A stretch of DNA of 64,000 nt from the NCBI GenBank assembly GCA_017506865.1, contig JAFCMP010000423.1, forward strand, positions 1 to 64,000, read 5' to 3'. The translations under genes were made by a program, and so were the position numbers. This stretch comes from Tribonema minus (taxonomy: Eukaryota > Sar > Xanthophyceae > Tribonematales > Tribonemataceae). This document shows, one piece after another, positions 1 through 64,000 of the stretch (its first letter is position 1; each line of letters opens with the position of its first letter). The notes under the pieces are model-generated. The model ran no database searches. It worked only from the letters and a program-made list of their open reading frames with translations, and was not told the origin of the DNA.

Positions 1-97
1 CCCTAACCCTAACCTAACCCCCTAACCCTAACCTAACCTAACCCCTAACCCTAACCCTAACCCTAACCTAAACCCTAACCCTAACCCTAACCCTAAC

Positions 98-134
<37 letters not shown>

Positions 135-615
135 CCCTAACTAACCCTAACCCTAACCCTAACCCTAACCCTAACCCTAACCCTAACCCTAACCCTAACC
201 CTAACCTACCCCTAACCCCTAACCTAACCCTAACCCTAACCCTAACCCTAACCCTAACCCTAACCCTAACCCTAACCCTAACCCTAACCCTAACCCTAAC
301 CCTAACCCTAACCCTAACCCTAACCCTAACCCTAACCCTAACCCTAACCCTAACCCTAACCCTAACCCTAACCCTAACCCTAACCCTAACCCTAACCCTA
401 ACCCTAACCCTAACCCTAACCCTAACCCTAACCCTAACCCTAACCCTAACCCTAACCCTAACCCTAACCCTACCCCTACCTAACCCTAACCGTAACCCTA
501 ACCCTAACCCTAACCCCTAACCCTAACCCTAACCCTAACCCTAACCCTACCCCTAACCCTAACCCTAACCCTAACCCTAACCCTAACCCTAACCCTAACC
601 CCTAACCCTAACCCT
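1..615. repeat. Telomere, (CCCTAA)n array
   Basis: Nearly uninterrupted CCCTAA units run from the first base to about position 615. Occasional units have an extra or missing C or A. Read towards the left end the G-rich strand is TTAGGG, so the left edge is a chromosome end. The variant units lie mainly in the first 230 bases and around 470-610; the middle is almost perfect. Confidence 0.97.
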
Positions 616-1333
616 GGTTGCGATCTTTATAGACGGGTGGGGCATACAGGGCGAGGTGTGCCCATGGCGGTGCAGTGACGTGAGCCCCACCTCCACGCAT
701 GCGATCAGCTGCCCCAGCCAGCACATACGGGGGCACAACGCGACACACACTGCCCAAAAGCGGTGCCTACAGCGCATCTTGAGACAGCACCATGTCTCTA
801 TTGTCCGCAATGAGGACGCTAGCGTCTTCAAGGTACCGGGGTATCGGGCGGACACAGTCATTGACCCAGGGTGTCTGCACTTTAGCAGTGCATACCGTAA
901 CAAGGGAATAGTGCTAGACACAAGTGTGCGCGCGCCCACAGCGAGCTCGTACCTGACAGGCAAAACAAATGCCTCGAACACGGACGGCTATGCTGCTGGG
1001 GTGGGGGAGGACGCGAAGGTCAAGCACCACACCGGCACCTTGACGTCATCTTGGGCTTTTGTGCCATTCGTGCAGGAGTCGTACGGACGGCTGGGCAAGC
1101 AGACAAGCCTTTTTGTTAAGGAGTTGGCAATGCACTCAGCACTGTGCTCAGGGGGGGGGAAGGCAGATGTGTTACGCAAGGCCGGGTTAGCTAAGCGTCA
1201 GATCCACATTGAGCTGAGCATATCGCTGGCGCGGGAGTTGGCGGAGCGCGTCATGGCATACACACGTGGAGCGCGAATGCTGGGCTGTGTTGCGGCGCCG
1301 GTATCCAAACTCCTAGGGCACAGCGCAGACTAG
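616..1333 (+). mobile_element. 3' fragment of a LINE-like (non-LTR) retrotransposon ORF next to the telomere
   Basis: The frame is open from inside the telomere repeat to a TAG at 1331-1333, about 225 residues past the repeat. It has no credible start codon, so it is truncated at its 5' end. The order of motifs matches the region downstream of reverse transcriptase in algal and plant LINE-like ORFs. First comes a Cys/His stretch (CSDVSPTSTHAISCPSQH), then RADTVIDPG, a region GIVLDTSVRAP, and finally FVPFVQESYGRLG. No reverse transcriptase core remains; it would have lain where the telomere now begins. The family match is by recognition of these motifs, not by a search. An alternative is a free-standing gene of the same C-terminal domain. 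Confidence 0.55.
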
Positions 1334-2878
1334 GCTGCTGCGTTGACGCAAGCTTTTCGATTGCATAGGCAACCCGGCCTCCCTTGGGCCTTTATAAATA
1401 CAAGTCCATACGTACTGGTGACGAATTGGCCAAAATTGATCCGAACCGGTTTGAATCCGGTTGCGTGGCAGGACGGACCAGTTCGAAACTGTTCTGTGGG
1501 GTAAACTTAGGCGAATCTCTGACTGTGACCTCACTCATATGCCAGCATTTCCAAGATATGACCGAACATAAGCAGTAGTTACCTCATAAGCCTAACAACA
1601 AGCAAAACAGGATATACATACACCCAACCGTGTCAGATATCAGATGCCAATAGCTGCGCACATGAGTTGCATGCGTGGTATTAAGGGCATCCAGAACTTC
1701 TCGATCGAACTTCGCTCGGCGCACACATCAACAGACGTCTCAAGGTCACTCGCCAGATTCGCCTCGGACGCTGGGCCCCCATAGTGTGGGTTGATATCAC
1801 ATGCCAACCCAGAATTGAACGCCCCTGTGCAGCCCCAATGTCAGGCTGGACCTGAGACGCCCCTTCCATGGCAATGTGTCAATGGACATGATGTGTCCGA
1901 CATCTGTGTACGCCTGCTACTGCTGCTACTCCCACTGCAGTGCCAGCGACCACTTGGGCTACATACCTACCATGCATGATGCTCAGGCTGCTGTGGTCAA
2001 TCAACCCCCCCGCCCCCCCCCCCCCACCTCCCCCCACCCCCATGGCTGGCAGACGCCCATGCATGGTGTGGGGGGGTACGGAGGTCTGACACCACATGCT
2101 TTTGGCGATGCTGACATGGCCATGCATGGTGCAGCTGACTCGTGCATGATTATTTGTCACATTTGTACACACTGCTTGAAGCAATTGCCATGCGCTGCCT
2201 TGCATTATCTGTATCGCCACCAATTCCTATGTGCGCTGCTGAGTATTACTAAGCCTCCACTCGCGGCGAGAAATAATTGAAGCCATGATGGTTGCAAGCA
2301 TGGCTCAGATTGCCGTGGCGCTGCTGGTGGGTGTAACACTGCCACTGAGATATTCATGTTGGTTCTACACTGAGTGATCCATCTCGGATGAAATGCTCTT
2401 GTATTGTTATCCTCCCAAGCACACCTGCAACGGGGATCGATCACGCAGCAGATATGCATGTTGCACACTATATAACTTATAGCAATCATGTACGTCAGTT
2501 CGAAACACCCAAACGTCAAAGGAAGCAATTACAACAAATCAATGACTTTCGACGCACTACATGATGCACTGGCAATGCAATGCGTAGACAGCACTTGACA
2601 CAACAAGAAAGGCATTGTCTCTTCCAGAGCGCCCCATAATTAGCATGCCACAAAGGGCCACTTGTGCATGCACTAATAACCTCTGGCAATCGGCCAGGCC
2701 GCGGCTGTACGCTGCTCATTGTCAAAGTCTGCGCAGGGCACTGGTACCACGAGACGGTCAATGTATACATGTGCTGCTTCAATGCATGCCTTCACGAGCA
2801 CAGTCCTTCAACCTGCGCAACTAAAGTATACACCACCTCTGCTGTGGCTCAGATTGTCTAGCGTGATGGCGGCCACGC
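1334..2878. other. Subtelomeric intergenic region
   Basis: No gene is recognised here. It contains a C-rich tract at about 2005-2040, including a run of 13 C, and several short spurious frames on both strands. The 3' end of the downstream minus-strand gene lies at 2879. Confidence 0.6.
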
Positions 2879-5800
2879 TCATTTGAGGAGTTGAGAAAGG
2901 CTGATATACTCTGGAAACCCCCTTGACAGCTCCGACGCAAAGGTAGGTATGCTCATGTCGCAGGCAGTGCTCACCAGTACTGAGGGTGCAGAAGGACAGA
3001 GAAATGAGAACCAACTGTCAGTGCAGTGTTCTGGTGTTGCGGCATGACAGTCCATGTAAGCCACAAACTTGAGCCACACGGTGTATTCAATCAGTTCATG
3101 CAGCACGCTGCATAATGGGTCACTATATCGTATCCACAAGGCACCAGCACCAGCAAGTTATAGACAGTGTCTTTCTTCAAAGCAAGCAAGACCTAACGCT
3201 ACGCCTTGCTCTCCTCCACATACTAAGCAATGGACCCCACTTGCGAGGGGCTTGCATGTGTGAGAACATGATGGTACCCCCTCACTGCATAGGAGACGAA
3301 GCAAACAGGTTTGCTGTGTAGGTATGCAATATGCAAAAACCGCAGAAGGCTGCAGACTCTACACCAGATTGGCTGCAACCATGGGCAGCACAGCCATTTA
3401 GACCGCAAATTCAAAAGAGTAAGGGCGAGTCCAGGCTACAGCAGCAGCTTGCATGAGCAACGAGGCAAAGTTCAGCACTTTGTTGCCAAACAAGGGTTAG
3501 CAACTGCGGCCCTGACTGTGCATGTTCAGTACAAGCATGCAAGTGCTGCAGTACAAACAACAGCGACAAGCAACTTGCAGTCAGTGATGACATGCAGAGC
3601 TGTTTTACTTGGGTTAGATTAGAGTTTGGGTGTGGGTTAGGTAAAACCTCACTGCAATTCTGATCACCCACCTGCATAGTCAATAAGGGCCAGTGTCGAT
3701 GGCAGGAAGTTCTCAAAGTGCAGAAACTCGGGAAAGTGCGCCAGTGACAGCACAGTGTAGTACTGCTCCAGTGGCTTGAAAAAGGTGACCGGGTCCCGCT
3801 CGTTGGTGGCAATGTACAGGGTAGACCCATGGGGCACATAGGGCTCTATCGTCTTGTGTATGCCATCTGGTGATGTGTCATAATCCAAGGTGGGATATCT
3901 GCATCAAAAGAAGGCAGGGGCAGCAACCCCGTTCAGCATGCGAAGTTGGTCAGCACTGCTGGTAGCGGGGACAAAAAAAGGGATAGTACAAGGGCACCAA
4001 GAGCCTATGGCGCATTGAGCATTGAGATACGTAGTACTCTTGTACATGCGTCATTGTTGCGCTGGTATGCTAGTGGTACAACGTGCCCCTGACACACAGC
4101 AAGCACCAGGCTGTCACAAGCGCTCCCTCAGCGATTTTCAATACAATCTCCGCAGTCCACGGCCTGCCGGTCACATGGCTCATACGCGTCAGCATAAACC
4201 GTCTTGTCGATAATCAAGGCCCCGGGACGCTATTTCGATCTTGGCGCAAGAGGGGGGCGGGCGTGCATCTTATTGGTGCTGCAGTAAAAACATACCAAAA
4301 TATCGTCCCGGGGCCTTAATTATCGACAAGACAGTTCACGTGGTGCAGGGGGATAAACGTGGTGCAGACCAAGACGCAGTGGCTTGCGAGTCAGAGGCGC
4401 AAGTACAGACCTAGTTCATGACGACGCTTGTGTCCTTGAGTGCAGCAAACGTGCTCAACACAGCATTTCATGCCACTCACTTCTTGATTTGCGATTCAAG
4501 CCGGACTTTGTCGCCTCTCCGCACATGCAAGCACACTGCGTAGTTCCCCTCTGGAGTAACTTGCCACATGCCGCCTTGGATTGCCCCCGCTGTCTGGTAC
4601 ACCCAGTCAGCGTATGGCTTGCCCCTGTTACCAACAGTATTGCGGAAAAATACGCATTGAACGCAGGTGAGTGGCCAGCCAGAGCAAAGAACCCACAGTA
4701 AAGATGTAAAGTACTCGGCGTACAACTCATTGCCACATGCGCCTTTGTTGGTGCATGTTGGCTGCATGTCCGATGTGCCTGAGTGCACTCAGCTCAGTTC
4801 AAGCGCTCGAACTATTCGAGATGACTGTGATCTTGGGCATGAACTCTCACAGCAAACAATACATGAGTTGAACAACTGCAAACCAGCCATTGCTGACTCA
4901 GTGTTGTCACAAGTGGCCTCGGTATATCCTGCAGGCATGCACCACCCGTCATGCAATCGCGTAAGAACCCTTGCTGCTAGAGTGAATCAATGTGCAACAC
5001 AAGCCTCAGTAGCAGCAATGCATGCATCATGTATAACGGCCCGTCTCAGCAGCATTCGTGTTGCTGGCACAGCAACCATCGAATGTCTGGTCACGCATAC
5101 ATCGCCTACTCCAAGGCAGCAGGAGCACCCCAGGGTGTCAACTCTCGCGCTTACCGGTATTCTTTTGGCATGGTGAAGTTGAGGTCTGCTGGCTCGTGGA
5201 AAGTGTTCTTCTCCACTTTCCGTTTTTTAGGGTGGCAAACCTGGAAGCCAAAGCGGTAGGCAGGCTTGAGTGCCGCCGCAATGTCCCATTCTCTCACGAG
5301 AAGGGGCACATGGGATTTGGCGACCATCTGCCGGTGAGTTGAGCCAGAGGGCATGATTGCCAGGTCTCCATTGGCCTGCAGTCGCCCAATGAGAATAGAC
5401 AAACAGGCAGCATCAGTACAGGTGTGAGAAAACAACACCCTCAACCACTTTGCGCTGCATGTATGGAGCACATGGCTCTCAATTGTCGTGTTTGAGCACG
5501 CACGTACGGTTGCGGAGAGCAAATGATACCTGAGCGCTGACTCGTGGGCATGTCCGCGGGGCCATGGTCAGCTGAAAGCCGTTGGTAACGTTTGCGTACA
5601 GCTATGGCCTAAAGTAGAAGATGCAGTGGCTGCTGCTGTAGCCGATTGAGCCACGAGCTTAACATATTGAGGAGTGTGGATGATCCTCATCAAACACAAG
5701 TAGTGAAAGGCTGATTGATGTGTCCCTCCTTGGTCCAGCCGGTAGTAGCTCTGCAGCAAAGTGCCATCTTCAAGCGGTATCTTGCAGGAATGAGAGGATG

Positions 5801-7971
5801 AATGTGAGAGTGCAATGTGGTACAACGTATAATGTGCAGAGGGTGGTCAAGTCGATTGTCAGTGGATGACGGACGTTGCTGCACACCACCGCCCTGCCAA
5901 TATCATTCAACAATTGATGATGTTTTTATGTCACGCAGCTCAGTTCAGTCACTGCGCAACGCGCTACAGAGGTGCATGCAAATTGACTTGCATGTATTGC
6001 CACACGCACACAAACACACCTCTTGCATCAGGCCTGGAGCTCCACAGCCTTTGACAAACTCGTGGTACAGCATCCCCCCTTCCGGTAGCTTTGTTAACCC
6101 CCCCGTGCCATACCATGCTGTATATGGCACCTCTGCATTGTAGTCTCCGCCGGAATGAATTCTGCGCATGGGCGATTGTGACATGTGAAATTGAGGCCGA
6201 TTGAAAAAGCCATGTATGCCTTCGTGATGCATGCCTCGCGTGACGCAAGCACACGCACAATGATGATGATGCTGACGGCAGTCACTTGTTAGGGCTCCTA
6301 TGCACGCACAAACACACAGCAGCATCAGCAGGAAGATGCGAGTGGCTGCTGACCGCAGGCAAATGGACTGTATGCCTTACCAGCACTGCCATTTACACCC
6401 ACATGAAGCACGCATCTGCACCGGGCCCATATATACTGCTTGCCTCTCAATCATGTGCATCCACCTCGACGTTTGCAGCAATGACATCAAACCTTTACCA
6501 TTACTTCAATTGCATCACTTCAAGTTATTGCACTGACCGTCCCATGCCCGCAAAGCTGTCCAACACCAGCGTCCTATTCAGGCTGTACGCCTCCCAGAAG
6601 GCACAGTGGTAAGCAAAGCTGCAAAGGAGCAAGCGACAAATTTCAATGCAGCGAACAACAAACGTTAAGCACTGTTGCTTTGAGCTGTCACTTCAAAAAC
6701 ATCAACAACCACTTCACACAACCACATCATTGCATGCCTGTGCACTGCACTCGGTTTACAGCATCACCACCTCTCGTTCACCTCGTTCACAGCATCACGT
6801 CAAAATCATAAATGTCCCATCACCTTCATCACCTTCACACAAGCTTCAAAGCATAACATCGCCGAACTTTTTTAACCTCGGGCCAGAATGCGCCAAGTAG
6901 ATTAACTGACATCTCACAGAGGGGAGCACTGGAATCGGTTGAAGCAGGGGCACATCACCTGGTGTGGCTGTGTCCAGCGTCATAGTCCACCATATTGCGC
7001 GTCCATAGCAGGAACCGCTGCTGCCTGCAATCCTGCAGCAGAGGTATGACGGTAACTATGAATGAAGTTATTCAAGCAGTGGCAACTGCTGCTGCTTGTC
7101 ACCACCCTCACCTACTGGCGCTCACTGGCTGGGATGTGTGTAAAATGGCAGAGAATAGGTGTGTTGCATTAGCAGGATAACCTGGGACGTTTGAGCACTA
7201 ATTCATCAGCAAGCAGCATTAAGAGGCCACTGCGGCCACATCAGTGCATGTGAAGGATGTGTTGTCTGACAAGTGGGTTGCGGCGGCACAGCAGGACCTT
7301 GATGCCAACAGAAAATGATAGCCGTGATTGCATATATGAGGCGCTGTGCAGGGACTGCCAGCCCTCAAAGCAAGCAAATGAGCCAAGAATGAATCAAACA
7401 TAAGCCAACGACTCCCGCAAAAGTGTCACCGCGTCGCAAGAGTGCTTCAGCAGCAACCATCGTACAAGCCAAGCCAACAAACTCGCCATGGTTCACGTTC
7501 AATCACAAATCTCACCTCTAGTTGTGATGATGTTGATAGCCCTGGCAGCATACCAGTCTCGAGCAGGTACTTGTCGTCCGTAAACGGAGCATTTGTGCAG
7601 TAGTAGTCCTGGTATTTGTGCCTGCGGTATTGGAACTTCACAGCTGCACAATCCGTGTTGCTCGCCAAATGTCGCTTCCTTCGCATGCAGTCAGCTGTCA
7701 TGCGAGCGAACTCCGCGTCCCCCGGCTCCGTCTGCTTTGCAGCAATCCACAAAATTGCTGTTTCGGTGTGTCGTACTATGTCGAACGCCGCCTTGGCGCA
7801 GCAGGTGATCAACGATTCGCCCTGGAGGCCGCCGCACGGGCCTGGCTCATACACATCGGTGTCCAGATGGCTCGCCAATTCCGGCTCTCCTGAGCCCGCT
7901 CTCAAGCGTAATACCCCTACCGCTAGTAGTAGCGCCAGCAGAGGCAGGCTGCGTGTTCGTGCTCCTGTCAT
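2879..7971 (-). CDS. Fucosyltransferase-like glycosyltransferase, copy A (481 aa, 8 exons)
   Basis: Predicted exons (high to low): 7516-7971, 6959-7032, 6538-6618, 6020-6161, 5155-5375, 4481-4624, 3672-3898, 2879-2979. All junctions are GT-AG and phases agree throughout. The ATG at 7969-7971 opens a signal peptide or anchor (LPLLALLLAVGVLRL), then a Cys-rich stem. The body has SLNRTLVLDSF, IHSGGDYNAEVPY and CLHVRRGDKV. The last resembles the HxRRxDK motif of GT23/O-fucosyltransferase-type enzymes that bind GDP-fucose. STLYIATNERDP near the C-terminus is also typical of that superfamily. Likely role: a Golgi or ER glycosyltransferase; the acceptor cannot be told. It is a paralogue of the gene starting at 8539; four exons have identical lengths in both (74, 81, 142, 144). 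Here the first exon corresponds to two exons in the paralogue, and the paralogue's last exon is split in two. Confidence 0.85.
4197..4336. mobile_element. MITE-like element with 33-bp terminal inverted repeats, in an intron of copy A
   Basis: Left arm 4197-4229 and right arm 4304-4336 are inverted copies of about 33 bases with two mismatches. The inner part of each arm is GGCCCCGGGACG or its complement. The 74-base centre has no coding capacity. It lies in the intron between exons 6 and 7 of the minus-strand glycosyltransferase; the paralogue shows no counterpart in that intron. No convincing target-site duplication is seen, so the element boundaries and superfamily are open. A simple hairpin of other origin is possible. 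Confidence 0.6.
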
Positions 7972-8538
7972 GTTTGCCTGCGAATCGAAATGAACGCGTC
8001 GGTGGGCGACCTGCGGTATTGCTGCTGGACGTTACTAGTGGAGGTAATGAGATATATGTGCCGCCCTTGCGAGCCGGTGCTGCACGCTGGCGCTGGTTCT
8101 CCCTGGCCAAACTTAGCAACTTCAACTTCCTGGCGGAACCCCGTTGAGTTCGGTCAGGCGCTGATTGAAGTTCAAGAGCAATGAGAGCAACACAACGACG
8201 CCTCAAAGGCGACACTCAGTACACTAAGTGCTATTCAATCATTGCGAGATCTCCGGTGCGGGCGGCACGGCGGCAGCGCGGTGGTGTCTTGCTGCAAAGG
8301 TAGGTACTTTGTACATTGTTGAAATTTGTTGCGCAACAATGTGGTCACGATCCCTATGTGCCGTTCCAATGCATGAGCTGGTCCAAACTCATTATCAACT
8401 CGTGCAACGCTGCCAGTGTTTCGCTGCATGCAAGTCAATTTGCTTTGTGCAAACCTACCGACCATGAACTTCCATATACCTCTCGATCCTGTTCTTCACA
8501 GGCGATAGAAGATCCCACTTCAGCAGCAACAGTCTCCC
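7972..8538. promoter_or_regulatory. Divergent promoter between the two glycosyltransferase paralogues
   Basis: The start codons of copies A and B lie 567 bases apart on opposite strands, so this interval must hold both 5' ends. It carries TTGAAGTT/AACTTCAA-type motifs near 8118-8131 and 8165-8172. These also occur in the other two divergent promoters of the window. No clear TATA box is placed confidently. Confidence 0.5.
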
Positions 8539-11500
8539 ATGATAGTGCGACATCGCAGGAAACGATTTCAACGCCAGCAGCTGCTACTGCTGTTGCTGCT
8601 ACTGGCACTGCCACAGCAAGGGAGATCAGGCCCTCCAGCTGATCCCGACCCTTGCAGTGGGCTGCAAGACAGCGCAGCAGTGCAATGCTGTGCTAGAGCC
8701 ATCTATGACATTGCTGAGGCTGTCGGCAATGCAGCGCTGACAACTGCATCCAACTCTATCAGCACGTATGAGGCTATAGAGGCAATTCCACGCACCATCT
8801 CGCTGGCGCCTGGGGATGCCGTGTACTTGCACCTCATTGACGTGTGCCTGAGGAGGAAGGCGGAAATACTAGCCACGGAGGCGTGTGCTGCAGTCAAAGC
8901 GCGATTCAGGTATGCTCTACAGGATGTGTGCTGATCTCACACTGTCACAAACCTTCAAGAGCTGGCTGCAGCTGCTGTGTCACCAAGGCTCAGACTCAAT
9001 GAAAACGCATTTTTGTGGTACAAGCAGCATTTTCCATTACACCACAGCGGTCCACGTGCACAGTGCAAGCAGAAAATGCTGCATGGTGCTTTGCACAACG
9101 TGTAGCACATGCGCGTCACGTGGTACTTCGTGCGGTGTTTCAGGTGCTGGCTCGCTACACACTTGAACGCACACCGCTGTACCATCACCTCAGGCCACTC
9201 TTGCACCCAGCACACCACGCCGTGCGTGAAATAGGTTCTCCAAGCTCCTAGTCAGTTTACTGCCAGAAAATTCCGTGCTTGGTACGATTCTCCTCGTCTT
9301 GTCATGTATTGTAATGTGTTGAGTTTGAATTATTCCATGTGCACTGTTCCTGATCGATCAACAATCTGCAGGCATACCGCGGACTCCTGCACGCTGACGC
9401 CCTATATGGACTTAAGGTACATGCTCAGAGCGGGCTTGCTGCCGGAGCCACCGTCGCCTTCCAGCATAAGCAAGGTGTGACCACCAGTCCAATGATCAGT
9501 AATCAAGTACAATTCGGTGATGATGTGCCAGTTGTGTACCAAGGCTCAACTTCTGAAACGCTTGAAGCACACTATGAGTGAGAGACATGTCGCAGACATG
9601 CATGCTCCCGGATAAGATCACTCTGAGGCAGGGCAAGGCGGGCCAGAAGTGGTTCTGCATGGCAATCAAGGGAGCGTCACCATGACTTTGTGCAAACCAA
9701 AAGTCTCAAACGCTGTCAAGGTTTGCGTGCTGTGCTCCTGCAACAAGCGCAATCAGTCCAGTCTTGCACGCCAGGTACTTACCCTCTATTCTAACAACAT
9801 TCAAATGTGGTGTTGTTCATGTGTACGGGCATTCGTTTCCGACACTGGGGTATGTTGCGACAAGCATACAGGTAGGGTTGCCAAATACTCAAAATACCTC
9901 AGGAAGAAGCGACTGTGCAACATGGACTGCAGGCTCATCGCTGCACTCTCGCTCTGTCCTCATCTCAGTCCTGATATTCCAACACGCAGCAGAGATGGTG
10001 TGTGCATCATGTATTGTCAGATGCAAGTACGCCTGTAACATCACATCATCACATGCAGCTCATTCAAATCACGTGCATTTGTTGCAGGAGTGCCGCAAGG
10101 AGCGGTTTCTGCTTTGGACCAGGAACGTGCCTGATCACGGCGCTGGTCACAGTCACAAATGGTGAGAGGAAGGAGGGCGAGCGATGCTAAGTTTGCTGCC
10201 AAAAACACGTTTCATCATCAGTCAAATGCTGGTGAGAGTTTGTGTGATTTTCTGTTGCAGCGGTGGTCACAGTCACAAAGGGTGAGAGATAGCAAGTTGC
10301 CCGTCATGTTTGTGTATGTGCTGTTGGGGGGGCCTACTTGCTAACCCTAAGGGAAGGGTCAGAGGTCTAGCAGCACAAGGGGTGGTCAAGTGTGTTGCGA
10401 CTGCACCAATGCACTATTGTGCTGTCACAAATCTATTCCAGGGATTTAGGGTTGCAGCTGCGAAGGAATAAGGGTCAGGAACCAACACAAGCTTGCTTGG
10501 CCTACCACTGCGACATGTGTGATTGGCTGTCTCAGTGAAACAGGCACAGTTAGCATGCTGTTTGGTGTGATCTGGGCAACCGCCGGCCAACAAGGTGGCA
10601 GTGTTGACAAAATCTGTTTTTCAACAATGCATCCCTTACACACTTGATGAGGTACAAAACAGGTCAAAGGCGTTGGTGAGTCAGCAGTTGCATTAGCTCC
10701 TCATATGATTGGGCAATTGATCACCTGCTTGGTTGCATGATTTTTCATACTTCGAAGTATAATTGCGTGTTCCCATTCAGGTGGTGCTCGTGTTGCATGA
10801 GTTTTCGTATGATTCCATGTTCCCATCCAGGTGCTGCTTGTGTGACAGTATAATGCGAGGTACGCCCAACCCTAATGCTCACCCTCAGGCGTAGGCCCTA
10901 ACCCTAGACTGCCTACTAACCCAAGAGCCACCCCCAGTCCCACATCAGATTCTGATTCAGCTTGTTGTGTTGCACCCGCTTCGCAGGTTCTCTATGGCGT
11001 GTGCTTTCTGGGAGGCGCGCAGCCTCAATCGTACGCTAGTGCTGGACAGCTTTACGGGAATGGACAAGTAAGGCTTGCCTAACTCTAAGTTGGGGCAATT
11101 TGAGGTAGCCTGAGGTTGGGATAGTGGTCACCCTTGCCCCAATCGCACATGAGCTTTGTACAGTCTTGAGGCACTCCAAGCAACAAAAAGAAGTCTCCAT
11201 TTTTCAAGCACTAACAAAAATTGTGGACCTTGGCAGCATGTGAACGGTAGCGGTGAACGCATGTATCTGCATGCATAAGCAGTCAACGAGCAGTAAACTA
11301 CATTATCAGCAAGTGCTGTTGACAAAGCAGTGTGGCTGCATCACTATGAATCCTGCATCACAGTTAATCTCCATGTTCCACAATGGCACTGCAGTGCAAT
11401 GACCTTCCACATGAGGGTCAGCAATCGGGTAGGTAGGATAAGGCTGAACTGTCGTGGGCACGGCACTATTCTGATTCATCAAGGTGAGAGCACTGATCCA

Positions 11501-14500
11501 TGAACCTGAACACACTCAATGGGCAGCACATGTGAGTCACGGTTAGCCAGCGTTGTTCTGAATTCATCGCAAATGGTGGTACGAGCGACCAACAGTATCA
11601 CATCAACGCACAACATTCTAATTGCTAGCCTGGCGCGTGTTGGTTTGCGCCAGTGATTCTTACTACTGGCGTGTGCTACACGACATGATGTGTTGATGAT
11701 GTAATGTCGTCCACTGATGAAGCCATTTTACCAACAGTGCACTCTCATGCCACATTGCTGCTTTCAGTAGAAATGCTTCACCCTGCTCTCTATTGTGACC
11801 CCCTGCCTTACCCGATGTCCACCAACAGAATTCATTCCGGCGGCGCTGTCAACGCGGAGGTGCCCTACATTGCGTGGTACACACTCACCCCGCTGGAGCA
11901 GATGCCACATGGCGGCCTCCTGTATCACCAGTTTCAGGAGGGCTGCGGCGCGCCGGGAGTGCTGTCAGAGGTGTGACAGTGCTCAGACGAGTCGCGCTCT
12001 CGAACATCAGGCCGTTGTCGTATCTTGTTTCCGCTGTGTTCATCTTGGACGTAGTCGTGTACTGAGATTACAGGGATGTGTGCAGCATCACAGATGACCT
12101 CATCAGTGTTACAACATGATGGCAGTTCACTTCACTGGGGCTTGATGCTTGACTTGTCACACAATACAGAGAGTTGGCATCAGGCTTTCCAGATATGCAC
12201 CTTCCTTGCGTGTCAGCGAGTTCCGTCATACATGGTGCACAATAGCAGCCCGCTACATATACACTTGAGCCATGCTCTCGAGGCTGTGCTCACTTGCTAA
12301 ACAGTGATTACTTGAAGCACATAAGGTTATTCTGTTGTGCTGCCGTGCCATTGCTGAGCACATGTGCTCGCCAGCCCTCTGACCCTTGTTGATGTGCCGA
12401 TATGGTGTTGCGCACTCTTTTTGTGTGCACTTGTGCAGGCGGATGGTGATGTGGCCATACTGCCGTCCGGCGCTACGCGCGCCGACATGCTAGCCCTCGC
12501 ACACGTGCCACTGCTAGTGCGCAACTGGGAACAGCCATCCGATTTCCACGGCGGCAGCGCAGGCCACAAAGACCTCGCCTCAACAGGGCCGGCTCTGCAG
12601 CACACGCACTTGATTTCCGTGGCGCAAGCCAGGCCTGAGTTGAAGTATGGGTTTCAGGTGTGTCACCGCCCGGAGGCGCCCAAAGACAGTGCTCCGCACA
12701 TCTTCAAGGAGCCGGGGGTGGACTACTCCATGCCGGATGGCTTCTGGTGAGTCAAGACACTGTCCAACATATGCTGTTTGATCACCTTTCATACCAATGT
12801 GGTGTACAGGAGCTCAAGTAGGTTCATGGTGCGCTTGCCAAAGTGGGTGGGTATCTGTATAAGCCAAGTTCAAGCGTCTCACCATGTATTCATTGGACTA
12901 TACGTGACACTGGGGCTAATGTCATACTTGAAGTGGACAACTTGGTTACTGAAGTACTGCTTGCATTGCCGTCTTGAAGAGATGCATGCGATTTCCACTA
13001 CTGTACCTGGCGCATACAAGTCACAAGGCATCCTTTGCCCAAATGCCAATGCCTACGTACGCCTGAGTAGTGTATGCGTTTGACATCATATTTTGATTCA
13101 TCTACTTTGAAGTACTTGTTTCACCTTGTGTCCCTGCAAATAAGGCGGCGTCGCCATTAGTGCTTGCTTCGACTACAAGGCCAGCTGTGTACAGACTGTT
13201 TCTTGAGAGCCTAACTGGCAACTTCAACTGACAAGAAGAAGTCGCTCAGCGTTATCGTGCAGATGTTGATTTTCAGCACAGCGTGCTTCTAATACAGTTT
13301 GCGCCCCCTTTGAAGCCTCATTGTTCTGATTGTTGCCACTTTGCTGCCCTGCAGGAAACGCATCTACTCACACTGGGTGTACGCCATCAGTGGCTCCATC
13401 ATGTCCCAAGTGCGCTTCCGCTCCAAGAATCACGGCATGGCGGTGTGCCTGCATGTGCGCCGTGGAGACAAGGTCACCAAGCCGCACATGGAAGAAAAGT
13501 GAGTGCGCGCTTGTACTAACCCTAACCTAAGTGCTGCATGACGCTGAGCACAGGGTGTGGAGAATTGTAAGTAAATCGTGTTGTGACGGGCAGTTCCACA
13601 TTTGAGCAGCAACATACCACAAGGAAAGATCACTGCAATAATCTTGTGCGTCTGGCACACGAGATGAAGTTTGCCACTGAGCACCCCGATGATGGTAAGA
13701 AGCAGCAGGCGTCGCATTTCTTTGCAGCAAAGCAACAAGCTAAGTAGTAACAATGAAACCCTGATGCCCTGCAGCTCAGGTTGTGGCACTCGCGGACTTT
13801 CGTGTTCCAGCTAGCATGCTGCATGTATGACCGTGTCTCACACGTTTCAAGTTGCCGCGGATGATGCTACAGTCAAAAGGCCGCACAGCTGTCACATTCA
13901 TGCAGAACCGCGCTATACATACAACAGAGTAGTATCAAGGACAGAACTGCAAAATGAGTTGAATTTGATGTTGCTGTTGCGATTGCATGCAGTAACTTGT
14001 TAGTGAACATGAGCATGGATATACATGCAACAAGACTGTAATGTGCTGCGGAGCGCCATGTCATATAGCCATACATTTCAGTGTTGTGTCATGCGCGTTC
14101 CTTCCATCAAGTTGTCAATGCGCATTTGACACACCCAGAAGATCTACAAACACAGACATGTTCACGCAGGACCGCAAGTCCAGCGACCAGCATGATGTGC
14201 TGCCGTGCTGCCGTGAAAGGCACTGAATATCATGCAGTGCTTTCCGGAAGTCATGCGAAGCCTGCATGAAGGCAGTAACACTGTTGTCATGGGTGCTGCT
14301 ATGAGTTGTTCAGCAGCGTGATGTTGCGCCAATCGCCTTGCACGAATGTTTTCACATTCCGCAGTTTTCACTCGCAATTGCTTCTTCGCCATAAGCCCTT
14401 TTTCACGCTCTGTAGAGAATCCCTGTATATTTTTTGTATGACCACCTCACACGCCATGAGTAAGCAGCCATGACATCCGCACTCACCCTCTCTCTTTAAC

Positions 14501-14848
14501 CCTGTGCTCCGGTGCAGGTACCCCAATCTGAACTACGACACTTCCCCGGAGGGCATTTTGCGCACCATAGCGCCACACGTTCCCACCGGCTCCGTGCTCT
14601 ACATCGCCACCAACGACGAAGATCCAGTGGCCTTCTTTGCGCCGCTAGAGGCGCACTACACGGTCATGTCGGTATCGCACTTCCCGTGGCTGCTGAGAGC
14701 TGGAGACTTTATGCCATCGACGCTGGCACTGGTGGATTACACGCTTCTCAAGACAGAGGAGAACTGCGCTCGGCTCATTCCCACGTTTGCGTCAGAGGAG
14801 TCGCGCGGGTTTGACACACACATTAGCTTGTCCCCCTTGCACAAATGA
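8539..14848 (+). CDS. Fucosyltransferase-like glycosyltransferase, copy B (517 aa, 8 exons)
   Basis: Predicted exons: 8539-8909, 9372-9474, 10088-10161, 10987-11067, 11829-11970, 12439-12746, 13355-13498, 14518-14848, all GT-AG with consistent phases. ATG at 8539 starts a basic, then strongly hydrophobic leader (QLLLLLLLLALPQQG), so the protein enters the secretory pathway, probably the Golgi. The N-terminal part is Cys-rich (CSGLQDSAAVQCCARAIYD), like copy A. Core motifs are SLNRTLVLDSF, IHSGGAVNAEVPY, VAILPSGATRADM, CLHVRRGDKV (nucleotide-sugar binding, HxRRxDK type) and SVLYIATNDEDP. The C-terminus ends IPTFASEESRGF then a short tail, matching the last exon of copy A. Exon 6 is longer than its copy A counterpart by an insert in the middle. 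Family assignment is by motif; acceptor and linkage are unknown. Confidence 0.87.
10258..10290 (+). repeat. Duplicate of the 3' end of exon 3 with its own splice-like borders
   Basis: In intron 3 of copy B, GGTCACAGTCACAAA followed by a GGTGAGAG-type donor recurs about 120 bases after the end of exon 3, at roughly 10263-10288. It is preceded by TTCTGTTGCAG, a good acceptor. The segment therefore looks like a mini-exon of about 21 bases. Whether it is ever spliced in cannot be told from sequence. Confidence 0.45.
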
Positions 14849-15609
14849 TTGACTGGGGAGCATCGCCGTTGCAGATTACAACTGACAGTGTACAGCAGTT
14901 TATCACATGAGGGGTTTGTCAGCAGGAGGCGTGCAACATTGCGCGCTGAAGCATGCTACCCCCCACCCTCCTGACAGCTTTCAAGAACAGTGTGCACGGC
15001 AGCATGCTCGTCACTGCCATTCATATGTGACGTGCGTACTAGCAACAAGCGCTTTTGTTCTCAAATGCCCCCATTCAGACAACAATTGCCTCGCGTTTCT
15101 TCCATCTCATGGATGGCGCACCTCTGTATGTCATGGCAATGTGCTTCAAGGCAACAGGTCAGGCATGAAATGCGCGCTTGAACAATGGATCCTGGATGAA
15201 GGCCTGTGACTGTGAATACACTCTGCTTTCAGTGCTTCTTGTCCTATCAATATTGCAATGGCACTGTCAACGTGAATGCGTCGTGAGAAATGCCACCCCA
15301 CTGCAAGTCACCGCACACGATCGCAAGTCTGCAGCAACCTGCAGCATGCCCACTACTGCGTGCTCGACAGATTCACATGCACGTACGGCGGCTCTAGGCA
15401 TGCTGGCTGAGCACCAGGGCCAGCATGTGCGGGAAGGAGCAAACATTCAACGTTGCAGGCAAATGCATGCTCATGGCACAATGCGGATTGATTACACCAT
15501 TGAGTCCTGCAGCAGCATGGTTTCAGCAAAGAACTCCGAGTACAGCATAGAACACATGTCACGGCGCACTGATTAATGACAAAAAAGTGCTATTATCCAG
15601 ACTGTACTG
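14849..15609. other. Intergenic region between convergent genes
   Basis: This is the 3' flank of glycosyltransferase copy B and of the minus-strand LAMTOR4-like gene. Short frames occur on both strands but none shows a recognisable domain or splice structure. Confidence 0.6.
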
Positions 15610-16984
15610 CTATTCTTCAGGTTGCTTCTTTACAATATATACCATGCCGCCTCCCAATGCCACCACATATGAGTAGGAGTTAAAGCTGACGGTAATGAGC
15701 TTGAGAGGATCCCCACATAGCAGCCCTCCTGTGTCCTGTTGCGATAGGGCGGAAATCACAAAAGCAGGCAGAATGGGAGAGTTCACAGGTGTGCTTTGAA
15801 ATGGGGCAGGCAAGCTTATGGAATCAGGGCCTTGGTGATGACGATGATCTAACGATGACTGCAGCCGTGCTAGCTGGACCAAAAACAGCCTGAGTGCATG
15901 TTGTTCACAAGACTCAAGAAAACATGGCAGGGGTCTCAGGGGTGTTCGCGAGTAATGAGATGCCGAGTGATTGCTTTGGGTGTTGCATCTGCCTATAAGA
16001 AAGTGGTGCAGGCTATAGACCCGGTTATTGACAGCAAGCTGCGCAAGCAGTCACCAGCTGCAAGGTCTCAGCGCTGCTGTCTGTTGGCTTTGCAGCAAGT
16101 CGACCGTGACAGCACGAATGATTCACTACGACCGGCTAATTCACACCAGGCCTTGCACAGTACTTCAGCGACTGAACGTCCTGGTGAATCTCAAATACGT
16201 GCTGACATGCCATGCTGTGAGCCAATGAACATTGCAGCTCTACATCACAATGCAAAGAGAGAAGCTGATTGCTGAGCACAGGACCGCGTCACAATGTGGA
16301 GGTCTCGGTGTGAGGACACGACGGGGATATTTATCTCCCACCACACTCGAAGAGTGATTCGATCCCGCTGTGTCACGAGACTATGGAGGTTTGGTGTACT
16401 TAGGCAGTCTGTTTGCCGCATTGTGCAGTCGTCGTTCATATTTGTGTGAGTGTGCATGCGCAGTTGACAGCTCGTCGACAAAATGGCTCACTGACAAATG
16501 GCCACACAAATCAGATTGGGCGCCTATTGTTTGGCGCCTACTGTGTCACGGATCAGGTTGGGCGCCTAGTTTGTGTTGGGGCTCAACTTGCTACATGCTC
16601 TGAGGAACATCAACATCGTCACTGATGCTGCTAACCCCTGAACTTGGACCTACTGTCACAAAGTTATCAACTCGTGCGCGGAGAGTAGCTTGATAATCAT
16701 GTTTGCGCGTTGCCTGCATGTTGGTCAAAGGTGTGTCATGAATCTGCACGCTTGCTGGACCAAAACAAACTGTAGTGCGATTGGATACCCGCAAGTCTTC
16801 GGTGTTGTGGGAAAGCCTAGCATCGCCAACATGCGCGTACCTGTACTATGCGATAAAGCGTGGCGATCACCGATGATTCTTGTGATGCCAGATCTCCTGT
16901 CGCCCTCACCACCGCACCCGTAGACGCCTTGAGCACAGCAGTCCCCAGTTGGTTTGGCACTTGTGTCAAATCGACATTCTCCAT
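15610..16984 (-). CDS. LAMTOR4: LAMTOR4-like Ragulator subunit (89 aa, 2 exons)
   Basis: Exons 16841-16984 and 15610-15735 join in phase 0 across a GT-AG intron. The start is the ATG at 16982-16984. The frame stays open further upstream but has no other ATG, and known LAMTOR4 proteins begin about this far before the same motif. The first exon has LTQVPNQLGTAVLKASTGAV then RATGDL, matching LERIPDQLGYLVL...SSGDL of animal LAMTOR4. The second has LKLITVSFNSYSYVVALGGG and ends VYIVKKQPEE, matching the family's last strand, VFVVKRQ. Length is close to the 99 residues of the human protein. The family has a roadblock-like fold and is part of Ragulator, which anchors Rag GTPases and TORC1 at the lysosome. 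It is divergent from the Obg gene. Confidence 0.8.
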
Positions 16985-17166
16985 GAGCAGCAATCCAGAT
17001 GTTATGCAATCAACGTCCGAAGTCAGAGCAGCCTGCCTCGCAATCCTAGCCACCTGTGCAGCCAGCTCTGCAGTTCTCTTCGACCCTAAACTTCAAGTTG
17101 AGATTTGAAGTTCTTTTTTTAGTGTGAAAAAAGTTGGGGTCAACTCACCTCATCATATTGCAGATT
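16985..17166. promoter_or_regulatory. Short divergent promoter, LAMTOR4-like / plastid Obg
   Basis: Only 182 bases separate the two start codons. The interval holds an imperfect inverted pair of TTCAAGTT and TTTGAAGTT at about 17090-17113, followed by a run of T. The compact spacing suggests a bidirectional promoter. Confidence 0.5.
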
Positions 17167-20100
17167 ATGCCGTCTACGCGGGCTGCAGCGCTGGCAGTGG
17201 CCCTGCTGGGCCTCGTAGGGGAGGTGCGTGCCTTCATGGTGCCGCCGCAGAGTCAGCGGCACGTCAGCGACACACCATTAGCCAGGGCCACACAGTTGAA
17301 GTACAGGTCCTGTAGTCTCGCACGGTCGGCGCGGACGCTTGCGGCAGCTACACTGGACGAGGAGAAAGACGACAACATATTTGACCCGGACGACGCTATT
17401 CCCACGCCCACCAATGATGCGGTACGTGTCCTGTACGCTTCATTGGCTTGATGTTGCACAGCCCCCTCACCAACAAAGCTGTCGACCTCTGATCTCTGCT
17501 AAAATATTATTGGTGTGCTTGCAGGAATGGAAGTTCTTCGATACCGCACGCATCAACGTAAAGGGCGGGGATGGAGGCGATGGCTGCGTCGCTTTCCGGC
17601 GCGAGAAGGGCATTGCTATGGGAGGGCCCAGCGGTGGCAATGGCTCCAGGGGAGGCTCTGTAATCCTCAGATGCGACGAGGGACTCAACACGCTGGCAAC
17701 TGTCAGAAATAAAGTTCATTACAAGGGAGAAGATGGGTCGGTGAGTCCGCGTGTACGAATTGCCGACAGCTCCAGTCAATCACTGGCGCAAATATACTTT
17801 TCCTGCACAGACGCAATAAGACCTTGCTTTGCTCGTGCAGCCATTGCATTGTAATTCGTGTAGATCATCAAGACAACATTGATGGAAGTCCGCCTTGCGC
17901 TGCATGAACAACGTTTTTGTTCATGTTCAACTTCAACACGGCAATATCGCAATTGATGTACATTGTTTTGTTTGTTCCCGCATCTCTCAGAACGGGCAGG
18001 GGAAGTGTCGACACGCAGCAGCGCCAAGGGACTTGTTTGTGCGAGTGCCGCCTGGCACGGTGATCAGGGATCAAGATGGGGTGCTCTGTGGAGAGGTGAC
18101 TGACCATGGCGAGGAGCTGGTGGTGGCAAAGGGGGGGAGAGGGGGCAGGGGGAATCTGGCGTTCAAAACTGATAGGAATAATGCGCCGAAGGTGAGCACT
18201 GATAATCGAGTCAGCATTCACGCAACTGAGGGCAGAATAGAGTCTGAGGAGCTACGTAATGGCCCGCGAAGACCAACAGCACCTGCACCTGCTGTACAAG
18301 CACTACTAGGAACCTCTTTTCATTGAAAGCGTCGAGAACATTGAGTATCGTCGACTGCGTTTCAAAGTATAACATAGCTCGGGCAGCGCCTTTGACAAAT
18401 CAGTGCTGCTTTATGTGAAGGTGAGCTCATTGTCAGGTTACTCTGCAGCATTGTCATGCTGCAGATTATGAATATCTCGCAAGTGTTGACACAATGAGTG
18501 GCATGATTAGTGCCTCATGCAGAGTCATCATATGCAGGCATGCCACACGCATGAAGTAGCGTAGATACATCCTGTGTACAATACGTAATGTGATTCTTCC
18601 AAGTATGTGCTACAGCAGCTTAGACAGCACACAGAACAATGAGGCGCAATACGACACTCGTGCCTCATTTGGCATGACTCACAAGTCACGAGTCTGCCAA
18701 GTGCTGTACAGGGACCATGTGGCGGTTTGCATCAGTTTATATGCTTCAGGTATCTGAAACATCCCTATTAGCACTCGCGATGAAGACTTTAGCACTGAGC
18801 ACATGACACACCCTGAGGCCGCTGACAAAGGCGTCATACGACCCCCTGTTTTGAATGCGTACTCGGTTGTCAAATGCCAGATGTCCAGCGGCCAACAAAC
18901 TTCAATACGATGAATCATGGCCAGCACTTTGTCTTGCCATAGATGCGTAGGCAGGCACGTGGATAGCTTTGATATACACTGCAGTGTGGTGTGTTGCTGT
19001 ACTGCAATTCAATAGAATGTACCTGCAATGATTTTGGACCAAGCACCTCACCCTTGCAGTCGCCACGGTTTTTGCTGCCTGAACCTGCAGCGGAAATGAA
19101 AATGGGATGGGGTGCACACATATTTTCAACAACGTACTTCAGAGCTATAATACATGCGGCATGTATGCCTCACTCACATAGCTCAGCCAGGCGGAACTCA
19201 CAAGCTGAGCCATGTATCATCAGCTCAGATTCCTCATCATTCACCTCCTGACACCTCTTTTCGTGTGACAGTTCATGGAGGTGGGGGAGAAGGGGTCAAT
19301 GCGATGGCTAACACTGGAGCTTAAGCTGGTCGCTGACGTGGGGCTGATCGGTGTGCCAAATGCCGGCAAAAGCACGCTGCTAGCAGCTGTATCCAATGCG
19401 AAGCCCAAGGTCAGTATTCATGTGCATTATGCTCGTTGATGCTTTGCAATGCAACATAGAGTATGTTTTAGGTGGCAACCGCATGAACTGCGGAGTGGGA
19501 GATGAGGACATGAGGGCTCTATGTACTGCCCATGTCACCGAAGGCCAGCGCGCTATTATCTCAGGCTTAGGATTAGGGTTAGGTTACGATTTAGGGTATG
19601 TGGTTTACAGCACGAACGAACTTTGCTGCACAACAGTGTGGTGTTGCCATAATGCATCATGCACACATTGCGCGCACCGAATTCGGCTGTGGGCGCGACG
19701 ATCTTGCTGACAGTTGGGTCAGCCTTCTACAGCATATATGTGTGTGTACAGCTTACACACTCTTAAAGCATGTTTATGCATGAAAGCACACAGCTATAAC
19801 AGCTGTCCAGCGATCACCACATGCATGCATTTATCGTGAGAGTCGGGATCACTTCTGCTGGACTCGTCGACATGATTTCAGCAGGTGATGGGATGACTGC
19901 GATCGCGTCGTACAACCAGCATGTCAAAATGAATGCTCAGCCAAACTTGATGTTGGAGGGTCCGATTACTTGATGGGCTATCTTGTGCATTGCATCCTGA
20001 AGCGCAGACGGGTATCCATCAATACAGTACTCACATATCATGAATACACGCACACATAGCAGTGCTGATCATCGCAACCGCCACATACTTGAAGTTCAGA

Positions 20101-22578
20101 GATTATGTTCAACTGCTGCCCGCTTGCGACTCGTTCACACCACCACAGATTGCCGACTACCCGTTCACGACCGTCATCCCAAATCTGGGGGTGTGGGAGG
20201 AGAGTGCGGAAGTGGGTGGCAGCCCTAAGGGACTTGTTCTCGCAGACATTCCTGGCCTGTTGGAGGGTGCACACATGGGAGTGGGACTTGGTCTAGCATT
20301 CCTGCGGCACGTGCAGCGCTGCCGTGTGCTGGTGCATGTGGTCAATGGCGACAGCCCTGACCCCCTGGGTGACTTTGAGGCTATTCAACAGGTGACCACC
20401 GGTGATAAGACTGACTCTCTGCAAGGCTGATGATGTATTAGCATTGGTTGCACAATCACTGCACCAACCGTACCCCTAGCACAGCAGTCCTTGTGTGTGT
20501 GCCTGCGGGCTTTCGCGCATTGAATGCACTCATATTGGTGGTTTGCGGCATACAGTGGACTTCACGACCTCAGAGTATGTCATCTGATGGCAACGGCGGG
20601 CCATGTGCATGCACTGCGGCAGCATTGTGACATGTGCTCCGTGCCCAGGTGTCTGATGATAATTCTTCTATTATACCTACTCCAGTAGCCACATGTAACA
20701 GCAGACTTTGCGGGAGTGCAACATCACAAAGAAACTGTGCTGGCTGGCACCCGCATACAGATATGTAGTCACTACAATAGTGCTTATCACTAGTTGTAGT
20801 TAGAGTTGCTGCTTTTCATGCATGCCTGGAAATACAGGTTTGCGATTATCTGCTGTGATTGTTGATGTTTGGCGAAATATACAGCCGGTACACTCCAAGA
20901 GTTGAAGTTTGGGTAAGGGTCAGCTCTGCAAGCCAGTACACAGCAAGTGCTGTACAATCTGCGCAAAAAAGTGTAGACTCTGACTTGTTTGACGCAACAT
21001 CAAGTGCGTACCCAACATCAGGGAGCGGTACTAACAAAGTATCACAATACTTCTGCCCACTGACCTGTTGTCTGTGCACACCTTTCATGACTGTGTGACA
21101 GGAGCTGGAGCTCTTCAATATCAAGCTGGCTGGCAAGCCACAGGTGGTGGTGCTCAACAAGGTCGACTTGCCTCACGTTGCTGAGAAGCAGGCAGAGATA
21201 GAGGCTGGCCTGCTAGCCATGATGCCCCACAAGCGGCTTATGACCATCAGCGCTGCCAAGAGGCTGCACACAAGTGAACTGGTAAGTGCTTGAGTACGCA
21301 AGCAGAAAGCCGCTGTAAGTTTGATACCTTGCTGTGGTTTAACACATGATTTCCTGCTGTGTATGGTTAGCTGGTCTGCAATGTGTCAGGTGCCACAAAG
21401 CGCGCTGTTTGCATTAACTCTCAACCAACACTACCTTCACTTCGACGTCCCCATCATCGTATACTTTAAAGCATGACGCTGTTGTTGTGGTGTGCAGGAG
21501 CAGTGTTGTGTGTTATCAATCCAAAGATTGCATGCCGTGCCTTGGGGTGAGTTGGCTGTGGCTATACCTGCGTACCTCCCGTCCTAACCTGTGTTCCGTC
21601 CATTTTTGAACGCACGTTTAGCAGTGGCATTGCGTCGACCGTGTGACCCGATAACACGCTGTGAACTGTATGCCGGCGTTGTTCATCAGTTGGTTTATCA
21701 TCATTTGCTCTTGTGCTGCTGCAGATGTACAGAGTGCTCAAGCTAGTGCAGTCGCTGCCAGAAGAAGAGGAGCTATTTAATGGAGAGGACATACGCACGT
21801 TGGAGCCAGATGATGATGACGAAGACAGGGGCTTCCAGGTACACATTTGCTCAAATGAGCACTGCACCTATTTTTGAAAGATTGTATCAGAGCCATGATG
21901 CCACATGCAGTTGAATTTGAGGAGTGCGCTGCTGTGTGTCCTCCATGTTCACTACATGCAAAGTGGTGACCCTCAAGAAGGGTACTGAATGAGTATACTT
22001 TCAGCTTGTGCTTTGAGCATCCGTCTCGTCCACTGTGCTCCTGGCGCCCAAGTCATGTTCAAGCCGTGCTCTGGTATCGTGTCAAAGTAGATGCGCTTAA
22101 TCATGCAGCCATGTACGTTAAGCAGATGCACCCGACCAATGAGCTCAGCGCGCAAGCACATGAGTGTGCGCACGCTGTATTACTGTGCTTGGACCATAAC
22201 TGAGATGGCTAGGCCAGGCTGCTTGCTTTTGCATATTCATATATAGCAACCCCTGGCTGCAATGTGCACAGCCACTGACAATTGTCACTACTCCCTCAAT
22301 ATGTCCAGATCCTGAGCGACCCGGCCTACCCGGGCCAGTGGCGCGTGGCTGGCACGCGCATTGAACGCACCGCGCGCATGACCAACTGGGATTACTACGA
22401 AGCCATTGTCAGGTTTCAGCGCATCATGGATGCCATGGGGGTTAATCAGGAGTTGCTGAGCGCTGGTGCAAAGAAGGGGGATCTCATCATGATTGATGAG
22501 TACGATTTTGACTTCTCGGGGGATCTCAAGGCCAGCAGCCTGCTGCAGCAGTACCTGCAGGACAGTGGTCTGCAATGA
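17167..22578 (+). CDS. obg: Obg-family GTPase, plastid-targeted type (538 aa, 8 exons)
   Basis: Exons: 17167-17421, 17525-17740, 17991-18191, 19272-19409, 20149-20391, 21102-21281, 21725-21838, 22309-22578. All introns are phase 0 and GT-AG. Residues 1-23 form a signal peptide ending GEVRA|FMVP; a Phe at +1 is the mark of plastid precursors in secondary red-lineage algae. The Glu/Asp-rich stretch near residue 75 ends the leader. The Obg fold (about 86-225) has [16 protein letters not shown] and a glycine-rich core. The G domain has GVPNAGKST (G1), DYPFTT (switch I), DIPGL (G3), NKVD (G4) and SAA (G5). The last exon carries an OCT domain ([20 protein letters not shown]). Obg proteins act in large ribosomal subunit assembly and stress responses; this one probably acts on plastid ribosomes or thylakoid biogenesis. 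Confidence 0.93.
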
Positions 22579-23776
22579 AAGCACTTGACGCCTGATGTGA
22601 CTGTCATTGTGTGCTGTGTTGTGTGCGCATGTGTGTCAGTTCTCAGCACTTGATTATGCATCGGGTGCTTTTAGGCAAAGCTCAGTTGTATCAACGCAGC
22701 AGCACCATGTACATGGGATTACGGCACACACCAGTTGATGTACCTCTTGTTGGCAACTGTATACTGACATAGCATGAGCAGGAGTTGAGAACAAATGGCT
22801 GTACCTGAGAACAAATGGCTGTGCCTGTGTATGACATGTGTCGATGCACATTGAACGCGAGCTGCGACATCAAGCAACTCGTGTTGCATTCAACATGTGG
22901 CAAGCATCTACAACAAGTTGTGGGGCGTTCGAACTCGTGCATCTGATCGCGATTGCCATTTGCATTCATCACAAGGCTGATTCAGCCGCTATCTTCAACC
23001 TGACAGCTGAGCTACCACGCAACATGTCGGCCGTGATGTGCAACGTGTATCTAACGCCATTGACGCTGACCTCGGGTTGCCAACCACCACTGTTGCCAAC
23101 CACCACTGTATTGTGACTGCTGTCGCACATGAGCCTGTCAGTGAAGCAACAGGCAGGGTAACTAGCTACCAGACATTCATGCAGCTACCGTACCATATAG
23201 CGCAGAGGGCAGCAGCAGAATCTACGCTGCCCCTATGTGCGCCTGCACTCATGGTACATACCAAGAACACTACTGTACGCAAGCCTGCAGCGCTTGTGCC
23301 ACTGCTGCCATCGTGCTACCTCAAGTTGTCACTCGGCCACGATGTCTACTTGCACCTGCCACACTTTGCGGCATAGAAGCTCATATCGAATGTCAACATC
23401 AAGCACACAGGCGCACACTGTATGGAGTCGGAGCCTGCTGCTACTGTTGCCGCAGCTGCACATGTGTGCCTGATGGCCTGTTCCAGTGCACTAGCACTAC
23501 TTTCACTTTGCCATACTCATTCATGGCAGGTCACACCTGAGCAAACCCCCTTTTCCCCTGATCGCTCTTGAAACAGAGACTGTAGATGGGGTCCCGAGCT
23601 TGAGGTTGGAGGTCTGTCCAGTTCAACCTGCACATGTTCATCTGCTTGCCTGTACTGTATAGTTGCGTAGCCGTCACTGCCTAGTCTACAGCGCACACAA
23701 CCGTGCGCAACGCTAGCAACAACCGCCCGACCACTGCCATGCTGGCTGTGCTAGCTGGCTCAGACTCTCACTCAAT
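22579..23776. other. Intergenic region between convergent genes
   Basis: This is the shared 3' flank of the Obg gene and the minus-strand EGF-like gene. No domain, RNA gene or clear repeat is recognised; short frames are treated as chance. Confidence 0.6.
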
Positions 23777-25583
23777 CTACACGTGCACAGTGCACAGCGA
23801 GCCGGTCCACCCCGTGGCACAGTTGCAGCGCTTGATGCTGCCGTCGCCATAGTAGTTGACAGTCGCGCACGTGCCGCCATTCTTGCAAGGGTTGGGGGTG
23901 CAGGAGGTGGGGCGATCCTTGGGGAAGCAGTCTGTGGTCCAGCCGTACTTGCCCTCCACCCTCAGGCAGACGGTGTTGTCGGGGCAGCACTTGGTGTTGG
24001 CGGTGAAGGCGTTCGAGGCATAGCCTGTTGTGACATTGGAATGCGGTCAAGCCGTCACGGTGTCGGTGAGTGTGAGCAACAGTGAGACGCACACCCGAGC
24101 AAGAATACCATGTTGTGGGTTTGTATGCAAGGTTGCCAGTTGAAGATGCTGCTTTGGTCTATGCAAAGAAATTGCAGGTGTAGAAGCACCAAATGCACTC
24201 ACCAGTACAGCAATAACGAGACAAGCATTGATGATCACTGGAGTGAACAGTGTACGTCGAGCCACCAAAGCACAGCACCTGAAGTTTTCCCGTACAGCAA
24301 CACGTCAACTTCAAGTTCAATATGGACCCTTGCCTGAGATGGAGCGGCCGCAGGGGGCGTGATTGAGTGCACACTGCCCCCCACACAGGCTCCCCGTGTA
24401 GTTGCCCATTTCACTGCACAGGCAGACAGCCTTGGGCCCAGCACAGGTGCCACTGCCGGCAATGTAGGCCACGCCGCAACGAGCACCGTTCTTGCAGGGG
24501 TTGGGGGAGCAGGGGTTGGTGGCAGGGGGCATGATGCAGGGGGGCTCCCTGTTGGTGCACGAGTTGTTGACGTCGGATGGGTTGCGGCAGAACTCTTCGC
24601 TGTTGTCGGCGAGGACGGAGGCGATCTGCTGGGCGCAGCAGTCACTGGAGCCACTGCAGTCGGCGCTGGTGTCGCACTGGCCGCAGCTGCAAGCGGGGGA
24701 TTGGTGCAACAGAAACGCAAGTGGAACAACGGAGCAGCATTGGCAACGGTGAGGTGGTGTGCCAGCGATGTGCACATATGTGTGAGACCACAGCCGCTCT
24801 GGGGTACTTGAGCATGATGAAATGCGTGAAGCTCAACTTCCTACAAAGGTCACTGCCCAGTACGCAAACGTTACTTGTGATGCTAGCCTCAACTGTTTGA
24901 TGCGTGACAGTGTTGCAAACACTCAAAGCGGCAGCGCCGGCAGCAACGTAATGCCCCAAATAATTATGTGCAGCAGATGGTATGCAGATACTGCAATGAC
25001 ATACACCTAAGTACTCTGCCTTGCACAACATACACTCACTCGAGCTGCAATGAAGAAGAAGCTGAGACGGGCAGACACAAATTCAAACAACCTCACTTTG
25101 AAAAACCTTGCCTGATCAGACAGGCGCAAACGAGTGGGGCTTTCCGTGCGTAGGCCTTGGATGGAGCAAGCCGGCTGCTTGTGTGCCGTCGCATTTGCAA
25201 GATAGCATCGGATACACACTTTACGCTGTTGCGTCTAAGCTCTCGTCAAGCGGCATTTGAGATGCGTATGCAAAAGCCGATGCAAGACCGATGCAACACC
25301 GACCTTGAAGGGCAGCAGACCTTCACAGGGCACGAGCCTCCGTACAAGCTCAGACTGATGGTGGCTTGGACGCCTCCAGCGCAGTTGAAGCCTGAGGGCA
25401 GCGAACGAGCAGCGATTTCACAAGACAAGGCAATGGATGTGCATTACAGCAAATTTGTCGTCCATGCACGAAGTGATCTGCAGCTCTAATCAGACCCCAC
25501 TTACTTAGCTCTCGGCTGGCCTCATCGATTGCCGCGGCCAGGTGCCAGCCCGCCACCAGGAGCACAAGGTGCAGAGTCTTCAT
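23777..25583 (-). CDS. Secreted EGF-like cysteine-rich protein (255 aa, 4 exons)
   Basis: Exons (high to low): 25505-25583, 25304-25391, 24334-24686, 23777-24024; the phases fit and the total is an exact multiple of three. The first exon is a signal peptide (MKTLHLVLLVAGWHLAAAI). The second supplies a Cys-rich segment (CAGGVQATISL...CPVKVCC). The third has a Cys-dense block (CSGSSDCCAQQ) and an EGF-like module beginning CSPNPCKNGARC and ending YTGSLC. The fourth has a second module beginning CTPNPCKNGGTC and ending GWTGSLC. The third intron appears to use a GC donor (TCAG|GCAAGG); a GT a few bases later would also keep phase. Probably a cell-wall or extracellular adhesion or matrix protein; the ligand is unknown. 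Confidence 0.8.
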
Positions 25584-27445
25584 TTTGTCGAGATCTGTGA
25601 ACAGCACAGTGGGATAGATGCAGTGAACACCTCGCGCCGTACCTCTGGGATTGAAGTCCCTCCTCAAGTTCAATTGCCGATGCCTCGCTGCAATCAATGT
25701 CGGCGTTTAGGCGGTGGGGTTTAGGGGTATTTTCATGTAGGCAGGGCTAGGATTAGGATAAAGCTGGAGTGCATCGGAGTTCACGGAGAGGCAGGCCGTT
25801 TGTCGGGAGCATTAAGCGACAAACACACATCGGTTTCGGTGGAACTGCGCACTGCTGTCACTGCGTTTGATGACACGTGCGCGTTGTCAAGCAGGCCACC
25901 GTAGTACAGCCAGCTAACACGGATGAGAAAACATCGGATCCCAAAGGGGCGGCAGGGTTAGGGTTAAAGTATACCCAGCCCCCTCCCCCTCCCATACATA
26001 ATGCCAATATCTTGACTACAGCCCTTCCTGGTCTTCTGTCTGTCTGTTTCTTGGATGGGCATTTTGCATGTACGCAATCCTGACTTGTGTACGAAAAACA
26101 TGTAATAAATGCTCTCAAACCCTGCAGCAGGGCCCGCACTAAAGTGACTCGCGACATTGGGCAGCGACATGGTGCCTTCCTTGAGTGGGCTGCCGTCATT
26201 GGAGTTCACATGTGACAGCCCTGCGAACCAGAACTCATGATATGACATTTGTCCCGTACATAAGCACTGATTCAGGTGCAGTTCCCAGGCCGCACCCACT
26301 TTGTGCATGGAACACAGACCATGCCAACCAGAGTACACAGGCCAATAGATGCTCCAGCTGTAAGGTCCACAAAGGTGTTCAGTAGCGATGCAGCATGTGT
26401 TGTCTTGTTAACAGAAGAGCTTGCCTGCCCCGCAGAAGTCGTGCATGAGTGGTGCTTCGCTGTGGATGATGCGTTTCTGACCGCATTCCAACATTGCAGT
26501 GTCACTAGTGCATACATCAGGCAGCCCACAAGGCCCCTGAAGGCGTGCACAGACGCAACGTGCTCAAGAAGACAAGTTGATCCCAAGTAGGACCCTGAGG
26601 CCATGAGTCTGGCAATTTCTACAGGCTCTGGGGGTGTGACCTTTTCAGCGACACTGTGCTATTGAGCCTGGCGAACTTGTCAGAATACCGCTTCTGTGCA
26701 TTTTCATCAAACTTTGGGTTAGGTTAGGCTAACCTGACCCTAACTCTAAACCACAATAGTTTCCGACTATGCATGCTAAACAGTGGTCATACATTTGTAA
26801 CCCACAGAGCAAGGAGCAGATTGCAAGCACAGTAACACGTACCTGCGATGCTGCACTAACACACTCTGCATATGAGTGCGCAAAGCACTATCAAGCATGC
26901 ACAGCTCCTGCACTGACAGTTTTCAATGCAGGCGATCTCATCGTAGCTGCATGGGGTAAAAGCAGCGCGAAAAGCATGTACAATCAGCCCTCACAAGAAC
27001 TTGAACATGTACACCCTCAAGTTCAATTTGCACATCGTGCATGTCTCAGCAGCAACACCCAAGCCTGCGCTCAAGTGGCTTTTCAACGCAGAAACAGAGC
27101 AAACAGACACTCAAGGAAACGAAGTGCAACATGTTTATGTAGTGTCATGCGGGCATTACTTGTTGACATCAAGTATGTGCACAGAGCAAACAGACACTCA
27201 AGGAAACGAAGTGCAACATGTTTATGTAGTGTCATGCGGGCATTGCTTGTTGACATCAAGTATGTGCTGAACGCATCCGCCATGGCCGACAGGCTACGTC
27301 ACTACATCAGTACAATAACAGGGCTCGCGGCTACAATGATACCAGTGCCTGAGGCTCCACAGGGTATGCTAGTTTCCTCATGTGCAAACCCTTTGCAGCT
27401 GAGCACCAGAATTGCTGAGACGTGCACCAAGCAACTGGATGTGTC
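25584..27445. other. Intergenic region with a local tandem duplication
   Basis: No gene is recognised. It contains telomere-like GGGTTAGGGTTAAAG at about 25957 and an 87-base tandem duplication at 27094-27267. A plus-strand frame of 249 codons (26769-27518) spans that duplication but resembles nothing known and runs into the FNIP-type gene. Confidence 0.55.
27094..27267. repeat. Tandem duplication, two 87-bp units
   Basis: The unit starting ACAGAGCAAACAGACACTCA at 27094 recurs at 27181, with one clear mismatch (attact against attgct). Period 87 keeps the reading frame open through both copies. The near identity points to a recent duplication. Confidence 0.9.
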
Positions 27446-29091
27446 TTACACCTCAGCTTTAGCGGGGTCATGGTATTCTACGGTGCAGCCCTTTGGAAGA
27501 GTCACGCGGTTGAAATAAGTGTCTGGCACTTCCAGGAATCTCAGCGTGCTAGGCAGCTGCAGCTCCTGGGTGTAAAGCGGGCCAACAGTCAAGTACTCCA
27601 GCTTATCTGGCAACTTCAATGACTGGTTGAAGTTGACATATGCAGCATTGAGGTTGAGCACACGCAGGCCACCGGGCAGACCTTCCAACGGCGAATCAAA
27701 GCCACCGAGTTTCAGGTCCAGGCTGTTCAACGCTGGTGGAAGTGCAGGTAGTGGCTTACTTCCCCAGCTATGACACACAAGGCTGAGCCGCTCTAATGCG
27801 GGCGGCAGCGCTGGCAGCACAACAGCACAAACTCATCGTCAAGTATCCAAGCACAAAGGCATAAGTTTGAGAGACTGGAGGGGAGGACCGGTAGCGCAGG
27901 CATGTGGCCCTGGTGTATGTCAAGGTACTCCAATGTGTTCGGCAGATTCGGCAAGATGACTTGTTTGCTCAAGCTCTGTGAATCATCGTTGCCGACGGCG
28001 CACCAACCGACAGAGAACGAGTAAACCTTCGGGTAGCGGAAACGTACCCCTACAGGAAGTTAGCCTCAGCATCGTGAGGCGCGGTGGCCAGTGGAATTGA
28101 TGGAAGGTGCAGTTGTCTTCATCCTCGCCATTCCCGATGCCGACAAGGTCGAGCGCCTCAAGGTTCGCTGGTGCAATATGCAGCAGATCGGCAACCGAGG
28201 GCTGGTTGTGGTCCTGGCACAGTGTGAGCCATTGAAGTCCTGATGGGAGCTCGTCGAAGATGCCTCTGAATGACTGGTGTAGGGTGAGATACGTCAGGCT
28301 GGGTGGCAGGGCAAAGCGGACGCTGCTGTAGTCGCCCTGCAGTACGGGAAGAGGAAACAGGAGCAGAAAGAGTCAGTTGGAGCAGCTGATTGCATGTCCA
28401 CATCAATGTTTGCAGTCAACAGAAGCACAGACTAATACTAGCAGTGGGGGTTGGCATCAAGAGCAAACACACTGCAAGCATGGTAGTCAGTGACTCTCTG
28501 CGCACACAAACATGAACGCATTAAATCATTGGTAAAATAGTCATTGCACCATCGTATGCCGCACTGTTCACAAGAAGGCTCATGCAACAGCAAACACTTT
28601 TTCAAATATGCAATGAAGCTTGCAGAGAGTTGGTGTTCCGTGCATCAGTGTGAAGTAGCATGCATGTGTATAGGTAGAGGTAGGTTGTACCTGTGTCGCA
28701 CCTGTGTTTGATGTCAGCTCACAAGCTTCAATTATTGAAGTAAAAAATTTAGGGTGTATGTGTATGCAGACCTCAGCTTCCAGAGCTATTTGCGCAAAGT
28801 CATCGAGGCCAACATAATGTTGCAATGGCGTGCAGTTTCTTGGCTGCTGCTATGACTAACCTCTAGCTCCAGCCTGACGACATACCGGCTGCTGAGGATG
28901 GCGTGGACCAAGCTGGCGGATGCTGTCGACGGCTTGAAGCGCGCTTTGACTGGCGGTCGGCACTCTCGCCAGCATGTTTTGTTGATGCCCCATGCAGCCT
29001 TGGGGAGTAGGCCTTGAGCGGCAGCAAGCTCGAACACCTCAAGCACATCGACTGCTTCTGCGCGCGGCGAGGTCTCTGGCGCAACGACGTG
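27446..29091 (-). pseudogene. FNIP/LRR-type repeat gene, reading frame interrupted
   Basis: The upstream exon, ending at 28861, encodes DVLEVFELAAAQGLLPKAAW, an F-box-like or lead-in segment. A GT-AG phase 0 intron (28860-28337) leads to an exon starting at 28336. That exon encodes repeats of about 22 residues with the pattern LPxxLxxLxL (ALPPSLTYLTL, LPSGLQWLTL, LPNTLEYLDI, LPALPPALERLSL, LPDKLEYLTV, LPSTLRFLEV). This is the FNIP pattern of amoebae, algae and large DNA viruses. The repeat series continues in three successive frames: breaks fall near 28020 and near 27830. So it is a decaying gene or an assembly with small indels. It ends at a stop at 27446-27448. The 5' end is unresolved; no ATG lies in the first frame, so an upstream exon is needed. 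Function probably protein binding. Confidence 0.65.
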
Positions 29092-29474
29092 CTGGGGATG
29101 CCGTTCGTCACATCTGGGTTACCATGGCCGCCAGCGCAGCAGGATATCCATAGTTGCTCCTTCTCGACCGATTGCTGCGTGCCCTGATGTGTTGCTGCTG
29201 CATGTGTCGTGCTGTGATTATCGATCTCGTCGCTGCAATTCTTTGAGAGAGCCGTTGAGGTGAACCCCAGGTTGACTGCACAGACTTTGCTTTGCGGGTG
29301 ATGCTGCTCGAGAGACGATTATCGCCGCATGATGCTGACGTATTCTTACAGGCAGCGCTAAGGCAACGCAACTGAGTCGTCACACTCACTTCAAGTTTTC
29401 TACTTCAAGTTTCCTTCTTCAACTTGAAGTTTGTTAAGGAAAAAAAAATCTCTACAGTGTGTGTGCCTGCGAAC
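29092..29474. promoter_or_regulatory. Divergent promoter region, FNIP-type gene / PC4
   Basis: This lies between opposite-strand genes. Four TTCAAGTT or TTGAAGTT units cluster at 29390-29431, followed by an A-run. The start of the FNIP-type gene is not fixed, so part of this stretch may be its first exon. Confidence 0.45.
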
Positions 29475-30690
29475 ATGTCATCATCTGAAGAGGAGGAGGC
29501 GGCTCCTGCCAAGCGTGATGCAGAGGAGGAGGACGATAGCGAGGAGGAGGAGAAGGTGAAGCCCAAGGCCAAAAAGGCCAAAAAGCAGAAGGAGGCGAAA
29601 GAAGCTACAAAGGATTTTGAGTCTGGCGTGGAGATCGGCGGGACAAGACGCATCTCAGGCAAGTTGGCATCGCATGTGCTTCCGTTATGCCCGTGTTGGC
29701 AGTTGCTTGCACGAAGCATGGCAGGCACTGCGTCCTCCGCTACCAATTGCGTACATGGCGGCCGTGGACATACAAGATGCGATGGAGCAAAGCAAGCATG
29801 ATCGGAAGATATCGTTCTGGATTTCACAGCATCAAGCATGGATCCCGTCCATGTTCAGCGCAGTGGTCTTGATTACACACAAGCTGCCTGTCTCGCATCA
29901 TCGATCAGAATGTGATGATGCTTTACAGAGTTTGTGTCACGTTCTACAACAGTACAAGATCACTGATGCCATCACCTACCCATACACACAGCTGCGCGTA
30001 CTCTAATGCTCAGCTACCACAAATTGGCCAGCTTCAGTATGCACTGCAGGCCCTATGCTGGTCATCTGCTGCTTGCACACAATCATCAAACCAACTGACG
30101 TCATCAAAATGCAGTGGCCATTGCATTTTGAAATTTTGGATGTCATCGCGACTAGACATCATGATACAGGTTCATACTCTATTGTGGCCGGCTCCAATGC
30201 CATTGCAGGGTGAGCAAGAGGGCAGAGGATTCTCAACATGCGCAAATTGAGTTTTTTACAAACTGTGCATAGACTACTCTGAGTGCACTCCGTAGTGTGC
30301 CAGCGGCTTCGTACTGCAAATGTTGCCAACCATATACATGTGCTCACCAGCAAGCTATGTGCAGTATGTAACCTGGTCAGAAAACGTAACGTTTTGGTTG
30401 AAACATTCAGCTGTCACAATGAGCAATCACGCCCAGTACGCACCTGCGCATATGAAACATTCACCTCACCTAACCCTAGCCCTGATTACACAACATGCTG
30501 CCCTGTGCCCTCCTAAATCTCTTCAGTGCGAACATTCAAGGGCAAAACCCTGATTGACATCAGGGAGTACTACACGGACAGCAGCGGCACGGCCAAGCCC
30601 GGCAAGAAGGGCATCAGCCTCAGCCCTGAGCAGTGGAATGGCCTCAAGGCAATTGTGGATGATGTCGACGAGGCTATTGCCAACATATAG
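29475..30690 (+). CDS. SUB1: PC4/Sub1-type transcriptional coactivator (115 aa, 2 exons)
   Basis: Exons 29475-29658 and 30527-30690 join in phase 1. The first exon encodes an acidic, Ser-rich start ([15 protein letters not shown]), a second acidic block and a Lys-rich nuclear signal ([18 protein letters not shown]). The PC4 domain begins at about residue 50 and runs [20 protein letters not shown]. It ends [20 protein letters not shown] then a short acidic tail. It is a single-stranded DNA-binding coactivator of RNA polymerase II. The junction requires a GC donor, CATCTCAG|GCAAGT, since only this split restores the conserved VRxFKGK core. The length is normal for the family (human 127 aa). It is divergent from the FNIP-type gene. 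Confidence 0.92.
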
Positions 30691-32004
30691 CGCTACTTAG
30701 GGGGTAGTGATTGAGCACTGGTGCAGCAGCTCAATGGTCAGCATCCAAAGTCTATACTGCGCCATAAGTGCCGGAGCATCTATTGAGCACATCCTTTTGC
30801 ACATGGGAAGCAGGCATCAACATGCTGAGTACATGGACGCTGCAAACGGCTTTGCATGTTTGCTCAAGGAGCCAAAGGGTTGTCGCATTTCCCACTCTCA
30901 ATTGCATGTGTGAAGGGAGGGGGGACCGGGGGGGGGGGGGGGAGGGCACTGGGTTTGCGGTTTTGCAATGCTCACCATTAGTGGCGCAACTCACCACAAA
31001 CATGCATTATGAAGACAGGCTGCCCACCGCATTCGTTTGCTGGTGTTGTGTTCTGGGTGTCGTAGCTATGCCCGCATGCAGCCTGCGTGTGTGCCAAGTG
31101 ACCAATATCACTTGACGAATCCATTGCCTTCCTTTTTAGTGTGACCGCTGATTCTTGCTGTTGCGGACATGAATGCACCATGATGTAACCTAGCGAAACC
31201 GCATGCATGCTGTGTCATTTTTCAAGTGTTGTGTACACAATAAATGCTCATGTGCTACATGCATCCTGCTACAGTAAGTGTTGTGCCTTGTTGCAAATCA
31301 ATCTGCCTAGTTGTGTGTTCAAATTGCCTCTGCGGTTGTTAATGCTAATGCTTCAGCAGCTGCTGCATGCATCCAGCAATGATCAATGACCGTGCGTGCT
31401 GCTTGTACCATCATCATACATCTACAGATTGCTGCTCGTGGTGTCATGTTTGACATTGAACCAGCAGCAGCCATTCACTGAATGCCTGAGTGACGGCATG
31501 GGTTGAAGCGCAGAGGAAATGCCCGCACTGTGTCCTGTACAATGAGAGCCACGCAGGCACTGTGATGCCTTCGTTGGCAACATCAATGCTGATATTGGGC
31601 TCAAACCTGCACTACCAGAAGCCCAGAGGAAGCCACGGAAGATGTATGTATGCATCACAGACAAAGTCTCACACTGCCGCGCAATGCGTGTGCAAGCCGA
31701 ATGGCGATTGCCACCATCTGGCCTGCCAGCATGTCAAGTGTTTCTAAAACGTCACCTTCGGTGTTCAGCTGGAGATTGGCATCGACATCACACTGCAGCA
31801 GGGCAGCAGGGCAGAAACACATGCCAAAAATGTATGTTTGAATGGCAAAGAAGTGTGTGGAATTTACAGTATTTACAGGCTTGACAGCAACGCGCTGCAA
31901 CACTTGCGCTTGCGTGCACAGACAAGAGGCTGGCAACAGTCAACTGCGGTACAATTTGATGGTGTTGCATAACGACACATCAAGGCCAACCGGCACCTGA
32001 CCGC
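30691..32004. other. Intergenic region between convergent genes
   Basis: This is the 3' flank of PC4 and of SIN3. It includes a G-rich tract at about 30915-30946 with a run of 15 G, a possible quadruplex former. No gene is recognised. Confidence 0.6.
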
Positions 32005-35000
32005 TCAGGCCGCAGTCATACTCGCACTTGCACCGTCATCACCACCCATTTCCGCAGCCGTTGCTGTAGCCACAGTGCGTGCTTCTGCCACTGGAGTTGC
32101 TGCTGCTTCCGCTGGCGAGCTACCAGCAACAGGTGGCATACCTGGAGCCGGCGTTGCTGACGCAGGTGCTGCTGCACCATCCACGTCCATCGCTGCTGCT
32201 GCTGCTGCCGCTTTCGCTGCTGCCGGTGCCGCTGCCGTTGCTGCTGGCGCCGCTGCCGCTGCTGCTGGCGCCGCTGCTGCTGCCGCCGGCGCTGCTGCCG
32301 CTGCCGCCGGCGCTGCTGCCGCTGCAGCTGCCGCTGGCGCGGCTGCCGCTGCCGGCACACCTTCCGTCGCTGCCGCCGCCGCGTCTGCCACTCGCTCCTG
32401 CTGCTGCGGCGGCGGCGGCGGCACCTTCACCGCAGCACGCAGCAACAGCACTGGCTCTGTGACTCCCTCTCCGACACTATCACCGCGATTGCTGTAACTG
32501 ATTGCGAACAGTTGGCAGCCGGGCGCGACAGCCGCCAGTGCACGCTCCTCTTGCATGCGCAGGCCGTCGCCGGAGCCGTGCTGCAGGCCAGCAAGCTGAG
32601 CGCTGATGGGGTCGGACGCGGCTGCCAGCGCATGCTTCACGACGGAGTGCGCCACCGCATCCAGCGTGCAGAAGAGGTAGGCGTCGCCGCCCATCATGCG
32701 GCGCGTCGCGTCCTCAAATGCGTCCGCGGAGATCGCGCCGCACAGCCACGCGCACGCCACCGACACCCACGCTGTGTAGCGGTCGCCGACTGCAGCGCTG
32801 CCAGCGCCGCTGTTGGCGTGCTGCGTTGACTCTTTGTGGGCAGGTGCCGCCGCTGCCTCAGCAGGCGCCGCCGCAGCAGGGACGGCAGCAGCGGCGCCCG
32901 GCGCAGCAGCGGTGGTGCTAGCAGAAGCGGCGTCAGCTGCGGGTGGTGTGGGCGGCAAGCCGTCGGCGCTGGCTGCATCTGCTGAGTTCGCAGGGTGAAC
33001 CTGACGCGCGACATCTGTGCCACGAAGCAGCCGGGCAGCGCGCAGCAGCCGCTGCACCAGTACTGCAAAGATGCGCACGCAAACATACCCCTCCTCCCCT
33101 GTCACTACTCCTTGCCCGCCATCGCTTTCGCCAGCGTTCCCGTCTGGCCGTGCTGGCTGCTTGTCTGTTTTCTCGGTGTGTGCGACGTTGCTCGCAGCTC
33201 CATCCTCAGCAGCAGCAGCAGCAGCAGCAGCTGGGGCAGCGGCAACAGCAGCAGGATTGGCGTTGAAAGCACGGCGTTGCTCCGCGGTGCCACTTGCCGC
33301 TGCTGCCAAGCACCCCCTACCGAACAGGCTCACAAGCATCTGCTCCAGAGCATCAGCTGCTATGGCGGCGCTGCCGCTGCCTGCGTCGCCGCTGCTGCCG
33401 CCACCCTCGGAAGCTGAGCGCTGTTGCGCATCCGCCGCAAGCAGCACGAGCCTGTGCGCATCACGCGCGGCAGTGGCGACGTCCGCAGCGCTGGCAGCAG
33501 CACCAGTGCCTCCCTCCGAGCTGCCATCGTGGCGCAGCGACAGCGGCACACACAGGTGAAAGGCGCCACCGCTGCCAGCTGCGCCGCCAGTGGGTGCGCA
33601 GGCTGCACCGCTGCCGCCCGTGGCCTCCTCCGCGGCAGCAGCAGCAGCAGCGCATTGCCGTATTTCGCCGAGCAGCGTGGCAGCGCTCAGGGCGCGCCTG
33701 TCCTCGCCCTTGAAGTGCGCGCTGCGGTGGTCCAGCGCCTTAACAAGGCTGTTCTTCTTTACGGTCGCCGACCACGCGCGCTCCATGTCCCGCTTTGCCG
33801 CCAGCCACTCCGCCTCCTTCTGCTGCACGCGCCGCAGCACCAGCGGCACCGCCGCCGCCGGCGCCTTGAACAGCAGCTCCAGCATCGCCTCCCCACGCTC
33901 CCCGTACAGGCGCGCGATCGCCGCGCGGTGCGTCGCCCCCAGCGCACGCGAGTCCAGGTGGTACTCGCAGCGCAGCGGCAGCGCCGGCGGCGTGCTGTCA
34001 AAGCCCGCGCGCGCCTCCGCCTGCACTGCGGCCAGCATGGCTATCTCCTGCGCGACGGGCTCCAGGCGCTGCCGCGCGGACGCGAGCGCGCCAATCATGA
34101 CGTCGAGCTCGAACCTCTCGTCTTCAACTCTGAAGATGTGACGCTCTGCGGTGGAGCGCTGCATGTGGCGGAAGTTCTCGCTGCCGACGGGCATGCTCAC
34201 CCAGACGTCGTTGAGCACCGCTGCCTCCGCGCAGCCGCCGCGCCCGCTGCACAGCGGCGGCGGGTAGATGCGCGGCGGCGGCAGCGCCCAGTAGCTCGGC
34301 GTGCACTTGCGGCTGCCGCTGAGGTCCAGCTCCGAAACCGCAACGTTGTAGTTGGCGCCGGCCGCGGTCTGCGCGGCGCGCAGGCGCAGCACGCGCTCAA
34401 ACTCCTCCATGAGCGAAGTTGCGGTTGAGCGCGAGGTTGAAGTTGACGTGTCGAAGAGCTCGCGCGCAGCGGCGAGCAGGTCACTGAGCGCGTACACCTC
34501 GCTGGCGTACAGCGCTAGCGCCTTCAAGAACTCCTTCCAGAGGTCGCGCCCCAGCGCCGCGCGCGCCGCGTCAAAGAACTGCTTCTCCGTCGCCGAGCTG
34601 TAGCACGCGAGCGCTGCCGCGCCTTCCACGTCGCCGCCGCCGCCGCCTCCGCTGCTGCCGCCGCCTCTGCTGCGCATTTTGGCGTGCGGTTGGTGTCTAG
34701 CGCTGCCATGGGGCTGAGCAGCGCTGCCGGGCATGAGAGCGGAGTCGTTGTCGTCAATGGCGTCGTTGGAGGGCATGTGCGCGCGTCTCTTGCCCCTGGC
34801 GCGGTGGTGATGATCATCCGCCAAGTCCGATGGCTCATAGCCCTCGTCATCTGCACCGCAGACGACGTGAACAAGGCGAATTGCATGGATCAGCGCCGCC
34901 GAATGATGGGCATTGTGAGAAGGCATGTCAGAAAGAGCAAACCACTTCGAAACTTGCTTTCGGCACTGTTTGCCAAATCTCGGTGACGCCGCGAAGACAG

Positions 35001-36681
35001 CAAAGCGCTGTCATGAGGTGTTGAGCTGTGACAAGCGATGATGCTCATCCCCAAGGAAGAACACGCCAGCATGGCAGCAACAATGCTGCTGCTCTCTCGC
35101 ATGTGTGACATGATTGAAGCCCTAATACATCCCCTAGCCCTAACCCTAATGCGGTCGCAAGGTCAGGGTCCCATCTGTACATGAGGGCTGTTGAATCATA
35201 ACATGGCTGCTTACCCACCATAGTAGCAAGTGTGCAAGTGTGACATTTGAAAGATTTGCAGTGTCTGCTAACGTCCTGGTTGATACTCAGGCTTGTGTTG
35301 TGAGCTACGGTTGGAGTTAGGATTAGCATTGTTTTGCGCCAGACAAGGTGAGTAGTGCATACGCCAACAGTACAGCATCCTACGCCAGTTTCACAGTGTG
35401 CGCTTTATAATACTCACTATAAAGACAGTTGAACTTGAAGTTGCAGCACACACTCAGTGCAACATTGCTATTGTAGCCTTGCCACCAACGTGCAATGCAC
35501 GCTTAAAAGTACTCCGTCTTGCTCTGTCAGCAAGGAACCAGCGGTCAGCCCTGCAGATGTTATTGCACCACAATCGACACCAGCACACGCGTGCTACAGC
35601 CTGACTGTTCCAGGCACAGTCCGCAATGGCCCGCGTTGATTATTTGCATGCACACTCTATAATGTGTAGCAGTGCTGCTGCATTTGCATGCAAACTACAC
35701 TGCTACAGCAATCTGCCTGAGCACTGCCATCGACAGGACAGCACTGAAGCAGCCGTGCACTTTGAAAACAGCAGAACCTGCATAGACTCTTGTCTACCAG
35801 CTCATCGTCTCTTGGCAGCTGCATCCTGCAAGCCTCTCACTCGCCGCCCGCTGCCCTAGACAATTCATATCGTAGGTGATTGCCCCCTGCAAGCTGTGCT
35901 CACTCAACAGTTACAAAAGCAGCAACTGCCAGAGGCCACTCACCGTCCATGGCGTCAACTCCATATTCGTCAACACCGCTCATCGCGGCATCCTCTGCTC
36001 CCCCCGCCCCCTGCCACTCCTCCCCCTCCCCATACGCCACCCTCTGCCGCTTCTGTTTGCGCTTCCCTCCGCCTTCCCCCCCGCCGCGAGCGCCCCCCCC
36101 CTTCTCCCTCGTACCCCCGCCCCCACCAGCCGGCCGTTTCTGTAACTGCTTCTTGCGCAGCCGGCTCTCCGCCGCCGCCGCGAGCCGCGCGATGCGCGAC
36201 TTGCCCTCGCCGCTCTTATCGTCCGGCATAAACGCGGCAAACTCGCGCAGCAGATCGGGGTCGTCGCAGAACAGCCGCGCCACGTGGTCCAGCACCGAGT
36301 CGAGGTCCTTCTGCTGGTCCTCGTACTTCTGCAGCCACTCCACAAAGCCCATGTACGTGGCGCTCTCCTCGCCGAAGCGCTCGCGGATCTTCGCCACGTA
36401 GTGCACCGCCGCGTTCAGGTGCTGCGGCGGCGGACCATCCGGCCCCGCCTCCCCCCCCCCCTCCTCACCGGGCTGCGCGGCCGCGGCGCTGCCGTCAGCA
36501 TTGCCCAGCGCCTCTGGCGCCGCCGACTGCTTCCCCTGGCGCTGCTGCTGCCGCTGCTGTTGCTCAAATGTGGCGGCGCCGGATAGCTTCCCCATGCTGC
36601 CAGCGAGCGCCGGCGAGCCGTTGACGCCGGACTCCCCGCCATCGTCGCCCCCCCTTCCTCCCCTCGACTGCGCTGCTGCCG

Positions 36682-36719
<38 letters not shown>

Positions 36720-37941
36720 GTCGCTCCCCCGGTGGAGCGCTCGCGACTGCCGTTGGACGGGGAAAACCGCGGACTGCTGCCGCCGCCGCCATTGACAGCG
36801 GCAGCAGCAGCTGAGCCGTTGCTGGTGGCAGCGCTCCGCTGACCGCGGCGCATGGCGTCGATGGTGTCGCTGGTGATGTGGTACGCAGCGGGCAGAAACG
36901 CGTTGAAGCCCAGTATGAGGTCGTCGTTGCCGCCAAAGATGCTGCACACGCGCCGCACGACGCCCTCCGGTGGGAGCTCTCCCTGCTTGTAAAGCTGCAA
37001 GACAGAGGTACCCGCAATGTCCAGGGTTAGTGATCGGCGGCATCAGCGCTGACTGGCTGAGGGGTGACCTCACTTTTGAGTCCAATAGTGCCGATGGGCG
37101 ACGACACATTTGCCGTCAGGTGTGGTCCTATGCGCTAATCATTGCCCCTCGCATAGCCAGATACGATTGCATGGATGCACCTATACAACAAGCTTGGAGT
37201 GAGGTTTGCACCTCAGGGCGTCTACTGAGAATTTGGTCAACGTCAGTAAAGGAGTAATGGCATACTTATTTGATTCATGTACAAGTCACAAGACTGATGA
37301 ACTTGCCAATCTGCAGTTTGGTTCTGGACTTCAGCAACATTTTCGACTATCAGAAACAGGTCAGGGGTTCATTACTGCATGGTAGCCATTGTCATATATG
37401 CGAAGTGGAGTGCTGCTATTGAAGTAGCAATTGACCTAGCTCATCACGTCAGAATTGCACTAAGTGCGCCATTGTATCTTCATACATGTCACGCTTACCG
37501 CAGCATCGCGTGTTCACTACTATGAGTGGGTGACTCACAACTTTAACACCCACTTAATTGGCTGCAGTGATCAGTGAGTCACAACTTCAACACCCACATA
37601 GTCGCCGCAGCCAACAGTGCTTCAACCTGAACACAGCTGCTGTACCACTACTTCAATCACTTGAAACAGTTCAGGCCATCAGCGTTCAGCTGCACTCACG
37701 TTGATGATGTCGAGAAACTCGCGGTAGATGGCGGGCTGCTCCTTGTAAACGGTGCGAACGCGGTTCAGGTACATGTAAGCGTCATCAATGCTCCGCGCCC
37801 CATCTGCATCATTGTCCTCCTCATCGTCTCCCCCTGCTTCCCCCTCACTCTCCCCCCTTTCCCTTCTCTGCCCCCCCCCACTTCTGCCCGGCCTGGCAGT
37901 TCCTCTTCTGTTGGCGCTTTGCTGGCTGCTGAGGCCTGCGC

Positions 37942-37972
<31 letters not shown>

Positions 37973-40900
37973 GCTGCTGCCAGACTTCCTGTGCGAGCGC
38001 GATGAGCTGCCGCCCGGCCCTGAAGAACCCGATCGCTGCTGCTGCTGCTGCTGCTGCGAAGCGCGCTGCTGCTGCGACCGCCTGCCGCCGCTGCTGCTGC
38101 TGCTGACGCGCGCCGCCGACTGCGCAGCGTGCGCGCCGCCCCCGCCGCCGCCGCCTCCGCCGCCGCCATAGCCACCTGAGCTCGACCGCGAGCGCTGCGC
38201 CGCCGCCGGCGCGTATGGCGCCGCAGCAGCGCCGCCGCTGTCGCCGAGGCGTGCGCTGCGCGCCATTTGCTGGAAGCGCGGGATGTCGGCCTCCGTGAAT
38301 CGCAGCGGCTGTGGCAGGAACGAGTTGAGGCCCATGACCAGGTGCGGGCGCCCCTCGAATAGCTCGACCACTTGGCAGATGACCATGGCCGGGGGCGCTG
38401 TCGGGTCTCTGAAGACCTGATCAAAGTTCAACAATGACAGCAAGTATTGAGTTGTCAGCAAGCTCGATCATGACAGCAAGTATGGGGGTTGTCAACATTG
38501 GTCATCGTGATGTACGGTCAACTCACAACATCGTACCTGGTGGTGCCATTATTCGACGTGCACGTTGTGGAATGGCGTCGTGACGACAGTCGAGACAAGC
38601 TCCTTTCAACCGCTCCACGTGTGCCAGCATATCATCCTGCACTGTACACCACATTTTGTGTCTTGTTCTACTAGTGAGTATCGCTTGCGTCAAATGCCCG
38701 AGGTGATTGGCGTCAAGCTTGCTACCAGGATCTCCACGTATCTTATGACAAATAGAACATGTCTCAATGCGCAGTAAAAATCAACCCCGTCGCAAACTGG
38801 AATCTCTCTCTCCCGAACTTTGTAATCAGCACCTTAGGGTTAGGGTTAGGGTTAGGGTTGCCACGCACGTCCTTGAGAAAGTGCACACGTTGAGTTGAGG
38901 TAAGGCGAGGATCGAAAGCTCAACTTCTACTTTAAACTAGATAATTGACACAGATGGGCCTAGTGCCCTATCATCAGCATCTATGAGATACTTTCTTCTG
39001 TTGCATCTGTCGCATTGCAGCATTTTGCACATATATGCTGTACCTGTTTACTCACCTTGACGGCCTTCACAAACTGGTCGTAGATTTGCGGCTTGTCCAG
39101 AAACTCCGCTTTCACCTGATCCAGGTACTGCAGCGCATCGTACACCGTCACTGTCGCCACACTTCCTGCTCCGCCACCCCCACCCCCCTGCGCACCGCCA
39201 CCAGCTGCTGCTGCTGCGCGCTGAGCACTGCTGCCTGCTGCTGCTGCTGCTGCCGCTGCGCCGGCGCCGCTCGCCGTGCGATGGCCCTGCGGCGGCGGCA
39301 CCTGCGCCACTGGCCTGCGCCCCTGCTGCTGGTGCTGCTGCTGGTGCTGCTGCTGGTGCTGCTGCTGGTGCTGGTGCTGCTGCTGCTGCTGGTGCTGGTG
39401 CTGCTGGTGCTGGTGCTGCTGCTGATGGGACTGCGCCGCACGCCCCCTCTCCCCCCCGCCACCATAGTACGGCTGCTGCCACATGCCCGACTCCCCCCCT
39501 TGAGAAGCCGCCCTGCCGTTGTTGGCACCCGAGTAATTGGGCATCGCGGAATTGGGGCGTGCGTTGTGCGCGCTGCCACCGCCGGCCGCAGCTGCAGCAG
39601 CGGCGGCGGCGGGCTTTGCGGTGCGCGCCTGGGCAGTTATGCTTTCTACAGTTACATCCGGCGGCAGGAATGCGTTGAAGCCGCGAAGGAGTTGCGGGTG
39701 GCCGTGGAAGAGCTTCACAACGCGGCCCACCGTCTCCGCGGTCTCCACGTGCTCTGTGCGGTACGCCTGCCGCAGTGGCGTGGAGCGGTGTGCACCAGAA
39801 GCAACAGTTGGGGTTGGGGTAACGCTTCAGACACCCTACGTTTTGAAACTTTGACAGGGCATGTGAAACGCGACCTGGGCATGCAACGGCAGAGGCGTGT
39901 GCTGAGGTGCTCAAGATCGCGTACATAGTGCTCTTCAAACATGCGTAGCGTGCCTGCCGCCTAGCCCCAGCCAGCCCCCATGCAGTACTATATACATTTG
40001 GCTTGTCGTGCAACAGCAGTGAAAGCTGCACATCCATGATGGACGTTGCCACAAGCAGAATCGTCAGTTTCAATTGGCGACACAGCGGTGTTCCAGAGCT
40101 TCTACACTATGCGGCGACGCGAGCGTCATTATTGCTGCCGCCAGACATTGCCTTAGCCAGCACGCAGCCACACTCAGCACAGCGGCGCAACAGTGCCAGC
40201 GTGCACCACGGCGGTCGAGGCCATCCTGTTCCTCACCTTCATGATGTCTACAAACTCCATGTACACGTGTGGGGAGTCCAGAAACTCCAGCCGAACCATC
40301 TCCAAGTACTGCAGCGCAACATCAACTTCAACATCCGGCTCCTCCGCTGCCAGTGGGGGGTGCGCTCGCACCGGTGAGGGGCGCAGCGGCGCAGCATTTG
40401 CCGTACGCGCTGTCACCGGCGCCTGTCCGTATGACGCTCTCTCAGTGCCCATTGATATCGACGGTGGGTGCAGACTCTGCTGCAGAGATGGCGTGTGCTG
40501 GTGCTGCCTGGGGGCTGGCTGCTGTGTCCTTGATGCCTGTTGGCGTTCATGAAATTCGTATATGACCATTGCAATGGGTTCAGGTGAGATTGAGTGGGAT
40601 GGTTGGTGCATGGGGACATGCCAAAGACAGCAAGCAATTTGTGTCACTGTCTCGGTGACAGCTCACAGGTGATGGAGCTGCAGAGCGGAAGGTGCTGCCA
40701 CGCCAACACCAACAACTGGTGCCAGCAACGGAAAGCACACTGCTGCTGACCGCTACAGCATCGATTACGACCAACCCCGCCGCAGGGGGTCCAGGGTCGG
40801 TTGTTAATGACTGAAGTTGACACGCACAAACCGAGCATGGCAACACTCGGCACACTGACCATTCGCTCTACAAACGATTTTTCGTGATGAAAAGGCACAT

Positions 40901-41025
40901 GCGCAAGTCCCTGGCCCGGCAGGCCATCTTCGCCGTAGCGACTCATGATCTCTCTCCATGTTGCTGCTGCTGAAGTTCGACTGGCACCACTAAGCACTCA
41001 CCTCCGTTCTGTTGCCACTGGCCAT
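32005..41025 (-). CDS. SIN3: SIN3 transcriptional co-repressor (about 1882 aa, 6 exons)
   Basis: Exons (high to low): 41002-41025, 40237-40536, 39056-39766, 37700-38416, 35944-36994, 32005-34850; phases agree and the total divides by three. The first exon (MASGNRTE) is the least certain. Four PAH domains lie at about residues 78-143 (DVALQYLEMVRLEFLDSPHV), 313-378, 552-621 and 777-842. The HDAC-interaction region (about 1112-1325) has CTPSYWALPP, PPPLCSGRGG, VLNDVWVSMP and RHIFRVEDERFELDVMI. The Sin3 C-terminal domain follows (FEDATRRMMGGDAYLFCTLD, about 1620-1685). Linkers are Ala, Gly, Ser, Gln and His/Gln tracts, with an Ala-rich stretch near the C-terminus. SIN3 scaffolds histone deacetylases to repressed promoters; PAHs bind short helices of DNA-binding repressors. 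PAH1-3 are each split by a phase 0 intron at the same place. Confidence 0.93.
36686..36718. repeat. (CTG)11 trinucleotide repeat coding for polyglutamine in SIN3
   Basis: Eleven uninterrupted CTG units on the plus strand read as CAG on the coding strand, within a run of 12 Gln between PAH3 and PAH4. A His/Gln tract of similar kind lies at about 39320-39425. Both are candidates for length variation. Confidence 0.9.
38834..38860. repeat. Interstitial telomere-like repeat in a SIN3 intron
   Basis: Four TTAGGG units in a row lie in the intron between exons 3 and 4 of SIN3. Orientation is opposite to the terminal array. Confidence 0.9.
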
Positions 41026-41447
41026 GTTGCTGCTGTTGTGAAGTTTATGGTTCGTAAAAGAACTCTCAGCAGCTGCGCCAGCAGCAGAGGAAGTCGAGCG
41101 CAAGACGCGCTCAGGCGTGCAAACCGCAGTCGAGCTTTGCCAACGGTGGATTTTGGCGCTGTGGCTGTTCGAGAGCTCCAGTCAACGAACTAGGCGCGGC
41201 TCCGTCGGGTTCATGGTCACGCATCCTACACCTGCACGCGCTGCCGCTGCCTTTGTGTCCCTCTGTGTCGCTCTGTGTCGGATTTCAGCCAAAACTTCTT
41301 GCCCTAGCCCAATGGTTCACATCTAGGTCCAGGGCCTGCATGTGAGGGTTTGGGGGTTACTAGGCAAAAAAAGCTAAACCACGCTCGCTCATCATGGTGG
41401 GGATGTGTCCCATGAGTCATGACGCTATCGACACTGGTGGTTGATGA
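41026..41447. other. Upstream region of SIN3
   Basis: This is probable promoter sequence for the minus-strand SIN3 gene and the 3' flank of the next minus-strand frame. No defined motif beyond scattered TGAAGTT is placed. Confidence 0.4.
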
Positions 41448-42169
41448 TCATTTCACTCCTGTCCAAGGAATCGAAGCAAGCCACTCTTCTGCTTTCAGTC
41501 CGCGCACCGCGACGGCCTGTCTGCCAGGGGCCTGAGCATCAGCATGCCAGTCAAATGATTCCAGTGCTTCAAACACGGCACAATCTGCAATGCTTTCGTT
41601 GTCAAATGATGGTACGTCATGTAACGCCAGCACTTCTTCAGCCTGCGTCGCAGTCATGTTAAACAGACGTCCTGCCACGCCGCCATCAGGTCGCTGCAGG
41701 CGCTGCAGCCACGTTAACAATTGTTAGTCTTGTACAGTAAGCCTCGCGCTTCTGTCACTGCATGGTCACGCAGGCTCGCCAGCGTTACCGCCATGGAGCG
41801 GTTCATCGCTCTTTGCACACGAGCGGCTGCAGCACCGCCGCCGCGCGCGCTGCCGCTGCCGCTGTGCATCACACCGCTGCCGCTGCGAACCGCGCCGTCA
41901 CCATCGCATGTGCTGCCACTGACACCATGAGGCGCGCCGCTGCTGGCGTTGTGCGCCGTGCTCTGTTGGTCATCGATGAATGTCACGTTCGATGGTGGCG
42001 CAATGAAGCAAAGCACCACATCAGACCAGCCCTCGTCAGAATGCCAATACTGGCGCGGTTCATCAGGGTCCTGCTGCGTGGGTAGACGCGATGGGCCAAT
42101 CGCATTGCCATTCTGCTTACCTGCCCTGCCAGTGCAATGCACCATGGCATCAAAATCCATGACGCGCAT
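41448..42169 (-). CDS. Unrecognised protein-coding frames upstream of SIN3
   Basis: Two adjoining minus-strand frames look coding but match no family I know. The first (41714-42169) starts MRVMDFDAMVHCTGR and has DPDEPRQYWHSDEGWSDVVL, a Ser/Gly-rich stretch and RVQRAMNRSMAVTLASLRD. The second (41448-41720) has MTATQAEEVLALHDVPSF then ADCAVFEALESFDWHAD and ends EEWLASIPWTGVK. They could be exons of one gene or decayed pieces; no convincing splice pair joins them. They lie between SIN3 and a Ty3/gypsy-type fossil on the same strand, so they could also be a poorly recognised part of that element. The function is unknown. Confidence 0.35.
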
Positions 42170-42311
42170 TGCCTAACACAGCCTGAGCAGCTTGCGGTTG
42201 TGCCCAGTGGTCATGAAACGTCAGCAACCACCTGAGCGCTGCTGCGTCTGATACCAAGTGTCACTGGGTTGCCGCACACATAGGGGGTACAGTGGTCGAT
42301 TGCGAGCTAGG

Positions 42312-43804
42312 CACTCCAGCGCTATTGCGCCCATGTGTGAGTCTAGCTGAGAGGTCAACTTGCTGAAGTAGCCAACTACTACTTCGCGTACCTCCTCCCC
42401 TTCTCAAAGTCGACTGTCAGCGCCCCGTTGTTACGCATGGCAATCTGGTGTGTAGTGGCCATCTATTTCAATGAGAGGTCGAAGCTGTCTTAGCACGCCG
42501 GCCACCGCTGTCTTTGACGCGTCAGCATAGAGCACAAAGGGCAATTTGAAGCCCGGGTGCATGACCATGCTGGTGCCACACATCACTCCTTGAGCTACAT
42601 CACTCCTTGAGCTGCCTGTCGCTTCGCGTGCCACCCTACATGCATGTACTTACTGGTAGCTTTGGTGAGAACTATGCATTCTTTCTGAAGTCTTCCATGT
42701 GACAGCGGTAGTATTTGAAGCAGCCCATTACGGTCTGCATCTACATCTTGTCTGGCCTCTCCGACGCCACCACCTGCGGCGATATGTCCATCATGGCATA
42801 GGCCTTGGCTGTGTCTGGGCGCACTTCTCCTGTGCCAACGAATAATGTGTCCCAGAAACTTGACATTATTTGTGCTTGAACAGCTTAGGGTCAGGGTTAA
42901 AGTTGCACTTGTGACACGCCACACTCATGTTCGCTGCGCGGATCTGCGTAGCTCGTCGTCAAGCTGCTTGCTGTACTCATCGACTGACTTGCTGTAGATG
43001 AGCAAATCATCTATGTACGTACACCATGCCGCGTGACACCATTGCTTCGCGAAGCACATGGTGCACGAGATGCGTAAAGTGCCGCGGCAAGTGGACAAGA
43101 CCAAATGGCACCACTGTGTACTGGGAGTGTACTACGCGCAGCTCGGCACACAAAACGCTGTCTTTGCGTTGGCGGGCTCAGCAAGTGAGATCTGGTAGTA
43201 GCCTGCCGCCAGGTGAATTGATGACATGACCTTTGCTCTGCGCACGTTTTGCAGCATACCATTGATGTCAAGAAGGCCGTGACGGAGTTGAGGTTGCACA
43301 AGTCAACGCAGAACCTAACCTTGCCATTCTGATAGACAAGCACTGAGTTGCCTGCTCACCGGACGCCACCTCATGGCCGCGTTGCAGCGTGGCCCTGACA
43401 TGGTCCATGATGCAATCTGCCTCTTTGCATGCTCAATGCCGCATGGCGGACCTAACCTTATCAGCTGTTGCTGTTGGCGGTTTGGTTGCGCAGCGACCGC
43501 TATATGTCCTTCTGGCATCTATATGCCACATGGCGGCCTAGCCTTATCAGCTGTTGTGGTTGGCGGTTTGGCTGCGCAGCCACCGCTATATGTCCTACTG
43601 GCATCTCAGGTCAGTGCAGCAAGCGTTCTTAGTGTCGGCAGCAAACACATCCATGTTTGCGTGCAGCCCCCATAGCATCTCATGTATGAGCGGCTCACCG
43701 TCCAACGCCTTGCGCAGCATGGGGTTCACGCCCCCGTCTAGCAGGAGCATCTCGCGAAGATCATTGATGCGCATGTCGTCACGCTGCCGCCACGAGTGCC
43801 GCAT
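42312..43804 (-). mobile_element. Ty3/gypsy-type retroelement fossil 1 (pol fragment)
   Basis: Pieces of one pol region are read on the minus strand. They comprise the segment before reverse transcriptase (LREMLLLDGGVNPML), a reverse transcriptase part (YQNGKVRFCVDLCNLNS, KFLGHII) and an RNase H part (FVLYADASKTAVAGVL). The pieces match the larger plus-strand element at 45.3-53.2 kb closely enough to be the same family. The copy is broken, with at least about five interruptions, and looks the older of the two. No LTR is recognised. Boundaries are approximate. Confidence 0.75.
43436..43608. repeat. Tandem duplication, two units of about 87 bp, inside fossil 1
   Basis: The unit starting ATGCCGCATGGCGG at 43436 recurs as ATGCCACATGGCGG at 43523, with several substitutions. 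It is more diverged than the 87-base duplication near 27.1 kb. Confidence 0.8.
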
Positions 43805-43849
43805 GCGCTATAGCCGTGTTACAATTTTGGGTATGCACCTTGGTTAGCA

Positions 43850-45290
43850 AGGGTGCATACCACCAGTTCTGAGTACCAAGGGTGCTTTATGATGTCACAA
43901 CTTGGGGGTATTCTAGGGGATTGTCAAACTCTAGCCCTGGGAGCTTCTAGTCACTCAGATTCACTTGTCTACATAGGCTGGCTAGGGTCACCAACACCAT
44001 GTGATCCATGCATGACATTCTGTGTGACTTTCATCCAGTATATCTTTTGTTGTGCTTCTTTCTGTCTGAGGCTGTTCCAAGACGATGCATGTCACTCCTT
44101 CATGAATTGTCCCCTCAAATATGGTCAGCTTGCATGTTTTATGTAAAAACTGGCAACCCAGAGGTCTATTACTACCACACGTACCCCTGCACTCGCTATC
44201 ACGGCCATGCCCTGTTGCTCTGCTTGTTTTCATCGAGCCAAAATCAACTACCAGTTCAACTTCGACCCCTGGCCGTGCCCGTGTGCGCGTTGACTGGGCT
44301 AGGCTGGCTGACCGCTGTGCTCCCGCGGCAGCCACGTTGCTGTGCCTAGGCAGCGGTGCCAGTGCAACCCTACCAAAGTCCACCTGGGGGCACACTCACA
44401 CTCTAGTTTTGAACTAGCACTAGCTCTAGCACTACTAGACGGCATCAAAAACCCCAGGCCCGGGCACTAGAGAGGACGTGGTTGCACTTGGTGGTCAACA
44501 CATACCTAACTGGGGGCACTCTCCAGTGAAAGTGGCCAAGAGTGGACTTCAGCGCTTTGCGAAAGAAGGGGGTAGGTTGAGTGCATGCTTGATGCGCTTC
44601 AGTCCACCATGACCCTAACCCTAACCCTAACCCTCACCCTCACCCCTCACCTTGAGCTCTCTTCGTTGATGGGCAAGTGTGCCCAGCCGGCGGAAACAGC
44701 TCTGTTGCCGCCGCGCCTGGCATAGACGGCCCAGGAAGTCAGCCAGCGGATGCCGCTTAGACAGGCTAGTGATGCCTAGCGGACGCCTACGTGAGGCAGG
44801 CAACAGCAATGCGTTGCACTCGGCCGCCAGACGCTGGGCGTCCAGTGGTCGGCGAGAGCTCTAGGGCGCGCGTGCACGTAGTGTGGCGTCACGCGGAGGC
44901 CGGGACGGCCGCACCTCGCCACCCCTTCTTACTAGTACTAGCTACATAGCCTAGACAGGCCAGAAGTGCCTTGAGAGCACCCACCATATAGCAGAGTGTA
45001 CCCAAGCGGAGAGCCTCTGCCAAGCGGTGGACGCGATCAGATTGTGACTGGCATGCTCGTTGGCTAGACGTGGTGCCTTGACAATCTGATAACTCGTACT
45101 TCGTCACTGAAATTGGCTACGGACTGAGTACCAGCCCTCAACGCGATGACACACTGACAAGCCCATCAAACTTCAACTTCAACAGCGAGCTGACAACGTT
45201 GTACACTACGACCGACGAACTTTCACAACGTGGCTCCGCCTGATCCATCTTTGAACCCTTCCTTGCGCGGCAGTTTCATGCGTGAGCGTG
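43850..45290. other. Spacer between the two retroelement fossils
   Basis: No gene or LTR pair is recognised. A telomere-like tract of CCCTAA and CCCTCA units lies at 44612-44650. The last part may be the untranslated leader of the plus-strand element. Confidence 0.5.
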
Positions 45291-45303
45291 GCGCGACGCC
45301 ACC

Positions 45304-46898
45304 ATGCCTTCATCGTCAGGCAAATCAAAGCGCAAGAGCAGCTCGGGATCATCCCGCAAGGGCACCGGGCTCAAGCTGGTCGAGCACGGGCCGGTTAAGC
45401 CGCCTTCACGGAAGAGCGGCAAGTGCAGGCAGGATGGCCAGCGTGACGGCGGGTTTGCCGGCTTCAACCCTGCGGCCATAGGCCGCAACCGTAGTGCTAG
45501 CGACGCTGGCAGTACCGCTGCGGCGCACCGCGGCGCTGGACTGCGCGCCGCTGGCATGGGCGGCGGTGATAAAGGATCCGGCGCTGGCGGCGCGCGCGGA
45601 AATGCCACTGGCGCACGTGCTGGCAGTAGCGGCGCGTGCGGTAGCGCCATCGGCGTGGGCAGCGGCGCTGGCGGTGCGCGCGCAGGTGCTGGCGCTAGCG
45701 GCGCGGACGGAAGCGCCATGGGTGCGGGCAATGGCGTTAGCAGCGCGGGCGGCGGTGCCAACGGCGCAGGGGGAGGCCGGGATCGGTGGCGCCGACGGCG
45801 CGGGCAGCGGCGCTACTGGCGCGGGCGGTGGCGTCAGCGGTGCAAGCGGCGGCGCTAGTGGCGCGGGCATTGGCGCTGGCAGTGCCGCTGGTGGAGCGCG
45901 CTGCGGTACCAGCTGCACGCGCAGCGGTGCCGGCGGCGCGAGCACTGGTGCTGTGCTGCGTGACGCCGAACAACGCGCCGGCGACGCAGGCGGGAATGGC
46001 GACAGGAGCGGTGGTGGCAGCGCAGAACGCGGCGCAGGCGGCGAGGTGTCGGATACGGAGGTTGACACGGACGAGGAAGTCGACGCCCTCCACGACTTCC
46101 GCCAGTACTGCGAGGAGGTGTGCCTCACGCACACGGCAGCCCTGAAGGCTGCGGTCGACGACAAGGCGCGGCTGCTCGCCGCTTTGCACGTCCTAGACAC
46201 GCAGTATGCGAAATCCATGCCGGGGGCGCCAGACGCGGGCACACATAGAGGTGCCTTTCTCCACAGTGGCCACTCCAAGGAATCGGGACGGCTGCAGGAC
46301 CTCATCGTGGTGCAGAGCGAGACCATCATCGCCGAGGACGCGCGCGTGCGGGCCTTGGGCGAGCGGCTGCCGCGCATGGCAAAGATGCAGTACAGCAAGC
46401 ACCGTGGTGGCGACAGCGGTAACAACGCGGTGCAGGAGTGGCTGGACCGGGGCCACGCGGTTGCGGCACTTGAGCAGCTGCTTGAGCACGGGCTCAAAGT
46501 CGCCTACTCCGGTCTTGGCGGCCGACGCGCGAGCGCTGCCGGCAGCAGCGCTGCTAGCGGCGGCGGAAGCGCGTCTACTAGTACTGGCGGCGCCGGAGAG
46601 GGATCTGCGCAAGGGCTGCCGTGCGACGGCGGCGGCGGCGGCGGCGCCACCAACGACGGCTTGCCTCACGCCTGGCTGCCCGGCGAGTCAGCGCTCAGCG
46701 ATGGCGGCAGCGACAGCGGCCATGTTCCGGGCACGCGGCTTCAAAGGAAAGGCCGGCGCGCGCACAAGGTTGGCCACAAGCACTGCGTGCGCCGCGGCGA
46801 CGATGGCAATGACGGCAGCAGCAGCGGCAGCGGCGGCGCCAGCAGCGGCGACGACGGCGGCGATGGTAGCGGTGGCGGCAGCAGCGACGGCGGCGACG

Positions 46899-46937
<39 letters not shown>

Positions 46938-48430
46938 ACAGCAGCAGCAGCAGCAGCAGTAGTGGTGACAGCGGCGACGATTCAAGCGACGACGGCAGTT
47001 CGTGCCGCCGCCTCAAGCACAAGCGCAGGCGCGACGGCAAGTGCAAACGTTACGCCACACACTCTAGCAAGCACCACAAGAGCAAGCAGCACGAGCACGA
47101 CGTGCGCCACTCTTGCGACGCAAAACGTCGCTCCGCCATGTCAGTCGTCAAGCGCAACGCCGCTATCAGGGGCATCGCGCTACAGCTGGACATCAACAAC
47201 GGCCCCTGCGCGGACAGCTTCGCCATGCTGGAGGAGCGCTGCATACAGGACGGCTTGGTACTTGCCGGTGACAACAAGCTGGTAATACTAGTAGAGCACA
47301 TCGTACAAAACATGAAGAACCGCCCGGACGACCGGCAGCAGATATGCGGTGTGCGGTTCCCGGACAGCAACGGGATCACCACTTTCTTCGAGATGTGCGC
47401 AGACTACGAGTGGTGCAAGGCGGCACTGATCCACCACTTTGACAGCCCGCAGCAGCGCGAGAGAGCGTGGCATGGGTTGCTGCTACTGGTGCGTGCGCCG
47501 GGCCAGCACCCGCTCAAGTACAGAAACATGGTCCTCGCGGCGGTGCGCGCTGCCGCGAAAACTACGGACTCGCAGAGCTATGAGGCTTTGACGCGGGGGA
47601 TGCCGAAGCAGGTGCTTGCGGTGCTAGAGGAGCAGAAGATCAAATCCCGTCTGACCCGCGGCGACACATCTCTAGATCACGCCATCACGGTCGCCGCCGA
47701 CACCTACAACGCTCAGCTTGCCAAGGCGCAGCGCGACTACCCGGTGGCAGCGCTCAGCGGGCACCTGTCGGCTGCACAGGCCAAAGACGTTCTCGACGTG
47801 GTCACGATGGAGAATTGCATGGCCAAGGCGTACTTGGCATCCCTGCCTGGTCACCGCTTGGGGGGCGACCTTGGCAGGCATGATGGCAGGCGCGCCGATC
47901 GGCAGGGGGAGGGGCGCAGAGACAGGCGCGGGCCACGCCTGAGGGCGTTTGGGGCGCGCGACGGCGTCCCGAAGCGGGCCCCATTCATGTGCTGGGCGTG
48001 CAAGCGCCTTGTCGAGAACGCCGACACGGGGGACCATCATGGCACGCAGGAGTGCTTGGACTGGTCCAGGCGGTACAAGCAATACACCCACTACGACGCC
48101 TGCCGTGACACCTGCCTGGAGGTGGGGCGCCTTCAACTCAAGTTGGACAGGTTGGGTGGCGACGCATCCAAGCTCAAGGACGACCCCAGCTCCATGCTTA
48201 GCCGACCTATGCACGAGTGCACGCCTCGGGGGCCGCCAAGCGGCAGCTTTACCCCGCGGGAGGGTTGCGACAGGAGTAACAACGGTGGGCGCGGCGGCGG
48301 GTGCGGTGGTCGGGGCGCTGACCATCGCCAGGACGGAGGACGCGCTGGCTACTACTCACTCAGGGCGTGGCGGTGGCCGCGAGCGCGGGCGCGGAGACAG
48401 TCAGGAGCGCCGCCGCGACGAGGATCGTGA
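45304..48430 (+). mobile_element. Retroelement 2: gag-like region
   Basis: A long frame has an Ala/Gly-rich N-terminal half, a Ser tract (about 46900-46960) and a basic stretch. It continues into a capsid-like part with FFEMCADYEWCKAALIHHF and RAWHGLLLLVRAPGQHPLKY, the kind of sequence seen in Ty3/gypsy gag. A zinc-knuckle-like Cys/His set (CWACKRL then HHGTQEC) lies at about 47988-48053, with wider spacing than the usual CCHC. A second overlapping frame begins before this one ends; Ty3/gypsy elements are known to use frameshifting or read-through between gag and pol. Confidence 0.6.
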
Positions 48431-48569
48431 TCGCGGGCGCACGCGCGACGATCACCAACGCGCGCGCGGCGATGGGGATCGCCGTGGTGGGAATGACCAA
48501 CGCCGCCGAGGTGAGAGTTTGCCGCCGAGCGCGCGCGTTGCGGCGGTGGTTGCCGGCGACGCGCAGCAG

Positions 48570-49045
48570 CGCTCAACTAGTGGCGGGGCAAGGGGAGGCC
48601 AGCGTGGCAGGGGTATGCAGGCGTGTGCAGCTGCGCAGCAGCGCGCTGATGGGGCGGCTGATGTCGGGGCGCAGCAGCGCTCAGCTAGTGCAGCACCAGC
48701 TACAGCTCGCGTGCAGCAGCGCTCAGATGATGGTGTGCGCGCGCAGCAGCGCTCCGATGGCGCGCGTGTGCAGCAGCGCTCTGACGGGAATGGCGCACGC
48801 ATGCAGCAGCGCTCAGATGATGGTGTGCGTGCGCAGCAGCGCTCCAATGGCGCGCGTGTGCAGCAGCGCTCAGAGAGTAATGTGCGCGTGCAGCATGGTG
48901 TGCAGCAGTGCTCAAATGGCGACGACATGCGTGCGCAGCAGCGCTCAGATGGCAACACGTGCTTGCAACAGCGCTCAGGCAGTGCTGGCACGCAGTCTCG
49001 CGCCGATGAGGCTGGCGCGCAGCAGCGCGCATCACGTGTAGTGGT
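48570..49045 (+). repeat. Retroelement 2: (x)QQRSDG-coding short tandem repeats
   Basis: A GCGCAGCAGCGCTC-like unit recurs more than a dozen times at spacing of about 27-45 bases. In the open frame it reads as repeats of QQRSDG with variable joiners (for example VRAQQRSDGARVQQRSDG), rich in Gln, Arg and Ser. It is followed by a polyproline stretch (about 49195-49260). It looks like a disordered linker before the methyltransferase domain. Confidence 0.8.
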
Positions 49046-49289
49046 GGCAGTGCCGGAGCGCTGCCATAGCACCATTGCGGAACGTATTCATAGGATCACA
49101 CCCAACTTGGCACCTAGACCATCATTGAGCCGCCTGGCCGCGTCTTCCCTCAGCGTCCCGCTTGACACGGCTGGCGAAGACATGGTGCTCACTCCGCCTT
49201 CCCCCCCACCGCTCATTCCGCCACCTCCCCCCCCTCTTGGGCCGCCGCCCCCCCCCCCATTGCAGACTGTTAGCACGCGCTAGACGGAG

Positions 49290-50086
49290 AATGGGCCAGC
49301 ACGGGTGCTGCGCCACGCGTCGCTGTTCAGCGGCATCGGCGGCTGGGAAGCGGGGTTTGAGCAACTTCACCTTGACGGCGTGCAAGTGGACACGGTCTTG
49401 GCGGTGAACAACGACCCCATCGTGACGGCGGCGTACAGCAACACATTTGCGGGCAAGGGGAAAAGGGTGCTTACAGCCAGCGTTGGCGACGCCAAAGTTA
49501 CCGAGGCAGTCGCCGGCGCGGCGCCGGATGTTGTCACCTACTCGGCGCCATGCACGGACTACGCCACGACGGTGTCATCAGGGCGGGCGAGGCGGCCGAG
49601 TGCATAATGGCGGCAGTTAGCAATATCCCAGCGGGGCGGGTGAAGTTTGCACTTGTACAAAACATGCGCCACATGCTGCGGTCATCCACGTGGCAGACGG
49701 CCAAGCGTTTGTTAATTAGCAGGGGCTACGCGGTGTCCACGGCGCTTCTGCCGGGCAAGCTTTTGGGGTGCCCTTGTCGGCGCACGCGCGTCTACTGTGC
49801 CATTGTCAGGGTTCGGGAGGGAACTAGACAGGCGCTGCAGCGTTTTGGCGCGTTTCTAAATGCATACATACGGCTCTGCAAACCAGTGGCTTTGATCAAT
49901 GCGGTACCTGATCTTGGTCCTCTGCTGTTCCTCAAGCCCCGCGCCAAAGGCAAGAAAGGCGTGTATAGCACTGCTGGCTTGCTTCCTAGCCCTGTTAGGC
50001 GTTACACTGGCGTTGTTGGCAGTGAATATGTGCGCAGTGCTCAGGATGACGGTCCAGTAGAGGATTCAACTGTGACCCACGCATGA
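49290..50086 (+). mobile_element. Retroelement 2: C5 cytosine DNA methyltransferase domain
   Basis: Motifs of the C5 methyltransferase family appear in the right order. Motif I is SLFSGIGGWEAGFEQ, the AdoMet-binding loop, followed by an acidic/Asn segment (VLAVNNDPIVTAAYSNTF) like motif II-III. A Pro-Cys site (DVVTYSAPCTDYATT) stands for motif IV with the catalytic Cys. A segment VKFALVQNMRHML stands for motif VI, and LLGCPCRRTRVYCAIV for motif VIII with its paired Arg residues. It lies between the gag-side repeats and the protease/reverse transcriptase region, in the same orientation. The reading is interrupted, so this copy is taken as a fossil. Captured cytosine methyltransferases are known in a few algal and dinoflagellate retrotransposons; this would be a separate case. 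Confidence 0.8.
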
Positions 50087-50289
50087 TCAGCTAGCCAGGG
50101 CCATGACGTATGGCAAGACTTTGCCAACAAAACTGCTCAAGAGCAAGCTCAGCCTCATGACTGCCAATCTCGTTATGCCGCAAGCAGCAAAGCTGGTACT
50201 ACAAGCAGGGGACCCGAGCGTCATTGAGCTGGCGGACAGCAAGACGATTGCCATTCACGGCGTGGTCACGCTTTGGTTTCAGTGAAAGG

Positions 50290-53165
50290 GTGGCAAGCAG
50301 TGCCGGCACAGGTGTTACATAGTGGATATGCCTGGCATTGATGCCATCGTCGGTACTGACTTCTTTGTGTGCTGTGGCTCCGTGATATCATATGCCAGGT
50401 GCAAGCCCGTTTGCGCTCATGGGGAGTTTTGGCCCAGAAATACCCATGGTGTCTGAGGGGACCCCGAGAGTTGCAACGTCAAACGGCGCGGCACCGTGCG
50501 CAGCTCTTCAGAGGCAGAGGTGCCAGCACCTCGCATCGCGCCGCCAGGCTCACCGAAGATGTGGTCCTGCAGCCGTTCGAGGAGCAGCTGCTGGAGGTCG
50601 GTCTACATCCAAAGTTGGCGGGCGTATCGGAGTATGACGGTATTCTGGAACCTGGCAGTTCTGCGGTGATGCAGAGTTTGGTGAGTCGCGGCGCCAAACT
50701 AGCTCTGACCGCGGTGCGTGTCGCGTCGGCAAGCGTGGTTTACACAAAGGTGGTCAACACGTCGACGGTGCCACTTTTCATCAAACGCAACACGCATTTA
50801 GGCAGTGTGAGGCCGGCGCGGGCCGGTGAAGTTGTTGAACTTCAAGAAGCCAGTTTGCCAAAACTCCAAGACTGGCTGTTGAGGTTGGCAGCGCAACAGG
50901 AGAGTCCCTAAGTGCAGGTGGCGGCGATTGCTACTGCATACCGGATGCAATCTGATGCAGTCATGGCTGACGCACTGCAACAGGATCTGCACAAGCACTT
51001 TTAGCAGCCCGGCGGCAGCGCGGCACGCAATGCTAGCAGAGGCGCGGCGCGCGATGCTGGCAGTAGCGCGATGCGCAATGGTGGCAGCAGCGCAGCGCGC
51101 AATGCTGGCGGCGGTCCGGCGCGCAATGCTAACGGCAGCTCGGTGCACAATGCTGGCAGCTGCGCGGCGCGCGGCGTCGGCTGCAGCACAGCGCGCGATG
51201 TCGGCGGCAGCGCTGCGCATGACGCTCACAGCGGCGCAGCGTGCAACGTCAGCAGTGCGGCGCGCAATATTAGGGAAGCGGCGGCGCGCACGGGCGCGCG
51301 ACACGCGTAGGGTGCAGCAGCAGCGCGGCGCGTAACGTTGACGGCAACGCGGCGCGTGATGGCGGTGGCACATGTGTGCGCGCGGCAGCAAGCGGTGAAA
51401 GCGGCGGCGCAGTGCGTGACGGTGATGCTTTCATAGCAAGTGGCCACGGCCACGACGGCAGCACAATTGGCGCTAGCAACGACGGCACGCCGGCATGCGC
51501 ACTAACGGTGTGCAGCGATGAGGAGCTGCGTGAGATGCTCCTACTGGGCGGGGAGGTTAACTCCATGCTGCGCGAGGTGGCGCTGGACGGCGAGCCCCTG
51601 ATAGACAAGGTGCTACGGGTACTGCGCGCAAACAGGGCCGTATTCGCGGCAGATCCCAAGAACCCACGGCGGACGCACCTGATGGAGGTGGACATAGACA
51701 CGGGCGCTGCGGCGCCAACTGCTGACAAGGCCAGGCATTGGGCATACAAAGAGGCAGAGTACATCATGGACCATGTCAGGGCCATGCTGCAACGCGGTCA
51801 CGTGGAGGCTTCCAACAGCCCATGGGCCTGCAACCCAGTGCTCGTCAACCAGAATGGCAAGATTAGGTTCTGCGTTGACTTCCGCAAACTCAACGTTGAG
51901 TACTCTGTCACCAAGCGCGACAGTCACGGCTTGGGCAACATAGATGATATGCTGCAGAAGGTGCACGGAGCGAAGGTCATGTCATCAATGGACCTGACGG
52001 CAGGCTACTACCAGATCCCACTGGCCGAGTCACCCAAGGCCAAGACGGTGTTCCGTGTGCCGAACGGCGCGCTGTAACAGGACACGGTGGCGCCATTTGG
52101 GCTTGTCAACCTGCTGGCTCAGCTCACGCGCCTCATGCACCAGGTGCTTGGGGAGGCAATGGGGTCACAAGCAATGGTGTACATCGACGATGTGCTCATC
52201 TATAGCAAGTCAGTGGAGGAGCACATCAACCAGCTTGATGACGTGCTGCAGCGGATCCACGCGGCGGGCATGAGTGTGGCGCATCACAAGTGCCAGTTGC
52301 TCAGGCACGAGGTCAAGTTTCTAGGCCACTTTGTTGGCACAGGTGGAGTACGCCCAGCCCAGATAAAGTAAATGCCACGATGAACATGTCGCCGCCGGTG
52401 GATACGTCGGAGAGGCCAGACAAGATGCTGATGCAGAACGTATTGGGCTGCTTCAACTTCTACCGCTGTCACATGTAAGACTTCAGCAAGATCGTAGATA
52501 TCTATAGATGTTACCAAACGTATTCCTATATTATAAGCACATGCATTTACAAGGATGGGGCGCGAAGCGACAGGCGGCATACCAGCCGCTCAACGAGCGA
52601 TGTGTGACGCCAGCATGGCCATACACACGGATTTCACGTTGCCCTTCATGCTCTAACTGACGCGGCAAAGACCTGACAGCGTGAGCCGCTGCACGTGTTT
52701 ACTTGGTCCGACCTTTTCAGCAAGATACAAGCCTTCACCAAACTTTGTGCGCGATGGGGCTCTGCCAACTTCGAGAAGGGGAACAGGTGAGCGAAAGTTG
52801 TAGTTGGCTACTTCAGCAAGTTGAACTCCAAGTTAGACTCAAACATGGGTGCAACAGCGCTGGAGTGCTTGGCAGTCGTGCTCGGAGTTCAACTTGCTGA
52901 AGTAGCCAACTACAACTTCGTGCTTGGTGGTCGTGCTCGCGCTCAATCACTTCAGACCCTATGTGTGGGGCAACCCAGTGACGGTGGTTTCAGACGCAGC
53001 AGCGCTCAGGTGATTCTTGATACTTCAAGACCACAACAGCAAACTGCTGCGCTGGGCCATGCACATCATGGAGTACGTTGTCACGGTGCAACACAGAGCA
53101 GGCAAGCGGAACAGCAACACCGACGGGCGCGTTGTGCGTTTGCCCACGCAATAGGACCTTGAACC
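50290..53165 (+). mobile_element. Retroelement 2: protease-like, reverse transcriptase and RNase H region
   Basis: A protease-like stretch (DMPGIDAIVGTDFF, about 50325-50370) is followed by an Ala-rich spacer (about 51000-51400). The reverse transcriptase of Ty3/gypsy type follows, with NQNGKIRFCVDFRKLN, SSMDLTAGYYQIPL, the active-site YIDDVLIYSK and KFLGHFVGTGGVRP. RNase H-like remains follow to about 53165, ending with a stretch resembling the AGKxNxNADALSR end of the domain. It is broken. The same parts occur in fossil 1 on the other strand. Confidence 0.8.
52792..52920. repeat. Inverted repeat, 37-38 bp arms, within retroelement 2
   Basis: The left arm 52792-52829 and right arm 52884-52920 are inverse copies that differ by one base of length, with a 54-base loop. 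The left arm sequence is also present once in fossil 1 (about 42355-42388). So the left arm is ancestral to the family and the right arm is an inverted duplicate. Confidence 0.85.
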
Positions 53166-55104
53166 GCCGCGTCGGTACTGGCACGCCGATTGCAGAAACC
53201 ATTCATGTATACTTGCAGAAAGCGTTCATGTATGCTTGCAAGATCTGCAACAATTTAGAGGTGCAGAGACCTTCTGCGTGACGCCGAACTATCAAGCGCG
53301 ACCGCAATCTGCCCTTGGCCATGCACACTGTCAGTTACCATGCACACATACTGCCACAACTGCTAAGCGCATTGTACATGAAAGCATTGAGCATACAATG
53401 TTGTCTTTCCTGCATCTCACAATGATGCTTTTGACCCAGAGCTAGCGCCTGATTTAACCCTTGTGCCAAACAGGTTGCGCCAGTTGCGCCAGCTTGCGGC
53501 CTAAGTGACTCGTGCCGCAACTGGCGATACTCGCAATTTTACTAATGAGTGTTGCAGCATGCTCATTACTCGCGAGTTTGCCTCATATCTTGTCAGTCTA
53601 GAGTTAGTGTTTTAAATAGGGTTAGTCATGAAGATGCTAATCTTAACACTTATGTAAGTTGTGTGGGCCTTAATAATGACTGTAGAATGACTAGAAGCCT
53701 TAATGTGAGTTGCGCCAGTTGCGCCATGGTTTTAAAACTAGTTTAGCCTGACTCAAAATCCCAACCTCAATTGCGCCAAGGCCGTCTGAGTTTAGGCGCT
53801 AGCCTGTAGCCTGAGAGCGTCAAATACACTGGTGATGAAGTACGTCCAGGCTCAAGTTGAAGTCTGCCGTCATTTGCCATACTTGAGGAATTTGCAGCAA
53901 TTTACTAGCTTTGACGTAATTTGGCGTCATTACTCATCAACAACCCTGACAAAGCGTTGCGGTAGTCTGTCTGACTAGCAAGCCTGCGTGTTCACGAGCT
54001 GCACAGTTGGTGCTGCTCAAGCGTGCGTCAATCTCCATTGTGTGTCTGAAGCAGCAACCGCGCTGAGGAGTTGCTCGCATGCACAACTATCCCCATAGCA
54101 GGTGCCACGAAGCGCATCGGCTGGTATGCCCCAGCTTAAACATTGTAGTCGTTGTGGTTGCGGGAGAAGAGCTGCTGCTACCGCTGGCCGCTTCAAACAT
54201 CATTCCTGAATTGTAATGCGTGTGGCATTTCATGTGTCAGCGTTGTCTGCGCCTTCCCTCCGCGATTTTTCCATTGCACCTGCCGTGCGAAGGGGCCCAA
54301 ACTATATGCATTCCACAAAGTGCTCGGGCAGTCTGCCAGCCAGCAGCAGGTGTGTGTGCGAGCCATACATTTTTTGCATGCACCTGGTGTACGCAGTTTG
54401 CAAGTGCACCACAGCTCAGCTCAGAATATGTTGTGATACCAAAATTGCCCGAATGAACGCCCCATACCTTCAAGCTGCCAACGCCCGATGCCTTACCCCA
54501 CGCAGCAACGCCCAACAAGCAGGCTTCCACGCAGCTGCATGCCGCGGCCTCACCAGCACCATCAATGCCGTCGTTGGACGCATCTCCCGTCGCCATCACA
54601 CAAACTGTACTTGCTGCAGTGGCTGCTGCTACGCTGCTTTGGCATTCCCCAATACGCCCGCTCTGACTTGCACTTGCGCCACAGTGACGCTGACAGAGCA
54701 AGCTTGAGCAGAAGCCCCCCCCCCCGCCCCGCGCCCCCTTAACGCCCCGCTTCTTTGTGGACGCTTATGAGATGCACAGTGCGCGGAACTTTTCATCCGC
54801 ACGCACATGCGGCAGCTTTGTGTGAGAGCTGTTCGTGTAGCTAGTAAGCTTCTGTGTACAAGTTTGGTCTTCTCATGCAGCGCACAAGATGCCCACAATG
54901 AGCTCGGACTCATGTGCTTTGTACCCACGTCTGCATATCATGTCTGATGATGTTGGCTGTGCGCACTTTCAGCAGGATCGGCGGCGTTTATACAAAGCCT
55001 GGCCAATGTGTTCATTCATACAGAAGTACCTTAAATGTATGCAAGGCTGCCCCATCTGCCCTGACATGACACGCTTGCCTCTGCTTTCAATTTGCTGCTC
55101 GTAG
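53166..55104. other. Region between retroelement 2 and the kinesin motor exons
   Basis: No gene is confidently placed. The first exons of the kinesin gene (start codon and the first motor strands) should lie in the right part but could not be recognised. A cluster of GCGCCAGTT motifs lies at 53470-53790, and a proline/alanine-rich open stretch at about 54475-54680 may or may not be an exon. Confidence 0.4.
53470..53790. repeat. Cluster of TTGCGCCAGTTGCGCCA repeats with hairpins
   Basis: TTGCGCCAGTTGCGCCA occurs at about 53472 and again at about 53710. An inverse copy (CGCAACTGGCG) lies at about 53516, forming a stem with the first. A second imperfect hairpin around TAATGAG/CTCATTA follows at 53535-53575. 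It could be a degraded short DNA element. Confidence 0.45.
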
Positions 55105-58100
55105 GTATACGACGAGGTGTCTCACCCTGCGGTGCACTCACTGATGAAGGAGCAGTGGCCAGCTGGCAGCAACAATAAAACAATTGTGGCCAAGATGCTG
55201 GTGGTCTATGGCACCACCAATGCGGGAAGTGAGTACCTGTGGTGACAGTTGACCTGACCTTGAACAATTGCGGTGAAGTTTAAATTGAACTTTACATGCA
55301 AGTTGAATGCCGCATGTACAGCCATGTATGTGCTCTGAGCAATTTGCAGAAGTCACACTCAGTCTGTTGCAGGCTTTCGCCAAGTTTTGTTAATGACACA
55401 AGTACGCGTAGCGACGCAAGTGCGCACAACGACGTAGGTATGCAGGATTCTGGGTAACGACGGCTAATTACGGCAAACCCTAGTTGCTGCAATACCCTAA
55501 ACCTAGACCCAACCCTTACTAAGGCTAGGGTTAGAATGTGCTCCAGGGCGCATAGGTGCATGAAAGAGTGGTGGAAGCCTGCCCTGCGCATTTGAGCATT
55601 CTCTGCACCTTGGGGTCAGCGCACTTGTGCTGCTGCATGTCTTGATCCCCTTGCCAGTCTCTCGAGTGAGATGGGCGATAAATCTAGGCAACCCACCGAG
55701 AAACACGCCGAGGCAGTAGCGGCACTCCAAGCGAGCCTGATCACCAGCAGCAGCAACATTCGTTGTGCAGCGTCCATTTGTTGCTATTATCCTCTGTCCA
55801 GGGCATGATGCATCTTGCCACACTGCACTTGCAAGCAGACGCAGCCACCGTTCTCGCGTACCCTCAGCAGCACCGATGAAAGCGGTTCAGGCCCGAACAA
55901 GCAACCCTAGTTAGGTCAAGCCCTGAACCCCCTAACCCTACTTGTGTCAAACCCTAAGCCCCCTTACCCTACCTCGAATCTTAGGCCGTCATTGCCGCAA
56001 GTATGTACGATCCGGGCTAATAACATCATAATGCATACATACCTACCCCCAGGACCCGTCATTAACCCTGCTTTCGCCAACGTTTACTCCGTTTTTACGT
56101 GTGTCTCGCTTGCCAGTCGTTTGCCGCTGTGACCCTCTACAGTGTGTATATTGGGTAGAAGTACAAGGCCGTTAGGTTTGTGATGCGCATGAAGCTGGCA
56201 ATTGCGAAGCAACTTGAAGTTGAGCGACATCCATCTTATTGGCCAGTCGTGTATGGCCATCAGTATATGATGGGTTACAATCAAGTCTAAGGTCAGACTA
56301 ACCCTAACCTGACCCTAACATTGACGTGATCCACTGCGCTTGCTTCCTCTGCAGAGACGTTCACGGTGCTTGGGTCTGCCGCCGACCCGGGCATTCTACC
56401 GCATGCACTCATGGACATCTTTGAACTGGCACCATCGGCTGCCACCATCACCTTGAGGTGCACAGAGGTACGATGGGTTTGTAGGGTATGACTTCTTGGT
56501 AACACCACCGTATAAGTGTTGTGAATTTTTGTAATACCAGGTCATGAAGCTGCAATTTACAATATGCTCCAGGACATGGCTGTTGGTTGTTGAATGAAAG
56601 GTCAATGTCCATCTGCACTTCCTAGTGTTTCAGCCATCTGTCCATGCATTGCCTCCCACGGCGAGTTACACGTGTTGGTTAACGCGTTCGGCGCAGCGGG
56701 CCACCGGTCACGGGTTAGACCCAGTACAAAAACTATTACTTGTACCGGTGCGACAGGTTTACGCGCCATCTCTGACTCGTACGCGTACTTGTTGAAATAA
56801 TCATGTTGCGCTACTCGCGACCTGTTTTACAACGGCACTACGCACCACATCCGCCCCCATCTATTCATGAATGGCAGTTTGTTCCTCAACATTGCACACT
56901 GCTACGGTGTCACAGGTTTACAAGAACAAGGTTCGCGACTTGCTTGACATTGAAACTGCCACAGCGGACAAAAAGGTGAGCGGCGATTACTGTGGCGCAA
57001 GCTTGCTTGTGTTGCGTAGCTGTGCCACATCTGACGCAAACTTGCTGTCGCTTTGATGCTGCCAGCTCTGATGCATACAGGCACAATATGAGTGTCAGGA
57101 TTTGCAAGTCACATAGTATACATCTCAAGCCTGCTTATGCAAATCAGCGTTGATGTGCTATTGTGTTTGGGCATACTTGGGTATTGCTGTTTTGTGCAGC
57201 AGCGGGACCCAGCGCAGAATGGAGGCTATGAACGGACCATCAACAGTGCAGAGGACGGTATCGAGGTCATCCAGAATGCCCAGGCGAGAAAGTGCTTGCA
57301 TACACAGAAGGCTGGATGTTGTTGGTGCTTGTGGCCTGTTTGCAGCATTTCGCGCCAGGCCTAGGCTGCTACTCTTCTTGAAGTTCAGCAGCAGACTTTA
57401 CCGTAATGCAACTGCCAATGTGTGCACCCAGGACAGTTCACTTGTCCACTCTGTCACATCTGCAGCCTTGAGGCTCAAGCCTAAAACACATACAGCAATG
57501 AATGATTGCTCACACACTGCTCTTGACAGTCACCGCAGCAGCTTGCATGCATCTTTTTGTTTGGAGGCCTGCAAGCATGATAACATTGCCACGAGCAAAT
57601 TGTAATGCAACAAGATTGCATGTTATCATTTGTAATGCCGCATATTTACTGTTGTTCCTATTGCATAATGATTTGCCCGTGCAGGAGAGGCGGCAGACGC
57701 ACAACAACGGCATTAATGAGGTGCGTATTGCAGTTGCCAACAAAAGCCTGCATGCCTTCGTGGTGTGTGGCCTAGTCATTAGGCATTGAAAACCACAATT
57801 TCATGGCTGAACAGTGACTGCGCAAGCAATATGTGAGCTATCTGGTGTAAAAGTATCATGTCACCCAGGCTACAAGCCTTGATCCGCCCTCCAGGTCCAT
57901 GAACTAGCGGTAACAGCTGCTGTTGGTTATTGCGATTTGTATCTTGCGGGTGTCAGGCAGCTACAACAGTCTGCCGGACCTGAGTAATGGTTAACTACAA
58001 ATGTGTTCGCCTTGACTCCCACCCCCTGTACTAGTAAATAGTGCATTGCGGTGGCAGCGTGTGAAACGTAGAGTGTCACACTTCCATTGTCGTATGCGTG

Positions 58101-61100
58101 CTTCCTGTGAGGCGCAAACAGCAATGGCTACATACAACTTCATGCACCTATGATCATTCTGTTGGTGTGAATCTTACTGCAAGTTAAGCAAGTGCAAGAG
58201 TGAATGCAGTTTGCTTCACTTCTGCAAGGGGTCAAGGTGTTGACGCTCCTAATTTTGCGTAGGGTCAGGTATCATAGTCATATTCTGCAGGCACCAATAA
58301 ATATGGTTTGCCTTGCTCTTTACAAGAGGCATGCTCTGTGATCAAGTACATGAAAAGATTAAAACTGTTGTAGTGATTATGATTAATCAGCTGGCATGTG
58401 GTTCATGATGTGTTCGAGTGCATGACAACAGCTGTATGCATTCATGGGGTATCACCAGCACCCCCTGCACTCATCAAAACATTATTTGCTGCCGTAAACC
58501 CTAACCCTAAGTGATACACTTAACAATGTCCTTTTTTGCACCTCTTCTTCGCCAGACATCAAGCAGGAGCCACCTGCTCATCGATATCAGCGCCACCCTG
58601 AACGGCCAAACTGTGAGTCTTCTACAATAACTCACATGAGCACTTACCATGTGCACCAGTGCATAGTGTTGTCATAAAGCGGGCTACCGTGTGTGCAGAA
58701 TTACCGTTTGATCAAAAGTTCTAGAGGCTCTTGGAACATCTGCAGATTGCAAGACCATCGGCTGTTGACAGCACACTCCCCATCGCAGAAGGCCGGATGA
58801 CCCAGCCTTGACTTGAAGTTGCAACCCAACACAACTTCCTCCACTGCTTCTAGTATCTCAGGCAAATGACCCTCCACTGTTATGGTATCTCAGCCGAATG
58901 ACCCTCCACTGCTTTTAGTATCTCAGCCGAATGACCCTGTCTTGACCTTGCAACGCAGCGTTGCAACACTGTTCCCTTCTGCCTCCTACTTGTATCTTAT
59001 CCTGTCAGTCATAGTTTGTAGCGGCTGCAGCCTGTAGCATCATGTGGACCGCTCAAACTGCTTGCACTTGCCTATACCGGGCATCATCCTGCTTCACTCC
59101 ACTTGAGTATGCACACTGCCGCCCAGCGTGGTCTGCGGCTCTGTCCGGTATGCTGTGCCTAGTAACAAAGCGGCAGTCAAAAGAATTCAGCTTGACATGT
59201 ATACCGTTTAAATAGCGTCACCAATGTGCTGCAAAACTAGTTGGACATAAATCAGCATTGGCTTTGCAGTTCAGCAGTTGTCATGATGCTGAGCGTGTTG
59301 CCCGAGCTTTCCGTTAGTTGGCCGATGACACAGAAATGACAGTTCCCCTCCAGGGAGCCCCAACCACCCTAACCACCCACAACACTTATTATTTCGATGT
59401 TTTGTATGAGCTGAACGGAGAACAACGAACCATACTGAGGGTCATGATGAGGCGTTGCGCTCGTCATCTGCCAGTGGCACTTGTTCGCAGCGCCTGCCCC
59501 CCCCACAGCCTTTTCAGTGTAGCATTGCCACCCACGCCTTTTGCTGCCTGTTCTATGCCCGATGATGCAGAGGGAATATTGGGTCACCGACATGGCTGGC
59601 ACGGAACAGAGTAAGAAGTGAGTCACAGGCCTTGAATTTACCTACTAATAGCCAGCCTCAGCAATACATCAGCGCATGTGGTTGTCAGATTGTTCTGGGC
59701 CTTGCAATTATTGTTTGGCCCCAACATTATTCATACTTTGACAGCATTGTGTTGCGCCAGATGAAACCGCACTTTACTCGATGTTTGATGTACACCACTC
59801 AGGAGATGTTGTTACGGTACATATGCCTATGCTGGTGATGGTGATTCTTTCTATGCAATGTTGATTCTCTATGTGCCAGTGCCAGGCATGCTTGAGCTTG
59901 AGAAGCAAAGCTCGACTTCAATTGTGTCGGTTCAACGAGCAGAAAGCTACATGAACATTCTCATTGCTGTGGAGATGGGCACCACTCACTATGTCTATGC
60001 TTCTTGGCGCACATGTGTATGAGCAGCAACACACATCAATAAACTGCAGGATTCATGCTTCAAGTTGATGCAGTCTGGCATGTACGCTTGGTCTTGCCAG
60101 CAACAGTACTGTCAAAAACAGTAATGAGACAAATGTACTCCGCCCTGTCCTGCGTTGTGAAGCAATGGTGTTTGTTACAAAGCTAAACGAATAAAAACTA
60201 TTGCTGTGACTACAAAAGGTTAAACATGGTGAAGACTAAAAAAACAATTTGCAGTTGCATTATCTACAGAAAAACCAGGTCAAAAGGATGACGATTGGTT
60301 TCGGCAATTGCTTAAGTGCGCTGGTGACAGCTGACATAGCCAAAAATCCCAAAATACCGCCCGATCCGTGTTGGCGAAGCTGAAACGCCAGCCGCTGGCG
60401 TAGGTTCAGATCACTGCTTGTCTCACTATCAGGCTTACCGTGGATTGTTCACGCCTTGACGTAATGTACACTCAGCAGAGTCTTGAAGGCTTGAACACGT
60501 GGCAATTGCTCTTGTGCCTCGCAGGACGAATGGCAACCGGACACGGATGGAGGAGGCGGATGACATCAATCTTGTAAGCAATGACCAAGTTGCTCATCTG
60601 CTCAAAAAATCTTTGAAATTCTCTCTCACACCTATACATAGCAGCCCAATGACGCAGAGGTTGCAATTGAGTTTAAAGTCGCGTGCTACAAAATGGCCAG
60701 GCCTTGCATAGAGAATTTGCAGATGATCTGAATAAGATGCTGGTGAATGTGTTTACATGCGCCGTTAGGGCTTGTGGTCATTCTGGGTGTCACATGCGGA
60801 TTGTGTTATCGACGGCTTCAAAAGTTTGTGGAACAATTGGTTTCAACAGTGTGACCACAGGCTTCTGGTATAAACTGTTTGCAATGTAGCAGCTGTGACC
60901 GTGAAGCTCATCAATTGTGAATCGCTATCATAATGCCTACTGTCGTGAGTAGTGCAGTGGCGACTGCATTGTTGCCCCACTCAAGACGTTGCTGAACTTT
61001 GACAGTGGACGCCTGAGTATAAATGACCACATCGTCATGCACATATTCTTGGCTATGAGACCTCAACTTGAACATCATCAGCATCCAATCCCAGTGTTGT

Positions 61101-64000
61101 CGATGTCTTGAGGAAAAGGTGTGGCATTGTTCTGTTTCAAGGGACATCGTAACGCGGCTAGAAAACGCACGGACACCTCCTGTATAACGGCACAAATTTG
61201 TGGCCCTCTCTCAACACCTTGCACAGCTTTGGTGGACGTTTTGTAATGGACCGAATGGTTTGCCAACTTCAATTGACAAGTATCGCCTGTCTACTGTAGC
61301 CTTGTCAATGAATTGTGGCCTTGCTCTGACAGCTTGTCGTGGTGCCTGCCTGTCATATTGAGCAGATTCAGTTTGGTTATACTCCCGCATATTGCTGTAT
61401 CATGCGCTCGCTGACCTCAGGACAACATGCACTTCTGGAAATGCATGAGGATCGCGGAGAAGCGCTTCAAAGCTGCTGCAGCTGGAGCCAGGTTTGCTGT
61501 CAAGCTCACAATCAGTCACCTGTTCATCAAGGCCGCCATTGTAGCTTGCTCAGCAGTGACTCAATCGTTGCTGCTTTGCTCTTTTATTATGATCACCACA
61601 GTGCAGCATTGGTGGCAGTGAAGCTGAAGATATAGACTACACCCGAACTCGGGTGCAGCAAACGAGTTCATTGGAACTGCATGAGACAGGCTGACTCGGA
61701 GCTGATCTGTTGGCACAACATGTTCCGTTGCCTTCCTGTAAAATTATCGGACTTCCGTTGAACAACTTTCCGCAGCAATGCGGCGGAGCAGAACTGTAGG
61801 GTGCAGTTCAATCATCCTTGACCATCATGAATATTGAATTGGTTACTGCAGCACTCACTTTACATTTTGTGTCGATGTCTGTAACAGCCTACAATGCATC
61901 AATGAAGCACTCTGATTGCATGTGAGACTGTCTATGACATCATCACCATTTGGCAGCAACTTGGCAGTGAGGATTGTGTGAACAGGTTATGTGGACGTAT
62001 GGACTTGTATTTATAATTATGTGGACAGGTTATGTGGCTGGCTGAATTGTTCTTGTCCACACTTCTTGATGCGACAACCTAAGTCCCCTGAAGTTCAGGT
62101 TGCAGGAAACTTCAGTATGAATATGCTCTACCTCAGCAAGCCGACCACTACAGTAAGAAGTTATGGTGACTTCAACATCATAGAGATACTCCAACTGGCA
62201 GTGCGTTGTTTGGGCTGATCATTATTGCTGGCTAGCGACCCATATCGCTTTCTAGCAACCGGGGTCGCTTTAATGCCACTAAGGAACAGTAACTGCAAAG
62301 CGATCTCTGCCTAGGCTGCAAGCCCCATAAGCCACCTTGGGCCACATTGTTCTGATGATTGCTGCATGCCTCCAGCTGAGACTGTGCTGCGTATTACCCT
62401 CATGCACGCATGATTGCCTCCCCCCACCATTGCCTGCCAGTGCCCCCTCCTCTGCGCCCCTTCTGATTCCTGTTTTTGGCTCTATATGTAACAAATTGCC
62501 GAAAACTTTGCCTGTCGTGGTATTTGATTCTCTTCAACACACTGGACAGCAGGAGGGTGCCTGCCCGCTAGGCTGGCGCTAAAACTTTATTGAATCCCTC
62601 ACGCTTACTGGCACTCTGTGCTCATCTGTTGTGCTGCTTATGCTGACAGTGTCATGGTGATATGATGCGCTGTCACACAGGTCTGCGCCTACCCCCAAGG
62701 CTAAAGTTGCAACAGCGGAGGAGCTGGGCTTTGCGCTCGGAAGGGGACGAGAGTTCACCCATGCCCTTGAGCTGGGATTTACAAACATGCATGGGTGAGC
62801 ACTGACGACATAGAAACATGCATACCATAAAAACATACATACATCATGATCTTAGCAGTTGCGGCACGATCAGCAATGGCACTTGGCGTCAGACGCGTAG
62901 ACAAATAGTAGATAGTACAGTATAATCAGTAGATAATGGGGTGACTTGTGCAGACAATAAGGTGCCTTGTGCAAATGCGGTGTATCCTGCTGCTGCTAGG
63001 CATGCACTTTTCATCAGGGTTGACATATACGGTCGGTTCTATGTCATACGTTCGTTATATACGTATACCGCCCTGAGAAGCGAATGCGTTTGCAATATGC
63101 GGTCGCCGCTAACTTCAACTTCAGCTTCACATTTAACTTCATGTTGAACTTCCTCCTTGTTTGGCCGCCGTGCGTGAGGGCTGTGTGCGGTTGCCGAGCA
63201 TGGTTTCGTTTGTCGAGCACGAGCTGCGCACTTCATGTCGTATATGATTGCTCAATGCAGGCATTGTACCACCATCTGTGCTCTGTCATACGGCGTAGGC
63301 TGTATATGTGAACCCTGCTTTTCATGCTCAGCAAGCCATATGAGCTGGGTGCCTGCGATTAGGTTCACAACCAGTGATTACACCTATGTTCGGCGCTTGA
63401 AGCTTAATTGCAGGCGAGCCTAGCTTGATTGTGAGTGCACGGCCTTTGCCCTTGGCCGGAGGTGAGAAGTCGTCATCTTGTGTGCCATAACATAGTTCCA
63501 GGAGAGCTGTTGCCTTGCTTTTGCTAACTGCCTGCGGCAGCAAGTGGCGTTCTTGCCATCCTGGCTAGCTCGTGCTAACTGCCTGCAGCAGCAGGCGGTG
63601 TGCGTACCTCCCGCGCTTTTCATGCCGCTGCTAGCGAACGATGCTCATGGCCGGTAGATAGCCACAGCCGCGGTAACTACTGCTTGCTCCCAGTGCGCAA
63701 ATGCTGTGTTGCGCAGGGGGGCGGGGTGTCTAGACCTACCATTCCAAACGTTCCGCTATAAGCATGATGGTCATATTCAGATCGTGCTGCATTCATAGTG
63801 CAGCAATTCGCTTCACAGTACGAGTAAACGCGTACGTACTGACCCATGCCACTCCATGCCATGCACTCAACTTGGTGTTCTTCAGGCCCTATGATCTGGT
63901 CATTGTGGGGGCTGCTTCCCCTGCATCCGCTGCTTACGGAGAGACCGAGCAGGTGCTGCAGCACACGAGCGAGGCATTCAAGGTGAGAACATGCAAGTTG
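55105..64000 (+). CDS. Kinesin motor protein, probably kinesin-6-like (partial, runs off the window)
   Basis: Motor exons: 55105-55228, 56355-56467, 56916-56975, 57200-57283, 57685-57720, 58556-58612, 59571-59617, 60525-60573; phases agree. The P-loop is VVYGTTNAGKTFTV, with TNAGKT as in kinesin-6 (MKLP-type) motors, followed by DPGILPHALMDIF. CTEVYKNKVRDLLDIE precedes switch I (TSSRSH) and switch II (VTDMAGTEQ for the usual DLAGSE). ADDINL then matches the start of the alpha-4 region. Later exons at 61421-61491, 62681-62794 and 63886-63982 keep phase with each other but are less secure; the donor of the first is weak. The last encodes YDLVIVGAASPASAAYGETE, unlike any motor part I know. The fourth exon seems to use a GC donor (CCAG|GCGAGA). 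Upstream exons are unresolved. Such motors slide microtubules, often in cytokinesis. Confidence 0.75.
58839..58936. repeat. Three tandem copies of a 33-bp unit in a kinesin intron
   Basis: CCTCCACTG(c/t)T...TATCTCAG(c/g)C(a/g)AATGAC occurs three times in a row (58839-58871, 58872-58903, 58904-58936), each unit 32-33 bases, with a few substitutions. It lies in the intron before the switch II exon. Confidence 0.85.

What the first reader, a model, noticed from the sequence alone, without database searches (positions are those of the whole stretch)
49290..50086. A Ty3/gypsy-type retroelement carries a cytosine DNA methyltransferase
The element's order is gag-like, QQRSDG repeats, C5 methyltransferase motifs (SLFSGIGG, SAPCTDY, GCPCRRTRV), protease-like, then reverse transcriptase with YIDD. 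Same strand, same GC-rich composition and its position between gag and pol argue that it belongs to the element and is not a host gene hit by an insertion. Capture of such enzymes by retrotransposons is known from Klebsormidium and dinoflagellates; in an ochrophyte-type alga it would be an independent or undescribed case. It suggests elements that set their own methylation state.
Basis: partly seen in the sequence, partly recalled or inferred. Interest (0 to 1): 0.88.

Follow-up and report, generated by a model that had tools for sequence, protein, structure and literature searches.

The report
Retrotransposons carrying DNA cytosine methyltransferases
Jumping genetic elements of the Ty3/gypsy kind in this eukaryote carry, inside their own long protein, an enzyme of the type that puts methyl marks on DNA, so they may mark their own copies; the copy in this window is a broken relic of such an element.

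Summary
A C5 cytosine methyltransferase (PF00145) lies at window 49269-50180, between a gag-like region and protease-RT-RNase H, all on the + strand. The window copy is a relic: two frame changes, no integrase, no LTRs found.

The genome (158 Mb) has at least 123 scored PF00145 matches; 48 of 123 sit in stop-free frames of 2000 or more codons. In 19 of 20 fetched regions an RT follows on the same strand; in 14 of 20 both share one ORF. One element has identical 382-bp LTRs, target duplication, PBS and PPT.

One clade has gag-DNMT-PR-RT-RH-INT, another PR-DNMT-RT-RH-INT-chromodomain; a third is broken. DNMT and RT divergence correlate (r 0.90, n=9), DNMT dN/dS is 0.15-0.27 in 9 of 10 usable pairs, and the predicted fold is a complete C5 methyltransferase. 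Best reading: the enzyme travels with the element and methylates its cDNA or new copy (inferred).

The principle is known since 2018 (PMC5890265). Different here: enzyme not visibly Dnmt3, canonical LTRs, two domain orders. Host not identified; the genome search became unreachable.

The parts
45482..48427 (+). gag-like ORF (982 aa, low-complexity, Ser/Gly-rich)
   Evidence: only 47984-48229 matches L023 ORF1 (32% id, E=4e-5); no Pfam match
48533..49014 (+). tandem repeats encoding QQRS-type units, between gag-like region and methyltransferase
   Evidence: the repeat finder families D1, D2, D5; read in ORF 47943-49280
49269..49568 (+). C5 methyltransferase, N-terminal piece (motif I SLFSGIGG, motif IV SAPCTDY with catalytic Cys)
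   Evidence: PF00145 E=1.5e-7; 59% id to L023
49565..50080 (+). C5 methyltransferase, second piece in another frame (motif VIII region GCPCRRTRV)
   Evidence: 72% id to L023; PF00145 E=0.0011, below cut-off
50076..50180 (+). C5 methyltransferase, third short piece, back in the first frame
   Evidence: 74% id to L023 residues 784-817
50175..50453 (+). retropepsin-like protease remnant, downstream of the methyltransferase
   Evidence: 40% id to the protease segment of L009, E=1e-12;
50510..50905 (+). linker between protease and RT
   Evidence: 31% id to L009 polyprotein 1679-1818
51496..52790 (+). reverse transcriptase (frames interrupted)
   Evidence: PF00078 E=0.00026 on 51274-52074, below cut-off; 55% id to L023 over RT-RNase H
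52791..53190 (+). RNase H part; last recognised coding piece of the element, no integrase match after it
   Evidence: weak PF17919/PF17917, below cut-off; L009 match 63% at 52882-53190

Best explanation
The window holds a decayed copy of a Ty3/gypsy LTR retrotransposon family whose gag-pol polyprotein contains a complete C5 cytosine methyltransferase. Shown: the genome holds many such elements, some with DNMT to integrase in one open frame and one with identical LTRs; the enzyme is kept under purifying selection and has been inherited together with RT over deep divergence. Inferred: the protease frees the enzyme (or it stays fused to pol), it is packaged with RT and integrase, and it methylates the element's double-stranded cDNA or the fresh insertion, so that a new copy enters the genome already carrying host-like 5mC. 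This would shield it from recognition as foreign DNA or damp it to a level the host tolerates.
Against: No methylation, expression or enzyme data were available, so the mechanism is inference. The DNMT evolves faster than RT (between lineages C/D, E and F its identity is 0.28-0.36 where RT is 0.57-0.71). CpG is not depleted in the elements (observed/expected 0.79-1.05 over the 20 fetched regions and the window element) compared with 0.65 in the window's non-element DNA, so they bear no sequence scar of long-lasting CpG methylation; youth of the copies, coding content or another target context could explain it. In lineage C motif IV reads SSC instead of PPC. Several of the dN/dS ratios rest on few differences or on dS above 1. 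The window copy itself cannot make an intact enzyme.
Confidence: 0.7

Rival explanations
1. The enzyme is an RNA cytosine methyltransferase: it modifies the tRNA primer or the packaged genomic RNA, in the manner of DNMT2, rather than DNA.
For: A profile of the retro-DNMTs ranks DNMT2 structures first (E=8e-25, ahead of DNMT1 5e-18 and HhaI 9e-16); single L018 and L023 enzymes also hit DNMT2 first. PMC5890265 (discussion, read) itself raises RNA methylation for the LINE-borne enzymes.
Confidence: 0.2
2. The domain no longer methylates and serves as a nucleic-acid-binding or structural part of the polyprotein.
For: Motif IV is altered in lineage C (SSC) and sequence drift is fast.
Against: Catalytic Cys and E-N-V are invariant and the motif I glycines and motif-VIII arginines at least 90% kept in 15 aligned sequences (P0003 lacks the motif-VIII match), dN/dS is low, fold complete.
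Confidence: 0.09
3. A host methyltransferase gene was hit by, or lies beside, an unrelated retroelement; the neighbourhood is accidental.
For: The window copy alone is broken in several frames and could be read so.
Against: 14 of 20 fetched regions carry DNMT and RT in one ORF, several lineages, correlated divergence; a 2895-aa polyprotein (P0001) from another public contig has the same domains.
Confidence: 0.01

Closest known systems
KnitGypsy-Dnmt3 of Klebsormidium nitens (PMC5890265; abstract and sections 4, 6, 9, 11 read)
   Same: Ty3/gypsy pol with an embedded C5 cytosine methyltransferase; low Ka/Ks on the enzyme
   Different: Theirs is Dnmt3-type with a DIRS-like repeat layout (their Fig. 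4 legend); here no Dnmt3-named structure is among the 60 profile matches shown, LTRs are plain direct repeats with target duplication in the one element resolved, and deep lineages with two domain orders occur
SymbioDIRS-Dnmt3 and SymbioLINE-Dnmt of Symbiodinium (PMC5890265)
   Same: Very many intronless DNMT copies carried by retroelements in one genome
   Different: Tyrosine-recombinase DIRS and LINE elements, not LTR elements with a retroviral-type integrase
Chromodomain-bearing Ty3/gypsy elements (chromoviruses; name recalled)
   Same: Clade II has rve integrase followed by a chromodomain
   Different: An added methyltransferase between protease and RT
DIRS elements with Dam-like adenine methyltransferase (mentioned in PMC5890265, section 6, and PMC6338049, passages)
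   Same: Retroelement with its own DNA methyltransferase
   Different: Unrelated enzyme and element class

Membership tests
Ty3/gypsy LTR retrotransposon | Pol order RT - RNase H - integrase (rve) | tested here: met
   L009, L010, L015, L018, L021: RVT_1, RNase H and Integrase_H2C2 over cut-off, rve just under it; rve over cut-off in P0001. The window copy shows no integrase
Ty3/gypsy LTR retrotransposon | Direct LTRs, target duplication, PBS and PPT | tested here: met
   C435 element (L018, L032): 382-bp identical LTRs, TACA, TGG-start PBS, AAAGAAGAGGGA; one element only, of four tested this way. Window copy: none found
Ty3/gypsy LTR retrotransposon | Retropepsin-type protease | tested here: met
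   PF13975/PF13650 in L009 and L015, PF13650 weakly in L018, all below cut-off; WDTGAS/WDSGAS in L010/L015, VDCGA/VDNGA in L009/L018/L021
Ty3/gypsy LTR retrotransposon | gag with capsid or zinc knuckle | tested here: inconclusive
   No Pfam gag match in the window or in L009, L010, L015, L018, L021; position only
C5 cytosine methyltransferase (PF00145) | Profile match over cut-off with catalytic Cys, ENV and RxR motifs | tested here: met
KnitGypsy-Dnmt3 | Enzyme of the Dnmt3 family | tested here: inconclusive
   None of the 60 PDB rows shown of 82 (E up to 0.21) is named Dnmt3; DNMT2, DNMT1, bacterial enzymes, CMT-type, DIM2 and DNMT5 entries are. That Dnmt3 chains are in the PDB is recalled; no Dnmt3 control was run, no tree with Dnmt3 made
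KnitGypsy-Dnmt3 | DIRS-like repeat arrangement | tested here: not met
   Simple LTR-internal-LTR in the C435 element
Chromodomain gypsy elements | Chromodomain after integrase | tested here: met
   Clade II only: L010 and P0001 over cut-off, L015 just under. Clade I: no match in L009 with its continuation L031 nor in L018 with L032, even at E up to 5 for the continuations, only a sub-threshold Tudor-like match; the C-terminal ends of L021 and L023 were not held

The most novel reading that the evidence does not exclude
In a lineage outside charophytes and dinoflagellates, a non-Dnmt3, prokaryote-like C5 methyltransferase entered gypsy elements at least twice, once on each side of the protease, into a chromodomain and a non-chromodomain lineage, and rose to well over a hundred copies; the elements then carry most of the genome's methyltransferase capacity and mark their own cDNA as self.
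Probability: 0.35. Interest if true: 0.82.

Novelty: new variant of a known kind. Interest (0 to 1): 0.64.

Why it matters
DNA methylation is usually what a host uses against such elements. Elements that keep their own methyltransferase under selection make the question 'does self-methylation help a retroelement?' testable by changing one residue in a mobile copy. The two domain orders in one genome suggest repeated gain or reshuffling, so the gain may not be a single accident, and a copy with identical LTRs suggests that the system moved recently.

Tried and rejected
Host identity: the 18S search (RF01960 in the own genome) did not complete (23 tries); the window Rfam scan gave nothing; a paper search by assembly size did not help. 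DNMT-less gypsy elements as a comparison: the PF00078 search in the own genome did not complete (6 tries), so the share of gypsy elements with a DNMT, and whether clades I and II are sister groups among all gypsy elements, stay open. Viral and prokaryotic collections: no relative of P0002, P0001 or the L018 polyprotein confirmed in viral contigs and none of P0001 in prokaryote genomes; these scans find close relatives only. LTRs: no repeat pair between L009/L031, L010/L029, L016/L030, nor a convincing LTR pair within single loci (only internal repeats of about 220 bp at 77-78% in L011 and L027), perhaps because the stretches end inside the elements. DNMT origin: with 42 of the 120 profile-chosen or earlier references P0004-P0123 (mostly without organism name) the ten retroelement rows form one clade at SH-aLRT 82 in a quick tree; this is too weak, with long branches and a biased reference set, to decide between one and several captures. 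In the fold search no Dnmt3 entry was listed among 50 entries, which excludes nothing. A chromodomain-like stretch that I thought I saw by eye in the clade I C-termini was not confirmed. 'Host gene hit by insertion' was rejected on the genome survey.

Rows left out: the DNMT tree took 19 rows and the RT tree 14; near-identical copies L011, L014, L016, L019, L028 and (DNMT) L020 were not used, and L025 is in no tree; dN/dS left out lineage G and P0001, and 5 of 15 DNMT pairs and 5 of 11 RT pairs give no ratio (no synonymous change or saturated dS).

Full report
What is in the window. On the + strand between about 45.5 and 53.2 kb lies the relic of an LTR-type retroelement. Its parts, in order: a 982-aa low-complexity gag-like ORF (45482-48427), QQRS-type tandem repeats (48533-49014), a C5 cytosine methyltransferase (49269-50180), a protease-like stretch (50175-50453), a linker, reverse transcriptase (from 51496) and RNase H (to 53190). 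Pfam finds PF00145 at E=1.5e-7 in the first methyltransferase piece and weakly (below cut-off) in the second; the RVT_1 and RNase H matches are also below cut-off, as expected for a decayed copy. Against ORFs of a better-kept relative in the same genome (L023) the window enzyme matches at 59-74% identity in three successive pieces (two frame changes), and RT-RNase H at 55%. No integrase match and no LTR pair was found. The copy cannot make an intact enzyme.

Neighbourhood. A second, opposite-strand RT/RNase H remnant of the same broad group lies at 41934-43786. A Sin3 co-repressor gene (PAH, Sin3_corepress, Sin3a_C domains, split over four ORFs) lies at 32.0-39.8 kb on the - strand, so the host is a eukaryote. 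GC richness is shared by that gene and does not single out the element.

Genome survey. The assembly (158 Mb, 554 contigs) gave 378 first-look candidates for PF00145, of which 123 were scored, all 123 listed as over the family cut-off; this is a lower bound, and the window copy is not among them. Stop-free frames around them: 88 of 123 at least 1000 codons, 48 of 123 at least 2000, 16 of 123 at least 3000 (values copied). I fetched 20 regions of 9-10 kb, chosen for variety and partly for long frames, so the following proportions are not a random sample. An RT match lies downstream of the DNMT on the same strand in 19 of 20 (not L012), and in 14 of 20 both are in one uninterrupted ORF. Of the other 103 hits, five came as short loci (L001-L004, L008) and 98 were not read. 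Pfam domains in the five long ORFs scanned are DNMT, RVT_1, RNase H, Integrase_H2C2 and rve (rve just under its cut-off); L010 and L015 end with a chromodomain.

A complete element. For the copy on contig C435 the two ends are 382-bp LTRs, identical to each other, running TGATAC to GTATCA, with TACA on both sides, TGGCTCAGCTCC after the 5' LTR and AAAGAAGAGGGA before the 3' LTR; the element spans about C435:1694-12917 (11.2 kb), and its DNMT sits in a 3177-codon open frame. Identical LTRs mean recent insertion. No LTR pair was found for the three other elements tested this way.

Lineages and two domain orders. Clade I (C: L018, L017, L019; D: L021, L013, L014; E: L009, L012, L020, L028; F: L023, P0003 and the window) has gag-like - DNMT - protease - RT - RH - INT; the protease, with VDCGA or VDNGA at its active site, was found downstream of the DNMT in L009, L018, L021 and (as a remnant) the window, and was not detected in L023. 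Clade II (A: L010, L011, L027; B: L015, L016; A2: L024, L026 and public protein P0001) has protease - DNMT - RT - RH - INT - chromodomain; the protease segment lies upstream in L010, L015, L024, L026 and P0001. The other copies were not tested for the protease. In clade I no chromodomain was found in L009 with L031 or L018 with L032, only a sub-threshold Tudor-like match. A third lineage G (L022, L025) is broken in my fetched regions and its protease was not found.

Long association. The DNMT and RT-RNase H trees show no supported conflict: {C,D}, {A,B,A2} and the C-D-E-F group appear in both, the last at 92/93 for the DNMT and 100/100 for RT; E+F is joined for the DNMT (89/91) but open for RT, and G is unplaced. 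Across nine lineages the two identity matrices correlate at r=0.898 (100,000 label permutations, p=4e-5), 0.97 within clade I and 0.996 within clade II, six pairs each. The enzyme changes faster than RT. Nei-Gojobori dN/dS for the DNMT gives a ratio in 10 of 15 pairs: 0.15-0.27 in nine and 0.48 in the tenth, a pair with 13 differences (L024/L026); some of the nine rest on few differences or dS above 1. For RT it is 0.11-0.36 in 6 of 11 pairs. The DNMT is therefore a maintained part of the element.

Other genomes. One public protein, P0001 (2895 aa, 19.9-kb contig), has the whole clade II arrangement and 65% DNMT, 82% RT identity to A2; P0003 (38.8-kb contig) has a clade F enzyme at 56% identity over 74%. 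So relatives exist in public data outside this window's record; organism not stated, and it could be the same or a near species. None was found in viral contigs or prokaryote genomes at the sensitivity used.

How it probably works. Shown: complete enzyme, in frame within gag-pol, conserved by selection, co-inherited with RT, recent transposition of one copy. Inferred: release or fusion within the particle, methylation of cDNA or of the fresh insertion, and a gain for the element by looking like methylated host DNA or by tempering its own activity. The 2018 study reports that a DIRS-borne enzyme can methylate CGs de novo, while the LINE-borne one tested did not methylate DNA in yeast (PMC5890265, abstract and discussion). 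Against: elements here show no CpG depletion (0.79-1.05 in the 20 fetched regions and the window element against 0.65 in the non-element part of the window), though coding content and youth may mask it. RNA methylation remains open because of the DNMT2 ranking.

What is known. DNMT capture by gypsy, DIRS and LINE elements was described in PMC5890265 (abstract and sections 4, 6, 9, 11 read); PMC12344493 (passages) repeats it, speaking of LTR Copia and DIRS elements; PMC6338049 (passages) reviews accessory methylases and suggests antiviral roles; the passages seen of PMC9998398, PMC12477816 and PMC3145265 mention no gypsy-borne C5 DNMT in stramenopiles (PMC12477816 reports an N4C/N6A-type methyltransferase in a brown-algal DNA transposon). 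In the listings of the searches, in an open-licence library, I saw no description of non-Dnmt3 enzymes in gypsy elements or of the two domain orders; subscription papers and most preprints were not searched. I therefore rate it a new variant of a known kind.

Noticed in passing
window 41934-43786 (-): Second gypsy RT/RNase H remnant, opposite strand, about 50% identical to the L023 RT in its RNase H part; no methyltransferase piece of it found.
   Followed up: partly
window 32008-39826 (-): Sin3 co-repressor gene with PAH repeats split over four ORFs, GC-rich, with long runs of single residues.
   Followed up: partly
L001, L002, L003 (G000:C223:937874, C223:702740, C181:39962): Three free-standing, single-ORF (367-390 aa) bacterial-type C5 methyltransferases, best PDB match of L001 M.HhaI; apart from the retroelement enzymes in the trees. 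Host genes, transfers or contamination, not decided.
   Followed up: partly
G000:C89:3753 and 16316: Two DNMT hits with the same score 12.56 kb apart on the same strand, as in tandem elements.
   Followed up: no
L022, L025: Third DNMT-RT lineage (G), RT about 33-36% to the others, broken in both fetched copies.
   Followed up: partly
L031:3-839 and L032:1433-2599: C-terminal ends of clade I polyproteins give a sub-threshold Tudor-like match (PF21743, E=0.008 and 0.0017), where clade II has a chromodomain.
   Followed up: no
window non-element DNA 1-31000 and 54500-64000: CpG observed/expected 0.65 with TG/CA excess 1.5, compatible with genome-wide CpG methylation but not proof.
   Followed up: no
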